This document shows positions 1 to 64,000 of a stretch of 64,000 bases of DNA, piece by piece (positions within the stretch are counted from its first letter, which is position 1; each line of letters begins with the position of its first letter). The notes under the pieces were generated by a model. It was not told where the DNA came from and searched no databases. It saw only the letters and a list, made by a program, of their open reading frames with translations. This DNA comes from Vitreoscilla filiformis (GTDB taxonomy: Bacteria; Pseudomonadota; Gammaproteobacteria; Burkholderiales; Burkholderiaceae_C), in the NCBI RefSeq assembly GCF_002222655.1, contig NZ_CP022423.1:496001-560000 (forward strand). The letters are read 5' to 3'. Both the position numbers and the translations under genes were made by a program.

Positions 1-342
1 GGCCTTCAGGGTCAAGGGCTGACTGGCACGCGGTTGCGGCGGGGGTTTTTGGCGCGGGTCGGCGGTGAGGTTGCCCCACACCAAACTCAACCGCGCCGGA
101 GCGTCGGGGCCGGCGTCGCGTCGCAAGCGCAACATCACCGGCGGATCGTCGCTTTCCTGGGTCGGATAACCCTGCGCTTCACAACGGCGTACGTTGTCAC
201 AAGCAACCACCCAGTCCTGAAAAGGGTGATCCTGACTCAGCCCTGCGGGCGGTGCAGGCGGCATCGTCACCGTGTCAGCCTGCGCCGCCACGCTCAACCC
301 GCCCAGCAGCACCATCACCATCGACACACGATACCTGCGCAT
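1..342 (-). CDS. DUF1176-family periplasmic protein, partial (C-terminus beyond left edge)
   Basis: Only the first 114 codons are inside the window. The reading frame starts at the ATG at 342 and stays open to base 1. The product starts with a short basic region and a hydrophobic stretch ending near residue 22 (VAAQA), which reads as a Sec signal peptide. It then has a FQDWVVACDN segment with Cys48 and Cys54 followed by EAQGY. The next gene upstream (353-1447) has the same pattern (FQDWYLACDN, Cys42 and Cys48, EAQGY), so the two are tandem paralogues. An AAGGAG ribosome binding site overlaps the stop of that upstream gene, 10 nt away, so they are co-translated. DUF1176 proteins are exported and of unknown function; the paired cysteines suggest disulfides. 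Confidence 0.8.
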   Translation of the reverse strand, partial: MRRYRVSMVMVLLGGLSVAAQADTVTMPPAPPAGLSQDHPFQDWVVACDNVRRCEAQGYPTQESDDPPVMLRLRRDAGPDAPARLSLVWGNLTADPRQKPPPQPRASQPLTLKA

Positions 343-352
343 CCAAACTCCT

Positions 353-1447
353 TCAGCGCACTTGCGCACGCCACAGCGTCAGCGGCTGACCGCCCAGACT
401 GAACTGCCGGCACGGCGACACCTCCACCCCCGTCAGGGCGAAGAATTGACCATTCCAGACCCAGGTTTGATGGTGGACGCAGTCTCCCGTCCCCCGGCCT
501 TTGGCGACCGAGTCGGCCATCAGGGCGCCGGACTCTGTGCGGGTCAAACTCAAAAAAGTCGGGGTGTAGGCCCATGCCGCGCCGCTTTCACTCACCGGCG
601 TGGCGAAGCGTACCGCCTGCGGTGCATAGGGCGGGAGAATGCTGGAAGTCCACGCGCCCGAACCGCTGTTGTACACCGCTTGCCAGCAGTCCAACACCGC
701 CATCACCTGGCCACTTCCCAGACGCCACACTTGGCCTCGCCCTTCGGTCAGCAACGGGCAGCTCTCGGGGACTTCCGAAATACTGCGGCGCAACAAAGGC
801 AACAACAGCGCATCTTCTCTGTGCGGCTCGGGCACCGCCTGCCCCAGCACATCGGGCAGCGGCAAGGGCAAAGGCACCTGGGTTTCTGGACGCTGACCCA
901 CACCCACCAAGGCGCCGGGGGTGTCCAGCCGATCCTGCAAATCGTCCATTTTCAGCAAAGCCGCGCTCGCGCCTTTGAGCGACACCGTCCAGCGCTGGGC
1001 ACCGGCGCTCAACACCAGCGTGTCCGCACGGTTCAACCACGGTAGCAAGCGGGCGGTTTGCTCGTCGTTCAGCACCACGCTGCCATCGGCATTCAACGGG
1101 CCCAAGGTCAAGGTGGTGGGGCCCAAGCTGAGGTGCAGCGGTCCATCGGCGGCGGGGCGGACGCGGGCCATGTCCTGCCCATTGGAAGAAAAGTTGCCCA
1201 GCCGGAAGGTGGCCGTCACCGGCGTGCCCGGCCCCGCCACGCGGCGCAATTGCAACAGGATCGGCCAAGCCGCTGCGTCTTCAGGTGAATAACCTTGGGC
1301 CTCGCAAGCCAAGGTGTTGTCACAGGCCAAATACCAGTCTTGGAATGCATGCAACCGGCTCAACTCGGCGGCTGGAGTGGCCCAGACCGAAGACGCCAAC
1401 AAGGCCAGCCCCAAGGCTGGGAGAGCAAAGGACGGGCGCATCAACAT
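353..1447 (-). CDS. DUF1176-family exported protein
   Basis: A 364-residue protein with an N-terminal signal peptide (hydrophobic residues 8-22, cleavage likely after Ala23 or Ala26). Its first mature segment, FQDWYLACDNTLACEAQGY, and the spread of further cysteines (in CPLL, LDCW, GDCVHH and SPCRQ contexts) fit the DUF1176 family of periplasmic proteins. The family has no established biochemical role. It is first of two tandem copies; the second starts 10 nt after its stop. The 66-nt gap to the divergent nagZ must carry promoters for both directions, but I see no convincing hexamers. Family assignment is fairly secure from the two-copy comparison; the function is unknown. Confidence 0.8.
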   Translation of the reverse strand: MLMRPSFALPALGLALLASSVWATPAAELSRLHAFQDWYLACDNTLACEAQGYSPEDAAAWPILLQLRRVAGPGTPVTATFRLGNFSSNGQDMARVRPAADGPLHLSLGPTTLTLGPLNADGSVVLNDEQTARLLPWLNRADTLVLSAGAQRWTVSLKGASAALLKMDDLQDRLDTPGALVGVGQRPETQVPLPLPLPDVLGQAVPEPHREDALLLPLLRRSISEVPESCPLLTEGRGQVWRLGSGQVMAVLDCWQAVYNSGSGAWTSSILPPYAPQAVRFATPVSESGAAWAYTPTFLSLTRTESGALMADSVAKGRGTGDCVHHQTWVWNGQFFALTGVEVSPCRQFSLGGQPLTLWRAQVR

Positions 1448-1513
1448 GACGGCTTGCCAATCGAAGTGACGAAGCTGGCATTATTGGTCGGCCTTCAACC
1501 AGAGGAGGTCACC

Positions 1514-2581
1514 ATGTACCACCACGCTCCCGTTGTCCTCGACATCGCCGGCCCGCAACTCAACGCCGATGACCGCCGCCGCCTGGCGCATCCGCTGACC
1601 GGCGGCCTGATTTTGTTCACGCGCCATTGGCAACACAGCCGCCCCCAGCTCACTGACTTGATCGCGCAAATCAAAGACATCCGCCCGGATGTGTTGGTGT
1701 GCGTCGATCACGAAGGCGGGCGGGTGCAGCGCTTCAAAACCGATGGTTTCACCCACCTGCCCCCCATGCGCACCCTGGGCGCGCTGTGGGATCGTGACCC
1801 GGAACGCGCCAGCGAGGCCGCCCTGGCCACCGGCTACGTGCTGGCCAGTGAACTGCGCGCCTGCGGGGTCGATTTGAGCTTCACGCCGGTGCTCGATTTG
1901 GATCACGGCCCCAGTGGGGTGATCGGGGATCGGGCGTTTCACCGGGATTCACACATCGTCACCACCCTGGCCAACAGCCTGATGCACGGTTTGCTCTTGG
2001 CCGGCATGGCCAACTGCGGCAAACACTTCCCCGGCCACGGGTTTGTGGGCGCCGACAGCCATGTGGATGTGCCAGTGGACACGCGTGCGCTGTCCGTCAT
2101 CCTGGGAGACGATGCGCAGCCGTATGAGCACCTGGGCATCGCCCTGGCCAGCGTCATGCCGGCACACGTCATCTACCCGGAGGTGGACACGCGCCCGGCT
2201 GGTTTTTCCTCACGCTGGCTGAAAGACATCCTGCGGGGGCAGCTCGGCTTCAGCGGCGCCATCTTCAGCGACGATCTGAGCATGGAAGGCGCCCGCCACC
2301 TCGACGGCCAACCGGTGGACGTGACCACCGCCGCCGTGGCCGCTCTCAACGCTGGTTGCGACATGGTGTTGTTGTGCAACCAGTCGGCGGCTCAGGATGG
2401 CGCCGAGGTCGATGCCTTGCTCGATGGCTTGCTGCAAGCCTCCGAGCAGGGGCGCTGGCAGCACGATGCCCACAGCGAGGCGCGACGCCTGGAGCTGCTG
2501 CCCCAGGTCGAGCCCCTGCCGTGGGATGAGTTGATGCAACACGCGCCCTACCAGCGGGCGCGGATGCGTTTACCCGGCTGA
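1514..2581 (+). CDS. nagZ: beta-N-acetylhexosaminidase (peptidoglycan recycling)
   Basis: A 355-residue cytoplasmic glycoside hydrolase of family GH3 that removes GlcNAc from GlcNAc-anhydroMurNAc muropeptides during cell-wall recycling. The sequence shows the NagZ hallmarks: DHEGGRVQR near residues 65-73, the loop KHFPGHG at 170-176 that carries the catalytic His, and SDDLSM at 252-257 with the nucleophile Asp. The frame is open further upstream, but the start is set at 1514 because a strong AGAGGAGG ribosome binding site lies at 1501-1508 and the product then begins [10 protein letters not shown], like known NagZ proteins. There is no signal peptide. It runs toward rne and the two 3' ends overlap by 12 bp. 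Confidence 0.96.
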
Positions 2582-5500
2582 AGCCGGCGGGTCGAACGGC
2601 AAGGCGACTTGGCTCAGATCCTTGCGCGTTTCGACCAGCACCAGCGGGCCTTCGTCGATGATCACCACGGGCTTGCGCTCACGCGGCACTCGCACGGGCG
2701 GAGGCTCGGCGGCAATGGCTTCTTGGGCGGCGCGGATCTTGTCCGCATCCGAGTTCACCCACACCAAGCCAACGGCTTCGGCCAACTGGGTGAGCTCGAC
2801 CACCGGCAGCACGTAGGGGCCTGCGGGCTCGGCTGGGGCTGCTGCAACGGGCGCGGGCGCCACGTCCGGCGTGGCCGTGACCACCGCGTCCACCGGCACC
2901 TCAACCGGGGCCACCGGTGCCGCGACGGGCTCGGTGGCCGCAACGGTAGCTTCGACCACCCCGTCGGAACGGTCTTCGGACGCAGCGGTTTCGGCCACGC
3001 CTTCCCCCGTTTCCTCGTCACGACGCTCACCACGGCGCGGACGACGACGGCGGCGACCGCCTTCGCGGGATTCCGCAGCTTCGCCGTCCTCACCGGCTGG
3101 GGCGTTGGACTCGGTGGCGCTGGTTTCAACCGCCGGCGTTTCCACCGGGGTAGCGATCGGTGCCGCATCGGCGACGGCAGGCTCGGTGCCCTCTGCTGGA
3201 TTCAGCGCGTCGGCGCCTTCCTGGCCCTCGGCTCCCGCCTCATCACGGCGACCGCTGCGACGACGGCGACGACGACGGCCTTCACCGCTGTCCGCCCCGT
3301 CCACCGCATCGGTGATCGGCCCATTGAGCGCGGCACCCGGTGCGGCATCGCTGCTTTCCGCCGCCACGACCGCCGGGGTCTCGGGCGTCAACGCGGCCAT
3401 GTCACGCTCTTGCTGGCGCAGACGGCGTTCCTGCCGCTCCTGGCGTTCTTGGCGCTCGATCGTCTTGTCGCTGGCGTCCACCAACGGCGCGGTCAGCGCG
3501 GCGTCTTGCGGCTCCTCGAAGCGTTCGCGGCGGTTGTCGCGGCCATCGCGGCGGCTGCCGTTGTCACGGCCTTCACGCCCTTCGCGGCGCTCGTTCCGAT
3601 CGTTCCGCTCGCTGCGTGTCGGCGCCGTGCCCGCAGCGTTGGCCGGGGTGCCGGCAGGCACGTTCGAACGGGTGTCCCGCCCTTCACGCGGGGCACGTTC
3701 GGTGCGTTCACCGTTGGTGCGCTCACCCGAGCGCTCACCGCGCTCGTTGCGACGGTTGCCGTTGTAGCGGTTGGAACGCTCACCCGAACGCGGCGCTTCA
3801 GGCGCAGGGGCCACGGGTGCGGGCGCAGGGGCAACCCCAGCCGCCGGTGCCACCGGCGCTGCGACAGGTGCGGGCGGCGGCGTCAAACCAAACAAGCGCT
3901 TGAGCCAACCCAGCAAACCACCACCCGAAGCCGGGGGCTCAGCCGCCGGGGCCGGCGTGGGCGCAGGCGGCGGGGCCACCGGCACCGGTGCGGGAGCTGG
4001 CGGGGGCGGCGGCGGCACCACGGGTGCGGGCTGATCCGGCAACACGCCCTTGATGATTGGCTCTTGCTTGGGCTTGCTCTTTTCGCGCCGCGAGATCGAG
4101 ACTTCCTCTTCAGGCTCCTCGATCATGGTGTAGCTGGCTTGCAGGTTTTCCAAGCGCGGATCGTCGTGGCGCAGGCGCTCCAGCTTGTAGTTGGGCGTCT
4201 CCAGGTGCTTGTTCGGCACCAGCAGCACGGTGGTGCGCTGCTTCAGCTCGATCTTGGTGATTTCGGTGCGCTTCTCGTTCAGCAAGAACGAGGTCACTTC
4301 CACCGGCACTTGCACATGCACAGCGGCGGTGTTTTCCTTCAGCGCTTCTTCTTGGATGATGCGCAGGATTTGCAGCGCCGACGATTCTGTGTCGCGGATG
4401 TGGCCGGTGCCGTTGCAGCGCGGGCAGGTGATGTGGCTGCCTTCGCTCAAGGCCGGGCGCAGGCGCTGGCGGCTCAACTCCAGCAAGCCGAATTTGCTGA
4501 TGCTGCTGAACTGCACGCGTGCGCGGTCGTAGCGCAGTGCGTCCTTCAGGCGCTGTTCGACTTCGCGGCGGTTCTTCGACTCTTCCATGTCGATGAAGTC
4601 CACCACGATCAGGCCGCCCAGGTCGCGCAAACGGCACTGGCGGGCGATTTCGTCGGCGGCTTCGAGGTTGGTGCGCAACGCGGTTTCTTCGATGTCCCCG
4701 CCACGCGTGGCGCGGGCCGAGTTCACATCCACCGCCACCAGCGCTTCGGTGTGGTCGATGACGATGGCGCCACCCGAAGGCAAATTCACCGTGCGGCTGA
4801 ACGCGGTTTCGATCTGGTGCTCAATCTGGAACCGGCTGAACAGCGGGGCCGCGTCGCGGTAGCGCTTCACGCGATTGGCCGAATCCGGCATCACGTGATT
4901 CATGAATTGTTGGGCCTGATCGTAGATGTCGTCCGTGTCGATCAGGATTTCGCCGATGTCGGCGGTGAAATAGTCCCGAATCGCACGGATCACCAGCGAC
5001 GATTCTTGGTAAATCAGGAACGCGCCCTTGCCCGCTTTGCTGGCGCCGTCGATGGCGTCCCAGAGCTTGAGCAGGTAGTTCAAGTCCCATTGCAGCTCGG
5101 CAGCGGTGCGGCCAATGCCGGCGGTGCGGGCAATCAAACTCATGCCCTTGGGGTATTCGAGCTGATCGAGGTTTTCCTTCAGCTCTTCGCGCTGCTCGCC
5201 CTCGATGCGGCGGCTGACGCCACCGCCACGCGGGTTGTTGGGCATCAACACCAGATAGCGTCCAGCCAAGCTGATGAAGGTGGTCAGCGCCGCACCCTTG
5301 TTGCCGCGCTCTTCTTTTTCGACCTGCACCAACAGCTCTTGGCCGTGGGAGATCACGTCTTGGATGCGCGCCTCGCGCACCGAGACGCCTTCCTTGAAAT
5401 ACTGCTTGGAGATTTCTTTGAACGGCAGGAAGCCGTGGCGATCCTCGCCGTAATCGACGAAACACGCCTCCAGCGACGGTTCCACCCGGGTGACAACGGC

Positions 5501-5629
5501 CTTGTAGATGTTGCCTTTGCGTTGTTCGCGGCCCTCGATTTCGGTTTCGAAATCGAGCAGCTTTTGTCCGTCAACGATGGCGAGGCGCCGTTCTTCGGGC
5601 TGCGTCGCGTTGATCAGCATGCGTTTCAT
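2570..5629 (-). CDS. rne: ribonuclease E
   Basis: A 1019-residue endoribonuclease that starts mRNA decay and matures rRNA and tRNA, and scaffolds the degradosome at the inner membrane. The N-terminal half is canonical: S1 RNA-binding domain around residues 36-120, catalytic Mg-binding Asp301 (in DVNS) and Asp344 (in VVDF), and the zinc-link CPRC at 402-405. These match E. coli D303, D346, C404 and C407 almost residue for residue. From about residue 520 the protein is low complexity: a Pro/Ala tract, then Arg/Gly/Asn/Glu-rich stretches, as in the natively disordered arm of the family. An AGGAG site precedes the ATG. The last 12 bp overlap the convergent nagZ, and no terminator is visible between them. 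Confidence 0.97.
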
Positions 5630-6291
5630 GTGTACTCCTGTCTCGCACCTGGGTCATGACGGGCATGACGGCACAGGCACGCACGTGCAAGTGCCCACCA
5701 GCACCACCCCAAGGCGGCGCCAGTAGACGCATCAACCGATGCACGAGAAACGCAAGACGGCCGGCAGAAGGAATCGCCCTGGGCCACGCATCCCCATTGC
5801 AGCGGGATGACCGACAAGCGGCTGCCCGGCGCCAGCGGGGCGCTCGGGGGTCGTGACGTTGGCGCGCGCGTCGCAGCGCAGCGCGTGGGCCAGCCAGGGG
5901 GAGGATGCGGAAGCTGTCTCAGCGGCACGCCCATCGACCGCGCCGGCGCATTCGCCGGGGTCTACAACAGGGTGGGACAGACAATGGAACATCGGGGCTG
6001 GCTGGCGCAGCACACTGCGCGGTAACACTGGGCCCGCCGCATCGACCATGCGACCCGGCGTGCCCTCAAAAACCTTGGGGTTGCCCCGTCACAGGACGGA
6101 GCGGCACAAACTTTTGTCTCTCTCGCGTCGCTGGCGATCGGCCACCCCGTTGCTCGGGAACGGGGCCCCTCCGACATGGCCAGCGGCGCTGCATCAACCT
6201 GGTGGGGCGCGCATTTTTCGCGCCTCCTGCCGCATCTGGGCTTTCAGTGCCCGGTAAACTCTGGAAAATCAAGCACTTAGGGCTGTCAGAC
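5630..6291. other. 662-bp divergent intergenic region between rne and rluC
   Basis: No convincing gene is seen here. The frame of rluC stays open back to 5905 but the translated stretch is Arg/His-rich and unlike any protein. The region should hold the promoter and long 5' leader of rne, which in gammaproteobacteria is the site of RNase E autoregulation, as well as the rluC promoter. A TAAACT at 6255-6260 could be a -10 for rluC but has no good -35. I could not make out a conserved leader structure by eye. Confidence 0.5.
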
Positions 6292-7347
6292 GTGGCTCAA
6301 ACCATTATAAAGGTGAAACCCAAAACCCCAGCCGCCACCCCCACGGCCAGCACCGCGCAGGTGCGTCATGCCGTGGTGGACGAAGGCAGCGCCGGCCAGC
6401 GGTTGGACAATTTTTTGCTGAGGGAACTCAAGGGCGTGCCCAAAACGCACGTCTACCGCATCATCCGGGCCGGCGAGGTGCGGGTGAACAAGGGCCGCGC
6501 CAGCGCCGACACCCGCCTCAACTTGGGCGACGAAGTTCGCATTCCACCCGTGCGCCTGCCTGAACGCAGCAGCGAGGCCGCCCTCGCCAGCGCCGCCGCA
6601 GCGGTGCCCGCACGCGAATTCCCGGTGCTGTTCGAAGACGACCACCTGTTGGTGGTGAACAAACCCGCTGGCGTGGCGGTTCATGGCGGTTCGGGCGTGA
6701 GCTACGGTGTGATCGAACAACTGCGTCGCGCTCGCCCACAAGCCAAGTTCTTGGAGCTGGTGCATAGGCTGGACAAGGAAACCTCCGGCTTGCTGCTGGT
6801 GGCGAAAAAACGCAGCGCCCTCACCGCGCTGCAAGACCAATTCCGCCAGCGCGAAACGGGCAAAACCTACGCCGCTTTGGTCATCGGTGCCTGGCCGCGC
6901 AACAAAAAAGTGGTGGACGTGGCGCTGCACAAGTACCTCACCGCCGACGGTGAGCGCCGCGTGCGCGCCGTGGCCGACGATGCCGATGAGGGTCGGCGTT
7001 CGATCTCGCTGGTGCATGTCGTGCAGCAGGGGACGTTGGGGGCGCACACGCTGTCGTTGTTGGATGTGACGATCAAGACGGGGCGCACGCACCAAATCCG
7101 CGTCCACCTGGCACACGAGGGCCACCCCATCGTCGGCGATGAAAAATACGGCGATTTCGGCTTCAACAAAACCCTGGCGGCTGGCCGGGGCGTGGCCGGT
7201 GTGCGCTTCGAACGCATGTTTTTGCACGCCCGGCGCTTGGCTTTTGACCACCCGGCCACCGGCCAGCGCATCGAACTGCTGGCCCCGCTGCCACCGGAAT
7301 GCGAGACACTCCTGTCCCGGCTCTCTCTGCCGGCCACCCTCACCTGA
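6292..7347 (+). CDS. rluC: 23S rRNA pseudouridine synthase, RluC family
   Basis: A protein of about 351 residues that should isomerise uridines 955, 2504 and 2580 (E. coli numbering) of 23S rRNA to pseudouridine. An S4 RNA-binding domain spans residues 35-85 (QRLDNFLLRELKGVP, then GEVRVNKGR). The RluA-type catalytic core follows, with VVNKPAGVAVHGG, the active-site motif HRLDKETSGLL (catalytic Asp161) and GRTHQIRVH. The start is placed at GTG 6292 because family members begin shortly before the IIKV segment; there is only a weak Shine-Dalgarno, and no good ATG is nearby. Its TGA shares one base with the ATG of the HAD gene, so the two are translationally coupled. Being divergent from rne is a common arrangement in this order. 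Confidence 0.92.
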   Translation: MAQTIIKVKPKTPAATPTASTAQVRHAVVDEGSAGQRLDNFLLRELKGVPKTHVYRIIRAGEVRVNKGRASADTRLNLGDEVRIPPVRLPERSSEAALASAAAAVPAREFPVLFEDDHLLVVNKPAGVAVHGGSGVSYGVIEQLRRARPQAKFLELVHRLDKETSGLLLVAKKRSALTALQDQFRQRETGKTYAALVIGAWPRNKKVVDVALHKYLTADGERRVRAVADDADEGRRSISLVHVVQQGTLGAHTLSLLDVTIKTGRTHQIRVHLAHEGHPIVGDEKYGDFGFNKTLAAGRGVAGVRFERMFLHARRLAFDHPATGQRIELLAPLPPECETLLSRLSLPATLT

Positions 7348-8030
7348 TGCCGAGTGCCCCCGCCATGAGCGTTCGCCCCCGCCGTTTTGATTTGATCGCC
7401 TTCGACTGGGATGGCACCCTGTTCGACTCCACCGCCTTCATCGTCCACAGCATCCAGCGCGCCTGCCGCGACCTGGGCGTGCCGGTGCCGAGCGACGAAC
7501 AAGCCGCCTACGTCATCGGCCTGAGCCTGCACGATGCCCTGAAACACGCCGTGCCCGGCCTGCCCGCCGAGCGTTATCACGACTTGGTGCAGGCGTATCG
7601 CCGCCACTACTTCGCGGCGCAGCACGAGGTCAGCTTGTTCAAAGGCACGCTGGAGATGCTGCACGCGCTGCGCGAACGCCAGCACATCCTGACCGTCGCC
7701 ACTGGCAAGAGCCGCCGGGGTTTGGACGAAGCCCTCACCAGCACCGAACTGCACGGCCTGTTCGACGCCAGCCGCACGGCCGAAGAAACCTTTTCCAAGC
7801 CGCACCCGCGCATGTTGTTGGAGTTGATGGCCGAATTCGGCGTCGAGCCCGAACGCACGCTGATGATTGGCGACACCACCCACGATTTGCAACTGGCCGC
7901 CAACGCCGGCACGCCCGCCGTGGCGGTGAGTTATGGCGCCCATCCTTCCGACGCGCTGCAAACCCATGCCCCCTTGTTCATCGCCCGATCCGTGCCTGAG
8001 CTGCACGACTGGCTGCGCCAACACGGTTGA
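7347..8030 (+). CDS. HAD-superfamily hydrolase (phosphoglycolate phosphatase-like)
   Basis: A 227-residue cytoplasmic HAD phosphatase. Motif I is DWDGTLFDS, with nucleophile Asp20 and general acid Asp22. Motif II is a Thr in TVATGK, motif III is the Lys in FSKPHPRM, and motif IV is MIGDTTHDL with the Mg-binding aspartates. A helical cap lies between motifs I and II, as in the Gph/PgmB subgroup. It follows rluC with a TGATG overlap and is followed 13 nt later by a Rieske protein gene. The ATG at 7365 (MSVRPRRFD) is an equally plausible start; neither has a clear ribosome binding site. The substrate cannot be read from the sequence; a housekeeping sugar- or glycolate-phosphate phosphatase is likely. 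Confidence 0.88.
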   Translation: MPSAPAMSVRPRRFDLIAFDWDGTLFDSTAFIVHSIQRACRDLGVPVPSDEQAAYVIGLSLHDALKHAVPGLPAERYHDLVQAYRRHYFAAQHEVSLFKGTLEMLHALRERQHILTVATGKSRRGLDEALTSTELHGLFDASRTAEETFSKPHPRMLLELMAEFGVEPERTLMIGDTTHDLQLAANAGTPAVAVSYGAHPSDALQTHAPLFIARSVPELHDWLRQHG

Positions 8031-8043
8031 GCCCAGCGCCCCC

Positions 8044-8505
8044 ATGCAACCCGTGCCCCCCAGCGCCATCGACACCCCACCCCAGCGCTTGTGCGCCAGC
8101 GCCGATTTGATCGAGCGTGGCCGCGCCCATGGGTTCGATCTGACATGGAACGGCCAAACCGTCCCCGCATTTGCGTTGCGCTTTGAGGGCCGCGTCGTGG
8201 CCTATCTGAACCGCTGCGCCCACGTGCCCGTCGAAATGGACTGGCAACCCGGCCAGTTCTTGGATCAAGATGGCCGCTGGATTGTGTGTGCCATCCACGG
8301 CGCGGCCTACGAACCCGCCGATGGTCACTGCGTTGCCGGGCCTTGCGCTGGGCGGCGGTTGCAGGCGGTGCGTGTCATGGAACACGACGGTTCCGTGTTC
8401 TGGTGGCCCCAAGCCCCGCTGGCAAGGCCGACTCGGTCAGAATCCCCCTCCGCGACGCGTCCTGTGCCGACGTGCGTGGCGCCCCCTCCCGAAGCTCTGC
8501 CATGA
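8044..8505 (+). CDS. Rieske [2Fe-2S] domain protein
   Basis: A small soluble protein of 153 residues built around one Rieske-type [2Fe-2S] domain. The ligands are clear: Cys58-Ala-His60 and, 21 residues later, Cys82-Ala-Ile-His85. This C-x-H...C-x-x-H pattern matches ferredoxin-like Rieske proteins and the small subunit of assimilatory nitrite reductase, not the cytochrome bc1 protein, because no transmembrane anchor is present. The last 30 residues are Pro/Ser/Arg-rich and probably disordered. It lies between a HAD phosphatase and a S49 peptidase, with an ATGA overlap to the latter. The redox partner is not identifiable. Confidence 0.9.
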   Translation: MQPVPPSAIDTPPQRLCASADLIERGRAHGFDLTWNGQTVPAFALRFEGRVVAYLNRCAHVPVEMDWQPGQFLDQDGRWIVCAIHGAAYEPADGHCVAGPCAGRRLQAVRVMEHDGSVFWWPQAPLARPTRSESPSATRPVPTCVAPPPEALP

Positions 8506-9530
8506 CATCCGACTCCCAATCTCCCCCGCCGCCCCCCGTGGCTGAACCGAGCCCAGCGCCTGTGGCCCCTCCGTCCTCGCCCTTGCTCAGCCTGAGCCAG
8601 CGGCTCGATGGGCTGGAGACGCTGCTGCGCGATGTGTCCGTGGAGCTGCTGCGCGAACGCCGCATCGAACGCCGCTGGCGCCGCTTGCTCAGCTTGGCTT
8701 GGTTCGGTTTGGTGTTGGCCGTGGCCTGGGCCACGTTCAGCCAAAGTGGCATTCACCCCAGCTCGCCCACCACTCCCCACACAGCTTTGGTCGAAGTGCG
8801 TGGCGAACTGGCGATGGACACCGAAGCCAGCGCCGAAAACCTCACCGCCTCGATTCGCAGCGCTTTTGAGGACGAGAGTGCCAAAGCCGTGGTGTTGCGC
8901 ATGAACTCGCCCGGTGGCAGCCCCGTGCAGGCGGGGATGATCAACGACGAAATCTTGCGCCTCAAAGCTCTGCACAAGAAGAAGCTGTACGTGGTCGTCG
9001 AAGAGATGTGCGCCTCGGGGGCTTACTACATCGCAGCGGCAGCCGACGCGATTTATGTCGATAAGGCCAGCATCGTTGGCTCCATCGGCGTGCGCATGGA
9101 TGGTTTTGGTTTCACCGGTTTGATGGACAAACTCGGCGTCGAACGCCGCTTGCTGACCGCCGGTGAGAACAAGGGCATGCTTGACCCCTTCCTGCCCGCC
9201 AGCGAGAAACAAACCGCGCTGGCCAAAACCATGCTCAACCAAATCCACCAGCAATTCATCAAGGTGGTGCGCGAAGGCCGGGGCAGCCGCCTGAAGGAAA
9301 CCCCGGAAACCTTCTCCGGCCTGTTCTGGACAGGCGAAGAAGCCGTGCGCATGGGCTTGGCCGACGGTTTGGCCAACCTCGACTATGTGGCCCGTGAGAT
9401 TGTCAAGGCCGACAACATCGTCGATTACACCCCGCAAGAGGATGTGGCCTCGCGCTTGGCCAAGCGTTTCGGTGCCTCCATCGGTGCGGGGGCCGTACAA
9501 ACGCTGCGCAACCTGTCGCCCGTGCGCTGA
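8502..9530 (+). CDS. sppA: membrane-anchored S49 peptidase (SppA-like)
   Basis: A 342-residue protein with a Pro-rich cytoplasmic N-terminus (residues 8-28), one transmembrane segment around residues 61-81, and a peptidase S49 domain outside. The catalytic dyad can be placed: nucleophile Ser172 in MCASGAYYIAAAADAIY, and general base Lys224 in GENKGMLDPF. The 52-residue spacing equals that of the single-domain Bacillus SppA (S147/K199). SppA cleaves leftover signal peptides in the membrane. At about 340 residues this is the short tetra-domain-forming type, not the 618-residue E. coli double-domain type. The start ATG overlaps the stop of the Rieske gene (ATGA). The S49 call is secure, the exact substrate less so. 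Confidence 0.9.
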   Translation: MTSDSQSPPPPPVAEPSPAPVAPPSSPLLSLSQRLDGLETLLRDVSVELLRERRIERRWRRLLSLAWFGLVLAVAWATFSQSGIHPSSPTTPHTALVEVRGELAMDTEASAENLTASIRSAFEDESAKAVVLRMNSPGGSPVQAGMINDEILRLKALHKKKLYVVVEEMCASGAYYIAAAADAIYVDKASIVGSIGVRMDGFGFTGLMDKLGVERRLLTAGENKGMLDPFLPASEKQTALAKTMLNQIHQQFIKVVREGRGSRLKETPETFSGLFWTGEEAVRMGLADGLANLDYVAREIVKADNIVDYTPQEDVASRLAKRFGASIGAGAVQTLRNLSPVR

Positions 9531-9674
9531 CCGCCACAGCGCCACCGGGAAAACGGGGGCGTCTGTTGTCAGACCCTGTCGGACGAAACAGGCAGAATGG
9601 CGCCTCCGTGCTGCGTTGCAGCAGCCACGGGGCCTTGTTCTCGCGTCCGTCCCCTGCGTTCCTTGCCGACCACC

Positions 9675-10541
9675 ATGAGCGTCCATTTTGTTGAAGCCTC
9701 CGCCACCGCCACCCAGCGGGGCCTGCTGAGCCTGCCCAAGCTGCGCGAGATGGCGCGGCGCGGCGAGAAGATCGCCATGCTCACCGCCTATGACGCCACC
9801 TTCGCCCGCGTCCTCGACGATGCGGGGGTGGATGTGCTATTGGTCGGGGATTCGCTGGGCAATGTCATGCAAGGCCAAACCAGCACCCTGCCGGTGACGC
9901 TGGAGCACATGGCCTATCACACCCGCTGCGTGGCCGCTGGCAAGCGCAGTGCGTGGCTGATCACCGATCTGCCCTTTGGCAGCTACGAGGCCAGCCCGCA
10001 GCAAGCGTTCGAATCGGCGGTGGCGCTGATGCGCGCCGGGGCGCAAATGGTCAAGCTCGAAGGCGGTGGCGCCATGGCCGAGACGGTGCGCTTTCTGACC
10101 GAACGCGGCATCCCCGTGTGCGCCCACCTCGGACTGACACCGCAGCGGGTTCACGCCCTGGGCGGCTTCCGCGTCCAAGGCCGAGATGATGCCGCCGCTG
10201 CCGCACTGCGCAACGATGCGGCGGCCCTGTCCGCTGCCGGTGCGGCCATGTTGGTGCTGGAGTTGGTGCCCTCGTCTTTGGCTGCGGAAATCACCCACGC
10301 TCACCCGGAGTTGATGACCATCGGCATCGGCGCCGGGGCGCAATGCAGCGGCCAGGTGCTGGTGCTGCACGACATGCTGGGCATCACCACTGGCAAGCGC
10401 CCGCGTTTTGTGCGGGACTTCACCCGTGAGCCAGGTTCGTCAGCCGATGCGCCCGGACTGTCCATCGCCCAAGCAGCGGCGCGCTACGTGGCGGACGTCA
10501 AGGCTGGCACCTTCCCAGACGAGTCTCTGCACGGTTACTGA
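9675..10541 (+). CDS. panB: 3-methyl-2-oxobutanoate hydroxymethyltransferase
   Basis: The first committed enzyme of pantothenate (vitamin B5) synthesis, adding a hydroxymethyl group from 5,10-methylene-THF to 2-oxoisovalerate to give ketopantoate. The 288-residue length is about 25 longer than E. coli PanB, the excess being at the N-terminus. Active-site residues can be mapped: Asp59 in [10 protein letters not shown], Asp98 in ITDLPFGSY, Lys128 and Glu130 in MVKLEGG, and Glu196 in VLELVP, corresponding to E. coli D45, D84, K112, E114 and E181. The start ATG at 9675 is chosen because MSVHFVEAS precedes the conserved core. It is first in a panB-panC-bioB-panD run on the plus strand. Confidence 0.96.
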
Positions 10542-10548
10542 CAGAACA

Positions 10549-10572
10549 AGCGCCCATCGTGCGGCGCTTTTG
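10549..10572 (+). terminator. stem-loop between panB and panC
   Basis: Seven-base arms AAGCGCC (10549-10555) and GGCGCTT (10564-10570) with an 8-nt loop are followed by two more T residues. It starts 7 nt after the panB stop. The U-tract is short, so this is a weak terminator or an mRNA-stability element that may set the PanB:PanC ratio, not a full stop. Confidence 0.35.
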
Positions 10573-10638
10573 AGTGTTCTCAATCGACACAACCAGACAC
10601 CCCGGCAGGGCCCTGCCGTGTCCGGTGAGGAGTTCCCC

Positions 10639-11478
10639 ATGCGCGTGATTCACACCCTGGCCGAGCTGCGTGCAGCCCTGGCCGATCAACCTCGCCCGGT
10701 GTTCGTGCCCACCATGGGCAACCTGCACGCTGGCCACCTGTCGCTGGTGCGTGAAGCCCGGCGCCACGGTGGCCCGGTGGTGGTGAGCATCTTCGTCAAC
10801 CGGTTGCAATTCCTGCCGCACGAAGACTTCGACCAATACCCCCGCACCCTGGAGCGCGATTGCGCCCTGCTCGAACCCGAAGGCTGCGACATCGTTTTCG
10901 CCCCGTCCGAGCGCGAGCTGTACCCGCAGCCGCAAAGCTACAAAGTTGCCCCGCCGCCCGCGCTGGCCGATTTGCTCGAAGGCCACTTCCGCCCTGGTTT
11001 CTTCACCGGCGTGTGTACGGTGGTGATGAAACTGTTCCAGTGCGTCCAGCCCTCGGTGGCGGTGTTCGGGCAGAAGGATTACCAGCAGCTCCAAGTCATC
11101 CAAGGCATGGTCGAGCAATTCGCCATGCCGATCCGCGTGGTGGGCGCCCCGACGGTGCGGGCGGAAGACGGCCTGGCACTGTCCTCGCGCAACGGCTACC
11201 TCGGTGCGCAAGAACGCGAGGAGGCCATCGCCCTGTCCACCGCGCTGCGCGAGCTGGCCCATGGAGCCCGCGATGTCACCCAATCCTTGGCCGAGCTGGA
11301 AGCTGCGGCCGATCAGGCGCTGCGCTCGCGTGGCTGGGCGCCTGATTACCTCACCCTGCGCCGCCGCAGCGATCTGCTGCCGCCGACCGACGCCCAGCGC
11401 GTCGCCGGCGAACCCTTGGTGGCCCTGGGCGCCGCTCGGCTGGGGGCAACCCGGCTGATCGACAACCTCGAGTGCTGA
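10639..11478 (+). CDS. panC: pantothenate synthetase
   Basis: ATP-dependent ligase that joins pantoate and beta-alanine. The 279-residue protein has the nucleotidyltransferase signature MGNLHAGH (residues 26-33, the HIGH-like motif), then [30 protein letters not shown], and the KMSKS-equivalent loop ALSSRNGYL. The ATG at 10639 is preceded by a GGTGAGGAG Shine-Dalgarno about 8 nt upstream; an open frame extends further upstream but without similarity. It follows panB after a 97-nt gap that contains a small hairpin, and bioB starts 54 nt after its stop. Confidence 0.96.
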
Positions 11479-11532
11479 CCCCTCACAGCACCAGCATCCC
11501 CCTGCTTGCCCGAAGGCCGGAGACCCCTTGCC

Positions 11533-12549
11533 ATGACCGATACCGCCTGCGCCACCGCGCCGATTCAGTTCCACAAACCCCTGGCGCCCATCGCCACGCC
11601 CGACACCCGCTGGGCCGTGGCCGACATCGAAGCCCTGTTCGAACTGCCCCTGCCTGAACTGCTGTACCGCGCCCAGGTGGCGCACCGCGAGCATTTCAAC
11701 CCCGCTGAGGTGGAGCTGGCCACGCTGGTGTCGATCAAAACCGGTGGCTGCCCGGAAGATTGCGGCTACTGCCCGCAGTCGGTGCATTACGACACCGGCG
11801 TGGAAGCCAGCAAGATGATGGAAGTCGGGGCCGTGCGCGAAGCCGCTTTGGCCGCCCGGGAAGCCGGGGCCACGCGCTTTTGCATGGGGGCCGCCTGGCG
11901 GGCGCCCAAGGATCGGGACATCGAAAAGGTCAGCACCCTGATCCGCGAGGTCAAATCCCTGGGCCTGGAAGCCTGCTGCACCCTGGGCATGCTCACCGAC
12001 ACCCAAGCCGTTCAGCTCAAAGAAGCCGGCCTGGATTACTACAACCACAACCTCGACACCGCCCCAGAAACCTACGGCAAGATCATCTCCACGCGGGACT
12101 ATCAGGATCGCCTCGACACCCTGGAGCGTGTGCGCCGCACCGGCATGTCGGTGTGCAGCGGCGGCATCATCGGCATGGGCGAAAGCCGGGCCGAGCGCGC
12201 CGGCCTGATCGGCCAACTGGCCAACATGGATCCGTACCCGGATTCCGTGCCCATCAACGAGCTGGTGCAAGTCGAAGGCACGCCGCTGCACGGCACCGAC
12301 AAACTCGACCCCTTCGAGTTCGTGCGCACCATCGCCGTGGCCCGCATCACCATGCCCAAGGCGCGGGTGCGGCTGTCGGCGGGGCGTCAAACCATGCCGG
12401 AGGGCGTGCAGGCGCTGTGTTTCCTGGCCGGTGCCAACTCCATCTTCTACGGCGACAAACTGCTGACCACCGGCAACCCCGATGTGGAACGCGACCGCGC
12501 CTTGCTCAAGCGGCTGGGTCTCAAGCCGCGTCACGTTCTCGGCGGCTGA
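11533..12549 (+). CDS. bioB: biotin synthase
   Basis: Radical-SAM enzyme that inserts sulfur into dethiobiotin, the last step of biotin synthesis. The 338-residue protein carries the SAM-binding [4Fe-4S] motif CPEDCGYC (Cys73, Cys77, Cys80) followed by QSVHYDTG, and the downstream [15 protein letters not shown] and the [2Fe-2S] ligand region [12 protein letters not shown] with its unusual Arg ligand. It lies between panC and panD, so two vitamin pathways share a transcript here. No other bio gene is in the window. Start at 11533 chosen because [10 protein letters not shown] leads directly into conserved sequence. Confidence 0.97.
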
Positions 12550-12579
12550 TCAGGCCGCAGCAGTCAAGGAAGCTTTCCC

Positions 12580-12996
12580 ATGTTTCGCACCCTCCTGAAG
12601 TCCAAAATCCACCGTGCCACCGTCACCCACTGCGAGCTGCATTACGAAGGCTCCTGTGGGATCGATGAGGATTTGCTCGAAGCCTCCAACATCCGCCCCA
12701 ACGAGCAGGTTCACATCTGGAACGTGAACAACGGCGAACGGTTCATCACCTATGCCATCAAGTCGCCGCGTGGCAGTGGGGTGATTTCGCTCAACGGCTC
12801 GGCGGCCCGCCGCGCCAGCGTGGGCGATTTGGTGATCATCGCCGCCTTCGGCCTGGTGCCCGAGGACAAGCTGGATGCGTGCGAACCCAAGCTGGTTTTC
12901 CCCGACGAGCACAACCGCATCCGCGAAGTGTGCAGCGAGATCGCCGGCCCACAAGCCGGCGTGGACGACGTGCTGCCCCTCATCCCTGAGGCTTGA
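12580..12996 (+). CDS. panD: aspartate 1-decarboxylase
   Basis: Makes beta-alanine from L-aspartate for PanC. It is made as a proenzyme that self-cleaves to create a pyruvoyl group. The cleavage site is clear: Gly24-Ser25 inside HYEGSCGID. Lys9 and the preceding Tyr are also in place, and the [19 protein letters not shown] segment forms the rest of the pocket. 138 residues is slightly longer than E. coli PanD (126). It starts 30 nt after bioB and completes panB-panC-panD; no ilvC-like or panE gene is nearby. Its 3' end overlaps the convergent msrQ by 17 bp. Confidence 0.96.
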
Positions 12997-13573
12997 AGCG
13001 CCGCCAGCCCAACAACGCCCCGATGACGAGGGCGTAAAGGGCCACCTCCAAAAAGTCCTGCTTGCCTGCGCGCATCCAGAAAAAATGCAGCAGCGCCAGC
13101 GGGCCCAGGGCGTAGGTGACTTTGTGCAAATCCTTCCACGCCCGGCCACCCAACCAGCGGATCGCGGCATTGAACGAGGTGGCGGCCAGCGGCACCATCG
13201 CCAACCACGCGGCGGTGCCAACCAAGATGAACGGGCGTTTCGTCACATCCGCCCACAGCGCCGGCAGATCCAAACCTTGGTCGAACCACGCATAGGCCAG
13301 CCAGTGCAAGGTGGCGTAAATGAACGTCGCCACCCCCAGGTTGCGGCGCAGGCGTAACCAACCGCTGGCGCCCGTCCAATCACGCAGCGGGCTGATGGCC
13401 AGGGTCAGGCACAGCATGCGCAGCGTCCAATCGCCCAAACTGCGCAGCAGGGCTTCGGCTGGGTTGGCGCCCAGTTGATCCTGCCAAGCCGCCCAGGTCA
13501 ACCACGCCAAGGGGGCGGCCAACAGCAGCCACAGCAGGGGTTTGGCCCACGGATGCAACAACCAGCGGTTCAA
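12980..13573 (-). CDS. msrQ: MsrPQ heme-binding membrane subunit
   Basis: A 197-residue integral membrane b-type cytochrome (YedZ family, ferric-reductase-like transmembrane domain) that passes electrons from the quinone pool to periplasmic MsrP. About six hydrophobic helices are visible, with conserved histidines in [18 protein letters not shown] and ALLHFFW that should bind heme. The start overlaps the msrP stop by 4 nt (ATGA), the usual msrP-msrQ arrangement. The 3' end overlaps the convergent panD by 17 bp. Confidence 0.94.
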
Positions 13574-14616
13574 TAAAACCTCCGCAAATCCATGCCCGCG
13601 TAAAGCGACGCCACCTGGGCTTCGTAACCGTTGAACATCAACGTCGGGCGTTTTTTGCTGAACAACCCGTCCTCACCGATGCGACGCTCGCTGGCCTGGC
13701 TCCAGCGCGGATGATCGACCGTCGGGTTGACGTTGGAATAAAACCCGTACTCCCGCGCATTCGCCCGTTCCCAACTGCTGACGGGTTGTTTCTCCAACAA
13801 ACGAATGCGCACGATGGATTTGGCGCTTTTGAAGCCGTACTTCCACGGCACCACCAAGCGCAGCGGGGCGCCGTTTTGGTTCGGCAGCACCTCGCCGTAC
13901 AGTCCAAAAGCCAGCAAGGTGAGTGGATGCATCGCTTCGTCCAAGCGCAGGCCTTCGCGGTAAGGCCAGTCCAACACCCCCGGGCTGACGGCTGGGCGGC
14001 GGCCAATGCTGTTGTTGTCCCGCACCCAATCTTGCACGCTGGAGCGCACATCCGGCATTTGCGTCGGGTCGGCCAAGCTGACAAACTCGACGAATTTGGC
14101 GTTGCCCTTGGGCTCCACCTGCTTGAGCAACGCCGCCAACGAAAACCCCACCCACGGGATCACCATCGACCAACCCTCGACGCAGCGCAGCCGGTAAATG
14201 CGTTCCTCCATGGGGGCCAGTTTGAGCAACTCGTCCAAGTCGAAGGTACGGGTGCGACGCACCTCCCCTTCGATGGTCAACGTCCACGGCCGGGGCTTGA
14301 GGGTGTGAGCCAGGCGAGCGGGGTCGGTTTTGTCCGTGCCGAACTCGTAGAAGTTGTTGTACCCCGTGACATCGGCGTAACGGGTGAGCCGATCTTCGAC
14401 CATCGCCCCCGCCACGGTGCTGCGCTCTGCCGGCAACTTGGCCAAACGCCCTGGGCCGGGCGTGGCGGCCAGCGCGTCGCGGCTGGCCCAAGCGCCCAAG
14501 GCACCGCCCGCCAGAGCGGTGGTTGCCAGCCACTCGCGCCGGCGCAGCCACAGCGCACGCGGGGTGATCTCGGAAGCAGCAGGCGCCGCAGGGTCATGGA
14601 AGCGAAACAGGGGCAT
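13570..14616 (-). CDS. msrP: periplasmic methionine sulfoxide reductase catalytic subunit
   Basis: A 348-residue molybdopterin enzyme (YedY, sulfite oxidase fold) that repairs oxidised methionines in envelope proteins. A Tat signal is visible at residues 25-45 ([19 protein letters not shown]). The molybdenum-ligating cysteine is Cys145 in [12 protein letters not shown]. The C-terminal half contains [12 protein letters not shown], typical of the family. The frame extends nine codons further upstream, but the ATG at 14616 is preceded by a proper AAGGAGTTCACC Shine-Dalgarno and gives the usual MPLFRF start. It is co-translated with msrQ. Confidence 0.95.
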
Positions 14617-14672
14617 GGTGAACTCCTTGAGCCGACGCCTCACGGCGCATCTCCTTGAGTCGCTGAAACACG

Positions 14673-14702
14673 CCCCAGCTTACGCGCTGGGGGTGGTTTT
14701 TT
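14673..14702 (-). terminator. hairpin downstream of the dienelactone hydrolase
   Basis: Perfect 7-bp arms CCCCAGC (14673-14679) and GCTGGGG (14686-14692) around a 6-nt loop, with a T6 run at 14697-14702 on the plus strand. The only transcript reaching it is the minus-strand hydrolase mRNA, which would have the A-run before the stem and only GTTT after it. It is probably a weak or bidirectional terminator. Confidence 0.4.
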
Positions 14703-14704
14703 CG

Positions 14705-15403
14705 TCAGGCCAGGGTGCGTGCGAAAAAATCGAGCGAACGCTGCCAAGCCAACTCGGCGGCAGCCGGGTCGTAACGGTTGGTCGGCGGACAGTCCGGCGG
14801 CAGCATGGTTTCGTTGGCGAAGGCGTGCAGCGTGTCGTAGCTGTGAAACTCGAAGTTCACGCCCGCCGCTCCAAGTTTCTCCGCCAAGGCCGCGACGTTG
14901 GCATGGGGGAAAAACGCATCGTGCTGCGAGAAATGGCCCATCAGCGGGGCGCGGATTTGGCTGGCATCGACGTACTCCAGCGGCGGGAAACCATACCACG
15001 CCACCGCCGCATCGGCTTCTGGCGCCATCGTAGCGGCCAGCAGTGTCAGCGCCCCGCCCATGCAATAACCCGTCACGCCCACCTTGGCGGCGCCCTGGGC
15101 CTTGAGGTGTTGCACGGCGCCGCGCACGTCTTGGCTGGCAGCATCCCCGAAGTTCAGGCCCGTCATCAGGTGCTCGGCTTCTTGGGCTTCGAGTGTCATG
15201 CGGCCCCGGTACAAATCCGGCACCAACACGCGGTAACCCGCTTGCGCCCAACGCCGCGCCGCCCCCTTGATCTGCTCGTTCAAGCCCCACCATTCTTGAA
15301 TCACCACCAAACCGGGGGTGGCGGGGGTGGCATCGTCCGGGGCATCCAGCCAGGCTTGTGCGCTCTGGCCATCGGGGCGGGTGTAGGTGATGAGCTGTCC
15401 CAT
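14705..15403 (-). CDS. dienelactone hydrolase family protein
   Basis: A 232-residue cytoplasmic alpha/beta hydrolase. The dienelactone-hydrolase triad is present: nucleophile Cys114 in GYCMGGALT, Asp162 in SQHDAFF and His193 in LHAFAN. The helper Glu37 sits in IQEWWGLN. Family members hydrolyse dienelactone in chlorocatechol breakdown, but copies outside degradation operons, such as this one, have no known substrate. It stands alone between msrP and the cytochrome biogenesis genes, so context gives no pathway. Confidence 0.9.
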   Translation of the reverse strand: MGQLITYTRPDGQSAQAWLDAPDDATPATPGLVVIQEWWGLNEQIKGAARRWAQAGYRVLVPDLYRGRMTLEAQEAEHLMTGLNFGDAASQDVRGAVQHLKAQGAAKVGVTGYCMGGALTLLAATMAPEADAAVAWYGFPPLEYVDASQIRAPLMGHFSQHDAFFPHANVAALAEKLGAAGVNFEFHSYDTLHAFANETMLPPDCPPTNRYDPAAAELAWQRSLDFFARTLA

Positions 15404-15439
15404 GCGTATCTCCTTCAGCGGGTCAAACGGCGTGCAAGG

Positions 15440-16786
15440 TTACAGCGTGCCGTAGGAATGCAAACCCGTGAGGAACATGTTCACCCCCAGGAAAGCGAAC
15501 GTCGTCACCACCAAACCGGTCAGCGCCCACCAAGCCGACGGTGCGCCGCGCAGACCCTTCATCAAACGCATGTGCAGCCAAGCGGCATAGTTCAGCCACA
15601 CGATGAGCGCCCAGGTTTCCTTCGGATCCCAGCTCCAGTAGCCGCCCCAAGCTTCTGCGGCCCAAAATGCCCCCAGCACCGTCGCGATGGTGAAGAACGC
15701 AAACCCCACGGCAATGGACTTGTACATCACATCGTCCAGCACCTCGAAGGCGGGCAGGCGCGCTGCAATGCGTCCACGCACACTCAGCAGTGCCCCGACG
15801 ATCAGGGCGCTGATGCCAAAGTACACCGCCCAATACCCCACCGACGTGCTCTGCGCACTCTGCCGGAACACGATGGGCTCAAAACACAGCACCACCCCCA
15901 GCAGCCACAGCGGTGCCAGTTTCCACCAGCGCGTTTCAGCAGCGTTCTGCTTGATGAGGTAAGCAAACGCCACCATCGCTGCCAGGGCGAACGTGCCATA
16001 ACCGATGAAGTTGGCGGGCACATGCACCTTCATCCACCAGCTTTGCAGCGCAGGCACCAGCGGCTGAATGGCGTGGGCTTCGCGCACCACGGTGTACCAG
16101 AGCAAAAACCCCACCGCCGCGCTGACGATCAGCATCACAAAACCGCCCAGCGAGCGCACACGGTACTGCTGTTCGTAGTAGAGGTAAAACACCGCCGTCA
16201 TCCAGCAGAACATCACGAACACTTCGTAGAGGTTGCTCACGGGGATGTGGCCGATGTCCGGGCCGATCTGGTGGCTCTCGAACCAACGCACCATGGTGCC
16301 GGTCAGCGCCATGAACACAGCCGCCCAGGTGATGCGTGAACCCAGCTTGAGGGCCGTCGCATCTTCGCTGCCGTTCTTGCTGAAAAACCCAATCCAGTAG
16401 AACACCGTGCTCATGAAAAACAGCACGCTCATCCAAAGAATGGCGCTTTGGCTGGAGAGGAAATACTTCAGCAGAAACACCTGCTCCGCTGCCGCCAGAT
16501 CGGCGCCAAAGCCATCGGTTTGCCGCAGATACAGGCCGATGGCCAGCAACGTTGCCGCCCCGACGCCCACGCTCAACACCCGCAACGGCGCCCAAAACCA
16601 ACCCAGTGCGATCAGTGTCGGCACGCTGCCCAACAGGATGCCTTTTTCATACTCATCCATCGCGCCGCCGTAGCGGCTGAAGGCGTAGCCCGCGCCGAGC
16701 ACGATCAAGAGGGCAAAGGCCCAATCCCAAGGCGTGCGCCGGCTCATGAGGCCAGGACGGCCCAAGGTCAGCGTGGTGGTGTTCAT
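15440..16786 (-). CDS. ccsA: System II cytochrome c biogenesis, WWD-domain heme handling protein
   Basis: A 448-residue polytopic membrane protein of the CcsA/ResC family (named CcsB in some databases). It carries heme across the membrane and presents it to apocytochrome c on the periplasmic side. The diagnostic WWD motif begins at residue 380: WGGYWSWDPKETWALIVWL. Flanking histidines (for example in SSWW-VHVPANFIGYG and LHMRLMKG contexts) probably bind heme. It is translationally coupled to resB: its ATG overlaps the resB stop (ATGA at 16783-16786). Together with the downstream cytochrome c4 gene this forms a cytochrome c maturation locus. Confidence 0.93.
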   Translation of the reverse strand: MNTTTLTLGRPGLMSRRTPWDWAFALLIVLGAGYAFSRYGGAMDEYEKGILLGSVPTLIALGWFWAPLRVLSVGVGAATLLAIGLYLRQTDGFGADLAAAEQVFLLKYFLSSQSAILWMSVLFFMSTVFYWIGFFSKNGSEDATALKLGSRITWAAVFMALTGTMVRWFESHQIGPDIGHIPVSNLYEVFVMFCWMTAVFYLYYEQQYRVRSLGGFVMLIVSAAVGFLLWYTVVREAHAIQPLVPALQSWWMKVHVPANFIGYGTFALAAMVAFAYLIKQNAAETRWWKLAPLWLLGVVLCFEPIVFRQSAQSTSVGYWAVYFGISALIVGALLSVRGRIAARLPAFEVLDDVMYKSIAVGFAFFTIATVLGAFWAAEAWGGYWSWDPKETWALIVWLNYAAWLHMRLMKGLRGAPSAWWALTGLVVTTFAFLGVNMFLTGLHSYGTL

Positions 16787-18972
16787 GGTGTGGTGTCTCC
16801 AGCGGCGTTCGGTGTCGGCGCCCCCAGCAGGTGGGCGCGCAAGGTCTCAAATTCGGCATCCGCATCCAAGCTGCGGCGCGGGGTGGACAGCGCCATCAGC
16901 ACCCGGGTGCCCGCAGTGCTGGGGTTCGATGCAGACTCGGTGCCTTCAGTTCCCCCCGGGGTATCACTCAACCAAATCCACAAGCGGCGCTCGCGCACGT
17001 ACAGCATGGCGAACACACCGATGATGAGCAGCACGGCCCCCAGGTAAACCAGCGTCTTGCCCGGTGCCCGCGCCACTTGGAACACGCTGGCCTGAACCTG
17101 CTCGAAGCCATCGAGTTGGAACATCACCGGCGCAGGGTAGAAGAAGCTGTCCGACAGCGACATCACGGCTTGGGTCATGAACTGGCGGCTGGCCTCGTTG
17201 GCCTCCAACACCGCCAAACCGGCCCGCTCACGCGCCAACTGGTTCAATTCAAACAAACTGCCGTTCAGAACGCGCAACAGCACCTCGGCGATGCGGCTGC
17301 GCTCCGCTTCAGGCACATTGCGTTCGACGAATTGGCTCAAAGCCATCAAGCCCCCGGGCGCCACGTCGGTGGCCGGGCCTTCGACCGCTTTTTCTTCACC
17401 GGCAAACAGCAGCAAGGCCCGCAAGCTGGTCACCCGCAGTTGCTCGGCCATTTCGGGTTTGTCTGGTGGGGTGGCCATGGCGGCGTAACGCCGTGCGGCT
17501 TGTTCACGCATCTGGGCATCGTTGAGCGCTGAGCGCAGCCGGGCCCAGCCGTCGATGGCGCCTTGGTCGTCGGCGGGAATGCGCAAATAACGGAAGCTTT
17601 CCGCTGAACTGTCGCGGACGCCGGCGATGAACACCGATTGGCCGTCCAACACCATCGGCACCATGTAGTTGTGGAACTCACGCGCCTGGCCGCTGGCGTC
17701 GCGCAGTTTGTAGGTGATCGCCGGGCCCACGTTGCGCAGCGTTTTGTCCTTGGCGTTGGGGGCGCCGCTGCCCATGTGTTTGTTCAGGGTGTCGGTGAGG
17801 TCGACCTTGCGCACATCGGTCTGAGCGCTGCTGCCCGCCCCGAGGTTTTCCACGTTGATGACTTTGAGCCCCGTGAACTCCAGGCTGAATTTTTGTGCGC
17901 CGTTGCTCAGTTGACTGCTGCTGCCGATGACGCCGCTGACCTTAAAAGGCTGGCCGGTGCCCCGTATGGGCAGCCCTTTGAGGGTCACGGTGGAACCGCC
18001 ATCGTCAAAACTGCTTTGGTAGATCGCAATGCCGCGATGGATGAAGGGCTCGTTGACTTTGACCGTGGCCGCTGTGGCTTGGCCGGTGTCCCTGTCATGC
18101 ACCACGATTTGGCTGGCAAACAGCTTGGGCATGCCGGTGTTGTAGTACTCGACGATGAACTTTTTGAGTTCCACATCGAAGGGCAAATCCTGCAACACCA
18201 CCCCGTCGGACTGGGTCAAGAGGGCCGTGCCCGCCCGCCCCCCCTCGGGCACCAGCAGATTGCCCCGAAACGTCGGGTTGCTGGGGGCGAGGCGGTGCTG
18301 TTCGGGCACGTCTTTGATGAAGCCGCCGCCGTTGTAGCTGGTTTTGCCACCCAACCACATCTGCAAACGGACGATCAAATCGCCATCGAACAAACCGCCC
18401 AGGCAAATCAGCACGATGGCGCTGTGTGCCGCGATGTAGCCTAATTTATTCACGCGCCCAGCACGGGCCGCCACCATGGTGCCGCCATCCCGCACTTGGG
18501 CCTTGGCCTGCCAACCTTTCTGGCCTAACAGATCGGAGATGCGCTGCAAGGTGGCTGCACGATCCAGCGCCAAGGCCCCTTCTGCATGATGATGGAAGGC
18601 TCGCAGCGAGTTCTCGCGCACGTTCTCCTTGAAACTGCGCAGATCCGCCAGGATTTTGGGGGTATTGCGTGCAATGCACAGGCTGGTGGAGAGCACCAGA
18701 AACGCCAAGATGGTGAGGAACCAGCCGGCGCTGTACACGGTATAGAGGCCGAATTGGTTGAACACCTCGGCCCAGAATGGCCCGAACTGATTGACGTAGT
18801 TGTTGAACGGCTCGCCCTGCTTGACCACCGTACCAATGACCGAGGCGATGCAAATCAGCGTCAGCAGCGCGATGGCGAAACGCATGGAGGCCAACAGCTC
18901 GATGCTGTCTTGCAGCCACGCACGGCCACGACCCTCAGGCGCAGAGGAGGAAACAGGGGGAGACGTTGACAT
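16783..18972 (-). CDS. resB: System II cytochrome c biogenesis protein ResB/Ccs1
   Basis: A 729-residue membrane protein that forms the cytochrome c synthase complex with the CcsA-type protein encoded next. Transmembrane segments occur near the N-terminus (SIELLASMRFAIALLTLICI and two more by residue 210) and once at the C-terminus (TLVYLGAVLLIIGVFAMLYV). A large periplasmic domain lies between them, as in all ResB proteins. The tail of about 60 residues after the last helix is cytoplasmic and poorly conserved. No thioredoxin-like ResA/CcsX or CcdA gene is in the window, so these must lie elsewhere. Confidence 0.94.
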   Translation of the reverse strand: MSTSPPVSSSAPEGRGRAWLQDSIELLASMRFAIALLTLICIASVIGTVVKQGEPFNNYVNQFGPFWAEVFNQFGLYTVYSAGWFLTILAFLVLSTSLCIARNTPKILADLRSFKENVRENSLRAFHHHAEGALALDRAATLQRISDLLGQKGWQAKAQVRDGGTMVAARAGRVNKLGYIAAHSAIVLICLGGLFDGDLIVRLQMWLGGKTSYNGGGFIKDVPEQHRLAPSNPTFRGNLLVPEGGRAGTALLTQSDGVVLQDLPFDVELKKFIVEYYNTGMPKLFASQIVVHDRDTGQATAATVKVNEPFIHRGIAIYQSSFDDGGSTVTLKGLPIRGTGQPFKVSGVIGSSSQLSNGAQKFSLEFTGLKVINVENLGAGSSAQTDVRKVDLTDTLNKHMGSGAPNAKDKTLRNVGPAITYKLRDASGQAREFHNYMVPMVLDGQSVFIAGVRDSSAESFRYLRIPADDQGAIDGWARLRSALNDAQMREQAARRYAAMATPPDKPEMAEQLRVTSLRALLLFAGEEKAVEGPATDVAPGGLMALSQFVERNVPEAERSRIAEVLLRVLNGSLFELNQLARERAGLAVLEANEASRQFMTQAVMSLSDSFFYPAPVMFQLDGFEQVQASVFQVARAPGKTLVYLGAVLLIIGVFAMLYVRERRLWIWLSDTPGGTEGTESASNPSTAGTRVLMALSTPRRSLDADAEFETLRAHLLGAPTPNAAGDTTP

Positions 18973-19007
18973 GGCGCGGATTATCCGGAGGGCAAAGCCA
19001 GAATGAA

Positions 19008-19034
19008 CAAGGGCCGGTCAATGACCGGCCCCTT
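19008..19034 (-). terminator. rho-independent terminator after cytochrome c4
   Basis: On the minus strand a GC-rich inverted repeat (AAGGGGCCGGT against ACCGGCCCTT, one bulge, 5-nt loop) is followed by TTGTTCATTCT. It lies about 55 nt past the cytochrome c4 stop and just before resB, so resB-ccsA probably have their own promoter or depend on read-through. Confidence 0.65.
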
Positions 19035-19089
19035 GATGTGTGATAAGACGGGATTCAGTTTCCCGACGAAACGACGGTGCGCAAGTGAA

Positions 19090-19722
19090 TCAGCGCAGGC
19101 CGGCGATGTAGTCGGTGACGGCCTTGATTTCCTTGTCGCTCATCTTGGCGGCAACGCCCAACATTTGAGCGCTGTTGGTACGGGTGCCTGCACGGAATGC
19201 ATTCATCTGCGATTCCAGGTACTCCGCGTGTTGGCCTCCCAAGCGCGGGTACTGCACCGGCAAACCTGCGCCATTCGGGCTGTGGCAGGCCGAGCAAGCG
19301 GGCACGCCCTTGTCGGGGATGCCGCCACGGTAGATTTTCTCGCCCAGCGCCACCGTGTCTTTGTTCTTGGCCACGCCGTTCACAGGCGGCTTGCTGGCGT
19401 AGAAGGCGGCGACGTTGCGCATGTCAGCCTCGCTCAAGGGGGCGGCCATGCCGTTCATCACGGCGTTGACACGCTTGTTGGCCTTGAACTCGGTCAGTTG
19501 CTTGACGATGTACTCAGCGTGCTGGCCTTGCAAAATCGGGTTGGCAGAAGCGCCACGCGAGCCATCACTGGTGTGGCAAGCCGCGCACACCGTGGTGGAC
19601 AGCTCCTGGCCGCGTGCCAGATCCGGCTTGGCGGCAGCCTTGCCCGTTTCGGCGGCGATGGCGGGAGCGGCCAGAATGGCGGCCAGCAGAGCGGAGGTGG
19701 CGAAGGCGACAGGGAACTTCAT
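19090..19722 (-). CDS. diheme cytochrome c4
   Basis: A 210-residue periplasmic protein with a signal peptide (residues 1-24, cleaved after AIAA) and two class I cytochrome c domains. Heme sites are CAACH (Cys46-His50) and CSACH (Cys143-His147). Each domain has a downstream Met in NGMAAPLS and AAKMSDKE as the likely sixth ligand. The tandem arrangement and LQGQHAEYIVKQL / LGGQHAEYLESQM repeats are typical of cytochrome c4, which shuttles electrons to cbb3 oxidase. The frame is open 38 codons further upstream, but MKFPVAF is the only start followed directly by a signal peptide. It is next to the resB-ccsA maturation genes. Confidence 0.94.
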   Translation of the reverse strand: MKFPVAFATSALLAAILAAPAIAAETGKAAAKPDLARGQELSTTVCAACHTSDGSRGASANPILQGQHAEYIVKQLTEFKANKRVNAVMNGMAAPLSEADMRNVAAFYASKPPVNGVAKNKDTVALGEKIYRGGIPDKGVPACSACHSPNGAGLPVQYPRLGGQHAEYLESQMNAFRAGTRTNSAQMLGVAAKMSDKEIKAVTDYIAGLR

Positions 19723-19823
19723 CTCGAAGGGCCTCAGGAGATTGTGGGTATTTTTGAGAGCACTCTGACGCACCTGCTGAAAAACGCTAAGGCAACGGCT
19801 GAATGCCCAAAACCCCGGGATTT

Positions 19824-19829
19824 TACAAT
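19824..19829 (+). promoter_or_regulatory. putative -10 element of engB
   Basis: TACAAT lies 5 nt before the first engB ATG (19835), with no recognisable -35. If used, transcription would begin at or next to the ATG at 19835, giving a leaderless mRNA, or engB would start at the ATG at 19862. Confidence 0.35.
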
Positions 19830-19834
19830 GCTCC

Positions 19835-20617
19835 ATGCTTCACTCTCCTGACATCGCCCCCATGCCGCACTCGGACGCTCCAGCCCAGGCGTTGGCCTGG
19901 GCGCACACCGCTCGCTTTTTCACCACAGCGAGCCAGCTCAACCAATTGCCCGCTGGCGATTTGCCCGAACTGGCGTTCGTTGGCCGCAGCAACGCGGGCA
20001 AATCGTCCTCGATCAACACCTTGGCGCAGCGCCGCCAACTGGCGTTTGCCTCCAAAACGCCGGGGCGCACCCAGCACATCAACCTGTTTGCCATCGGCCC
20101 CAAAGACGCGCCAGATGCCTACTTGGCCGACCTGCCCGGCTACGGTTACGCCACTGTCGAGCGCGGCGCCAAACTGCGCTGGCAAAAGGTGATGGCGGAC
20201 TATTTGGAAGTGCGCCGCAACCTCGCCGGCGTGGTGTTGCTGGTGGACAGCCGCCACGGCTTCACCGCCCTGGACGAACGCCTGCTGGACTTCATCACGC
20301 CCCGCGTAAGCAACGGCGAAATCAAACTGCTGGTGCTGTTGACCAAGGCCGACAAACTCACCAAACGCGAAGCCCAAGCCTCGATGCAAGCGGCGCAAAA
20401 CCGCTTGGCCAGTTTGGCCACCGACGAAGCCGATATCGGCGTGCTGCTGTTCTCTGCCACGCAGCGCACGGGGCTGGAGGACTTGGCCGAAACGCTGCAC
20501 GCCTGGATGCAAGCCCATCCGCGCTTGGCACCGGTGACAGTGCCGCCAGACACCTCGTCATCCGCCGAAGAGCCTGCTTGCGACGACGCATCCGACGCCT
20601 GCGGTGACGGCGACTGA
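19835..20617 (+). CDS. engB: ribosome biogenesis GTP-binding protein YihA/YsxC
   Basis: A 260-residue GTPase needed for late assembly of the 50S subunit. All G motifs are visible: G1 GRSNAGKS (50-57), G2 in KTPGRTQHIN, G3 DLPGYG (99-104), G4 TKAD, and G5 in LFSATQRTGL. The core matches the EngB family. An acidic tail of about 35 residues (SSSAEEPACDDASDACGDGD) follows the normal end of the family and is probably disordered. Two starts are possible, 19835 and 19862; neither has a Shine-Dalgarno. It is divergent from cytochrome c4 and its 3' end is 6 nt from the convergent roadblock-like gene. Confidence 0.94.
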   Translation: MLHSPDIAPMPHSDAPAQALAWAHTARFFTTASQLNQLPAGDLPELAFVGRSNAGKSSSINTLAQRRQLAFASKTPGRTQHINLFAIGPKDAPDAYLADLPGYGYATVERGAKLRWQKVMADYLEVRRNLAGVVLLVDSRHGFTALDERLLDFITPRVSNGEIKLLVLLTKADKLTKREAQASMQAAQNRLASLATDEADIGVLLFSATQRTGLEDLAETLHAWMQAHPRLAPVTVPPDTSSSAEEPACDDASDACGDGD

Positions 20618-20623
20618 ACAGCG

Positions 20624-21490
20624 TCAAACGCGCAACGAGCGCTCGATGTCCGTCAGCTTGAAGCGTGCCAGGGCGAGGTTGCCTTTTTCCTTGTCCAGCA
20701 CCAAGTAGAGGAACAGGCCCTGGGCGTTGGGCACCAGGCGGATCAAGTGGTATTGGTCGGCCAGGGTGATGAGGATGTCCTCAATGCCCTTGCGCAGGCC
20801 GAGTGACTCGATGGTTTTGAGCTTGGCGCGCACCACTTCGGTGTTGCCAGCCGCCGCCAGATCGAGGTTGAAACCGCCGCCCGCTTGGGCCAGACACATG
20901 CCGCTGCGGTAATCCACCAAGGCCACGGCCAGCGCGCCGTTGATGGTCATGGCGGCATCCATGGATTGTTGCAAGTTGGAATTCATCGCAGTGTGATCGT
21001 GAAGTGAGCCGTCGTTTGACGACGAAGCCGCATCCCGGAAACCGAATTGGTGCAACTGCTCCAGCAGCACCAGCCACAGGGTTTGCGGGCTGCTGTCGGG
21101 AAGGCGATAGACCTCCATGTGGGCCAATGAGTTCACCGCGCTGGATTGCAGCGCCACCTCCTCCATCAGCGCATTGGGCATGAGGTACACATAGACCGCT
21201 GGCCGCTCCACCATGCTGGCCAACATGGCCAAAGCTGCACGCACCAAACCCACAGAACCCGGCCCGACAATCACCACGACCAGGCTGGCTGTGGCCGATG
21301 GGGGCACCAAAGCTGCCACCGAACTGGGGCGCTGCCAGTCAAAACGTGGCCCCCAGGCGGCGCCTTGTAATGCCACTTGCGGCCAAAAACCGTGCCCCAC
21401 GGGGCGCTCTGCGGCCAGTTGTGCCAAGGCAAACAGCCCCAGCTGGGCCGTCAAGTCGATCACGCTGATGGTGGGTTGGGCGGGGCTCAT
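20624..21490 (-). CDS. protein with C-terminal roadblock/LC7-like domain and unknown N-terminal domain
   Basis: A 288-residue protein without signal peptide or membrane segments. The C-terminal 120 residues, from Met169, look like a bacterial roadblock/LC7 protein: LQQSMDAAMTINGALAVALV, then SGMCLAQAGGG, AKLKTIESLGL, EDILITLADQYHLIRLV and LFLYLVLDKEKGNLALARF. Such proteins are dimeric partners or regulators of small GTPases. The first 165 residues are not recognised; they contain alternating hydrophobic strands and helices (SLVVVIVGPGSVG, RPAVYVYLMPNALMEE) and no nucleotide motif. An internal start at 20986 would give a free roadblock protein but has no ribosome binding site. It follows groEL after a strong terminator. 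The 21490 start also lacks a clear Shine-Dalgarno. Confidence 0.7.
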   Translation of the reverse strand: MSPAQPTISVIDLTAQLGLFALAQLAAERPVGHGFWPQVALQGAAWGPRFDWQRPSSVAALVPPSATASLVVVIVGPGSVGLVRAALAMLASMVERPAVYVYLMPNALMEEVALQSSAVNSLAHMEVYRLPDSSPQTLWLVLLEQLHQFGFRDAASSSNDGSLHDHTAMNSNLQQSMDAAMTINGALAVALVDYRSGMCLAQAGGGFNLDLAAAGNTEVVRAKLKTIESLGLRKGIEDILITLADQYHLIRLVPNAQGLFLYLVLDKEKGNLALARFKLTDIERSLRV

Positions 21491-21532
21491 GGCAAAACGT
21501 GAAACTTTGTGATGCTCATTGTGAGCCAGCTG

Positions 21533-21570
21533 AAAAAAACCCCGCAGGGCTTGCGCGCTGCGGGGTTTTT
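21533..21570 (-). terminator. strong rho-independent terminator of groES-groEL
   Basis: On the minus strand AAAAACCCCGCAG pairs with CTGCGGGGTTTTTTT around a 10-nt GC-rich loop. It ends the groEL mRNA about 30 nt after the stop codon. A-run and T-run on both sides make it bidirectional in form. Confidence 0.92.
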
Positions 21571-21598
21571 CGGAAGGTGTGAACCGACCGGGCGGGAT

Positions 21599-23245
<1,647 letters not shown>

Positions 23246-23302
23246 CTAACTCCGAATACTCTGTGAAAGTTGCTTGGGTGGGGGAGAAGGGCGTTCAGCC
23301 GA

Positions 23303-23593
23303 TCACTTCTCAACCACGGCGAAGAGGTCTTCTTCGCGCATCACCAGCAGCTCTTGGCCATCGACCTTCACGGCCTGGCCGCTGTACTTGCCGAACAGCA
23401 CGCGATCGCCGACTTGCACGTTCAGGGCGACGAATTCGCCCTTGTCATTGCGCTTGCCAGGGCCGACGGCCAGCACTTCGCCTTGATCCGGCTTCTCAGC
23501 AGCGTTGTCGGGGATGATGATGCCCAGGGCGGTCTTGGTTTCGTTTTCCAGACGCTTGACGATCACGCGATCGTGCAGGGGACGAAGGTTCAT
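23303..23593 (-). CDS. groS: co-chaperonin GroES (Hsp10)
   Basis: The 96-residue lid of the GroEL chamber. It shows the [14 protein letters not shown] start, the mobile loop in [20 protein letters not shown] that binds GroEL, and the [11 protein letters not shown] roof-strand region. First gene of the groES-groEL operon; the leader of about 65-95 nt upstream contains the CIRCE operator, so expression should be repressed by HrcA and induced by heat. Confidence 0.99.
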
Positions 23594-23658
23594 TGTATCT
23601 CCAATACGGTAAGCAGTCAGTCTTCAGACTTGAGGTTCACCGGACACCTGGGGCTCTG

Positions 23659-23685
23659 TTAGCACTCAAGGTGTCCGAGTGCTAA
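23659..23685 (-). promoter_or_regulatory. CIRCE operator (HrcA binding site)
   Basis: TTAGCACTC, a 9-nt spacer, then GAGTGCTAA: an exact match to the CIRCE consensus. It lies 66 nt before groES and just downstream of the -10 box, where bound HrcA blocks transcription. hrcA itself is not in the window. Confidence 0.97.
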
Positions 23686-23690
23686 CAGCA

Positions 23691-23718
23691 ATTATATGGA
23701 CGCCCGAACGGCTTTCAA
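23691..23718 (-). promoter_or_regulatory. groES-groEL promoter
   Basis: On the minus strand TTGAAA (23718-23713) and TATAAT (23696-23691) are separated by 16 nt, a near-consensus sigma70 promoter. The same bases read CTCTTGAAA ... CCATATAA, which resembles a sigma32 site, so dual use is possible. The start site falls next to the CIRCE element. Confidence 0.8.
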
Positions 23719-23754
23719 GAGCCCCTCGGGTTCTGCCGGAGTTCGATGGGGTGA

Positions 23755-25275
23755 TCAGGCTTCGCGGCGCAGTGCCGGGAACAAGATCACGTCGCGGATG
23801 CTGGGCGAGTCGGTCAACAGCATCATCAGGCGGTCGATGCCGATGCCGCAGCCGCCCGTCGGGGGCATGCCGTATTCCAGGGCGCGGATGAAATCGGCGT
23901 CGTAGAACATCGCTTCATCGTCGCCGGCTTCTTTGTTGGCCACTTGGGCGTGGAAGCGGGCGGCTTGGTCTTCGGCGTCGTTCAGTTCCGAGAAACCGTT
24001 GCCGAACTCGCGCCCGGTGATGAACAGCTCGAAGCGCTCGGTGATGGTCGGGTTCTTGTCCGACGCACGCGCCAGCGGGCTGACTTCCACCGGGTAGTCG
24101 ATGATGAACGTCGGCTGCCAGAGCTTTTCTTCCACCGCCGCTTCAAACAAACCGAATTGCAACGCGGCCAGGCCCCAGTGCTTGGGCGGCTCTTCGCCCA
24201 GAGCGCACAGCTTGGCGTGGATCACGGCGGCGTCATCGGCTTCGGCTTCGGTGAGGCCGGCGTGGGCCACCAGCGAATCCCGCACCGACAGGCGGATGAA
24301 CGGCTCGTCCAGATGCACTTCCTTGCCGGCGTAGCTCACACGCGCCGAGCCCGTGGCTTGGCGGGCGGCGTGGCGCAGCAGGGCTTCGGTGAAGTCCATC
24401 AGATCATGGTGGTTCCAGTAGGCCGCGTAGAACTCCATCATCGTGAATTCGGGGTTGTGCCGAACGCTGATGCCTTCGTTGCGGAAGTTGCGGTTGATCT
24501 CGAACACGCGCTCAAAACCGCCCACCACCAGGCGCTTCAAATACAGCTCGGGCGCGATGCGCAGGAACATCTCTTGATCCAGCGCGTTGTGGTGCGTGAT
24601 GAAGGGCTTGGCGTTGGCGCCGCCGGGGATCGGGTGCAGCATCGGCGTTTCCACTTCCAGGAAACCGTGCTCGACCATGAAATTGCGGATCGAGGCCACG
24701 CCCTTGCTGCGGGCGATGAAACGCTTGCGCGCATCGTCGTCGGTCATCAGATCGACGTAGCGTTGGCGGTACTTTTGTTCCTGGTCGGTCATGCCGTGGA
24801 ACTTGTCCGGCAGCGGGCGCAGGCTCTTGGTGAGCAGCCGCACCGACGTGGCCTTGATCGACAGCTCGCCCGTCTTGGTCTTGAACAGCACGCCCTCGCA
24901 GCCGAGGATGTCGCCCAAATCCCAGTGCTTGAACGCGGCCAGCACCTCGGCGCCGACGTTGTCTTGGGTGACGTAGAGCTGGATGCGGCCAGTGGCGTCT
25001 TGCAGCGTGGCAAAACACGCTTTGCCCATCACGCGCTTCAACATCATGCGCCCAGCGACGCTGACCGTGACCGGATCGGTTTCCAGCTCCTCGTTGCTTT
25101 GCGCGTCGTGGGCGTGGTGCAAGTCGGCGGCGCGATGCTCAGGCTTGAAGTCGTTCGGGAACACGGCCTCGCCCGAGGCGGCCGCCTTGGCGCGCAGGGC
25201 GGCCAGTTTTTCGCGGCGCTCGGCGATGAGTTGGTTGTCGTCGGCGGCGGGGGCGGGGTGCGGGGCGTGGCTCAT
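23755..25275 (-). CDS. lysS: lysyl-tRNA synthetase, class II
   Basis: A 506-residue class IIb aminoacyl-tRNA synthetase. An N-terminal OB-fold anticodon-binding domain ([23 protein letters not shown]) is followed by motif 1 around [16 protein letters not shown], motif 2 [20 protein letters not shown], and motif 3 [14 protein letters not shown]. The start is taken as the ATG at 25275 (MSHAPHP); an upstream in-frame TTG would add eight residues but is unlikely. The gene lies upstream of groES on the same strand and is divergent from the polysaccharide cluster. Confidence 0.97.
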
Positions 25276-25310
25276 GTTGAATGGGTGAGGTGGGCTCAAA
25301 AGAACCTTTG

Positions 25311-25333
25311 ATTCTAAGGGCGCACCCTAAAAT
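25311..25333. promoter_or_regulatory. back-to-back -10 elements between lysS and wbpA
   Basis: The 101-bp divergent gap holds TAGAAT on the minus strand (25316-25311, toward lysS) and TAAAAT on the plus strand (25328-25333, toward wbpA). Neither has a strong -35, although TTTGAT at 25307-25312 is 15 nt upstream of the plus-strand box. Probably overlapping divergent promoters. Confidence 0.35.
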
Positions 25334-25376
25334 CAGCCCCCTTTTGCTTGCCCTTTGCTGGGGGCGCATTCCTGCT

Positions 25377-26672
25377 ATGAACCGCCAAATTGCCGTTGTC
25401 GGCCTGGGATATGTGGGCCTGCCGGTGGCCGTGGCCTTTGGCCGCCAACGCCGCATCATCGGTTTTGACATCAACGCTGCGCGCATCGCCGAGCTGCAAG
25501 CCGGCCACGATCGCACCGACGAGGTGACGGACGCCGACCTGGCCGCCACGCAGATCCTCTACACCCACCAGCTCGACGACCTGCGCACGGCGGATTTCTT
25601 CATCGTCGCCGTGCCGACGCCGGTGGACACGGCCAACAAACCCGATCTCTCGCCGCTGATCGCTGCTTCGCGCACCGTGGGCCAAGCGTTGAAGAAGGGG
25701 GACATCGTTGTCTATGAATCCACCGTTTACCCCGGCGCCACCGAGGAAGATTGCGTGCCGGTGCTGGAGCGCGTCTCCGGCCTGAAGCATGGTGTGGATT
25801 TCTTCTGCGGCTACAGCCCGGAGCGCATCAACCCCGGCGACAAAGAACACCGTTTCGAGACGATCAAAAAAGTCGTGTCCGGCTGTGATGCGGCAACGCT
25901 GGACGTGGTGGCCGAGGTTTACGCCAGCGTGGTGACGGCGGGTGTCCACAAAGCCGCGACCATCAAAGTGGCCGAAGCCGCCAAGGTGATCGAGAACACC
26001 CAGCGCGATCTGAACATCGCGCTGATGAACGAACTGTCGGTGGTGTTCGCCCGCATGGGCATCGACACCTCAGATGTGCTGGCCGCCGCCGGCACCAAGT
26101 GGAATTTCTTGCCCTTCCGACCGGGTTTGGTGGGTGGGCACTGCATCGGCGTCGATCCTTATTACCTGACCTACAAGGCCGAGCAGTTGGGGTACATCCC
26201 GCAGGTGATCTTGGCCGGGCGGCGCATCAACGACAACATGGGCCGCTACGTCGCCCGCAACACCATCAAGCGCATGTTGCAACAGGGTATGGATGTGCCG
26301 CGCTGCCGCGTCGGCGTGCTGGGCCTGACGTTCAAGGAAAACTGCCCGGACATCCGCAACTCCAAGGTGGTGGATTTGGTGCGCGAGCTGCAAGACCACG
26401 GCACCACGGTGGTGGTGATCGACCCGCACGCGGACGCCGAAGAAGTGCGGCACGAATACGGCATCGAGCTGGCCCGGTTGGAAGACCAAGCGCCGTTTGA
26501 CGCCTTGGTGGTGGCCGTGGCGCACCGCGAATACCGCGCCATGAGTGCCGCCGACCTGCGCGCCTGGGTGCGCACACCCGCCACCGGGGGCCAGCCCGTG
26601 GTGGCCGATGTGAAAGCGCTGTACCCCCGCGCCGAGCTGGAAGCCGCCGGCTTCAGCGTCTTCCGCCTGTGA
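25377..26672 (+). CDS. wbpA: UDP-N-acetyl-D-glucosamine 6-dehydrogenase (WbpA/TviB type)
   Basis: Oxidises UDP-GlcNAc twice with NAD+ to UDP-GlcNAcA, the first step toward diacetamido-uronic acids. The 431-residue protein has an N-terminal Rossmann fold (VVGLGYVGLPVA, residues 7-18), the substrate domain with catalytic Lys203 in EAAKVIENTQRDLN, and nucleophile Cys256 in VGGHCIGVDPYY. The C-terminal domain begins near VGVLGLTFKENCPDIRNSK. It opens the polysaccharide operon and is followed 17 nt later by a WbpB-like oxidase, as in the Pseudomonas aeruginosa O5 cluster. That neighbour makes the WbpA role more likely than a TviB role in Vi-antigen synthesis. Confidence 0.9.
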   Translation: MNRQIAVVGLGYVGLPVAVAFGRQRRIIGFDINAARIAELQAGHDRTDEVTDADLAATQILYTHQLDDLRTADFFIVAVPTPVDTANKPDLSPLIAASRTVGQALKKGDIVVYESTVYPGATEEDCVPVLERVSGLKHGVDFFCGYSPERINPGDKEHRFETIKKVVSGCDAATLDVVAEVYASVVTAGVHKAATIKVAEAAKVIENTQRDLNIALMNELSVVFARMGIDTSDVLAAAGTKWNFLPFRPGLVGGHCIGVDPYYLTYKAEQLGYIPQVILAGRRINDNMGRYVARNTIKRMLQQGMDVPRCRVGVLGLTFKENCPDIRNSKVVDLVRELQDHGTTVVVIDPHADAEEVRHEYGIELARLEDQAPFDALVVAVAHREYRAMSAADLRAWVRTPATGGQPVVADVKALYPRAELEAAGFSVFRL

Positions 26673-26683
26673 ACGTGTTCTGA

Positions 26684-28230
<1,547 letters not shown>

Positions 28231-28239
28231 GAGGCTGTC

Positions 28240-29499
28240 ATGTACATACAAGACGTTCATCTCACCAACGTGCGAGGATTTCAATCGCTGCACTTCTCGC
28301 TAGAGCGCAGTTCTAATGAATACGCAGGATGGACGGTTTTTGTGGGTGGAAATGGCTCCGGAAAAAGCACCCTCCTGAAAGCCATCGCTATGGCACAGTT
28401 ACCATCTGGAATATCCGGGATGCTCACCCCCTCATTTCATGAGTGGCTTCGGGAAGACTGTGGAGAAGCCATTATCAGCATGCATATCCTGCGAGTCGCA
28501 GATGATGATTTTTCTCTCGAAACGGGTTCAAAGGCCTCGTTGACTGATTCGAAGCGTGAGCGGCTTGGGTTTCGGGTGCATCAAAATCCAGCCATTTCTC
28601 CAACATGGGGAGGCACCTTCGATTTTTGGCAGGAAAGCTGGTTTGCTTGCGGGTATGGCCCATTTCGCCGGGTTTCAGGTGCAGCTCAAGACGTGCAAAA
28701 AGTCATGTCAGCCCCCGTAGCAGAACGATTTGTGACGATGTTTCAGGATTCGGCTTCTTTAGCTGAAGCCGATATCTGGTTGCGTCAACTTAATTACAAA
28801 AAGCTAGAAGGTCGGCCACAAGCGGCAGAAACATTGTCAGTTGTCATGGATGTTTTGCGTGACGAGTTTTTGCCCAACCAGATCACCGTGGATCGTGTGG
28901 ATTCTGAGGGACTATGGCTGAGAGATCGCAACGGTGCCCATCTTTCGTGGCATGACATGAGCGACGGCTACCGTTCGGCCCTGGCCATGCTGGCCGATAT
29001 CCTGCGGCACATGATCAATTTTTACGGCATCGACGGTTTGGTGGCCCGCAACGACCAAGGGCATCTCTACATCACCCGCAGCGGTGTGATTTTGATCGAC
29101 GAGGTCGATGCCCATTTGCATCCCTCATGGCAACGTCAAATCGGGTTTTGGCTTAAAAAACGGTTTCCGAAAGTTCAATTTCTCGTCACCAGCCACAGCC
29201 CTTTAGTTTGTCAAGCAGCCGATCCAAATGGCCTTTTTTGGTTACCCGATCCGGGCAGTGACGAAACACCCCGGGCGCTCACCCCTGACGAATACCAAAC
29301 AATCATTTCATCTCGGCCTGACACCATTTTGCGTTCGCCCGCCTTTGGTTTATCCAACACCCGCTCCGACCCTGTAGCCGAAAAACGGATCCGGTATGCC
29401 GAATTGAAAACCCGGCAACGGCGTCTGAACAATTTGTCGCCTGAAGAATCAACCGAATTGGCCGCACTGGCTCCGTTCATCAACTTGGACGAAGACTGA
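28240..29499 (+). CDS. ptuA: AAA/ABC-type ATPase, Septu PtuA-like anti-phage protein
   Basis: A 419-residue ATPase of the RecF/OLD-like AAA group. Walker A is GGNGSGKST (36-44), the ABC-type signature is DMSDGYRSAL (239-248), Walker B is VILIDEVD (283-290) followed by AHLHPSWQ, and the H-loop is TSHSPLV around His319. No membrane segments or Toprim domain are present, so it is not an OLD nuclease. The next gene, 6 nt away, encodes a HNH nuclease of the kind paired with PtuA in Septu systems, which is the main reason for the call. Codon use is clearly more AT-rich than the flanking wbp genes, especially in the first 600 nt. It is inserted between wbpD and wbpE. Confidence 0.75.
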   Translation: MYIQDVHLTNVRGFQSLHFSLERSSNEYAGWTVFVGGNGSGKSTLLKAIAMAQLPSGISGMLTPSFHEWLREDCGEAIISMHILRVADDDFSLETGSKASLTDSKRERLGFRVHQNPAISPTWGGTFDFWQESWFACGYGPFRRVSGAAQDVQKVMSAPVAERFVTMFQDSASLAEADIWLRQLNYKKLEGRPQAAETLSVVMDVLRDEFLPNQITVDRVDSEGLWLRDRNGAHLSWHDMSDGYRSALAMLADILRHMINFYGIDGLVARNDQGHLYITRSGVILIDEVDAHLHPSWQRQIGFWLKKRFPKVQFLVTSHSPLVCQAADPNGLFWLPDPGSDETPRALTPDEYQTIISSRPDTILRSPAFGLSNTRSDPVAEKRIRYAELKTRQRRLNNLSPEESTELAALAPFINLDED

Positions 29500-29505
29500 A
29501 ACGCC

Positions 29506-30264
29506 ATGCGCCGCATCCAGCGTCTGCCCCTGTCAGACACCGCCGCTCAGTACCTCGAAGACCGTCAAACTCACGCCAACGCCCAGCGCGAGCAAGGCAC
29601 GCTCGACATCGAAGCCCGTTGGAAAGACGCCCGCCAAACCGACAAGATTTCAGCTCCTCACCACAGTATTTTCAGCACACTGCGGCAGATGGCGGGACCT
29701 GCCCAACGGTGCATGTATTGCTCCGACTCCCTCGGCAGCGATATTGAGCACTTCTGGCCGAAAACGCCCTATCCGGAACAGGCGTTCCACTGGCCCAATT
29801 TGCTGCTGTGCTGCGCGCGCTGCGGCCGGCTCAAAGGCGACCGATTCCCACTGGACGCCAACGGGCACCCGTTGCTCATCAATCCCTCACGCGAGGATCC
29901 CTGGTGCCATTTGGACTTGGATCCCGAAGTTGGCACCTTGCTTCCCAAGGCCATTGGTGACGGTGCATCCGCAGCAGCGCTCAAAGGACAAGAAACCGTC
30001 CGCCTGTTTCAACTGACAGCAGAAGCGGTGCAAGATGGCCATCGGCGCACGTTCCGGCACCTGCAACGCTGCGTGGCCGACTTTCTGGCGGCACCGGACA
30101 CCCTCGACCATTTCTGGCAAAACCTCCAAGACCAAGACGTCCGAGGGTTGCTGCCTTGGTGTTGGGGTGACATTGGCCGAACGCTGGCCCCGTTCAGCGA
30201 ACTGCATCAAAACCACCCCGAAGTCTGGGCCGAAGTGTCCAACCGGTTGAATTCAGCGCTTTGA
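29506..30264 (+). CDS. ptuB: HNH endonuclease, Septu PtuB-like
   Basis: A 252-residue protein with a zinc-bound HNH domain in its first half. Cys69-x-x-Cys72 and Cys103-x-x-Cys106 frame IEHFWPKTPYP (His82) and WPNLL (Asn98), ending in RLKGDRFP. This layout (CxYC, IEHFWPK, WxNLL, CxxC, KGDRFP) is that of the HNH proteins found with PtuA in Septu and in some retron systems. The remaining 140 residues, starting INPSREDPW, belong to the same family and may recognise the ATPase or the target. No reverse transcriptase or retron RNA is visible nearby, so a stand-alone Septu type is more likely. The stop lies 12 nt before the wbpE ATG. Confidence 0.75.
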   Translation: MRRIQRLPLSDTAAQYLEDRQTHANAQREQGTLDIEARWKDARQTDKISAPHHSIFSTLRQMAGPAQRCMYCSDSLGSDIEHFWPKTPYPEQAFHWPNLLLCCARCGRLKGDRFPLDANGHPLLINPSREDPWCHLDLDPEVGTLLPKAIGDGASAAALKGQETVRLFQLTAEAVQDGHRRTFRHLQRCVADFLAAPDTLDHFWQNLQDQDVRGLLPWCWGDIGRTLAPFSELHQNHPEVWAEVSNRLNSAL

Positions 30265-30275
30265 TTCCACTTTCT

Positions 30276-31376
30276 ATGCAATTCATCGACCTGAAATCGC
30301 AATACACCGCCCTCAAACCCGAGATCGACGCCGCCCTCCAACGCGTGCTGGAGCACGGCCAATACATCATGGGCCCCGAGGTGGCGCAGCTCGAAGGCAA
30401 GCTGGCCGAATTCGTCGGCGTGCCGCATTGCATCACCGTGGCCAGCGGCACCGAGGCGCTGCTCATCGCGTTGATGGCGCTGGGCGTTCGGGCGGGCGAT
30501 GAGGTCATCACCTCGCCCTTCACCTTCGCGGCCACGGCGGAAGTGATTGCGCTGCTGGGCGCCGTGCCGGTGTTCGTTGATGTCGAGCCGGACACTTGCA
30601 ACCTCAACGCCGCGCTGATCGAAGCTGCGATCACACCGCGCACCAAAGCCATCATGCCGGTGAGTCTCTACGGCCAAGTGGCTGACATGGCGGAGATCAA
30701 CGCCATCGCCGCCCGCCACCAGCTGCCGGTGATTGAGGATGCGGCGCAGAGCTTCGGCGCCAGTTACCAGAGCGGACGCAGTTGCGGGCTGTCCACCTTC
30801 GGCGCGACGAGTTTTTTCCCCAGCAAACCCCTGGGTTGTTATGGCGACGGCGGCGCGCTGTTCACCGCCGACGCCGCGTTGGCCCAAGTGGCGCGCGAAA
30901 TCCGCGTGCATGGCCAAAGTGCGCGTTACACCCACACCCGCGTGGGCGTCGGTGGGCGCATGGACACGCTGCAATGTGCCGTGGTGCTGGCCAAGCTGCC
31001 GCGCTTTGAATGGGAACTGGCCCGCCGCGCCGCGCTGGGCGCCCGCTACGCCGCGCTGTTGGCCGAACTGAACGTGAGGTTGTTGGCGGTGCGACCTGAC
31101 CGGAATTGCGTCTGGGGCCAGTACACCGTTTTTGTCGAAGAGCGCGAACGGGTGCAAGCTGCCTTGAAGGACGCCGGCATCCCCACCGCCGTGCATTACC
31201 CGCGCCCGCTGCATCAACAAGCCGCTTATGCCGCGTTCGCCCCGGCGGGCGGCTGCCCGGTGGCCGAGCGCGTGGCGCAGGACGTGATGAGCCTGCCCAT
31301 GAGCCCCGATCTGCGCGAAGCCGACCAAGATCGTGTGGTGGCCGCCCTGGCCGCTGCTGTGGGCCACCGCGTTTGA
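30276..31376 (+). CDS. wbpE: UDP-3-keto-GlcNAcA aminotransferase, DegT family (WbpE type)
   Basis: PLP-dependent sugar aminotransferase that converts the 3-keto product of WbpB to the 3-amino sugar using glutamate. The 366-residue protein begins MQFIDLKSQYTALKPEI, the N-terminus typical of WbpE/WlbC. It has ASGTEAL at 56-62 for phosphate binding, Asp155 in PVIEDAAQSFGA, and the PLP lysine Lys184 in FFPSKPLGCYGDGG. The ATG at 30276 is used as start; an in-frame TTG at 30261 overlapping the ptuB stop is the alternative, and neither has a good Shine-Dalgarno. It is functionally tied to wbpA, wbpB and wbpD but separated from them by the two defence-like genes. Confidence 0.9.
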   Translation: MQFIDLKSQYTALKPEIDAALQRVLEHGQYIMGPEVAQLEGKLAEFVGVPHCITVASGTEALLIALMALGVRAGDEVITSPFTFAATAEVIALLGAVPVFVDVEPDTCNLNAALIEAAITPRTKAIMPVSLYGQVADMAEINAIAARHQLPVIEDAAQSFGASYQSGRSCGLSTFGATSFFPSKPLGCYGDGGALFTADAALAQVAREIRVHGQSARYTHTRVGVGGRMDTLQCAVVLAKLPRFEWELARRAALGARYAALLAELNVRLLAVRPDRNCVWGQYTVFVEERERVQAALKDAGIPTAVHYPRPLHQQAAYAAFAPAGGCPVAERVAQDVMSLPMSPDLREADQDRVVAALAAAVGHRV

Positions 31377-31389
31377 CGTCGGGCGCGAC

Positions 31390-31953
31390 ATGGCCTTGAT
31401 CGGCTACACGCTGGATGCCGCGCTGGCCCGCCTGCGCGCCCTGGCCTGGCGGGCCCTGGGCGTGCGCAGTGCGACGCACGCCAAAGCCCACGCCGGTAGC
31501 CGCGTGCGCTGCGCCTGGGGTCATGGCGAACTGGGTGCCGGGGCCGAGCTGTATCGCGATGTGCAGGTGCTGTGTACCGGCGCGGGGCGGTTTCACTTGG
31601 GGGCACGCTCCCACATCGCGCCGGGGGGCTATTTGCTGGTGGGCGCAAGCCGGTTGCACATCGGGGCCGGCGTGGCCATCGGGCCTCAGGTGGCGATTTT
31701 TTGTGAAGCCAACGGCGCCCGTGCGGGCGTGCCCTTCGTCGAACAGCATGTGTCCGCCCCGGTTCACATTGGCGACAACGTCTTTCTCGGTGCCCGTGTC
31801 ACCGTGCTGCCCGGCGCCGTCATCGAGCGTGATGTGGTGGTGGCTGCCCATGCGGTGGTGCGGGGTCGGTTGGCGTCGGGCTTCGTTTATGGCGGGGTGC
31901 CGGCGCGAGCGCTGCACCCGCTCCGACCGGCAGAAAGGCCCGATCCCTCATGA
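31390..31953 (+). CDS. hexapeptide-repeat acyltransferase
   Basis: A 187-residue left-handed beta-helix protein. After a short helical N-terminus (YTLDAALARLRALAWRALG) come irregular repeats, then the clear acyltransferase core HIGAGVAIGPQVAIF, VHIGDNVFLGARVTVLPG and ERDVVVAAHAVVRG, ending GFVYGGVPARAL. The pattern is that of colanic-acid/serine-type O-acetyltransferases. It probably acetylates a sugar or an amino-sugar precursor of the surface polysaccharide. It sits 13 nt after wbpE and its stop overlaps the next start (ATGA). The substrate is not determinable. Confidence 0.82.
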   Translation: MALIGYTLDAALARLRALAWRALGVRSATHAKAHAGSRVRCAWGHGELGAGAELYRDVQVLCTGAGRFHLGARSHIAPGGYLLVGASRLHIGAGVAIGPQVAIFCEANGARAGVPFVEQHVSAPVHIGDNVFLGARVTVLPGAVIERDVVVAAHAVVRGRLASGFVYGGVPARALHPLRPAERPDPS

Positions 31954-33182
31954 AACGCCACACCGTCAGCGCCCTGCACGGGTGTGACCTCGTCGGCACC
32001 CTGTGGGGCAGCAGCGGGGCCGCATTGGCGCTGCGCCAAGCCCTCGCCACCGCCTTGCACCGCCCGCCCGAAGCCCTGTGGTTGACCGGCGCTGGCCGTG
32101 GCGCCCTGCACGCCTTCGTGCGAGCCACCCAGCGCCAGCCCGATGACGAAGCGCTGTTGCCCGGCTACACCTGCGTCGTCGTGCCGAATGTGTTTTTGCA
32201 TGTCGGCGTGTCGGTGCGTTACGTGGACATCGCCGCCGAAGGCGTGAACCCCTCGCCCGACGCCTGGGCCCAGGCCATCACCCCCCGCACGCGCTGGGTG
32301 GTGTGGCCACACAACTTCGGGGTGCCCAGCGCCGGCATCGCCGCTTTGCGGGCGCGTTTCCCCCAGGTGCTTTTCATCGAGGACGCCGCCCACGCTTGGG
32401 GCTCGTGCCATGCGGACGGCTCGCCCGTCGGCACCCACGGGCATGCCGCGTTTTTCAGCTTTGAGTATTCGAAGTGCCTCACCACCGGCTTGGGCGGCGC
32501 GTTGCTGGTGAACGAGCCGGCGTTGCGCCCAGCGGTGGCCGAGGCGTTGGCGCCGCAGCACGCGCTGTCGCTCAAAACCCAGGTCAAAGTGCTGATGACC
32601 TTGGCCTATCACCTGATGTTGGCGACGTGGCCCAGCACGCTGGCGAGCGGATTGACGGCGTTGCTGCGTGCCCCGTCGCGGGCGCTTGGACTGGTGGCGG
32701 CCACCCGCCCCGCCGAGTTGAGCGGCCAAGCTCAGCCCGACTATCTGCAAGCCCTGCCCGACTGCCTGGCCCGCCTGGCGCTGCCGCAGTTGGCACGGAT
32801 GCCGCAGGTGCTGGCGCTGCGGCGCCAACAAGCACGCCACTACACCGAGGCGCTGGCGGGTTCGCCCTGGCTGACCCCGCTTGGTGCCGCCGAACCGGCC
32901 ACGCTGCTGCGCTTCCCGCTGCGGGTGGCGCATCCGGCGCAGCGTGAGGCCCTGCACGCCGGCCTGCGGGCGCTGGACATCGAACCGGGCATCTGGTTTG
33001 ACGACGTGGTTCACCCAGCCGGCAGCCTGCGCCACGGCTACACCGAGGGCGATTGTCCGAACGGCGAGCGCCTGGCGCGCTGCATCGTCAACCTGCCGCT
33101 GGGGTTGCACGCCCGCTTGAGCCAGCGCCAGTGGCAAGGTCTGCGCCGCCTGGCCCAAACGCCCCCCGAGATCACCGGATGA
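31950..33182 (+). CDS. DegT/DnrJ/EryC1/StrS-family aminotransferase
   Basis: A 410-residue PLP enzyme of the sugar aminotransferase family, second of three in this cluster. Seen are the family's GYTCVVVPNVFLHVGV segment, Asp145 in FIEDAAHAWGS, and the PLP-lysine Lys175 in FFSFEYSKCLTTGLGG. The C-terminal half is only loosely like classical members (LGLVAATRPAELSGQ, Leu/Ala-rich), which puts it in a divergent subgroup often found in polysaccharide clusters. The amino sugar it makes is unknown; no matching dehydratase or epimerase is in the window. Coupled on both sides by ATGA overlaps. Confidence 0.8.
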   Translation: MKRHTVSALHGCDLVGTLWGSSGAALALRQALATALHRPPEALWLTGAGRGALHAFVRATQRQPDDEALLPGYTCVVVPNVFLHVGVSVRYVDIAAEGVNPSPDAWAQAITPRTRWVVWPHNFGVPSAGIAALRARFPQVLFIEDAAHAWGSCHADGSPVGTHGHAAFFSFEYSKCLTTGLGGALLVNEPALRPAVAEALAPQHALSLKTQVKVLMTLAYHLMLATWPSTLASGLTALLRAPSRALGLVAATRPAELSGQAQPDYLQALPDCLARLALPQLARMPQVLALRRQQARHYTEALAGSPWLTPLGAAEPATLLRFPLRVAHPAQREALHAGLRALDIEPGIWFDDVVHPAGSLRHGYTEGDCPNGERLARCIVNLPLGLHARLSQRQWQGLRRLAQTPPEITG

Positions 33183-34519
33183 GCGCTTGGCGTCACGATT
33201 TGGCCCGCCTGGCCAGTGCGGCGGTGTTGGCCCAACTGGTGCCGCTGTTGGTGCTGCCTTGGCTCACCCGCACCCTGCCGGCTGAGGACATTGGCCGCTG
33301 GACGCTGTTTGCCGCGCTGGCCTCCAATTTCGCCATCGTCGCTTGCCTGCGCTACGAATACGCCTTGGTGCTGCCGCGCAGCCTCGCCGGGGCGCGTTCG
33401 GTGCTGGGGCTGTGTTTGACCCTGGCGCTGGCTTGGGGGCTGGGTTTGGCGGGTGCCCTGTTGGCGCTGGCGGCACTGTGGCCGTGGGTGGAAGCGCTCT
33501 GCGGCACGTCGGCCACGCTGGTGCGCTGGGCTTCGCTGGGGGGGGTGTTGGGGTGGCTGCCGCTGGCTGTCACCTTGGCCGGGGTGATTCAAGCGCTCAC
33601 GCTGTGGCACAACCGGGGGGGGCGTTTTGCGGTCATCGGCCAAGCGCGGGTGGCCAATCCGGCGATGGCCGCAGCGGTGCAAGCGCTTGGCGCCGTGAGC
33701 GGCCCCGCCGGGGGTGGCGCCCACGTTCTCAGCGGCGGGCAGGTCGCCGGCCAAGCCCTTGGCGCCGCGTGGCTGGGCTGGAAAGCGCGGGCCGATGTGC
33801 GCCGGCTGCACCGGCTGGCCCGCTGGCGCTGGCAGCGTCGCCGCTGGTGGGTGCTGGCGCGGCGCTATCGGCAATTTCCGCTGGTGAACACGCCCCATGC
33901 GTTCATCAACGGCCTGCAAGACACGGTGGCGCTGGCCCTGGTGCTGTCCAGCGCCGGCCCAGCGGCGGCAGGTTTTTTCGGTTTGATGGTGCGGGTGGTG
34001 ATGGCACCGACCAGCTTGATCGGCGGCGCCCTGTCCGAAGTGCTGCTCGGACGGGCCGCGCAAACGTGGCGCGAAGGCGGCGATTTGGTGCCAACGATCC
34101 ACCGCAGCGTGGCCATTTTGAGTGCGTTCGCGGTGCCGTCCGCCCTGGTGCTGGCGCTGGCTGGGCCGACCTTGTTTGCCAGCCTGTTCGGTGAGCCCTG
34201 GCGCGAGGCGGGAGAATGGGCGCGTTGGCTCGCCCCCTGCATGGCCGGGCGCATGATCGTCGGCCCGCTCACCGTGCTCCCCATGATTTTGGAGCGCCAA
34301 GCCACCGCGCTGGCCTTCAGCTTGAGCGGCAATGTGCTGTATGTGCTGGCGCTGTGGGTCGGGTTGGCGCAAGGCGGTTTGGCATGGGGGTGCGCCGCCG
34401 TGTCACTGGTGATGAGTGGGTATTTCCTCGCCTTCGGGCTGTGGTTGGTGCGGGCGGCGCGGGTCGCCCATGCGGATCGGCAGCGGGCAGGCGGGGTGTT
34501 GCAGGAGAGTCGAACATGA
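33179..34519 (+). CDS. oligosaccharide flippase, Wzx-like
   Basis: A 446-residue, very hydrophobic protein with about 12 predicted membrane helices, for example ASAAVLAQLVPLLVLPWLTR near the N-terminus and GNVLYVLALWVGLAQGGLAW near the C-terminus. LRYEYALVLPR after helix 2 is a recurring motif in the polysaccharide biosynthesis/Wzx flippase family of the MOP superfamily. It would turn the lipid-linked oligosaccharide repeat across the inner membrane. Start at ATG 33179, overlapping the aminotransferase stop. The product is rich in Ala/Leu/Trp/Gly, as expected at this GC. No separate Wzy polymerase was recognised. Confidence 0.8.
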   Translation: MSAWRHDLARLASAAVLAQLVPLLVLPWLTRTLPAEDIGRWTLFAALASNFAIVACLRYEYALVLPRSLAGARSVLGLCLTLALAWGLGLAGALLALAALWPWVEALCGTSATLVRWASLGGVLGWLPLAVTLAGVIQALTLWHNRGGRFAVIGQARVANPAMAAAVQALGAVSGPAGGGAHVLSGGQVAGQALGAAWLGWKARADVRRLHRLARWRWQRRRWWVLARRYRQFPLVNTPHAFINGLQDTVALALVLSSAGPAAAGFFGLMVRVVMAPTSLIGGALSEVLLGRAAQTWREGGDLVPTIHRSVAILSAFAVPSALVLALAGPTLFASLFGEPWREAGEWARWLAPCMAGRMIVGPLTVLPMILERQATALAFSLSGNVLYVLALWVGLAQGGLAWGCAAVSLVMSGYFLAFGLWLVRAARVAHADRQRAGGVLQESRT

Positions 34520-35724
34520 GTCGCCACAAGGGTAAGTTCATCCCGTCGCAGCCGCTGGCGGCCAGTGCGGCACTGCGCACGGCCACGGGGCCGCGCTCGG
34601 TCGGCGCCACGGTGCGCCCCGCCGCGCTGCGCCTGGTGCTGATCGGCGACGCGGAAAGCCCGCATTTGCTCAAATGGGCCCGCGCCTTGGCGCCGCGTCT
34701 CGATGTGTGGGTGATTTCCAGCCGAGGTTTTGCACCAGCGTTTGACGCTTTTTTGCCCGCTGAACGCCGTCTGGCCCTGGGCACCCGCCCCCGCTTTGAA
34801 GGCGGCAACATCGAACTGTTGCGCGCCTTGCCGGAGGTGCTGCGTTTCTTGCAAGCGGTGCGGCCCGATTGGATCGCCCCGCATTACCTCAGCTCACACG
34901 GCACGCTGGCGTGGTTGGCGGTGCGTTTTGGCGGGGTCAAAGCGCGCATCGCTGGTTCGGCGTGGGGCTCGGACATCCTCGTCGCCCCGCAACGCAGCCG
35001 GATGATGCGCTGGGTCACCACCCGGGTGCTGGGCGCCTGCACCCTGACCACCAGCGACTCCCAACACATGGCCCGCCGCATGAAAGAGCTGGGCGCCGCC
35101 GAGGTGCTGACCTTCCCCTTCGGCCTGGAAACCATGCCCCCGCTGCCCAACCGCAAAGACGAAGCACTGTTCTTCGCCAACCGAGGGCTGGAGCCGATTT
35201 ACGCCCCGCAACGGGTGCTCGATGTGTTTGCCGCCCTCAGCGCCGGTTGGCCCGAAGCCCGGCTGGTGGTGGCCAACGACGGCTCACTTCGCGCCGAGCT
35301 GGAAGCCCGGGTGCAAGCCGACCCGGCTTTGGCGGGCCGGGTGCAGTTCGTCGGTCGGCTGGATGCGACCACGCAAGCCACTTGGTACAGCCGTGCTCGC
35401 TGGTATCTGAGTTTGCCGCAGAGTGATTCGGTGTCCGTGTCGGTGCTGGAAGCGATGGCGCACGGCGCCATCCCCATCCTCTCGGACGTGCCCGCCAACC
35501 GCGAACTGGTGAGCGACGGCCACAACGGCCTGATCCTCAGCGCCAGCGAACGCCCCACCCGCGAACGGCTCGGGCCGTTGCAGGCACGGGCCAAAGCGGT
35601 GTCGGCGGAGCTGCACCAGTGGGTCGGGCAACATGCGCTGTTTCCGGCCAGTGTCCAGGTTTATGTGCAACGTCTGGTCGAATTGACGCCCCGCCCCCCC
35701 GTTGGGGCCCCCGCTGACGCATGA
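34516..35724 (+). CDS. glycosyltransferase, GT4-like
   Basis: A 402-residue GT-B fold glycosyltransferase. The N-terminal domain begins after a 35-residue basic leader with LRLVLIGDAESPHLLKWARA, then IAPHYLSSHGTLAWLAVRF and AGSAWGSDIL. The donor domain carries SDSVSVSVLEAMAHGAIPIL and SDVPANRELVSDGHNGLIL, the E-x7-E type nucleotide-sugar site of retaining family 4 enzymes. No signal peptide or membrane anchor is seen; it should work at the cytoplasmic face. Coupled to the flippase by an ATGA overlap and to the next glycosyltransferase by 4 nt. Donor and acceptor unknown. Confidence 0.83.
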   Translation: MSRHKGKFIPSQPLAASAALRTATGPRSVGATVRPAALRLVLIGDAESPHLLKWARALAPRLDVWVISSRGFAPAFDAFLPAERRLALGTRPRFEGGNIELLRALPEVLRFLQAVRPDWIAPHYLSSHGTLAWLAVRFGGVKARIAGSAWGSDILVAPQRSRMMRWVTTRVLGACTLTTSDSQHMARRMKELGAAEVLTFPFGLETMPPLPNRKDEALFFANRGLEPIYAPQRVLDVFAALSAGWPEARLVVANDGSLRAELEARVQADPALAGRVQFVGRLDATTQATWYSRARWYLSLPQSDSVSVSVLEAMAHGAIPILSDVPANRELVSDGHNGLILSASERPTRERLGPLQARAKAVSAELHQWVGQHALFPASVQVYVQRLVELTPRPPVGAPADA

Positions 35725-36968
35725 ACATCCTCTACCTCAACCATTACGCTGGCAGCCCCGCGCTGGGCATGGAATACCGCCCTTACTACCTGGCGCGTGA
35801 ATGGGTGCGCATGGGGCATGCGGTGCGCATGGTGGCGGCGGATTTTTCCCACGTCCGCGCCCGCCAACCCCAGACCGGACGCGAACGCATCGACGGCATC
35901 GACTACCTCTGGTTGCCCACCCCGCGCTACCAAGGCAACGGCTTGGGCCGGGTGCGCAACATCTGGGCTTACTGTCGCCAAGTTTGGGCCCGGGCCGATG
36001 CGCTGATCGCCGAGCAGCGCCCGGACGTGGTCATCGCCTCCAGCACCTACCCGATGGACATTTGGGTGGCCCGCCGCATCGCCCGCAAGGCCGGTGCCGT
36101 GCTGGTGTTCGAGGTGCATGATTTGTGGCCGCTGTCGCCGATTGAGCTGTCGGGCATGTCGCCGAACCACCCGTTTGCGCGGCTGTGCGCGTGGGCGGAA
36201 AAAACCGCCTACCGGGACGCGGATGTGGTCATCTCCATGCTGCCCAAGGTGCAGGATTACATGGCGTCACGCGGGCTGGATGTGCGCAAACTTACCATCG
36301 TGCCCAACGGCATCGCCCCCGAAGATTGGCAGAACGAACCCGCCCCGCTGCGCCAAGACGTGGCCGCGCTGGTGGCCGTGGCGCGGGCGCGTGGTCATGT
36401 CGTGGTGGGCTACGCGGGTTCGATGGGTTTACCGAACGCGCTGGATCACTTGCTGGACGCCGCTGCATTGCTGCGCCAACAGCCCATCACCTTCGTGCTG
36501 GTGGGCGATGGGCACGAGCGCCGGCGCTTGGTGCAGCGCCTTCAGGACGAGCAGCTCGACCGGGTGCATTGGTTCGCGCCGATCCCCAAACCGCAAATCC
36601 CTAGCTTTCTGGCCGAGTTGGACGTGGCCTACATCGGCTGGCAGCGCGTGCCGATCTACCGTTTTGGCATCGCACCCAACAAACTGATGGATTACATGAT
36701 GGCCGGTTGTGCGGTGCTGCACGCCGTCGAAGCCGGTAACGATCCGGTGGTGGAAAGCGGTGGCGGCCTGAGTGTGGCGCCCGAATCCCCGCAAGCCATC
36801 GCCGATGGCCTGCTGCTGCTGGCCGAAATGCCACACGCCGAGCGCGAACAGCTCGGGCAAGCCGGTCGCCAATTCGTCGAAGCTCACCACACGTACCCGG
36901 TGCTGGCGCGGCGTTTTTTAGCGGCGTGCCAACGCGCCCGCGAAGGGATGATGCACCGTGCCGCATGA
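35721..36968 (+). CDS. glycosyltransferase family 4 (WbuB-like)
   Basis: A 415-residue GT-B enzyme. The opening MNILYLNHYAGSPALGMEYR and the middle VFEVHDLWPLSPIELSG, WAEKTAYRDADVVISMLP and IVPNGIAPEDW are characteristic of the WbuB group of O-antigen transferases (often GlcNAc, FucNAc or ManNAc-type donors). The donor domain continues with VVGYAGSMGLPNALDHLLDA and ends KLMDYMMAGCAVLHAVEAGN. It overlaps the preceding gene by 4 nt and the next by 11 nt. It probably adds an N-acetylated sugar to the lipid-linked repeat; that is inference from the subgroup. Confidence 0.86.
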   Translation: MNILYLNHYAGSPALGMEYRPYYLAREWVRMGHAVRMVAADFSHVRARQPQTGRERIDGIDYLWLPTPRYQGNGLGRVRNIWAYCRQVWARADALIAEQRPDVVIASSTYPMDIWVARRIARKAGAVLVFEVHDLWPLSPIELSGMSPNHPFARLCAWAEKTAYRDADVVISMLPKVQDYMASRGLDVRKLTIVPNGIAPEDWQNEPAPLRQDVAALVAVARARGHVVVGYAGSMGLPNALDHLLDAAALLRQQPITFVLVGDGHERRRLVQRLQDEQLDRVHWFAPIPKPQIPSFLAELDVAYIGWQRVPIYRFGIAPNKLMDYMMAGCAVLHAVEAGNDPVVESGGGLSVAPESPQAIADGLLLLAEMPHAEREQLGQAGRQFVEAHHTYPVLARRFLAACQRAREGMMHRAA

Positions 36969-37671
36969 TCCTCTTCGGCAAGAACTGCAACAAGTGGTGC
37001 AGCGCTACGCGCACCGCACCCACACCTTGCCCGCTGACCGCTACAGCCTGTTGCGCCCCGAAGTCTGGCAAATGCTGCACGAGCGCCAACGGGCCATCTG
37101 CCAAGGTTTGGCCGCCCGCCAGTGGGAACCCGCATCGCTGCACCTGACCGAAGTGGGCTGCGGCGCTGGTGGTAATTTGCTGGATTTTTTGCGCCTGGGT
37201 TGCCGCCCTGAGCACCTGACCGGCTGCGAGCTGCTGCCCGAACGCCTGGCGCAAGCGCGTGAGCTGCTGCCCCCTGCGGTGCGCTTGGAAGCCGGGGACG
37301 CCAGCGCCGTGGCCATCCCGCCTGGCAGCCAAGACATCGTGTTGCAAGCCACGGTGTTTTCCTCGCTGTTGGACGATGCCGTGCAGCAGCACTTGGCGAA
37401 CGCCATGTGGCGCTGGCTCAAGCCTGGCGGCGCGGTGCTCTGGTACGACTTCACCGTCAACAACCCGCGCAACCCCGACGTGCGCGGCGTGCCACTGGCC
37501 CGGGTGCACCAGCTCTTTCCCCAAGCCGTGACGTGGGACGCCCACCGCTTGACCCTGGCCCCACCGCTGGCGCGGCGGCTGTGCGCACTGCACCCGAGCC
37601 TCTACACCGTGTTCAACGCCGTGCCGTGGCTGCGCACGCACCGGTTGATTTGGATTCAGAAAGCGGATTGA
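36958..37671 (+). CDS. class I SAM-dependent methyltransferase
   Basis: A 237-residue soluble methyltransferase. Motif I is LTEVGCGAGGNLLDF around residues 63-77; an acidic residue ends strand 2 (GCELLPERL), GDASAVAIPPGSQDIVLQ follows and LKPGGAVLWYDF closes the core. It starts at a GTG 11 nt inside the preceding glycosyltransferase gene, so coupling is tight. In this context it probably methylates a sugar of the polysaccharide or terminates chain growth, but protein or small-molecule targets cannot be excluded. Confidence 0.8.
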   Translation: MPHDPLRQELQQVVQRYAHRTHTLPADRYSLLRPEVWQMLHERQRAICQGLAARQWEPASLHLTEVGCGAGGNLLDFLRLGCRPEHLTGCELLPERLAQARELLPPAVRLEAGDASAVAIPPGSQDIVLQATVFSSLLDDAVQQHLANAMWRWLKPGGAVLWYDFTVNNPRNPDVRGVPLARVHQLFPQAVTWDAHRLTLAPPLARRLCALHPSLYTVFNAVPWLRTHRLIWIQKAD

Positions 37672-37677
37672 CACCCC

Positions 37678-38862
37678 ATGAACACCCCCTCCTCCGAAAA
37701 CCGACCGCCCTTCCTCCCCTTTGCCCTGCCGGAAATTGGCGAAGAAGAAATCGCCGAAGTGGTGGATGCCCTGCGCTCAGGCTGGGTCACCACCGGCCCC
37801 AAAACCCGCCGCTTTGAGCAGGATTTTTCGGCCTTCCTGGGCGACCCGGGGTTGCATGCCATCGCCGTGAATTCGGCCACCGCAGGGCTGCACCTGGCGC
37901 TGGAAGCCGTGGGCGTGGGGCCGGGCGATGAGGTCATCACCACCACCCACACCTTCACCGCCAGCGCCGAAGTGGCCCGCTACCTGGGCGCCGATGTGAA
38001 GCTGGTGGACATCGACCCGGCCACGCTGTGCATCGATCCAGCGGCCATCGAGGCGGCCATCACCCCACGCACCAAGTGCATCGTGCCGGTGCATTTCGGC
38101 GGTTTGGCAGCGGACATGACGGCCATCCTCGCCATCGCCCAAAAGCATGGCCTGAAGGTGGTGGAAGACGCCGCCCACGCCCTGCCAAGCACCCACGCCG
38201 GCCGCCTCATCGGCACGCTGGACAGCGACGCCACGGTGTTCAGCTTCTACGCCAACAAAACCATCACCACCGGCGAGGGCGGTATGTTGGTGACGCGGGA
38301 CGCCGCACTGGCCCAACGCGCCAAAGTGATGCGCCTGCACGGCATCAACCGCGATGCGTTTGACCGCTTCACCGCCAAGGTGCCGAGCTGGTATTACGAA
38401 ATCGTCGCGCCGGGTTTCAAGTACAACCTGACGGACATCGCGTCCGCCCTCGGGATTCACCAGTTGCAACGGGCGCATGCGTTCCAGCGCCAGCGCGCCG
38501 CCCTGGCCGCGCACTACAACGAATTGCTGGCCGATCTGCCGCTGATCCTGCCGCCGCAGCCGGCACCGGGCGAGCTGCACTCGTGGCACCTGTACGTGGT
38601 GCGTTTGGCCGACGGCGCTTGCCTCCACCGCGATGCTTTCATCGAAGCGCTGTTTGAGGCGGGCATCGGGTGCAGCGTCCACTACATCCCGCTGCACCAG
38701 CAGCCCTACTGGCGCGAGCGCTACCAGCTCCAGGCCGAGGACTTCCCGCACAGCCAGCGTGCCTTCGAGCGCACCGCCACGCTGCCGCTCTACACGCGCA
38801 TGACGTTGGAGGATGTGGAGCGCGTCGCCCTGGCCGTGCGCCGGGCGCTGTGTGTCGGATGA
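37678..38862 (+). CDS. DegT-family UDP-4-keto-sugar aminotransferase (PglE/ArnB-like)
   Basis: A 394-residue PLP enzyme, third DegT member of the cluster. It shows [14 protein letters not shown] near residue 34, [10 protein letters not shown] for phosphate binding, Asp164 in [11 protein letters not shown], and the PLP lysine Lys194 in [16 protein letters not shown]. The C-terminal [18 protein letters not shown] is shared with PglE, PseC and ArnB-type enzymes that aminate UDP-4-keto sugars. The next gene encodes a PglC-like sugar transferase, and PglE-PglC pairs build bacillosamine-like primers. The required dehydratase and a dedicated acetyltransferase are not obvious here, though the acyltransferase at 31390 could serve. 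Confidence 0.87.
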
Positions 38863-39449
38863 AACGCGCATTTGACGTGCTCGCGTCGGCCCTGGGGCTG
38901 GCGCTGCTGTGGCTGCCGGGGTTGGTGGTGGCGGCGCTGATTCGCTGGGACTCACCCGGGCCGGTATTTTTTCGTCAAGAACGCGTGGGGCGATTCGGGC
39001 GACCGTTTCGCATCCACAAGTTCCGCACCATGCGGGTGAACGCCGAACAGGCGGGCCAACTCACCGTCGGCGCCGATGCGCGCATCACCCGCATCGGGGC
39101 GTTTTTGCGCGCCCATCGTTTGGACGAGCTGCCTCAGCTCATCGATGTGTTCCTGGGCGACATGAGTTTGGTCGGCCCGCGCCCCGAAGTGCCGCGGTAC
39201 GTCGCCCATTACCCGGCGGCGCTGCGGGACGTGGTGCTGTCGGTGCGACCGGGCATCACCGATCCGGCTTCGCTGCGCTTTCGCAACGAGTCCGAACAAT
39301 TGGCGGCGGCAGCGGATCCGGAGCGCGAATACATCGAGGTCATCTTGCCGGCCAAACTCGCTTGCGCTGCCGACTACGCCCAGCACGCCTCCTTCGTCAC
39401 CGATGTGGGCGTGCTGCTGCGCACCCTCAAGGTGTTGGTGACACGTTGA
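38859..39449 (+). CDS. initiating sugar-1-phosphate transferase, PglC-like
   Basis: A 196-residue monotopic phosphoglycosyl transferase. One reentrant hydrophobic segment (residues 6-30, [20 protein letters not shown]) is followed by [40 protein letters not shown] and [14 protein letters not shown], the catalytic core of the bacterial sugar transferase family. It lacks the multi-pass N-terminal region of WcaJ/WbaP, so it is the minimal PglC form. It moves a phosphosugar from UDP-sugar to undecaprenyl phosphate, starting each repeat unit. Last gene of the cluster; its 3' end overlaps the convergent broken efflux gene by 23 bp. Confidence 0.9.
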
Positions 39450-40288
39450 GGCCAACGCGCTCATCCCCGCCCAGCGCTTTGTAAAGCGCCACGCGGTTGA
39501 GCATCTCCGCCAGCCGCACCTGCACCAGCGCCTGTTCGGCAGTGGCGAGGGAGCGCTCGGCATCGAACCAATCGAGTTGGCTCAGGGCGCCGGCGTCTAC
39601 CTTCAAGCGGGTCAGGCGGTGGCGGTCGCGCTCGGCCACGAGTTGCACGCGCTGGGCCTGGCCCCACCTGGAAGCGCAACGCCGACAGTTCGTGCGTCTT
39701 CTCCCGGTCGCTCAGGGTGCGCTGGGCCAGGGTGAGTTGCTCGGTGTCCGCCGCCAAGGTGAGCCAGGCAGTGATGGTTTGCGCCACCAGCGCCAGCCGC
39801 GTGGAACGCTCGGCGGCTTCGCTGGCCAGCCACGCGGCGTTGGCTGCATCGCTGGCGTTGGCCAGGCGCCCGAACAAATCCAGCTCCCAGGCGGACACTT
39901 GCAGCCCAGCTTGCAAGGTCGTGGTTTGTACGCCCGAGCTGTTGGGCGCTCGGCTGCCGATGAAGGCCGCGTTGACCGTGGGCCAGCGGTCGGCGTCGGT
40001 CAGGCGCAGTTGGGCGCGGGTTTTTTCGACGCTCAGAGCAGCGATGCGCCCATCCGGGTTGTGGGCCAGCGCCAGCTCGACCACGCGGCGCAGGCGTTCA
40101 TCCCGCACCAATTCGCGCCAGCCGGGCAAGGCCACTGGCGCAGCCGTCGGGGTGCCCGCCGCCGTGCTCAGACCCGCAGCGGGCGACAGCGCCACCTCAG
40201 GCCGTTCATGGGGCGGCGCCAGGTTCACGCACCCGCCCAGGGTGAGCAGCGCCACGGCTGCCCAGGTTGTGCCGATGCGCGTCGTCAT
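39427..40288 (-). pseudogene. OprM/NodT-type outer-membrane efflux channel, internally deleted and frameshifted
   Basis: The N-terminal 208 codons are a normal efflux-channel lipoprotein: lipobox LTLGGC, then WPTVNAAFIGSRAPNSSG, WELDLFGRLANASDAAN and LSALRFQVG. At about 39661 the frame changes. A second frame then carries the true C-terminus, QRVQLVAERDRHRLTRLKVD, ALSQLDWFDAERSLATAEQ and LNRVALYKALGG, to a stop at 39427. Intact family members have about 450-490 residues; the pieces here add to about 285, so roughly 190 codons are missing and the join is out of frame. The start overlaps the pump stop (ATGA). It cannot make a working beta-barrel trimer. Confidence 0.88.
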
Positions 40289-43200
40289 GCGCGATCCTCC
40301 TTGTGATGCAACGCGGCGGCCAAGGCGGCGTCGCTGGCAGCCGAACCGATGGTGGTGCCATGCGGCGCCTCGTGGCCGCTGGACGGGAACAAACGGCGAA
40401 TCACCACGAAAAACACCGGCACCAGCAGCACCGCCAGCACCGTGGCCGTGATCATCCCGCCCATCACCCCGGTGCCGATGGCCCGCTGGCTCGCCGAACC
40501 CGCCCCGGACGCAATGGCCAACGGCACCACGCCCAGGATGAAGGCAAACGAGGTCATGATGATCGGACGGAAGCGCAGGTGGCAGGCTTCGAGCGTGGCC
40601 TCGATCAGACCCTTGCCTTCGGCTTGCAGATCCTTGGCGAACTCGATGATCAAGATCGCGTTCTTCGCCGACAAGCCAATGATGGTGATCAGCCCGACTT
40701 TGAAATACACGTCATTGGGCATGTCCCGCAGCCACACCCCGCCCAGCGAACCGACGATGCCCAACGGCACCACCAGCAGCACCGCCACCGGGATGCTCCA
40801 GCTCTCGTACAGCGCCGCCAAGCACAGGAACACCGCCAGCATGGAAAACGCCAGCAGCACCATGGCTTGCGAGCCCGAGAGTTTTTCCTCGCGAGATTGG
40901 CCCGTCCACTCAAACCCAAAGCCCGAAGGCAACTGACCGGCCAAGCGTTCCATCTCGGCCATGGCCTCGCCGGTGGAGTGGCCGGGGGCCGCGTCACCGC
41001 TGATTTTCATGGCCGGGTAGCCGTTGTAACGGATGGTCTGGATCGGCCCCTTCACCCAGCGCGTGCTGGCAAATGCCGAAAACGGCACCTGCTGGCCCTT
41101 GGTGTTGGGCACGTAGAGTTTGAGCACATCCTCCGGCTGCATGCGGGCCTTGGCTTCAGCCTGCACGATCACGCGCTGGAGCCGCCCGGCGTTCGGGAAG
41201 TCATTGATGTAGCTGGAGCCCAAGGCGGTGGAGAGCACCGCGCCGATCGCATCAAAACTCACCCCCATGGCAGCGGCGCGTTCGCGGTCGATGTCGAGCT
41301 GCAACTGCGGCGCGTCTTCCAGGCCGTCCGGGCGCACGCCGGTCAACAGCTTGCTTTGCGAAGCCATGCCCAGCAACTGGTTGCGCGCTGCCAACAAGGC
41401 GTCGTGGCCTTGGCCGGTGCGATCTTGCAAGCGGAAGCTGAACCCCGTGGCGTTGCCCAGCTCCGGAATCGGCGGCGGGGACAGCGGGAAGATGAACGCA
41501 TCCCGGATGCCCATCAGCGCCCCAAACGCCCGCCCGGCCAGGGCTTGCGCGGTGTGTTGTGGGCCTTGGCGCTCCTCCCACGGCTTGAGCGGCACGAAGG
41601 CCAGCGCGGCGTTTTGCCCCGAACCCGAGAAGCTGAAACCCAGCACGCCCACGACCTTGTCCACCTCCGGCTGGGCCAGGAAGAACTTCTCGACCTGCCC
41701 CATCACCGCTTCGGTGCGCCCCTGCGCAGCCCCCGGCGGCAATTGCACGTTGACGATCAAATAACCCTGGTCTTCGTTCGGCAGGAACGAGGTCGGCAGC
41801 TTCTGGTACATCAGCCCAACGGCGGCCAGGATGGCGGCATAAATCACCAAGAACCGCCCCGCACGCGGCAGGATGCGCGCCACCACCGATTCATACCCCT
41901 TGGCGGTGCGCTTGAAACTGCGGTTGAACCAGCCGAAGAAGCCGGTTTTCTCGTGATGATCCGCTGAGATGGGTTGCAGCAGCGTGGCACACAGCGCCGG
42001 CGTGAGCGACAGCGCCATGGCCGCCGAAAACACCATCGAAGCCACCATCGCCAGCGAGAACTGGCGGTAGATGTTGCCCACCGAGCCGCTGAAAAACGCC
42101 ATCGGCACGAACACCGAAATCAGCACCACGGTGATGCCGATGATGGCGCCGGTGATCTGGCCCATCGCCTTGACCGTGGCCTCACGCGGGCTCAAACCCT
42201 CTTCGGCCATGATGCGCTCGACGTTTTCCACCACCACGATGGCGTCGTCCACCAAGATGCCGATGGCCAGCACCATGCCGAACAGCGTCAACACGTTGAT
42301 GGAAAAACCCAGCATCAGCATCACGGCAAAAGTGCCGGTCAGCGCCACGGGCACAACGATGGTCGGAATCAGCGTGTAGCGGATGTTCTGCAAGAACAGC
42401 AGCATCACCACAAACACCAAGGCGATGGCTTCCACCAGCGTCTTAATGACTTCGTGGATGGAGATGCGCACGAACTTGGAGCTGTCGTAAGGCACGTCGA
42501 AGCTCACGCCTTCGGGCATGAACTGCTTGAGCTGGGCCATGCGCTGGCGCACGCCGTCGGCGGTGGCCAGGGCGTTGCCGGTGGGCGACAACTGAATCCC
42601 AATCCCGGTGGCACTCACCCCATTGAGCCGCGCCGAGGAGTTGTAAGCCTGCCCGGCCAGCTCGATGCGGGCCACGTCCTTCAAGCGCACGCTGGAGCCA
42701 TCGGTGTTGGCGCGCACCAGGATGTTGCCGAACTGCTCAATCGTCGTCAGTTGGCCGTTGACGTTGATCGACGCGAACTGCGTCTGCTCCTTCAGATTGG
42801 GCAACCCGCCAATGCTGCCCGCCGAGATTTGCAGGTTTTGGGCGCGGATGGCGCTGCTCACGTCCGCTGGGCTGAGGTTCAGGCCCGCCAGCTTGTGCGG
42901 GTCGATCCACACCCGCATGGCTTTTTCCGTGCCGAACAGTTGCGCCTGACCGACACCCGGCACGCGCAGCAATTCGGGCTGGATGTTGCGTGCGGCGTAA
43001 TCGCCCAAGGCCACCGGGTCATAGGCCGGATTGGTCGAGGTCAGCATCACGAACATCAGGAAGTTCGAACGCGCCTTGTCCACGCGCACGCCTTGCTGTG
43101 TCACCGCGCTGGGCAGGCGCGGCGTGGCGCGGCTCAGGCGGTTTTGCACCTCAATTTGGGCGATGGCCACATCGGTGCCTGGCTCGAACGTCACCGTCAG

Positions 43201-43474
43201 CGTGCCGGCGCCGGTGGCTTCGGCGGCTGATTCCATGTAAATCAGCCCCGGCGCGCCGTTGAGCTCTTGCTCAATGACGGCCAGCACCGAATCCTCCAAC
43301 ACCTGCGCCGAGGCGCCCGGATACGTGGCCGTGATGACAATGGACGGCGGCGCCACCGTCGGATACTGCGCCACCGGCAGCCGGGTGATGGCTGCCGCGC
43401 CGATCACCAGGATGAACAAGGCGATCGATCACCCAGGCAAAAATCGGCCGATCAATGAAAAAACGTGAGGACAT
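40285..43474 (-). pseudogene. RND multidrug efflux pump (MexB/AcrB type), frameshifted at codon 17
   Basis: The ATG at 43474 opens MSSRFFIDRPIFAWVI, the universal start of AcrB-type pumps. The expected next residues (ALFILVIG) lie in another frame, because GATC is duplicated (GATCGATC at 43423-43430). Removing four bases restores an intact pump of about 1060 residues: VAQYPTVAPPSIVITATYPG, the VDDAIVVVENVERIM helix with charged residues of the proton relay, and GLSAKNAILIIEFAKDL. No good internal start could replace the lost first helix. Fifteen nt separate it from the adaptor gene. It is otherwise well preserved, so the lesion is recent or is a sequence error. Confidence 0.88.
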
Positions 43475-43489
43475 TTGATGTTCTCCCGA

Positions 43490-44706
43490 TCAGCGGCTGG
43501 CCGGCGCCGAGGCCGCTGCCGCCGCACCCGATGCCGCCCCGGCGGGCGACCATGGCACCGGCGTCACCGGTGTTTTGGGCCGGATTTTCTGGAAGCCCTC
43601 GACGACGACTTGTTCGCCCGCCTTGAGCCCATCCAGCACCACCCAGTTCGTGCTCTGCGAGCCCCCGAGCTTGACGGGGCGCGGGGCGACTTGTTTGTCA
43701 GCACCCACCACCAACACCGTGTCCCCACTCACGCCCCGGGTGACGGCTTGTTGGGGCACCAGCATGGCGCTGTCGCTGCGCGCTTCTTCGATGCGCACCT
43801 TGACGAACAAACCCGGCAACAACTCACCTTGCGGGTTGGGCACTTCGGCGCGCAGCAGCACTTGGCCGGAAGTGGTGTCCACGCTGATGTCCGAGAACAG
43901 CAGCTTGCCGGGGTGGGCGTAGACGCTGCCATCTTCCAGCACGACCTGCACCACCGCCGAATCACTGCGCCCCAATTTGCCCGAGGCCAAGGCCCGGCGC
44001 AGTTTCATCAACTCCGCCGCCGATTGGGTGAAATTGACGTACAGGGCATCGACTTGCTGGATCGTCGCCAACAACGTGGCCTCACCTTGGCTGACCAGCG
44101 CGCCTTCGGTGATCTGCGCCCGGCCAATGCGGCCCGTGATCGGCGCCAGCACCGAGGCGTATTCGACGTTGAGTCGCGCCTGTTCCACGGCGGCCTTGGC
44201 GGCCCCCACGTCGGCCTGCGCGGCTTTGAACGCGGCTTCGGTGGCGATCCATTCTTGCTGGCTGATGGCCTTGGCGGCGAACAACGGACGGTTGCGCTCC
44301 AGGGTGGCAGCGGCTTGGGCCAGGGCGGCTTCGGCCTTGGCTTGGGTGGCTTGGGCGCTGTCCAGCGTGGCACGGTAGGGAGCCGCGTCGATCTCAAACA
44401 AGCTCTGCCCGGCTTTGACGACGGCGCCTTCGGTGAACAAACGCTTCTTCACCACCCCGTGACGCGGGCGCGCACTTGCGCCGTGCGCACAGGCTCCAAG
44501 CGCCCCGGCAGTTCGGTGCTGAGGTTGAGGCTTTGCGGTTGCACCGTCAGCACGCCAACGGACGGGGGTGGCATGCCACCGCCAGGGCCACCGGGGCCGG
44601 TTGGGCCGCTGCCGCTGGGGCCGCAGCCGGCCAGCATCAAGGCCAGGGCCACCGCTGCCACAGCGGGCCGAGCCGCCGCAGCGGCGCTGAAATGTTGATC
44701 TGCCAT
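43490..44706 (-). pseudogene. RND efflux periplasmic adaptor (MexA/AcrA type), 1-nt frameshift
   Basis: From ATG 44706 the product is a lipoprotein: hydrophobic leader with lipobox LMLAGC, a Gly/Pro linker, then LNLSTELPGRLEPVRTAQVR. At about 44456-44460 the sequence reads ACGGGGTGGTGA, where ACGGGCGTGGTG is expected (Thr-Gly-Val-Val). Losing one base gives a stop after Gly-Trp. The other frame continues VKKRLFTEGAVVKAGQSLFE, the hairpin (AQADVGAAKAAVEQARLNVE), barrel and membrane-proximal domains, to an Ala/Pro-rich end at 43490. It is first in the efflux operon. Confidence 0.88.
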
Positions 44707-44752
44707 GGGTCGGATGGGGGAAAGGATGGGGGGAAAATGATGCATCGCAGTA

Positions 44753-44776
44753 TACATACAGCCTTGAATGTATGTT
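44753..44776. promoter_or_regulatory. AcrR/TtgR-like operator between efflux operon and tetR-type gene
   Basis: ACATACA and TGTATGT arms flank an 8-nt centre. The 24-bp site matches the known E. coli AcrR operator at 20 or so positions, including both outer arms and the TTGAA/TGTGAA centre. It overlaps a TATACT -10 box on the minus strand (44754-44749, toward the adaptor) and the -35 region of the regulator, so one bound repressor could silence both. Confidence 0.75.
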
Positions 44777-44790
44777 TCATGAGCGACAAT
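44764..44790 (+). promoter_or_regulatory. putative promoter of the tetR-type gene
   Basis: TTGAAT (44764-44769) and GACAAT (44785-44790) with a 15-nt spacer, 30 nt before the ATG. The -35 box is inside the operator palindrome, which fits autorepression. Confidence 0.4.
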
Positions 44791-44820
44791 GTCCCCATGA
44801 ATTCGCGTGTTTGACTTGCC

Positions 44821-45498
44821 ATGGCCCGCAAAACCAAAGCCGAGGCCGAAGAAACCCGGCAACAAATCTTGGACGCTGCTGAACAGGTGTTTTTGCGCCA
44901 GGGCGTGTCGCGCACCTCGCTGCAAGAGGTGGCCAGCGCCGCTGGCGTGACGCGGGGTGCCATCTACTGGCACTTCGCCGACAAAGCCGCGCTGTTCCAC
45001 GCCATGATGGATCGTGTCATCCTGCCGTGCGAGGCCGCGCTGGCCGATGTCATGGCCGGCCCGCCCGAAGCGGTGTTGGACGCGCTGGCGTTGCTCGCCA
45101 TGTCCCCCCTGCGCGATTTGGCCACCGACGCGCAAATGCGCCGCGTCTTCACCATCGCCATGCACCTGACGGAGTACACCGGCGACATGGCTTCCGAGCA
45201 GGAACGCCACCGCCAGAGCGTGTCCCACTACCTGGATCAGTTGGAAGCGTTGTTGGCCCGCGCCCAGCGGGCCGGGGCCTTGGCGTCAATGCCTCCGGCG
45301 CGTGTCAGTGCCTTGGGGCTGTTCGCCATCGTCGATGGCTTGATGTACCACTGGACGCTCTCACCCGAGAGTTTCGATCTGGTCGCCGTGGGTGAGCAGA
45401 CCATCGGGCATTTTTTGCGCGGGCTCAGAGCAGCAACACCAGGCGCTCCAGCACCAACACCGCCGCAAAACCCATCAGCGCCAGCACCGTCCATTTGA
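44821..45498 (+). CDS. TetR/AcrR-family transcriptional repressor
   Basis: A 225-residue regulator of the AcrR/TtgR/MexZ branch. The DNA-binding domain is clear: TRQQILDAAEQVFLRQGVSR, TSLQEVASAAGVTRGAIYWH, FADKAALFHAMMDR. The middle is the helical ligand-binding domain. The last 20 residues are Pro/Ala-rich (TPGAPAPTPPQNPSAPAP), unusual for the family, and coincide with the part of the gene overlapped on the other strand by a small membrane-protein gene. It is divergent from the broken efflux operon with an AcrR-like operator between them and should have been its local repressor. It is intact. Confidence 0.93.
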   Translation: MARKTKAEAEETRQQILDAAEQVFLRQGVSRTSLQEVASAAGVTRGAIYWHFADKAALFHAMMDRVILPCEAALADVMAGPPEAVLDALALLAMSPLRDLATDAQMRRVFTIAMHLTEYTGDMASEQERHRQSVSHYLDQLEALLARAQRAGALASMPPARVSALGLFAIVDGLMYHWTLSPESFDLVAVGEQTIGHFLRGLRAATPGAPAPTPPQNPSAPAPSI

Positions 45499-45610
45499 TG
45501 ATCAACTGGCCCCGGTAGCGCCAGCGCACGTCGCGTGTGCCGATGTAAAACGCAAAGCACAGGATGCCGGCCACCAACAGCAGGCCGATCACCAGTCGAA
45601 ACAGCAACAT
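45425..45610 (-). CDS. small two-helix membrane protein downstream of lpxC
   Basis: A 61-residue protein made of two hydrophobic helices: MLLFRLVIGLLLVAGILCFA (1-20) and an IKWTVLALMGFAAVLVLERL segment (38-57), joined by a basic loop (GTRDVRWRYRGQ). An AGGAG Shine-Dalgarno lies 8-12 nt before the ATG, and the gene begins 27 nt after the lpxC stop on the same strand, so it is likely expressed. Its last 74 nt run antisense over the 3' end of the tetR-type gene. I do not recognise a named family; similar small proteins occur in Burkholderiales. Confidence 0.6.
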   Translation of the reverse strand: MLLFRLVIGLLLVAGILCFAFYIGTRDVRWRYRGQLIIKWTVLALMGFAAVLVLERLVLLL

Positions 45611-45636
45611 CCCTGCACTCCTGCTTGGTCAGCCGA

Positions 45637-46572
45637 TCACCACGCCGGCGCCAGTTGCGCAAACCCCACGGGCGCACGCGATTCGTCCTCAAACGTGACG
45701 AACTCGTAGGCCGAGGCGTCGGCAAACACCGCCCGCAACAGCTTGTTGTTCAACGCATGCCCACCCTTGAACGAGGTGTAGGACGCCAGCAAGTGGTGCC
45801 CGCACACGAACAAATCGCCGATGGCATCGAGGATTTTGTGTTTGACGAACTCATCGTCGTAACGCAAACCTTCGGCGTTGAGCACGCGGTAATCGTCCAC
45901 GACGATGGCGTTGTCCATGCTGCCGCCCAGGGTCAGGCCGCGTGAGCGCATCGCCTCCACATCCTTGGTGAAACCGAAGGTGCGGGCGCGGGCGATGTCG
46001 CGTTTGTACTGGCCGGAGCCCATGTCGAAGCTAACCTCTTGGCCGGTCGCGTCCACCGCCGGGTGGTTGAAATCGATTTTGAAGGTGAGTTTGTAGCCGT
46101 GGAACGGTTCCAGCCGGGCCCACATCAAGCGTGCCCCTTCGCCTTCGCGCACTTCCACCGTTTTCTTGATTTTGAGAAACCGCTTTGGCGCGTTTTGCAG
46201 CGCAATGCCCGCACTTTGCAGCAAAAACACGAAACTGGCCGACGAACCATCGAGGATGGGCACCTCATCGGCGGTGATGTCGATGTAGACGTTGTCCAAC
46301 CCCAGGCCGGCGCAGGCCGACATCAGGTGCTCAATGGTTTGCACACGCGGCCCGCCCGGCACGCCGCCGGGGGTGATGGTGGAGGCCATGCGCGTGTCAC
46401 TCACCGAATCGAAGCGCACGGGGATGTCCACCGGCTGCGGCAAATCGACGCGGCGAAACACAATGCCCGTGTCCGGCGCAGCCGGGCGCAGCGTCAGTTC
46501 CACCTTCTGGCCGCTGTGCAGGCCCACGCCCACGGCGCGGGTCAGGGATTTGAGGGTGCGTTGCTTGAGCAT
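45637..46572 (-). CDS. lpxC: UDP-3-O-acyl-N-acetylglucosamine deacetylase
   Basis: Zinc amidase that performs the committed step of lipid A synthesis. 311 residues, full length. Zinc ligands are His82 in QTIEHLMSA, His245 in [11 protein letters not shown] and Asp249 in the same segment; His272 in FKGGHALNN is the catalytic acid/base. N-terminal [20 protein letters not shown] is typical. In most beta- and gammaproteobacteria lpxC directly follows ftsZ at the end of the dcw cluster; here a two-component gene pair lies between them. Confidence 0.98.
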
Positions 46573-46627
46573 GATCGGCCTGGCTGGCAGTCAAGGGGGA
46601 GAGCCCCGATTGTCGGCCAAGCAGGGC

Positions 46628-48595
46628 TCAGGCGCTGCGCCACAGCGGCAAAACCAGGCTCACCTGGGTTCCGTGCCCCAGTTCGCTGTGAACATCCACG
46701 GTGCTGCCCAAACGGGCGGCCCGCTGCGACAAATGTCGCAACCCCCGCCCCCACGTGACATGCGCCAGATCGAACCCGACCCCATCGTCCGCAATCACCA
46801 CATGGATCGCTTCGCCTTGCTGATGCACCCGAATGCCAATGCGATGCGCCTGCGCATGTTTGAGGATGTTGGTCAGCGCCTCTTGCACCACCCGCAGGAT
46901 TTGCAGCGCGTCCGGCGGATTCAGCCACGGCAGGGGCGGCACGTCTTCGACCTGCCAGTCCAGCACCAACCCGGCACTCTCCAAACGGCGCCCCAATCGG
47001 TGGCGCAGAGCGGCCAGCAGTGTCACCAAGTCGTGATCGATGGGCTCCAGTGAATCGATCACCAAGCGCAAATCGTCCACGCACTCACGCAACAGCCCAG
47101 CCACCGCCCGATTGCCCAACTGATCACGCTCCACCAGCACCAAGGTGGACATGAGCGTCGAACCCAGGCCATCGTGCATGTCCCGCATCAAGCGCTGGCG
47201 CTCCAGCAGCAGCGCCTGCTCCCGCTCAACCCCCCGCAGGCGTTCGTGGTTGGCGCGCAGCTCGGCCTCTCGCTCGGTGAGCCGTTGCTCCAGCACGGCA
47301 TTGGCATGTTCTACCTGCCACAAAGCGTGCGAATAGCGAATCTGTGCGGCTTGCAGCAGCGCCAGAAAAATCACCATCGTGGACAGCGGCAACAGGTATA
47401 CCGACTCGGGATTGATGCTGCCATCGCTCAACAAAGCGTCATGGCCGATGGTGAAGGCCACGATCCACAACGCCAGGGTGATGATGTGCAACTCGCGTTC
47501 ACGCCCACGCCAAGCTTCCCAGCTCAACCAGACCAGGCACGGCAACGCAGTCAGGGTGGGCAAATGGCTCATGGTACTGCGCCAATCGTTCGGCAGCGGC
47601 CAGAAAGGCAGCGTCAGGGCGCTGCCCAGCAGCACCCCCAAACCCAGCCACTTCTCCTGCGGCACCCACCGGTGGGTGCGAAAGCGCATGGCGAACAAGC
47701 AAGTCAGCAGCAACACCCAGGCAATGGACGCATCGGTCATCCACCGAAACCACACCACCGCAGAAGGGTGCGTCGGGGTGGCTATGTAGTAGTGCAGGTT
47801 GTGCAGCACCCAGGCCATGGCCGTCAAGGCAAACAGCAAATACGCATGCTGATGCCGCCGGCTCGACCAATACAACAGCGCCAACAATCCCAAGGCGGCA
47901 AAAGCCAGGCTCCCCACTTGCGGGACCACCAGTTGCAGCAATTCGCGTCGATGCCGCTGCTCCTCCAGAGACACCAAGGGGCCGACGTGTACCGCCGTCA
48001 TCCGGTGGGAATCACGGCTGTCCCGGGTGAGGCGGATGGCAATGTCCACCACGCTGCCCGGCACCCCGACCTCGCCCAGTTGCACCATGATGGGGTGGTT
48101 CCACTGATCCTGCCGCTGCTCGCTGCCATCCCAACGCACCAGCCAGCGCCCCCCCTCGTAACTGACCACCTGCACCGCCGCCCCCACCACACGTGGGATG
48201 TAGAGCGCCAGCGGCCCCTTGATCCCCGTCGGCACCGTGTAACTGAGGCGATACCACCACAGCCCAATCGGCGGCGTTTGGGATGACACGGGCGCATCTT
48301 CCTCACGCAGCAATGACACTTCCGCCCACGCCGCTTCATCCTGCGGCGCAGGCGGCGCGACCCGAGGCTCCAGGCCACCCCGACGGGGGCCTGGCAAGCT
48401 CTGCACAAACAGGTGGTGGCGCCAAGCACGCTCAAAGCGCACGACGCCCACGTCGTCACTCTGGTTGAGCAGCCAAGTCACCCACACCAACATGCCCAGG
48501 AGCAACAGCCCCAGCAGCCGCATCCACACGCCACGCGCCCCGGGCACCTGCCCCGACGATGGCGGCGGCGGGACCGCCAGGGGGGAGTCAGTCAC
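46628..48595 (-). CDS. 7TM sensor histidine kinase, NarL-type (HisKA_3)
   Basis: A 655-residue membrane kinase. One N-terminal helix (residues 25-43) leads to a periplasmic sensory domain of about 170 residues, 7TMR-DISM-like, then seven transmembrane helices (about 222-420). A short coiled coil (ANAVLEQRLTEREAELRANH) follows, then the dimerisation domain with phospho-acceptor His474 in MRDMHDGLGS, and an ATPase domain with EALTNILKHA (N box) and ADDGVGFD (G1). It starts at a GTG that overlaps the stop of the response regulator gene by 8 nt, so the two are coupled. The signal is unknown; the periplasmic fold often binds carbohydrates. Confidence 0.88.
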   Translation of the reverse strand: MTDSPLAVPPPPSSGQVPGARGVWMRLLGLLLLGMLVWVTWLLNQSDDVGVVRFERAWRHHLFVQSLPGPRRGGLEPRVAPPAPQDEAAWAEVSLLREEDAPVSSQTPPIGLWWYRLSYTVPTGIKGPLALYIPRVVGAAVQVVSYEGGRWLVRWDGSEQRQDQWNHPIMVQLGEVGVPGSVVDIAIRLTRDSRDSHRMTAVHVGPLVSLEEQRHRRELLQLVVPQVGSLAFAALGLLALLYWSSRRHQHAYLLFALTAMAWVLHNLHYYIATPTHPSAVVWFRWMTDASIAWVLLLTCLFAMRFRTHRWVPQEKWLGLGVLLGSALTLPFWPLPNDWRSTMSHLPTLTALPCLVWLSWEAWRGRERELHIITLALWIVAFTIGHDALLSDGSINPESVYLLPLSTMVIFLALLQAAQIRYSHALWQVEHANAVLEQRLTEREAELRANHERLRGVEREQALLLERQRLMRDMHDGLGSTLMSTLVLVERDQLGNRAVAGLLRECVDDLRLVIDSLEPIDHDLVTLLAALRHRLGRRLESAGLVLDWQVEDVPPLPWLNPPDALQILRVVQEALTNILKHAQAHRIGIRVHQQGEAIHVVIADDGVGFDLAHVTWGRGLRHLSQRAARLGSTVDVHSELGHGTQVSLVLPLWRSA

Positions 48596-49238
48596 GCACC
48601 AAGCCCAGCTTGCGGGCTTCGTAGATGGCTTCTGTTTTGGAATGCACTTGCAGTTTGCGGTAACTGCGTTTCACGTAGGTCATGACCGTGTGACGCGACA
48701 CGCCCATCATGCGGGCGATTTCTTCAAAGTTGAAACCTTTGGCGCTGTAGGTCAGCACTTGGCGCTCTTGGGGCGACAAGAGGGCTTCACCGCTGGGAGA
48801 AGGTTGCGGCAACGGCCCCAGGCGCACCAACAACTGCCGCGCAATGACGGGGCTGATGGGGCTGCCACCAGCATGCAAGGTGCGGATTTGGTCGGTCAAA
48901 TCCTCGGCGCACGAGTCTTTGAGCAAGTACCCGGTGGCCCCCGCTTCCAGCGAAGCCATGACGTGGGGTTCGTCGCCGAACACGGTCACGACCATGACAT
49001 CCGTCTCTGGAAGGTGCTCGTGGGCAAAGCGGATCAACTCAATCCCACTGCCGCTGGGCAGCCCCAAATCGACCAGCACCACATCGGGCCGCCGCTCCCG
49101 CAGCAACTGCAAGCCCTGGGGTAGATCGGCTGCTGTGCCGACCAGCGCCATATCGGGCGCCCCCGCAACCACCGAGGCAAACGCCCCCCGAAATCTTTCG
49201 TCGTCTTCGACGATCACCACCGACAGACCTTGTGCCAT
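48588..49238 (-). CDS. LuxR/NarL-family response regulator
   Basis: A 216-residue regulator, partner of the following kinase. Receiver domain: acidic pocket Glu11-Asp12-Asp13, phospho-acceptor Asp57 in VVLVDLGLP, Thr85 and Lys107 in YLLKDS. A Pro/Ser linker joins it to a C-terminal LuxR-type helix-turn-helix (LLSPQERQVLTYSAKGFNFE, IARMMGVSRHTVMTYVKRSY). It lies 104 nt after ftsZ on the same strand and may be read from its own promoter or from the dcw transcript. Cell-wall or division targets are possible by position only. Confidence 0.93.
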   Translation of the reverse strand: MAQGLSVVIVEDDERFRGAFASVVAGAPDMALVGTAADLPQGLQLLRERRPDVVLVDLGLPSGSGIELIRFAHEHLPETDVMVVTVFGDEPHVMASLEAGATGYLLKDSCAEDLTDQIRTLHAGGSPISPVIARQLLVRLGPLPQPSPSGEALLSPQERQVLTYSAKGFNFEEIARMMGVSRHTVMTYVKRSYRKLQVHSKTEAIYEARKLGLVRD

Positions 49239-49342
49239 CGGGGCAGTTTAGATGAGCACCCACGTCCCACGGGTCACAAACACGTGCAGGAACCACGGAA
49301 GCGGGGACTTGTCGCACCGAGAAGGTACAGCCCCCCGCCGTA

Positions 49343-50728
49343 TCAGTCTGCTTGCTTGCGCAAAAAGGCTGGAATCTCGATCTCTTCCATGCCATTTGAG
49401 CTGAGTGCCTCCACCTTGGCTGCCGCTTGCATCCGCCCCGTGCGCCACACGCTGGGCACATGCGGCTCATGGTGGACGGGCGCTGCTGGCGGCGGCACCA
49501 TCCCCGCAGGGGCTGCGGCATGGTGCGGCGAAGCATGCACCGATGGGTGCGGCACGTGGTGATGTGGCGCGTGCGTTCCCGGGTAAGGCAGGTTGTCCGT
49601 GCCGGTGCGCATCTGCTGCTGGGGATGCATCTGCGCCGGCATGGCATGTGCCACATGGGTCGGATGCACAGCCGCATGTTGCACCGGCTGGGGTTGCGGC
49701 ACGTTCACCTGCGGCTGCACGGGCGGCATGGCAGGCTGGCTCTGCACCACGGTCAGCGGCGCTTGGGCGCGTTTACCGCTGGTCAGGCCAGTCGCGATCA
49801 CGGTGACGCGCAACTGGTCATTGAGCGACTCCTCGTAGGCCGTGCCGTAGATGATGTGCGCGTCCGGTGCCGCGTAGCGGCCAATGGTGGCCATGGCGCT
49901 GCGCACTTCGGACAGCCGGAAGTTGGCCCGCGAGGCCGCAATCAGCACCAACACCCCCCGGGCGCCGGACAGGTCAATGCCTTCCAGCAGCTTGGAGGTC
50001 ACCGCCGCTTCAGCCGCCTTCGATGCGCGATCTGGGCCTGCGGCCATGGCGGTGCCCATCATGGCTTTGCCGGGCTCGCTCATCACCGTCTTGACGTCTT
50101 CGAAGTCCACGTTCACCAGACCGGGAATGTGGATGATGTCGCTGATGCCGCCGACGGCGTTCTTCAGCACATCGTTGGCGTGGGCGAAGGCTTCGTCTTG
50201 GGTGACATCGTCGCCGAGGACTTCCAGCAACTTGTCATTGAGCACCACAATCAACGAATCGACGTTGGCCTCCAGCTCCGTCACCCCGGCTTCGGCTTGC
50301 TTGCAACGGCGCCCACCTTCGAACGAGAACGGCTTGGTGACCACACCCACCGTGAGAATGCCCATCTCCTTGGCCAAGCGAGCAATCACCGGCGCGGCCC
50401 CCGTGCCGGTGCCGCCGCCCATGCCCGCCGTGACGAACAGCATGTTCGCCCCCTGGATGGCCTCACGAATGCGCCCCTCGGCTTGCTCCGCCGACTGGCG
50501 TCCAACTTCGGGCCGGGAGCCTGCACCCAAGCCGGTCTCGCCCAATTGCACCAAGCTCTTGGCGCGGCTGCGGTTCAGAGCTTGCGCATCGGTATTGGCA
50601 CAGATGAATTCCACGCCCTGCACGCCTTGGGCAATCATGTGCTCCACGGCGTTGCCACCGCCACCGCCAACGCCGATCACCTTGATCTGCGTCCCCCGGT
50701 CAAAGTCCTCAATCATTTCAATTGGCAT
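49343..50728 (-). CDS. ftsZ: cell division protein FtsZ with His/Pro-rich linker
   Basis: Tubulin-like GTPase that forms the Z-ring. 461 residues; about 80 longer than E. coli FtsZ. The core is complete: KVIGVGGGGGNAVEHM, GTPase motif GGGTGTG (104-110), T7 loop around NVDFEDVKTVM. The C-terminal peptide EEIEIPAFLRKQAD (448-461) binds FtsA. Between residues 322 and 427 lies a disordered linker rich in Pro, Gln and especially His (16 of about 100). The ATG at 50728 has an AGGAG site 7 nt upstream. Last division gene of the cluster; 87 nt after ftsA. Confidence 0.98.
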   Translation of the reverse strand: MPIEMIEDFDRGTQIKVIGVGGGGGNAVEHMIAQGVQGVEFICANTDAQALNRSRAKSLVQLGETGLGAGSRPEVGRQSAEQAEGRIREAIQGANMLFVTAGMGGGTGTGAAPVIARLAKEMGILTVGVVTKPFSFEGGRRCKQAEAGVTELEANVDSLIVVLNDKLLEVLGDDVTQDEAFAHANDVLKNAVGGISDIIHIPGLVNVDFEDVKTVMSEPGKAMMGTAMAAGPDRASKAAEAAVTSKLLEGIDLSGARGVLVLIAASRANFRLSEVRSAMATIGRYAAPDAHIIYGTAYEESLNDQLRVTVIATGLTSGKRAQAPLTVVQSQPAMPPVQPQVNVPQPQPVQHAAVHPTHVAHAMPAQMHPQQQMRTGTDNLPYPGTHAPHHHVPHPSVHASPHHAAAPAGMVPPPAAPVHHEPHVPSVWRTGRMQAAAKVEALSSNGMEEIEIPAFLRKQAD

Positions 50729-50815
50729 TTGCAAGCTCCTGTTGCCGACGTGTACGTCGACGCGCCGGCGTCATTATTTCATTCCTGACCCTGTGCTTGG
50801 AGCGTTTGTCGATGG

Positions 50816-52048
50816 TCAGAAATTGCCCAGGAACCAATCACGGACTTTTGCCAGCCATGCCGTGACCGATCCCCCCTGTTGCACGATGTTCTGGCCGCGC
50901 AGACGCGCCTGCCGGGCCTGTTCCAACAAACCCATGACGGTGGACGCTCGCGGAACAGCCACCATCTCATACAGCGGGCCGGCGTACACAGGCACGCCAA
51001 TGCGCACCGGCTTCATGAAAATATCCTCCGCCAATTCGACCATACCTGGCATGACGGCAGAACCCCCAGTCAGCACAATGCCCGACGACAGCAACTCTTC
51101 GTAACCAGATTCACGAATAACCTGGTGTACCAGATGGAAAATTTCCTCCACCCGGGGCTCCACCACCCCCGCCAGCACCTGGCGGTTGATCATGCGCGGC
51201 ACACGATCGCCCAGGGCAGGCACTTCGACTTGACCGTTCGGATCGGCCAGTAGCAATTTCGCCACACCATGGCTGACCTTGATCTCCTCGGCATCCTTGG
51301 TCGGGGTGCGCAAGGCCATGGCGATGTCGCTGGTGATGAGGTCGCCGGCGATGGGAATGACAGCGGTGTGGCGAATGGAGCTGTCGGTGTAGATCGACAC
51401 GTCGGTGGTGCCCGCGCCCACGTCCACCACCGCCACGCCCAAGGCGCGCTCGTCAGCCGACAACACCGCCGCCGCCGTGGCCACCGGGCTCAACGACAGC
51501 GATTCCACCTCCAACCCACAGCGCCGCACGCATTTGATGAGGTTTTCCGCCGCGCTCTGCGCCCCGGTGGCAATGTGAACTTTGACCTCCAGCCGGCTGC
51601 CGCTCATGCCAATCGGCTCTTTGACTTCCTGGCCGTCGATGATGAATTCTTGCGGCTCGACCAACAACATGCGCTGATCGTGCGGGATGTTGATCGCTTT
51701 GGCGGTTTCGATCACCCGGGACACGTCCAGGGCGGTGACTTCGCGGTTGTCCCGCACGATCACCATGCCGGTGGAGTTTTGGCCCCGGATGTGGCTGCCG
51801 CTGATGTTGAGGCAGACCCGGTCGATTTTGCAGGCCGCCATCATCTCGGCTTCCTTGAGCGCCTGCTGGATCGACTGCACCGTGGCCTCAATGTTCACCA
51901 CCACGCCGCGTTTCAGACCATTGGCGTCGGCCACGCCCAGGCCGGCCAGGCGGATGTCCCCCTCGACCAGCTCGCCGACGACGACCATCACCTTGGATGT
52001 GCCCACATCCAAGCCGACGATCAGATCCTTGTTGTCCTTGCCCACCAT
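50816..52048 (-). CDS. ftsA: cell division protein FtsA
   Basis: Actin-like ATPase that anchors FtsZ to the membrane. 410 residues. It shows the phosphate-1 loop LIVGLDVGTSKVMVVVGE, the 1C domain typical of FtsA, phosphate-2 VDVGAGTTDVSIY and the adenosine motif GGSAVMPGM. The last 13 residues (WLAKVRDWFLGNF) form the amphipathic membrane-targeting helix. It begins 9 nt after ftsQ. All family features are normal. Confidence 0.98.
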   Translation of the reverse strand: MVGKDNKDLIVGLDVGTSKVMVVVGELVEGDIRLAGLGVADANGLKRGVVVNIEATVQSIQQALKEAEMMAACKIDRVCLNISGSHIRGQNSTGMVIVRDNREVTALDVSRVIETAKAINIPHDQRMLLVEPQEFIIDGQEVKEPIGMSGSRLEVKVHIATGAQSAAENLIKCVRRCGLEVESLSLSPVATAAAVLSADERALGVAVVDVGAGTTDVSIYTDSSIRHTAVIPIAGDLITSDIAMALRTPTKDAEEIKVSHGVAKLLLADPNGQVEVPALGDRVPRMINRQVLAGVVEPRVEEIFHLVHQVIRESGYEELLSSGIVLTGGSAVMPGMVELAEDIFMKPVRIGVPVYAGPLYEMVAVPRASTVMGLLEQARQARLRGQNIVQQGGSVTAWLAKVRDWFLGNF

Positions 52049-52057
52049 CTTTGTCCT

Positions 52058-52861
52058 TCACTGCGCCGCTTGGCTTGGCGCCGTTGCTTTCAGGTGCAGT
52101 GCAAACCCATCCATGTGCCGCAAATCGGCACGATCCCAGTTTCGGCCCGCCCATTGGGCCCCGGGGCGCTGAATGGCGTGCGCAAAACGCTCCAGCCGCG
52201 CCAGCACGTCTTCCGCGCTGCCACGGCCCAGCTCGATCACTTCGCCTCGCTTGAGCTCGATTTCCCAGGAACCCCGGGGGCTCAAACTCACACGCACCAC
52301 CTCCATGCCAAAGGGCCGCAGCAGCGTGAGCAGCTTGCCGTGCATGTCAATGACTTGCCCGAGCTGGCTGCGCAAGCCTTCCAATTCGGGCAGATTGTCC
52401 ACGTCTCCGAGGTTGGCCTCGAAAATTTCCCCGAAACGATTCACCAACCGATCCGTCACCCCCTGCTCGCGCCAGATGGCCACGGGTTGGTGTTCCTCAA
52501 TGTGAACCACCAGCCGATCCGGCCAAACCCGCCGCACACGGGCCTGGCGCACCCACGCGACTTTTTCCAAAGCCTCGCGGGTTTCGGCCAAATCCAGGGT
52601 GAAGAAATTCCCCGGCAAGTTGGCAAACACCCCGGCGCGCAAATCTTCAACGCTGCAACGCTTGAGTTCGCCTTCAACCAACACTTGCTCAATGGCAAAC
52701 ACCGGCAGGTGAATGAAACGATACACGCCATACACCACCAAGATGGCCAGTGGCAGTGACAACAACCACCAACCGCCACGCCGCTGCGACCACTGGCGCA
52801 CGCGCCGCCACAGCGGCCCCAGCGGGGCCACCATCGATGCACGACGGGACGGGCTCGCCAT
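52058..52861 (-). CDS. ftsQ: cell division protein FtsQ
   Basis: Bitopic divisome protein that links FtsB/FtsL to the cytokinetic ring. 267 residues from ATG 52861: a basic cytoplasmic tail (residues 1-30, RRVRQWSQRRGG), one membrane helix (LLSLPLAILVVYGVYRF), then a POTRA domain (FAIEQVLVEGELKRCSVEDL) and the beta domain with WPDRLVVHIEEHQPVA. An earlier in-frame GTG at 52927 would overlap ddl by nearly 60 nt and is less likely. Starts 8 nt after ddl. Confidence 0.96.
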   Translation of the reverse strand: MASPSRRASMVAPLGPLWRRVRQWSQRRGGWWLLSLPLAILVVYGVYRFIHLPVFAIEQVLVEGELKRCSVEDLRAGVFANLPGNFFTLDLAETREALEKVAWVRQARVRRVWPDRLVVHIEEHQPVAIWREQGVTDRLVNRFGEIFEANLGDVDNLPELEGLRSQLGQVIDMHGKLLTLLRPFGMEVVRVSLSPRGSWEIELKRGEVIELGRGSAEDVLARLERFAHAIQRPGAQWAGRNWDRADLRHMDGFALHLKATAPSQAAQ

Positions 52862-52869
52862 CACCCGTT

Positions 52870-53841
52870 TCAGGCCAAGAGGCGAGGTGGCGTGTCCAGC
52901 GTGGCCGCTGCCAGCAGGCGCAGGCACAGCGCCTCATAACTCAGCCCCACGGCTTGGGCGGATTTGGGCACGAGTGAATGGCTGGTCATGCCCGGCGAGG
53001 TGTTCATTTCCAGCAAGAAGGGCTGGCGGTCGCGGGCACGGATCATGATGTCGGCCCGGCCCCAGCCTCGGCAGCCCAGCACACGATACGCCTGCACCAC
53101 CAAGTGCTGGATGTTCGTTTCCTCGGCCTCGGGCAGACCGCTCGGACAGAGGTAACGCGTATCGTCCGAGTGGTATTTGTGTTCGAAGTCGTAGTTGCCG
53201 CCGGGGGCTTGGATGCGGATCACCGGCAGCGACCGCGCCGCCGCGCCTTCACCCAGCACCGCGCAGGTGACTTCCTCGCCGACGATGCATTCTTCGCACA
53301 CCACGGCGCTGTCGTACTGGGCCGCCAGGGCCACGGCAGCCGCCAGTTGGCCCGGCTCGGTGACACGCGTCACCCCAAACGACGACCCCTCACGCGCCGG
53401 TTTGACGATCAGCGGCAACCCCAACTCGTCCGGCAGGTGATCGACCGCCAGCGCGCCGCGATGCAGCACCACGCCACGCGGCACCGGCAGGCCGGCGCTT
53501 TGCCACAGGCGCTTGGTCATGACCTTGTCCATGGCAATGGCACTGGCCATCACACCCGAACCGGTGTAGGGGATGCCGAGCATCTCCAGCGCCCCTTGCA
53601 TCGTGCCGTCTTCGCCGTGGCGGCCATGCAGGGCGATGAAACAGCGCTCAAAGCCCTCGCGCTTCAGGTCGGACAAATCCCGTTCGGACGGGTCGAACGC
53701 ATGCGCGTCCACACCCTGCCCACACAGCGCCTCCAGCACGCCTTGGCCGGACATCAGCGACACCGGTCGCTCCGCCGAACTGCCCCCCATGAGCACCGCC
53801 ACTTTGCCCAGCGCGCCCACATCAATCGCCATCTGTTCCAT
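52870..53841 (-). CDS. ddl: D-alanine--D-alanine ligase
   Basis: ATP-grasp ligase that makes the D-Ala-D-Ala dipeptide for MurF. 323 residues. Seen are [47 protein letters not shown], and [16 protein letters not shown] with the Mg-binding Glu/Asn. It begins at the ATG 53841 that shares a base with the murC stop (TGATG); a GTG one codon upstream is possible. Placement between murC and ftsQ is the standard dcw order (ddlB type). Confidence 0.97.
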
Positions 53842-55247
53842 CACGCCCCTCCGATCCGCTCGACCACCTTGGCCGGTACACCCCCGATGGAGCCGGCCCC
53901 CATGGAAATCACCACGTCGCCGCCGTGCGCCAGCTCGGCGATGCGGCCCGGCAGATCGGCGATGTCATCGACGAACACCGGATCGACCCGGCCCGACACG
54001 CGCAACGCCCGCGCCAACGCCCGCCCATCGGCTGCGACGATGGGCGCTTCGCCGGCGGCGTACACCTCGGTGAGCAACACCGCGTCGGCCCGGCCCATGA
54101 CGTTGACGAAGTCTTCAAAACAATCCCGCGTGCGGGTGTAGCGGTGCGGCTGGAAGGCCAGCACCAAACGCCGCCCTGGGAAAGCACCCCGCGCCGCCGC
54201 GATCACCGCCGCCATCTCCACCGGATGGTGGCCATAGTCGTCGATCAGGGTGAACCGACCGCCGTCTTGGGCCGGCAACTCGCCGTAGCGCTGAAAGCGC
54301 CGCCCCACGCCGCTGAATTGGGCCAGGGCACGCACGATGGGCTCGTCCGGCAACTCCAACTCGGTGGCCACGGCGATGGTGGCCAAGGCGTTGCGTACGT
54401 TGTGCTCACCCGGCAAATTCAGGGTGATGTCCAAGTCGGGCAGCGCTTCCCCGTTGCGCCGCTGGCAGGTGAAGCGCATCTGCCCGCCTTCGAGCGCTTG
54501 GACGTTGACGGCCCGCACCTGGGCCTCGGGGTTGAAGCCGTAGGTCGTCACCGGGCGCGAAATCAGCGGGATGATGCTGCGCACGCCGGGATCGTCGTCG
54601 CACAACACCGCTGCGCCGTAAAACGGCATGCGGTGCAGAAAATCGACAAACGCTTGTTTGAGACGGGCAAAGTCATGCCCATAGGTGTCCATGTGATCCG
54701 CGTCGATGTTGGTGACGACGGACAGCACCGGCATGAGGTTCAGGAACGAAGCATCGGACTCATCCGCCTCGACGACGATGAATTCGCCCTTCCCTAAGGC
54801 CGAATTGGCCCCCGCTGAGTTGAGCTTGCCGCCGATGACGAAGGTCGGATCGACCCCCGCTTCGGCCAGCACACTCGTCACCAGCGACGTCGTGGTGGTT
54901 TTGCCGTGCGTGCCGGCGATGGCAATGCCTTTGCGCAGACGCATCAGCTCGGCCAACATCACGGCGCGTGGCACCACGGGAATGCGCCCGGTGCGGGCGG
55001 CGATGACTTCGGGGTTGTCCCCCTTCACCGCTGTGGAGGTGACGACGGCTTGTGCGCCGGCGATGTGGGCCGCGTCGTGCCCCACAAACACGCGAATGCC
55101 GAGGCCCGCCAGGCGCCGGGTGACGGTGTTGTCCGCCTGATCGGAGCCGGAAACGGTGTAACCCAGGTTGTGCAGGATCTCGGCGATCCCACTCATGCCC
55201 GCGCCACCGACGCCAACAAAGTGAATGTGCTTGACAGCGTGCTTCAT
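53841..55247 (-). CDS. murC: UDP-N-acetylmuramate--L-alanine ligase
   Basis: Adds L-Ala, the first amino acid of the peptidoglycan stem peptide. 468 residues. An N-terminal Rossmann-like domain ([20 protein letters not shown]) is followed by the ATP-binding motif [20 protein letters not shown] and the C-terminal [14 protein letters not shown]. The ATG overlaps the murG stop (ATGA). Fully typical of the Mur ligase family. Confidence 0.98.
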
Positions 55248-56335
55248 GCAGAGACTTTCTCAATTTCATCGGCCACGCGGGCGGCGGCCTGGGCCCGGGC
55301 TTGGCGTCGCGCCGCCTGGGCCAGCGTCAGCAAACGCCCCCGATCCAGGCTGGACAGCAGTTCGGCCAAGCGCTCGGGGGTGCAGTCGGGTTGTGGCAGG
55401 TGCAGGGCGGCGCCTTGCGCGGCCATGAGGGCGGCGTTGTCGCGCTGGTGCGAGGTCGTGCTCACCACCAGGGGCACCAGCACGGACGGCACCCCCGCCG
55501 CGCACAACTCGCTGACGGTGATGGCCCCGGCCCGGCAAATGATGAGGTCACACGCCGCCAGCCGGGCGGCCATGTCATCAATGAAAGGCAGGACTTCGGC
55601 GTCCACCCCCTGCTGGGCATAGCGCGCCCGCACGGTGTCGAAGTGCGCCAGGCCAGTTTGGTGGGTCACCCAGGGCCGCTGCGCAGCGGGCAGGCGGGCC
55701 AACGCTGCCGGCACCGTTTCGTTGAGCACTTGCGCGCCCAAACTGCCCCCCACCACCAGCACCCGCAGCGGGCCGCTGCGCCCAGCCCAGCGTTGTTCGG
55801 GCGACGGCAGGTTCTCGATCTCGGCACGCACCGGGTTGCCCGTCACCCAGGCTTTGGCGGTGGCGCGGGCGGCGGGGCCGTCAAACCCGAACGCGATGCG
55901 CCGGGTCAAGGGCAGCAAAGCGCGATTGCTCATCAACAAAGCCGCGTCGGCGTTGACCAGCACCAACGGGCGCCCCCGCAGCGCCGCCGCCACGCCGCCG
56001 GGGAAACACACGTAGCCCCCCATGCCCAGCACGGCGTCGGCCTGACGCGCCCCCAGGATGCGCCACGAACGCCACAACGCCCCCAACAGCTTGAAGCCGC
56101 CGGTCAGGCTGTGCTTCCAGCCTTTGCCGCGCAGGCCGCTGAAGTCCAGCGTGTCCATCGGGATGCCGCTGGGCGGCACCAGGCGGTTTTCCATGCCTGT
56201 GGTCGTGCCCAGCCAGCTCACGCGCCAACCGCGCTGCTGCATCTCCCGCGCCACGGCCAGGCCGGGCATGACGTGCCCCCCTGTGCCCGCCGCCATGATC
56301 ACCAAATGGCGCGACCGGGTCGGTGCTGCGCTCAT
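55244..56335 (-). CDS. murG: UDP-GlcNAc:lipid I GlcNAc transferase
   Basis: GT28 transferase that converts lipid I to lipid II on the inner face of the membrane. 363 residues from the ATG at 56335 ([13 protein letters not shown]), which overlaps the ftsW stop by 4 nt; an open frame extends upstream but inside ftsW. Diagnostic segments: [42 protein letters not shown] and [15 protein letters not shown] plus a C-terminal [15 protein letters not shown]. Confidence 0.97.
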
Positions 56336-57627
56336 GAACGTCCTCCTCGCATCAACTGGCGATTTTCCTGATCCACACGCAACACGATCGACAACGCCAC
56401 CAAGTTCAAAATCAAACCCGACCCGCCATAACTCAACAGCGGCAGGGTCAGCCCTTTGGTGGGCAGCGCGCCCAAGTTCACGCCGATGTTGATCACCGCT
56501 TGGCTGGCGATCCACAGCCCGATGCCCTGGGCCATCAAACCCGCGAACACCCGATCCAGCATGATGGCCTGGCGGCCAATGATGAAGATGCGCCGCGTCA
56601 GCCAGAAGAAGGCGACGATCACCGCTGTCACCGTCACCAAACCCAGTTCTTCACCGATCACGGCCAGCAAAAAGTCGGTGTGCGCTTCCGGCAGGTAACT
56701 CAGCTTTTCCAGCGACAAGCCCAAACCTTGCCCGAACCACTCCCCCCGACCAAAGGCCATGAGCGAGTGCGTCAACTGGTAGGCCGCGCCTTTGGCGTTT
56801 TCCTCCGCCCAAGGGTCGAGGTAGGCAAAAATGCGTTTGCGGCGGAACTCGCTGAACACAATCATCAGCATGAACACGCCCAGCAGCACCGCCACACTGA
56901 GCATGAACATGCGGCCATTGACGCCACCGAGAAACAAAATGCCCAGCGCCACAGCGGCGATGACGATGAACGCCCCCATGTCCGGCTCGGCCAGCAGCAA
57001 GATGCCCACCACCCCCAAAGCCACAGCCATCGGCCAAACGGCTTTGAAGAAACGTTCCTTCACATCCATCTTGCGCACCATGTAACTGGCGGCGTACATG
57101 GCCATGGTGAGTTTGGTGATCTCACTGGGCTGGAGGTTGAAGCCCGCAAAGCGAATCCAACGCCGCGAGCCGTTCACCTGCGTGCCGACCACCAGCACCA
57201 ACACCAAGGCCACGATGGACGCGCCAAACAGCCACGGCGCCCACTTCTCCCAAGTGGCGATGGGCACTTGCAGCGTCAAAGCCGCAACGATCACCCCCAG
57301 CACCAGCGCGATGCTTTGGCGCATCAGAAAGTGCGTCGGTTCGTAGTTGCGAAAACGCGGGTTGTCCGGCAACGCCACGGACGCGGAAAACACCATCACC
57401 ACGCCCAGCAGCACCAGGCCCATCACGACCCAAATCAGCGCGCTGTCAAAACCGTGGGTGCTCAGGGGGCTGAGGTTGGCGTCCCGCGTTGGCATCCACT
57501 CGCGGATCGGCAGGGACACCCGCCCGTCACTCGGCGCCTTGGATCGATTGAACCAGCTTTGGGCACGCGCCTGCCAGCCCTGTGCCCAGCGGCTGAGGCG
57601 TTCGGCGGCGCGACCATCGGTGTTCAT
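56332..57627 (-). CDS. ftsW: septal peptidoglycan polymerase FtsW
   Basis: SEDS-family glycosyltransferase that polymerises lipid II at the septum with FtsI. 431 residues and about ten membrane helices after a 60-residue cytoplasmic N-terminus, which is rich in Trp/Arg/Ser and longer than in E. coli. Family marks: [32 protein letters not shown] (with the catalytic Asp region), and [14 protein letters not shown] near the end. Start overlaps the murD stop (ATGA). Confidence 0.97.
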
Positions 57628-59189
57628 GCGCCCAACTCTCCGCGCTCGTGCGCGTATTCACGCACCGCATCGATGAACACCTGCGCCCGGTGGGCGTAGT
57701 TGCGGAACATGTCCAAACTGGCGCAAGCCGGGCTCAACAAAACGGCATCCCCGGGTTGCGCTTGCTCGAAGCACCAGGGCACGGCGGCTTCCAAACGCTC
57801 GTGGTGCTGCATCGGCACGCCAGTGTCGGCGAGGGCGGCTTCGATGGCGGGTGCATCGCGTCCTATCAAGGCCACGGCACGCACATGCGCCGCCACAGGC
57901 GCGGCCAACGGGGCGAAGTCCTGCCCCTTGCCGTCGCCGCCAAGGATCACCACCAGCTTGGAGGTGAGCCGATCGGCGCCCAGCCCGGTCAAGGCCGCCA
58001 CCGTGGCGCCAACGTTGGTGCCCTTGCTGTCGTCAAATGCCTCCATGCCGCCGACTTGGCCCACCAGCTCGACACGGTGCGGCTCACCGGTGTACTCGCG
58101 CAGGCCGTGCAGCATCGGCGCCAACGGGCAGCCAATCGCCGTGGCCAGCGCCAGCGCGGCCAGCGCGTTGGCAGCGTTGTGACGCCCCCGAATGCGCAGC
58201 GCATCGGCGGGCATCAGGCGTTGCAGGTGCAGCGGTTCGGCTTCGGCACCGCGTTTGAGCGGCGTGTCGTCTTCGGGCAGGGCGCGCACCAGCCAGGCCA
58301 TGCCGTTGTCGTCCACCAAGCCGAAATCACCCGGGCGCTGCGGCGGATTCAACCCAAACCGGCACACCGAGCGCCCCACGGTCTGCCGAGGTTTGCCCCG
58401 CCCCATCGACACGGTTTGCGGCGCCGGCACCAAAGCTTCCACCAACGGATCGTCCCGGTTGATCACCATCACGCCCTGGGCGCCAAAAACGTGGGCCTTG
58501 GCTTGGGCGTAGGCGTCCATGCTGCCGTGCCAGTCCAAATGGTCTTGGGTGATGTTGAGCACCGCGCCGGCGCTGGGCTCGAACCCCACCACCTCGTCCA
58601 ACTGGAAGCTGGACAGCTCCAGCACCCACACCTCCGGCAAGGTGGCCTCGCGCAGCGCGGTGCCGAGGGTGTCCAGCATCGACGGGCCGATGTTGCCCGC
58701 CAAGCCGACGCGCCGGTCACACCGCTCGACCAAGCGGGCGGTGAGCGACGTCGTGGTGGTTTTGCCGTTCGTCCCGGTGATGGCCAGCACCTGCGGGGCG
58801 TAACCGGCCCCCGCACGCAGCGCCGCCAAGGCTTGGGCGAACACCCCCAGCTCGCCTTGCACCGGCACGCCCGCCGCCTGCGCGGCTTGCAGCAAGGGCA
58901 CCAAACGCGCATCCAACGGCGACAGGCCCGGGCTTTTGAGCACGCGCTGCGCGTCCGCCAGGGCCTCTGCACCGAGGGGGCCGGTGAAAAACTGCACCTG
59001 CGGCGCTTCTGCCGCCAACGCGGCGGCCTGGGGCGGTTGCGGGCGCGAATCCCACACGCGCACCCGGGCGCCAGCGCGGACGCACCACCGCGCCATGGCC
59101 AAACCCGAATCCCCCAGCCCCAGGATCAACACTGGCACCCCGGCCCAATCGGTCGAAACGGTGGCTTGTAAATCGACGGTGGTCGTCAT
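57624..59189 (-). CDS. murD: UDP-MurNAc-L-Ala--D-glutamate ligase
   Basis: Adds D-Glu to the stem peptide. 521 residues, about 80 more than E. coli MurD, the excess being inserts such as [15 protein letters not shown] and a longer N-terminus. Motifs: [20 protein letters not shown] (UDP site), [15 protein letters not shown] (P-loop), [22 protein letters not shown], and [16 protein letters not shown] (the DSKGTN motif specific to MurD). It begins 22 nt after mraY. Confidence 0.97.
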
Positions 59190-59211
59190 GGCGTTGGCGT
59201 TCCTTCGTGTC

Positions 59212-60393
59212 TCAGCGCAGTTTCAGGCTGGCCAAGCCAACCAAGCACAGCAGCATGGTGATGATCCAAAAACGGATGACGACTTGCGTTTCCGTCCAGC
59301 CCGATTTTTCGAAGTGGTGGTGCAACGGCGCCATGCGGAACAAACGCCGGCCCTCGCCAAACTTCTTCTTGGTGTACTTGAACCAGCCCACTTGCAGCAT
59401 CACCGAAGCCGCTTCGGCAATGAACACCCCACCCATCACGCCCAGCAGGATTTCTTGCCGGGTGATCACCGCGATCGTGCCCAGGGCACCGCCCAGCGCC
59501 AGCGCGCCCACGTCCCCCATGAACACCTGCGCCGGATGAGCGTTGAACCACAAGAAGGCCAAACCCGCCCCGGCGATGGCGGCACAAAAAATCATCAACT
59601 CACCGGCCCCAGGAATGTGCGGGAACAGCAAGTAACGCGAGTACACCGCATTGCCCACCACGTAAGCAAAGATCCCCAGCGAGCCGGACACCAACACCAC
59701 CGGCATGATCGCCAAGCCGTCCAACCCATCGGTCAGGTTGACGGCGTTGCTGACGCCGACGATGACAAACCAGCTCATCGCCATGAAACCCAGCACGCCC
59801 AGCGGATAACGCACCGCCTTGAAGAAGGGCACCAACAAATCGGCCCGCGCCGGCAGGGCGTATTCAAAACCCTGGCTCACCCATTGGCCCATGGCATCCC
59901 AGACGCGGGCGCTGGTCGGCTCGGCCACCGCAAAAGCCAGGTAGGCCGATGCAATCAGACCCACCACGGTTTGCCACATGAATTTCTCACGCGAACTCAT
60001 GCCCTCAGGGTTTTTGTGAACCACCTTGCGCCAATCGTCCGTCCAGCCAATGGCGCCGAAGCCAAAGGTGACGAGGATCACCACCCACACGAAGCGGTTG
60101 CTCCAGTCACTCCACAGCAAGGTGGAAATGCCGATGCCAATCAGCACCAGCACCCCGCCCATGGTCGGCGTGCCACGCTTGGCCAAATGGGATTGCACCC
60201 CGTATTCGCGGATGGGTTGGCCGATTTTGAGTTCCGTCAGCCGGCGGATCACCCACGGGCCGAACATCAAGCCGATGATGAGCGCCGTCATGGCGGCCAT
60301 CACGGCGCGGAATGTCAGGTACTGGAAGACGCGCAAAAAGCCCAGGTGCTCAGGCGCCATCGCCTGCAACCACTGCGACAAACTAAGCAGCAT
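59212..60393 (-). CDS. mraY: phospho-MurNAc-pentapeptide translocase
   Basis: Polytopic membrane enzyme that makes lipid I from UDP-MurNAc-pentapeptide and undecaprenyl phosphate. 393 residues with about ten helices. Active-site motifs: [13 protein letters not shown] (paired Asp), [12 protein letters not shown], and [15 protein letters not shown] plus [13 protein letters not shown], all typical of MraY. It starts 11 nt inside the 3' end of murF. Confidence 0.98.
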
Positions 60394-61807
60394 GTGTTCC
60401 CCCCGCCGCCGTGGCGATGGTGGCAGCCGTGCGCAATGCCGCTGCCACGTGTTCCATCTTCATGAAGCGCGAGCCTTTGACCAAGGCCACACCGAATGCC
60501 GGTAGCGTGGCATGGGCCAAACTCACCACCGCATCGGCCGTGCTGACGAAATGCCGCGCCGACGCACCATAGGCTTCCGCCGCATGGCGCGCCAAACTGC
60601 CGACGCACCACAGATGCTCAATGCCCCGTTCGTGCGCATAAGCCCCGACCTCGGCATGAAACAGCGGCCCTTGGGCACCGACTTCGCCCATGTCCCCCAA
60701 CAGCAGCCAGCGCGGGCCGGGCAGGCTGGCGAGCACGTCGATGGCGGCGCGCACGGAATCGGGGTTGGCGTTGTAGCTGTCATCGATCAGCGTGCGCAGA
60801 CCCGTGCCCCAGCGCAGCCGCTCGACTTGCGAACGCCCCGCCACCGGTGTGAACGCCGTCAGCCCTGCGGCCACGTCAGTCAGCGCAACGCCAGCACCCA
60901 ACGCAGCCGCCGTCGCCGCCAGCGCGTTCTTGACGTTGTGCCAGCCTGCGCTGCGCAGTGCCAACGATGCCTCACCTGCGGGTGTGTGCAAGGTGAGCTG
61001 CCAGTGGTCGTCTTGCCACTGCGCCTGGGCGGTGACATCGGCCGGGCCTTGCAAAGCAAAGGTCAACACACGCCGCGTTCCCGCCCAAGTGCGCCACAGC
61101 GGGGTGAACGCATCGTCTGCGGGGAAGACCGCCACGCCATCGGCGGGCAGGGCGTGGATCACAGCTCCGTTCTCCCGCGCCACGGCTTCGACGCTGTGCA
61201 TGAATTCTTGGTGCTCGCGCTGGGCGTTGTTCACCACCGCCACCGTCGGCTGGGCGATGGCCGCCAACTGCGCGATCTCACCCGGATGGTTCATGCCCAA
61301 CTCCACCACCGCCAACCGATGGGCCGCGTTCAGGCGGAGCACCGTCAACGGCACGCCGATGTGGTTGTTCAGGTTGCCCGAGGTGGCCAATGCCGCTTCG
61401 CCTTGCGCCGCCCGCAAGATGCTGGCGATCATCTGGGTGACGGTGGTCTTGCCATTGCTGCCCGTCACGCCGATCAGCGGCAGGCGATGCGCTGCCCGCC
61501 AAGCCGTGGCCAAGGTTTGCAAGGCAGCCAGTGGATCGTCCACCCGCAGCCCCGGCATGCCGGTGACGCTCAGACCGTGGCTGGCCAAGGCCGCCACAGC
61601 CCCCGCCGCCTGGGCTTGGAGCAAAAAATCATGGCCGTCGAAACGCTCACCGCGCAAGGCGACGAACAAATCGCCCGGTGCCAAACTGCGCGTGTCGGTG
61701 TGGACGCGCCGCAATGGCACATCGGCATCCCCCACCCGCTCACTGCCAGGCAGCCAAGCGTGGGCCTGCCCCAGCGTGAGCGGTGGAGGGGGTGAAAAAT
61801 CGGTCAT
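60383..61807 (-). CDS. murF: UDP-MurNAc-tripeptide--D-Ala-D-Ala ligase
   Basis: Completes the cytoplasmic peptidoglycan precursor with the dipeptide from Ddl. 474 residues. N-terminal [19 protein letters not shown] binds [18 protein letters not shown] is the ATP site; [16 protein letters not shown] and [14 protein letters not shown] follow; [18 protein letters not shown] is typical of MurF. Start ATG overlaps the murE stop by 4 nt and the stop lies 11 nt within mraY. Confidence 0.98.
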
Positions 61808-63324
61808 GCAGGGCTCCTGGCGGCCAGCGCTTTGGTGGCTTCCTCAATGTCTGAAAACGGATGGCGCACGCCAGCGATCTCTTGGTAGTCCTCGTGACCC
61901 TTGCCGGCCAGCAAGATGACATCTTTGGTGTCGGCACTGGAGATGGCCTCAAAAATCGCCAGGCGCCGGTCGGGTTGGATGGTCACGGTGCGCACCGCCG
62001 GCCCCGGTGGAACGCCCGCCATGACTTGGTTGATGATGGTTTGCGCCGCCTCGTCGCGCGGATTGTCACTGGTGACGATGACCCGATCGGCCCGACGCGC
62101 CGCGATGTTGCCCATCACGGGCCGCTTGGTGGCATCGCGGTTGCCCCCGCAGCCGAACACACACCACAACCAGCCGCCACGGGCCTGGGCCAGCGGCTGC
62201 AAGGCGGCCAAGGCTTTGTCCAACGCATCGGGCGTGTGGGCGTAATCGATGATGACTTCCGGCAGGCCCGGCGTGCGTCCCACGTTGGCGCGTTGCAGCC
62301 GCCCCGGCACTGGCGTGAGCCACGGGATCACCCGGGCGATGTCCAGCAGCGCGAACCCCATGGCACGCAAACCTGCCATCACCACCAGCAAATTGGAGAC
62401 GTTGTAATCGCCCACCAAACTGGTGCTGATGGGCACCCGATGCCCCCCCTCCACGGCGGTGAAACTCAACCCGGACTCGTGGTAAGTCACGTCCTGCGCC
62501 ATGAGCCGCGCTTCGCCCACCATGGAGCACGTCCACAACTGGGTGCGGCGCCCAGCCAGCGCCGCCACCAGCTCGGCGCCCTGCGGATCGTCCACATTCA
62601 ACACCACCGACTTGAGCCCTGGCCACGAAAACAACTGGCGCTTGGCCTGCCAGTAGGCTTCCATGGTGCCGTGGTAGTCGAGGTGATCGCGGGTGAAATT
62701 GGTGAACAACGCCACCTCAATGTGCGTGCCCGCCAAGCGCTGTTCAACGATGCCAATCGATGACGCCTCGATCGCACACGCGCCAAAGCGCTGCTGTTTC
62801 ATGCCCAGCAGCCCGGCGTGCAAGGCCACGGGGTCGGGCGTGGTCAGGCCGGTGTAGTGCAATTGCCCAGCACCCTGCCCTTTGACCGGCGGGGTACCAA
62901 TGCCCAAGGTGCCCACCACCCCGCAGCGCAAACCCAGCAAACTCAAAGCTTGGGCCGTCCACCACGACGTGGAGGTTTTGCCGTTGGTACCGGTGCTGGC
63001 CACCAACCGCAAGCTGCGGCTGGGGTGGGCATAAAAGGCATCGGCGATCGGGCCCGTCGCGGCTTTGAGGCCCGACCATGCCGCCACACGCGGATCTTGA
63101 CATTCGGGGAAAGCCTCGGCCCCCTCAGCCTCGACCAAACAGGCCGTGGCCCCGGCGGCCAGGGCGGCAGACACAAACCGCCGGCCATCATGCGCCGCCC
63201 CGGGCCAGGCGATGAAACCGTCTCCCGGGCGGATGTGGCGGCTGTCGGTGCGCAGTTCACCGGTGATGTGGGTGCGCAACCAGCGCGCTGCCTCTTGAGG
63301 CGTTGTGAACGTTGTGAGTGCCAT
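61804..63324 (-). CDS. murE: UDP-MurNAc-L-Ala-D-Glu--meso-diaminopimelate ligase
   Basis: Adds the third stem-peptide residue. 506 residues. TDSRHIRPGDGFIAWPG binds UDP, STGTNGKTSTSWW is the P-loop, HIEVALFTNFTRDHLDYHGT holds the carbamylated-Lys region. TSDNPRDE contains the DNPR motif of meso-DAP-specific enzymes, so the wall is of the normal Gram-negative type. The ATG at 63324 is used; a TTG two codons upstream is possible. It lies 6 nt after ftsI. Confidence 0.97.
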   Translation of the reverse strand: MALTTFTTPQEAARWLRTHITGELRTDSRHIRPGDGFIAWPGAAHDGRRFVSAALAAGATACLVEAEGAEAFPECQDPRVAAWSGLKAATGPIADAFYAHPSRSLRLVASTGTNGKTSTSWWTAQALSLLGLRCGVVGTLGIGTPPVKGQGAGQLHYTGLTTPDPVALHAGLLGMKQQRFGACAIEASSIGIVEQRLAGTHIEVALFTNFTRDHLDYHGTMEAYWQAKRQLFSWPGLKSVVLNVDDPQGAELVAALAGRRTQLWTCSMVGEARLMAQDVTYHESGLSFTAVEGGHRVPISTSLVGDYNVSNLLVVMAGLRAMGFALLDIARVIPWLTPVPGRLQRANVGRTPGLPEVIIDYAHTPDALDKALAALQPLAQARGGWLWCVFGCGGNRDATKRPVMGNIAARRADRVIVTSDNPRDEAAQTIINQVMAGVPPGPAVRTVTIQPDRRLAIFEAISSADTKDVILLAGKGHEDYQEIAGVRHPFSDIEEATKALAARSPA

Positions 63325-63330
63325 GGTCAA

Positions 63331-64000
63331 TCAGGGCTCCACCTTGGGAGACGTGGGACGCGCTTTCCGATTGGAATTGGCCTTGCCGGCAGCCGAGGAC
63401 GACGCCGCAGCGACACCGGAGGCAGAAGAGGGCAGCGGAACCTCCAGATCGGGTGGAACCGCCATCATGCGCAGGGCGTTTTCGACCACCGCTTTGAACA
63501 CCGGGGCCGCCACCTGCCCACCGTAGTAGGCCGTCCCTTGCGGCTCATCGACCAAAACGGCCACGACGACACGCGGTTTGTCCGCCGGCGAAAAACCCAC
63601 GAACCAGGCACAGTGGCGTGAATTGCTGTAACCCCGTCCTTCGAGCTTTTGCGCCGTGCCGGTTTTGCCTGCGGCGGAATACCCCGCCGGCTGGGCCCGA
63701 AAACCGGTGCCTTCGCTGATCGTGCCGCGCAGCATGGTGCGCATGGTGCGGGCGGTGTCCGGGCGATACACCCGCACAGGCTCGCCCCCGCGAAACCCCT
63801 TCACCAGCGACAGCGGTTGCGCGGCCCCATCGTTGGCCAATGCGGTGTAGGCCCGGGCCAATTGGATGAGAGAAACCGAAATGCCGTAGCCGTAGCTCAT
63901 GGACGCCTTTTCCACGTCCTGCCACTTTTGCCATGGACGCAACCGCCCGGTGGCCGAGCCCAAGGTGCGCCGTCCCACGAGGGTGTCGGGCAACCCCATG
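63331..64000 (-). CDS. ftsI: peptidoglycan transpeptidase FtsI (PBP3), C-terminal part only
   Basis: The 222-plus C-terminal residues of the septal transpeptidase; the start and the SxxK and SxN motifs lie beyond the right edge. The third penicillin-binding motif is present: KTGT within AAGKTGTAQKLEGRG. Upstream of it come MSYGYGISVSLIQLARAYTA and GFRGGEPVRVYRP, downstream CAWFVGFSPADKPRVVVAVL and YYGGQVAAPVFKAVVENALR, all typical of FtsI. A Ser/Ala/Lys-rich tail of about 40 residues (SSASGVAAASSSAAGKANSN) is longer than in E. coli. First gene of the cluster visible here. Confidence 0.96.
   Translation of the reverse strand, partial: MGLPDTLVGRRTLGSATGRLRPWQKWQDVEKASMSYGYGISVSLIQLARAYTALANDGAAQPLSLVKGFRGGEPVRVYRPDTARTMRTMLRGTISEGTGFRAQPAGYSAAGKTGTAQKLEGRGYSNSRHCAWFVGFSPADKPRVVVAVLVDEPQGTAYYGGQVAAPVFKAVVENALRMMAVPPDLEVPLPSSASGVAAASSSAAGKANSNRKARPTSPKVEP

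Follow-up and report, generated by a model that had tools for sequence, protein, structure and literature searches.

The 64-kb window, the whole stretch of DNA analysed here, carries ptuA and ptuB side by side within a polysaccharide operon. With a probability of about 0.78, the two genes form an intact Septu system that was acquired into the junction between wbpD and wbpE, a site repeatedly filled in relatives with unrelated defence or toxin-antitoxin (TA)-type cassettes. Septu itself is an ordinary, known family. What may be new is a small operon-internal gap that is repeatedly filled with unrelated defence-type cassettes: a gap of a few bp between two probably co-transcribed enzyme genes is filled in six or seven lineage-by-cargo cases. 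Because related bacteria repeatedly fill the same gap with defence or TA-like genes, such genes may settle in this sugar operon again and again.

The Septu pair and its host operon

We take the dehydrogenase and oxidoreductase genes at the start of the cluster to be wbpA and wbpB, and the acyltransferase and aminotransferase genes at the edges of the insertion to be wbpD and wbpE (Table 1). All genes lie on the plus strand, and the successive gaps from wbpD through ptuA and ptuB to wbpE are 9, 6 and 11 nt. The ORF list places no gene beyond ptuA and ptuB in the insertion, and the two are adjacent on the same strand in the Septu arrangement. The gene cluster is probably a single transcript. Two promoter-like sites occur in 25200-31500 against 1.3 expected, one of them within ptuA, and the sole plus-strand terminator-like site in this interval falls within wbpE. 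The pair would lack a promoter of its own and would ride on the operon transcript. Elsewhere in the window, 49343-63330 holds genes that by eye range from ftsZ- to mur-type, an ordinary division and cell-wall cluster.

Table 1. Features of the window (by position) and cargo at two operon junctions in relatives (by genome)
Feature	Position or genomes	Strand	Evidence or detail
Polysaccharide cluster, nucleotide-sugar dehydrogenase to end of PF02397 sugar transferase	25377..39449
Nucleotide-sugar dehydrogenase, first gene of operon	25377..26672	+	PF03721/PF00984/PF03720; NCBIfam TviB model 534 bits, under cut-off 592
Gfo/Idh/MocA oxidoreductase	26690..27640	+	PF01408, PF02894
Hexapeptide acyltransferase, left edge of insertion	27637..28230	+	PF00132; junction comparison
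2045-bp insertion, wbpD stop to wbpE start codon	28231..30275	+	Junction gap comparison
ptuA, Septu ATPase	28240..29499	+	419 aa; PADLOC PDLC00269, PDB matches, GC3 0.53
ptuB, Septu HNH nuclease	29506..30264	+	252 aa; H82, N98 invariant (23 aligned sequences)
DegT/DnrJ/EryC1 aminotransferase, right edge of insertion	30276..31376	+	PF01041, 403 bits
Hexapeptide transferase, DegT protein, flippase-like protein, two glycosyltransferases, methyltransferase, DegT aminotransferase, PF02397 sugar transferase	31393..39449	+
wbpD-wbpE: Septu	G000, G1515	operon
wbpD-wbpE: PDC-M56A + B	G714, G1514, G1517, G1516, G469, G1510	operon
wbpD-wbpE: PDC-M56AB plus Septu	G771	operon
wbpD-wbpE: zeta-toxin-like + small upstream ORF	G703, G438, G556	operon	PF06414 32.8 bits, cut-off 22.3
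wbpD-wbpE: DinD	G592	operon	PADLOC PDC-S13, 392 bits
wbpD-wbpE: RHH, PIN and SLFN_AlbA_2 proteins	G525	operon
wbpD-wbpE: small unmatched ORF + PIN_3-like domain in frame with WbpE	G357	operon	21.4 bits, cut-off 27
wbpD-wbpE, non-defence: glutathione S-transferase (GST)	G005 (L070:4407-5138)	antisense
wbpD-wbpE, non-defence: S41 protease (antisense) + two-component pair	G009
wbpD-wbpE, non-defence: LacI regulator, xylose-isomerase-like (TIM) barrel	G573
Oxidoreductase-wbpD: MazE-like + PIN	G1512, G448
Oxidoreductase-wbpD: PIN	G490
Oxidoreductase-wbpD: ParD + ParE	G478	antisense
Oxidoreductase-wbpD: RmrA-like + PIN	G438		RmrA-like 188 bits; PIN match sub-threshold
Oxidoreductase-wbpD: Fic/PDC-S24	G703	antisense	578 bits
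Oxidoreductase-wbpD: ABC export pair	G632, G700		One first gene PF01061, rest by eye
Oxidoreductase-wbpD: unassigned ORF	G009

The first-pass annotation had described an ATPase and an HNH protein by their motifs, and both ORFs, their 6-nt spacing and all motifs were confirmed. PtuA carries GGNGSGKST, DMSDGYRSAL and VILIDEVD, with Walker A at residues 36-44 and Walker B at residues 283-290, and PtuB carries CMYC, IEHFWPK, WPNLL, CARC and KGDRFP. PtuA residues K42, D287 and E288 of the Walker A and B motifs are invariant across 22 sequences, and the catalytic H and N of PtuB are likewise invariant (Table 1). Judged from the residues, the catalytic motifs of both proteins are intact. The remark that the ATPase gene is more AT-rich than its neighbours also holds: GC3 is 0.53 in ptuA (GC 0.516) and 0.68 in ptuB (GC 0.605), compared with 0.79-0.84 in wbpA, wbpB, wbpD and wbpE.

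Profile, sequence and fold matches support the identification of the pair as Septu. PtuA matches PADLOC PDLC00269 at 460 bits over residues 1-412 of 419, PtuB matches PDLC00317 at 142 bits, and homologous PtuA/PtuB pairs also occur in other genomes; together these exceed a chance resemblance. PtuA has sequence matches to Septu and retron PtuA entries in the PDB, and PtuB matches the fold of 8eea_G at 18% sequence identity. The Septu assignment proposed at first pass is thereby supported, although two NCBI models score below their cut-offs: TIGR02646 matches PtuB at 41.7 bits (cut-off 52.15) and NF041761 gives 53.8 bits (cut-off 150). NF041760 (retron Ec78 PtuA) gives 118.8 bits, below its curated cut-off of 500.

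Three other identities were considered. Type IV restriction (PADLOC mREase_IV, 190 and 83 bits) scores under the best Septu models and spans PtuA 131-389, and was set aside. A degenerate HNH nuclease was suggested by G107, in place of N, after the fourth Cys, and was set aside because the same C-G occurs in most of the aligned clade and in solved retron PtuBs. A retron effector was rejected since wbpD and wbpE are the immediate neighbours of ptuAB, which leaves no reverse transcriptase at the junction. The mREase_IV models that match PtuA and PtuB are PDLC03660 and PDLC03661, and this label may cover a Septu-like pair.

Acquisition and lineages of PtuA

Comparison with relatives indicates that ptuAB is inserted at the junction and is not ancestral. 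A close PtuA is found in 0 of 15 other genomes of the same genus; in four of them the ATPase matches are distant and partial (best E 1.3e-15). In a set of 60 genomes that includes the window's own, the sole further PtuA match above 50% identity near full length comes from a different genus (G027). A threshold of E <= 1e-60 gives PtuA in 7/399 genomes of the family, 5/399 of the order, 2/369 of the class and 3/398 of the phylum, counts that each include the window's own genome and come from draws that partly share genomes. The wbpD-wbpE junction is empty (-19 to 12 bp) in 11 of 13 same-genus cases from 12 other genomes, and three same-genus genomes lack a close wbpE. The two filled junctions hold an antisense GST gene (G005) and an antisense S41 protease with a two-component pair (G009). 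An ancestral operon component is rejected on the same-genus absence of a close PtuA and on the empty junctions. Together with the deviating GC3 of ptuA, these results do not fit the refuting case named at first pass, a pair that every relative has at this site with like codon use.

No vehicle for the acquisition was recognised among the candidates examined. A mobile-element scar was rejected because the repeats are imperfect and lie away from the edges; the best is a 23-nt pair, 83% identical, in wbpD and wbpE. The 64-kb window contains no tRNA genes. Plasmid carriage was rejected on six plasmid records at E <= 1e-40 (best identity 38.6%), and phage carriage on four phage records at E <= 1e-10 with coverage of at most 32%. 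A contig scan with very general patterns gave at least four distant or partial loci among the matches listed.

Three genomes have PtuA at the wbpD-wbpE junction (G000, G771 and G1515). A tree of 36 rows selected from 130 rejects these as one clade (p-AU 7e-61), which indicates three PtuA lineages at the junction and speaks against a single acquisition; rows of unspecified context lie between them. A 22-row clade (support 99/97) contains all three junction PtuAs, and six rows of known other context are in the remaining 14. This split of clade against context has a Fisher p of 0.012, calculated on the three junction rows and six rows located elsewhere, the rows of known context. One Septu sub-lineage may be resident at the junction, given that 0 of 6 rows known from elsewhere fall in the 22-row clade. 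Against this, the 36-row tree leaves out L068 and L069, which are distant and also located elsewhere, and in a 130-row quick tree the placement of G000 plus P0002 is ambiguous.

The genes wbpD and wbpE were not found in nine other PtuA loci (L061-L069), of which L065 is only 3 kb and L063 and L067 are close to a contig end. Some PtuA loci (L062, L064, L066 and L067) presumably adjoin restriction-modification (RM) genes, and we take the gene after ptuB in L062, L066 and L067 to be the mod methyltransferase of type III restriction systems. At L069:7334-16843 (G329), PtuAB occurs with a type IIG RM enzyme (672 bits), an HKD+Snf2-like protein (206 bits) and a DUF3800-like gene. One flank of this island is a wbpA-like gene (24% identity), and the genes of the other flank are, we presume, rfaE/rfaD-like. 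We read L069 as another LPS-type locus that carries a defence island.

Cargo of the junction in relatives

Orthologues of wbpE were collected from 96 of 324 family genomes at E <= 1e-120 and from further genome sets. Inspection covered 118 places in 112 genomes, and the upstream wbpD was present in 114 of them (109 genomes). Four places were left out: wbpD was not found at G488, at G458 or at one of the two places in G556, and G507 is at a contig end; G458 has a different acetyltransferase-like gene in the wbpD position. The junction gaps are bimodal. Ninety-six of 114 are closed (-19 to 107 bp, median 7), 18 are filled (767-5393 bp) and none lies between. The first-pass statement that wbpD and wbpE are usually adjacent is therefore correct, and the comparison across relatives that it called for places the 2045-bp gap of the window among the 18 exceptions. 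The ptuAB pair accounts for 3 of the 114. Co-option of the PtuA-like ATPase and HNH protein into polysaccharide regulation, in place of phage defence, is suggested by position; this rarity, the other contexts of related pairs and the conservation of both catalytic motif sets argue against it and make it very improbable.

Defence or TA-type cargo occupies 15 of the 18 filled junctions. These come from six genera and hold six types of cargo, of which that of G357 is weak because its PIN_3 match is under the cut-off. One PDC-M56A protein (447 bits), two PDC-M56B proteins (77 and 87 bits) and one zeta-like protein were profile-scanned, and the remaining proteins were assigned by tblastn. The PDC models represent candidate defences, and the TA-like pairs are putative defences only. 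Neither PADLOC nor NCBIfam gives a match for the zeta-like protein, and its small upstream ORF matches nothing. No paper on PDC-M56, or on defence genes between wbpD and wbpE, was found in titles and abstract openings of the open-licence literature.

Other features of the cargo were also recorded. In G357 (L187:8536 onward) the PIN_3-like domain runs in frame into WbpE, giving an open frame of 529 aa that is possibly a toxin-enzyme fusion. A 90-aa ORF, a membrane protein by eye and without a Pfam match, is placed between PDC-M56 and wbpE or ptuA (L107:8689-8961 and L060:8637-8909). The GST insertion of G005 illustrates that unrelated genes also enter the junction.

The PDC-M56 genomes all belong to one genus, as do the three zeta-like genomes, and each group may represent one event. 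Merging like cargo per genus gives seven defence/TA-type events (six without G357) and three others. Under assumed base rates of 0.1 and 0.3, at least 7/10 such events would arise by chance with probabilities of 9e-6 and 0.011, and at least 6/10 with probabilities of 1.5e-4 and 0.047. These values weigh against a neutral account in which mobile defence and TA modules land anywhere, the operon is permissive, and TA-like cargo resists deletion and stabilises the operon. The existence of non-defence cargo and the neighbouring junction favour that account, which we hold to be a real possibility, somewhat short of an even chance.

At this neighbouring junction, 110 of 114 loci have the Gfo/Idh/MocA gene upstream of wbpD; the distance is at most 300 bp in 102 of them and 496-1790 bp in the other 8. 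Three of the other four loci have little upstream sequence; the fourth, G1512, was added from a longer stretch, which brings the filled junctions to 9/111. Six of the nine (L168, L164, L188, L132, L087 and L153) hold defence/TA-type genes (MazE/PIN, PIN, ParDE, RmrA/PIN-like and Fic), 2/6 in antisense. With this junction of the same operon as the comparison, filling does not differ significantly from the 18/114 at wbpD-wbpE (Fisher p 0.10), which suggests that the pattern is perhaps tied to the operon more than to a single gap.

All 15 defence/TA-type insertions at wbpD-wbpE are on the operon strand. Codirection and a cargo that varies while its type recurs are the pattern expected if co-transcription with receptor or barrier polysaccharide genes were itself favoured, because surface and intracellular phage resistance would join as one transferable unit. 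Of the 13 genomes of one related genus, 11 have the cluster, and 9 of these 11 have such cargo in the operon; the PtuAB and type IIG RM enzyme of L069, flanked by a wbpA-like gene and presumed rfaE/rfaD-like genes, point the same way. Codirection is also expected, however, if wbpE expression suffers from antisense insertions. Moreover, 96 of the 114 junctions have no cargo, and we know of no receptor role for this polysaccharide. We regard selection for the coupling as unlikely. The first-pass proposal that phage-receptor synthesis may be coupled to intracellular defence becomes a better question through the recurrent insertions, which do not demonstrate coupling.

Proposed function and comparison with known systems

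For the preferred reading, an acquired Septu pair at a repeatedly filled site, the junction probably tolerates insertions because same-strand cargo keeps wbpE expressed. Conserved wbpD and wbpE arms could move cargo between strains by homologous recombination. A stronger version, in which the wbp-type operon would be a dedicated, integrase-free immunity locus whose cassettes are swapped through these arms, expressed on the polysaccharide transcript and co-inherited with phage-receptor chemistry, is doubtful. Three of the 18 insertions are non-defence, and defence and TA genes are mobile everywhere; both points weigh against the preferred reading. Should the filling rate truly exceed that of other operons, the junction would offer a concrete case in which co-expression and co-inheritance of surface (receptor) and intracellular phage resistance can be tested, and an inexpensive site at which to seek new defence systems in this bacterial family.

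By homology, the pair may form an infection-triggered nuclease complex. PtuA, an ABC-type ATPase, would hold PtuB, an HNH nuclease, in complex until phage infection, after which PtuB would cut nucleic acid and phage growth would stop. According to PMC13096335, Septu EcB88 protects E. coli against phages, requires the PtuA Walker residues K43 and D316 and PtuB H75 and N91, and cuts the variable loop of tRNA-Tyr during T6 infection. In PMC11555353, retron-Eco7 PtuAB causes tRNA-Tyr to be lost, and nicked DNA is the reported target of PtuAB from another E. coli Septu.

The pair resembles the E. coli Septu systems (8eea; EcB88, PMC13096335) at low identity, 18% for PtuB to 8eea_G, and differs in lying inside a polysaccharide operon. 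The PtuAB effectors of type I-A retrons (Ec78/Eco7, Ec83) are homologous ATPase and HNH proteins, but here no third gene, hence no reverse transcriptase, lies between wbpD and wbpE. Core defence hotspots such as those of Pseudomonas aeruginosa (PMC10250203) are likewise reported as chromosomal positions rich in defence systems, whereas the site here is a gap of ~7 bp within an operon that holds small cassettes. The PADLOC candidates PDC-M56 and PDC-S13 occupy the same junction in related genomes; they are different proteins from ptuAB, with at most the ATPase class in common, and are candidate systems only.
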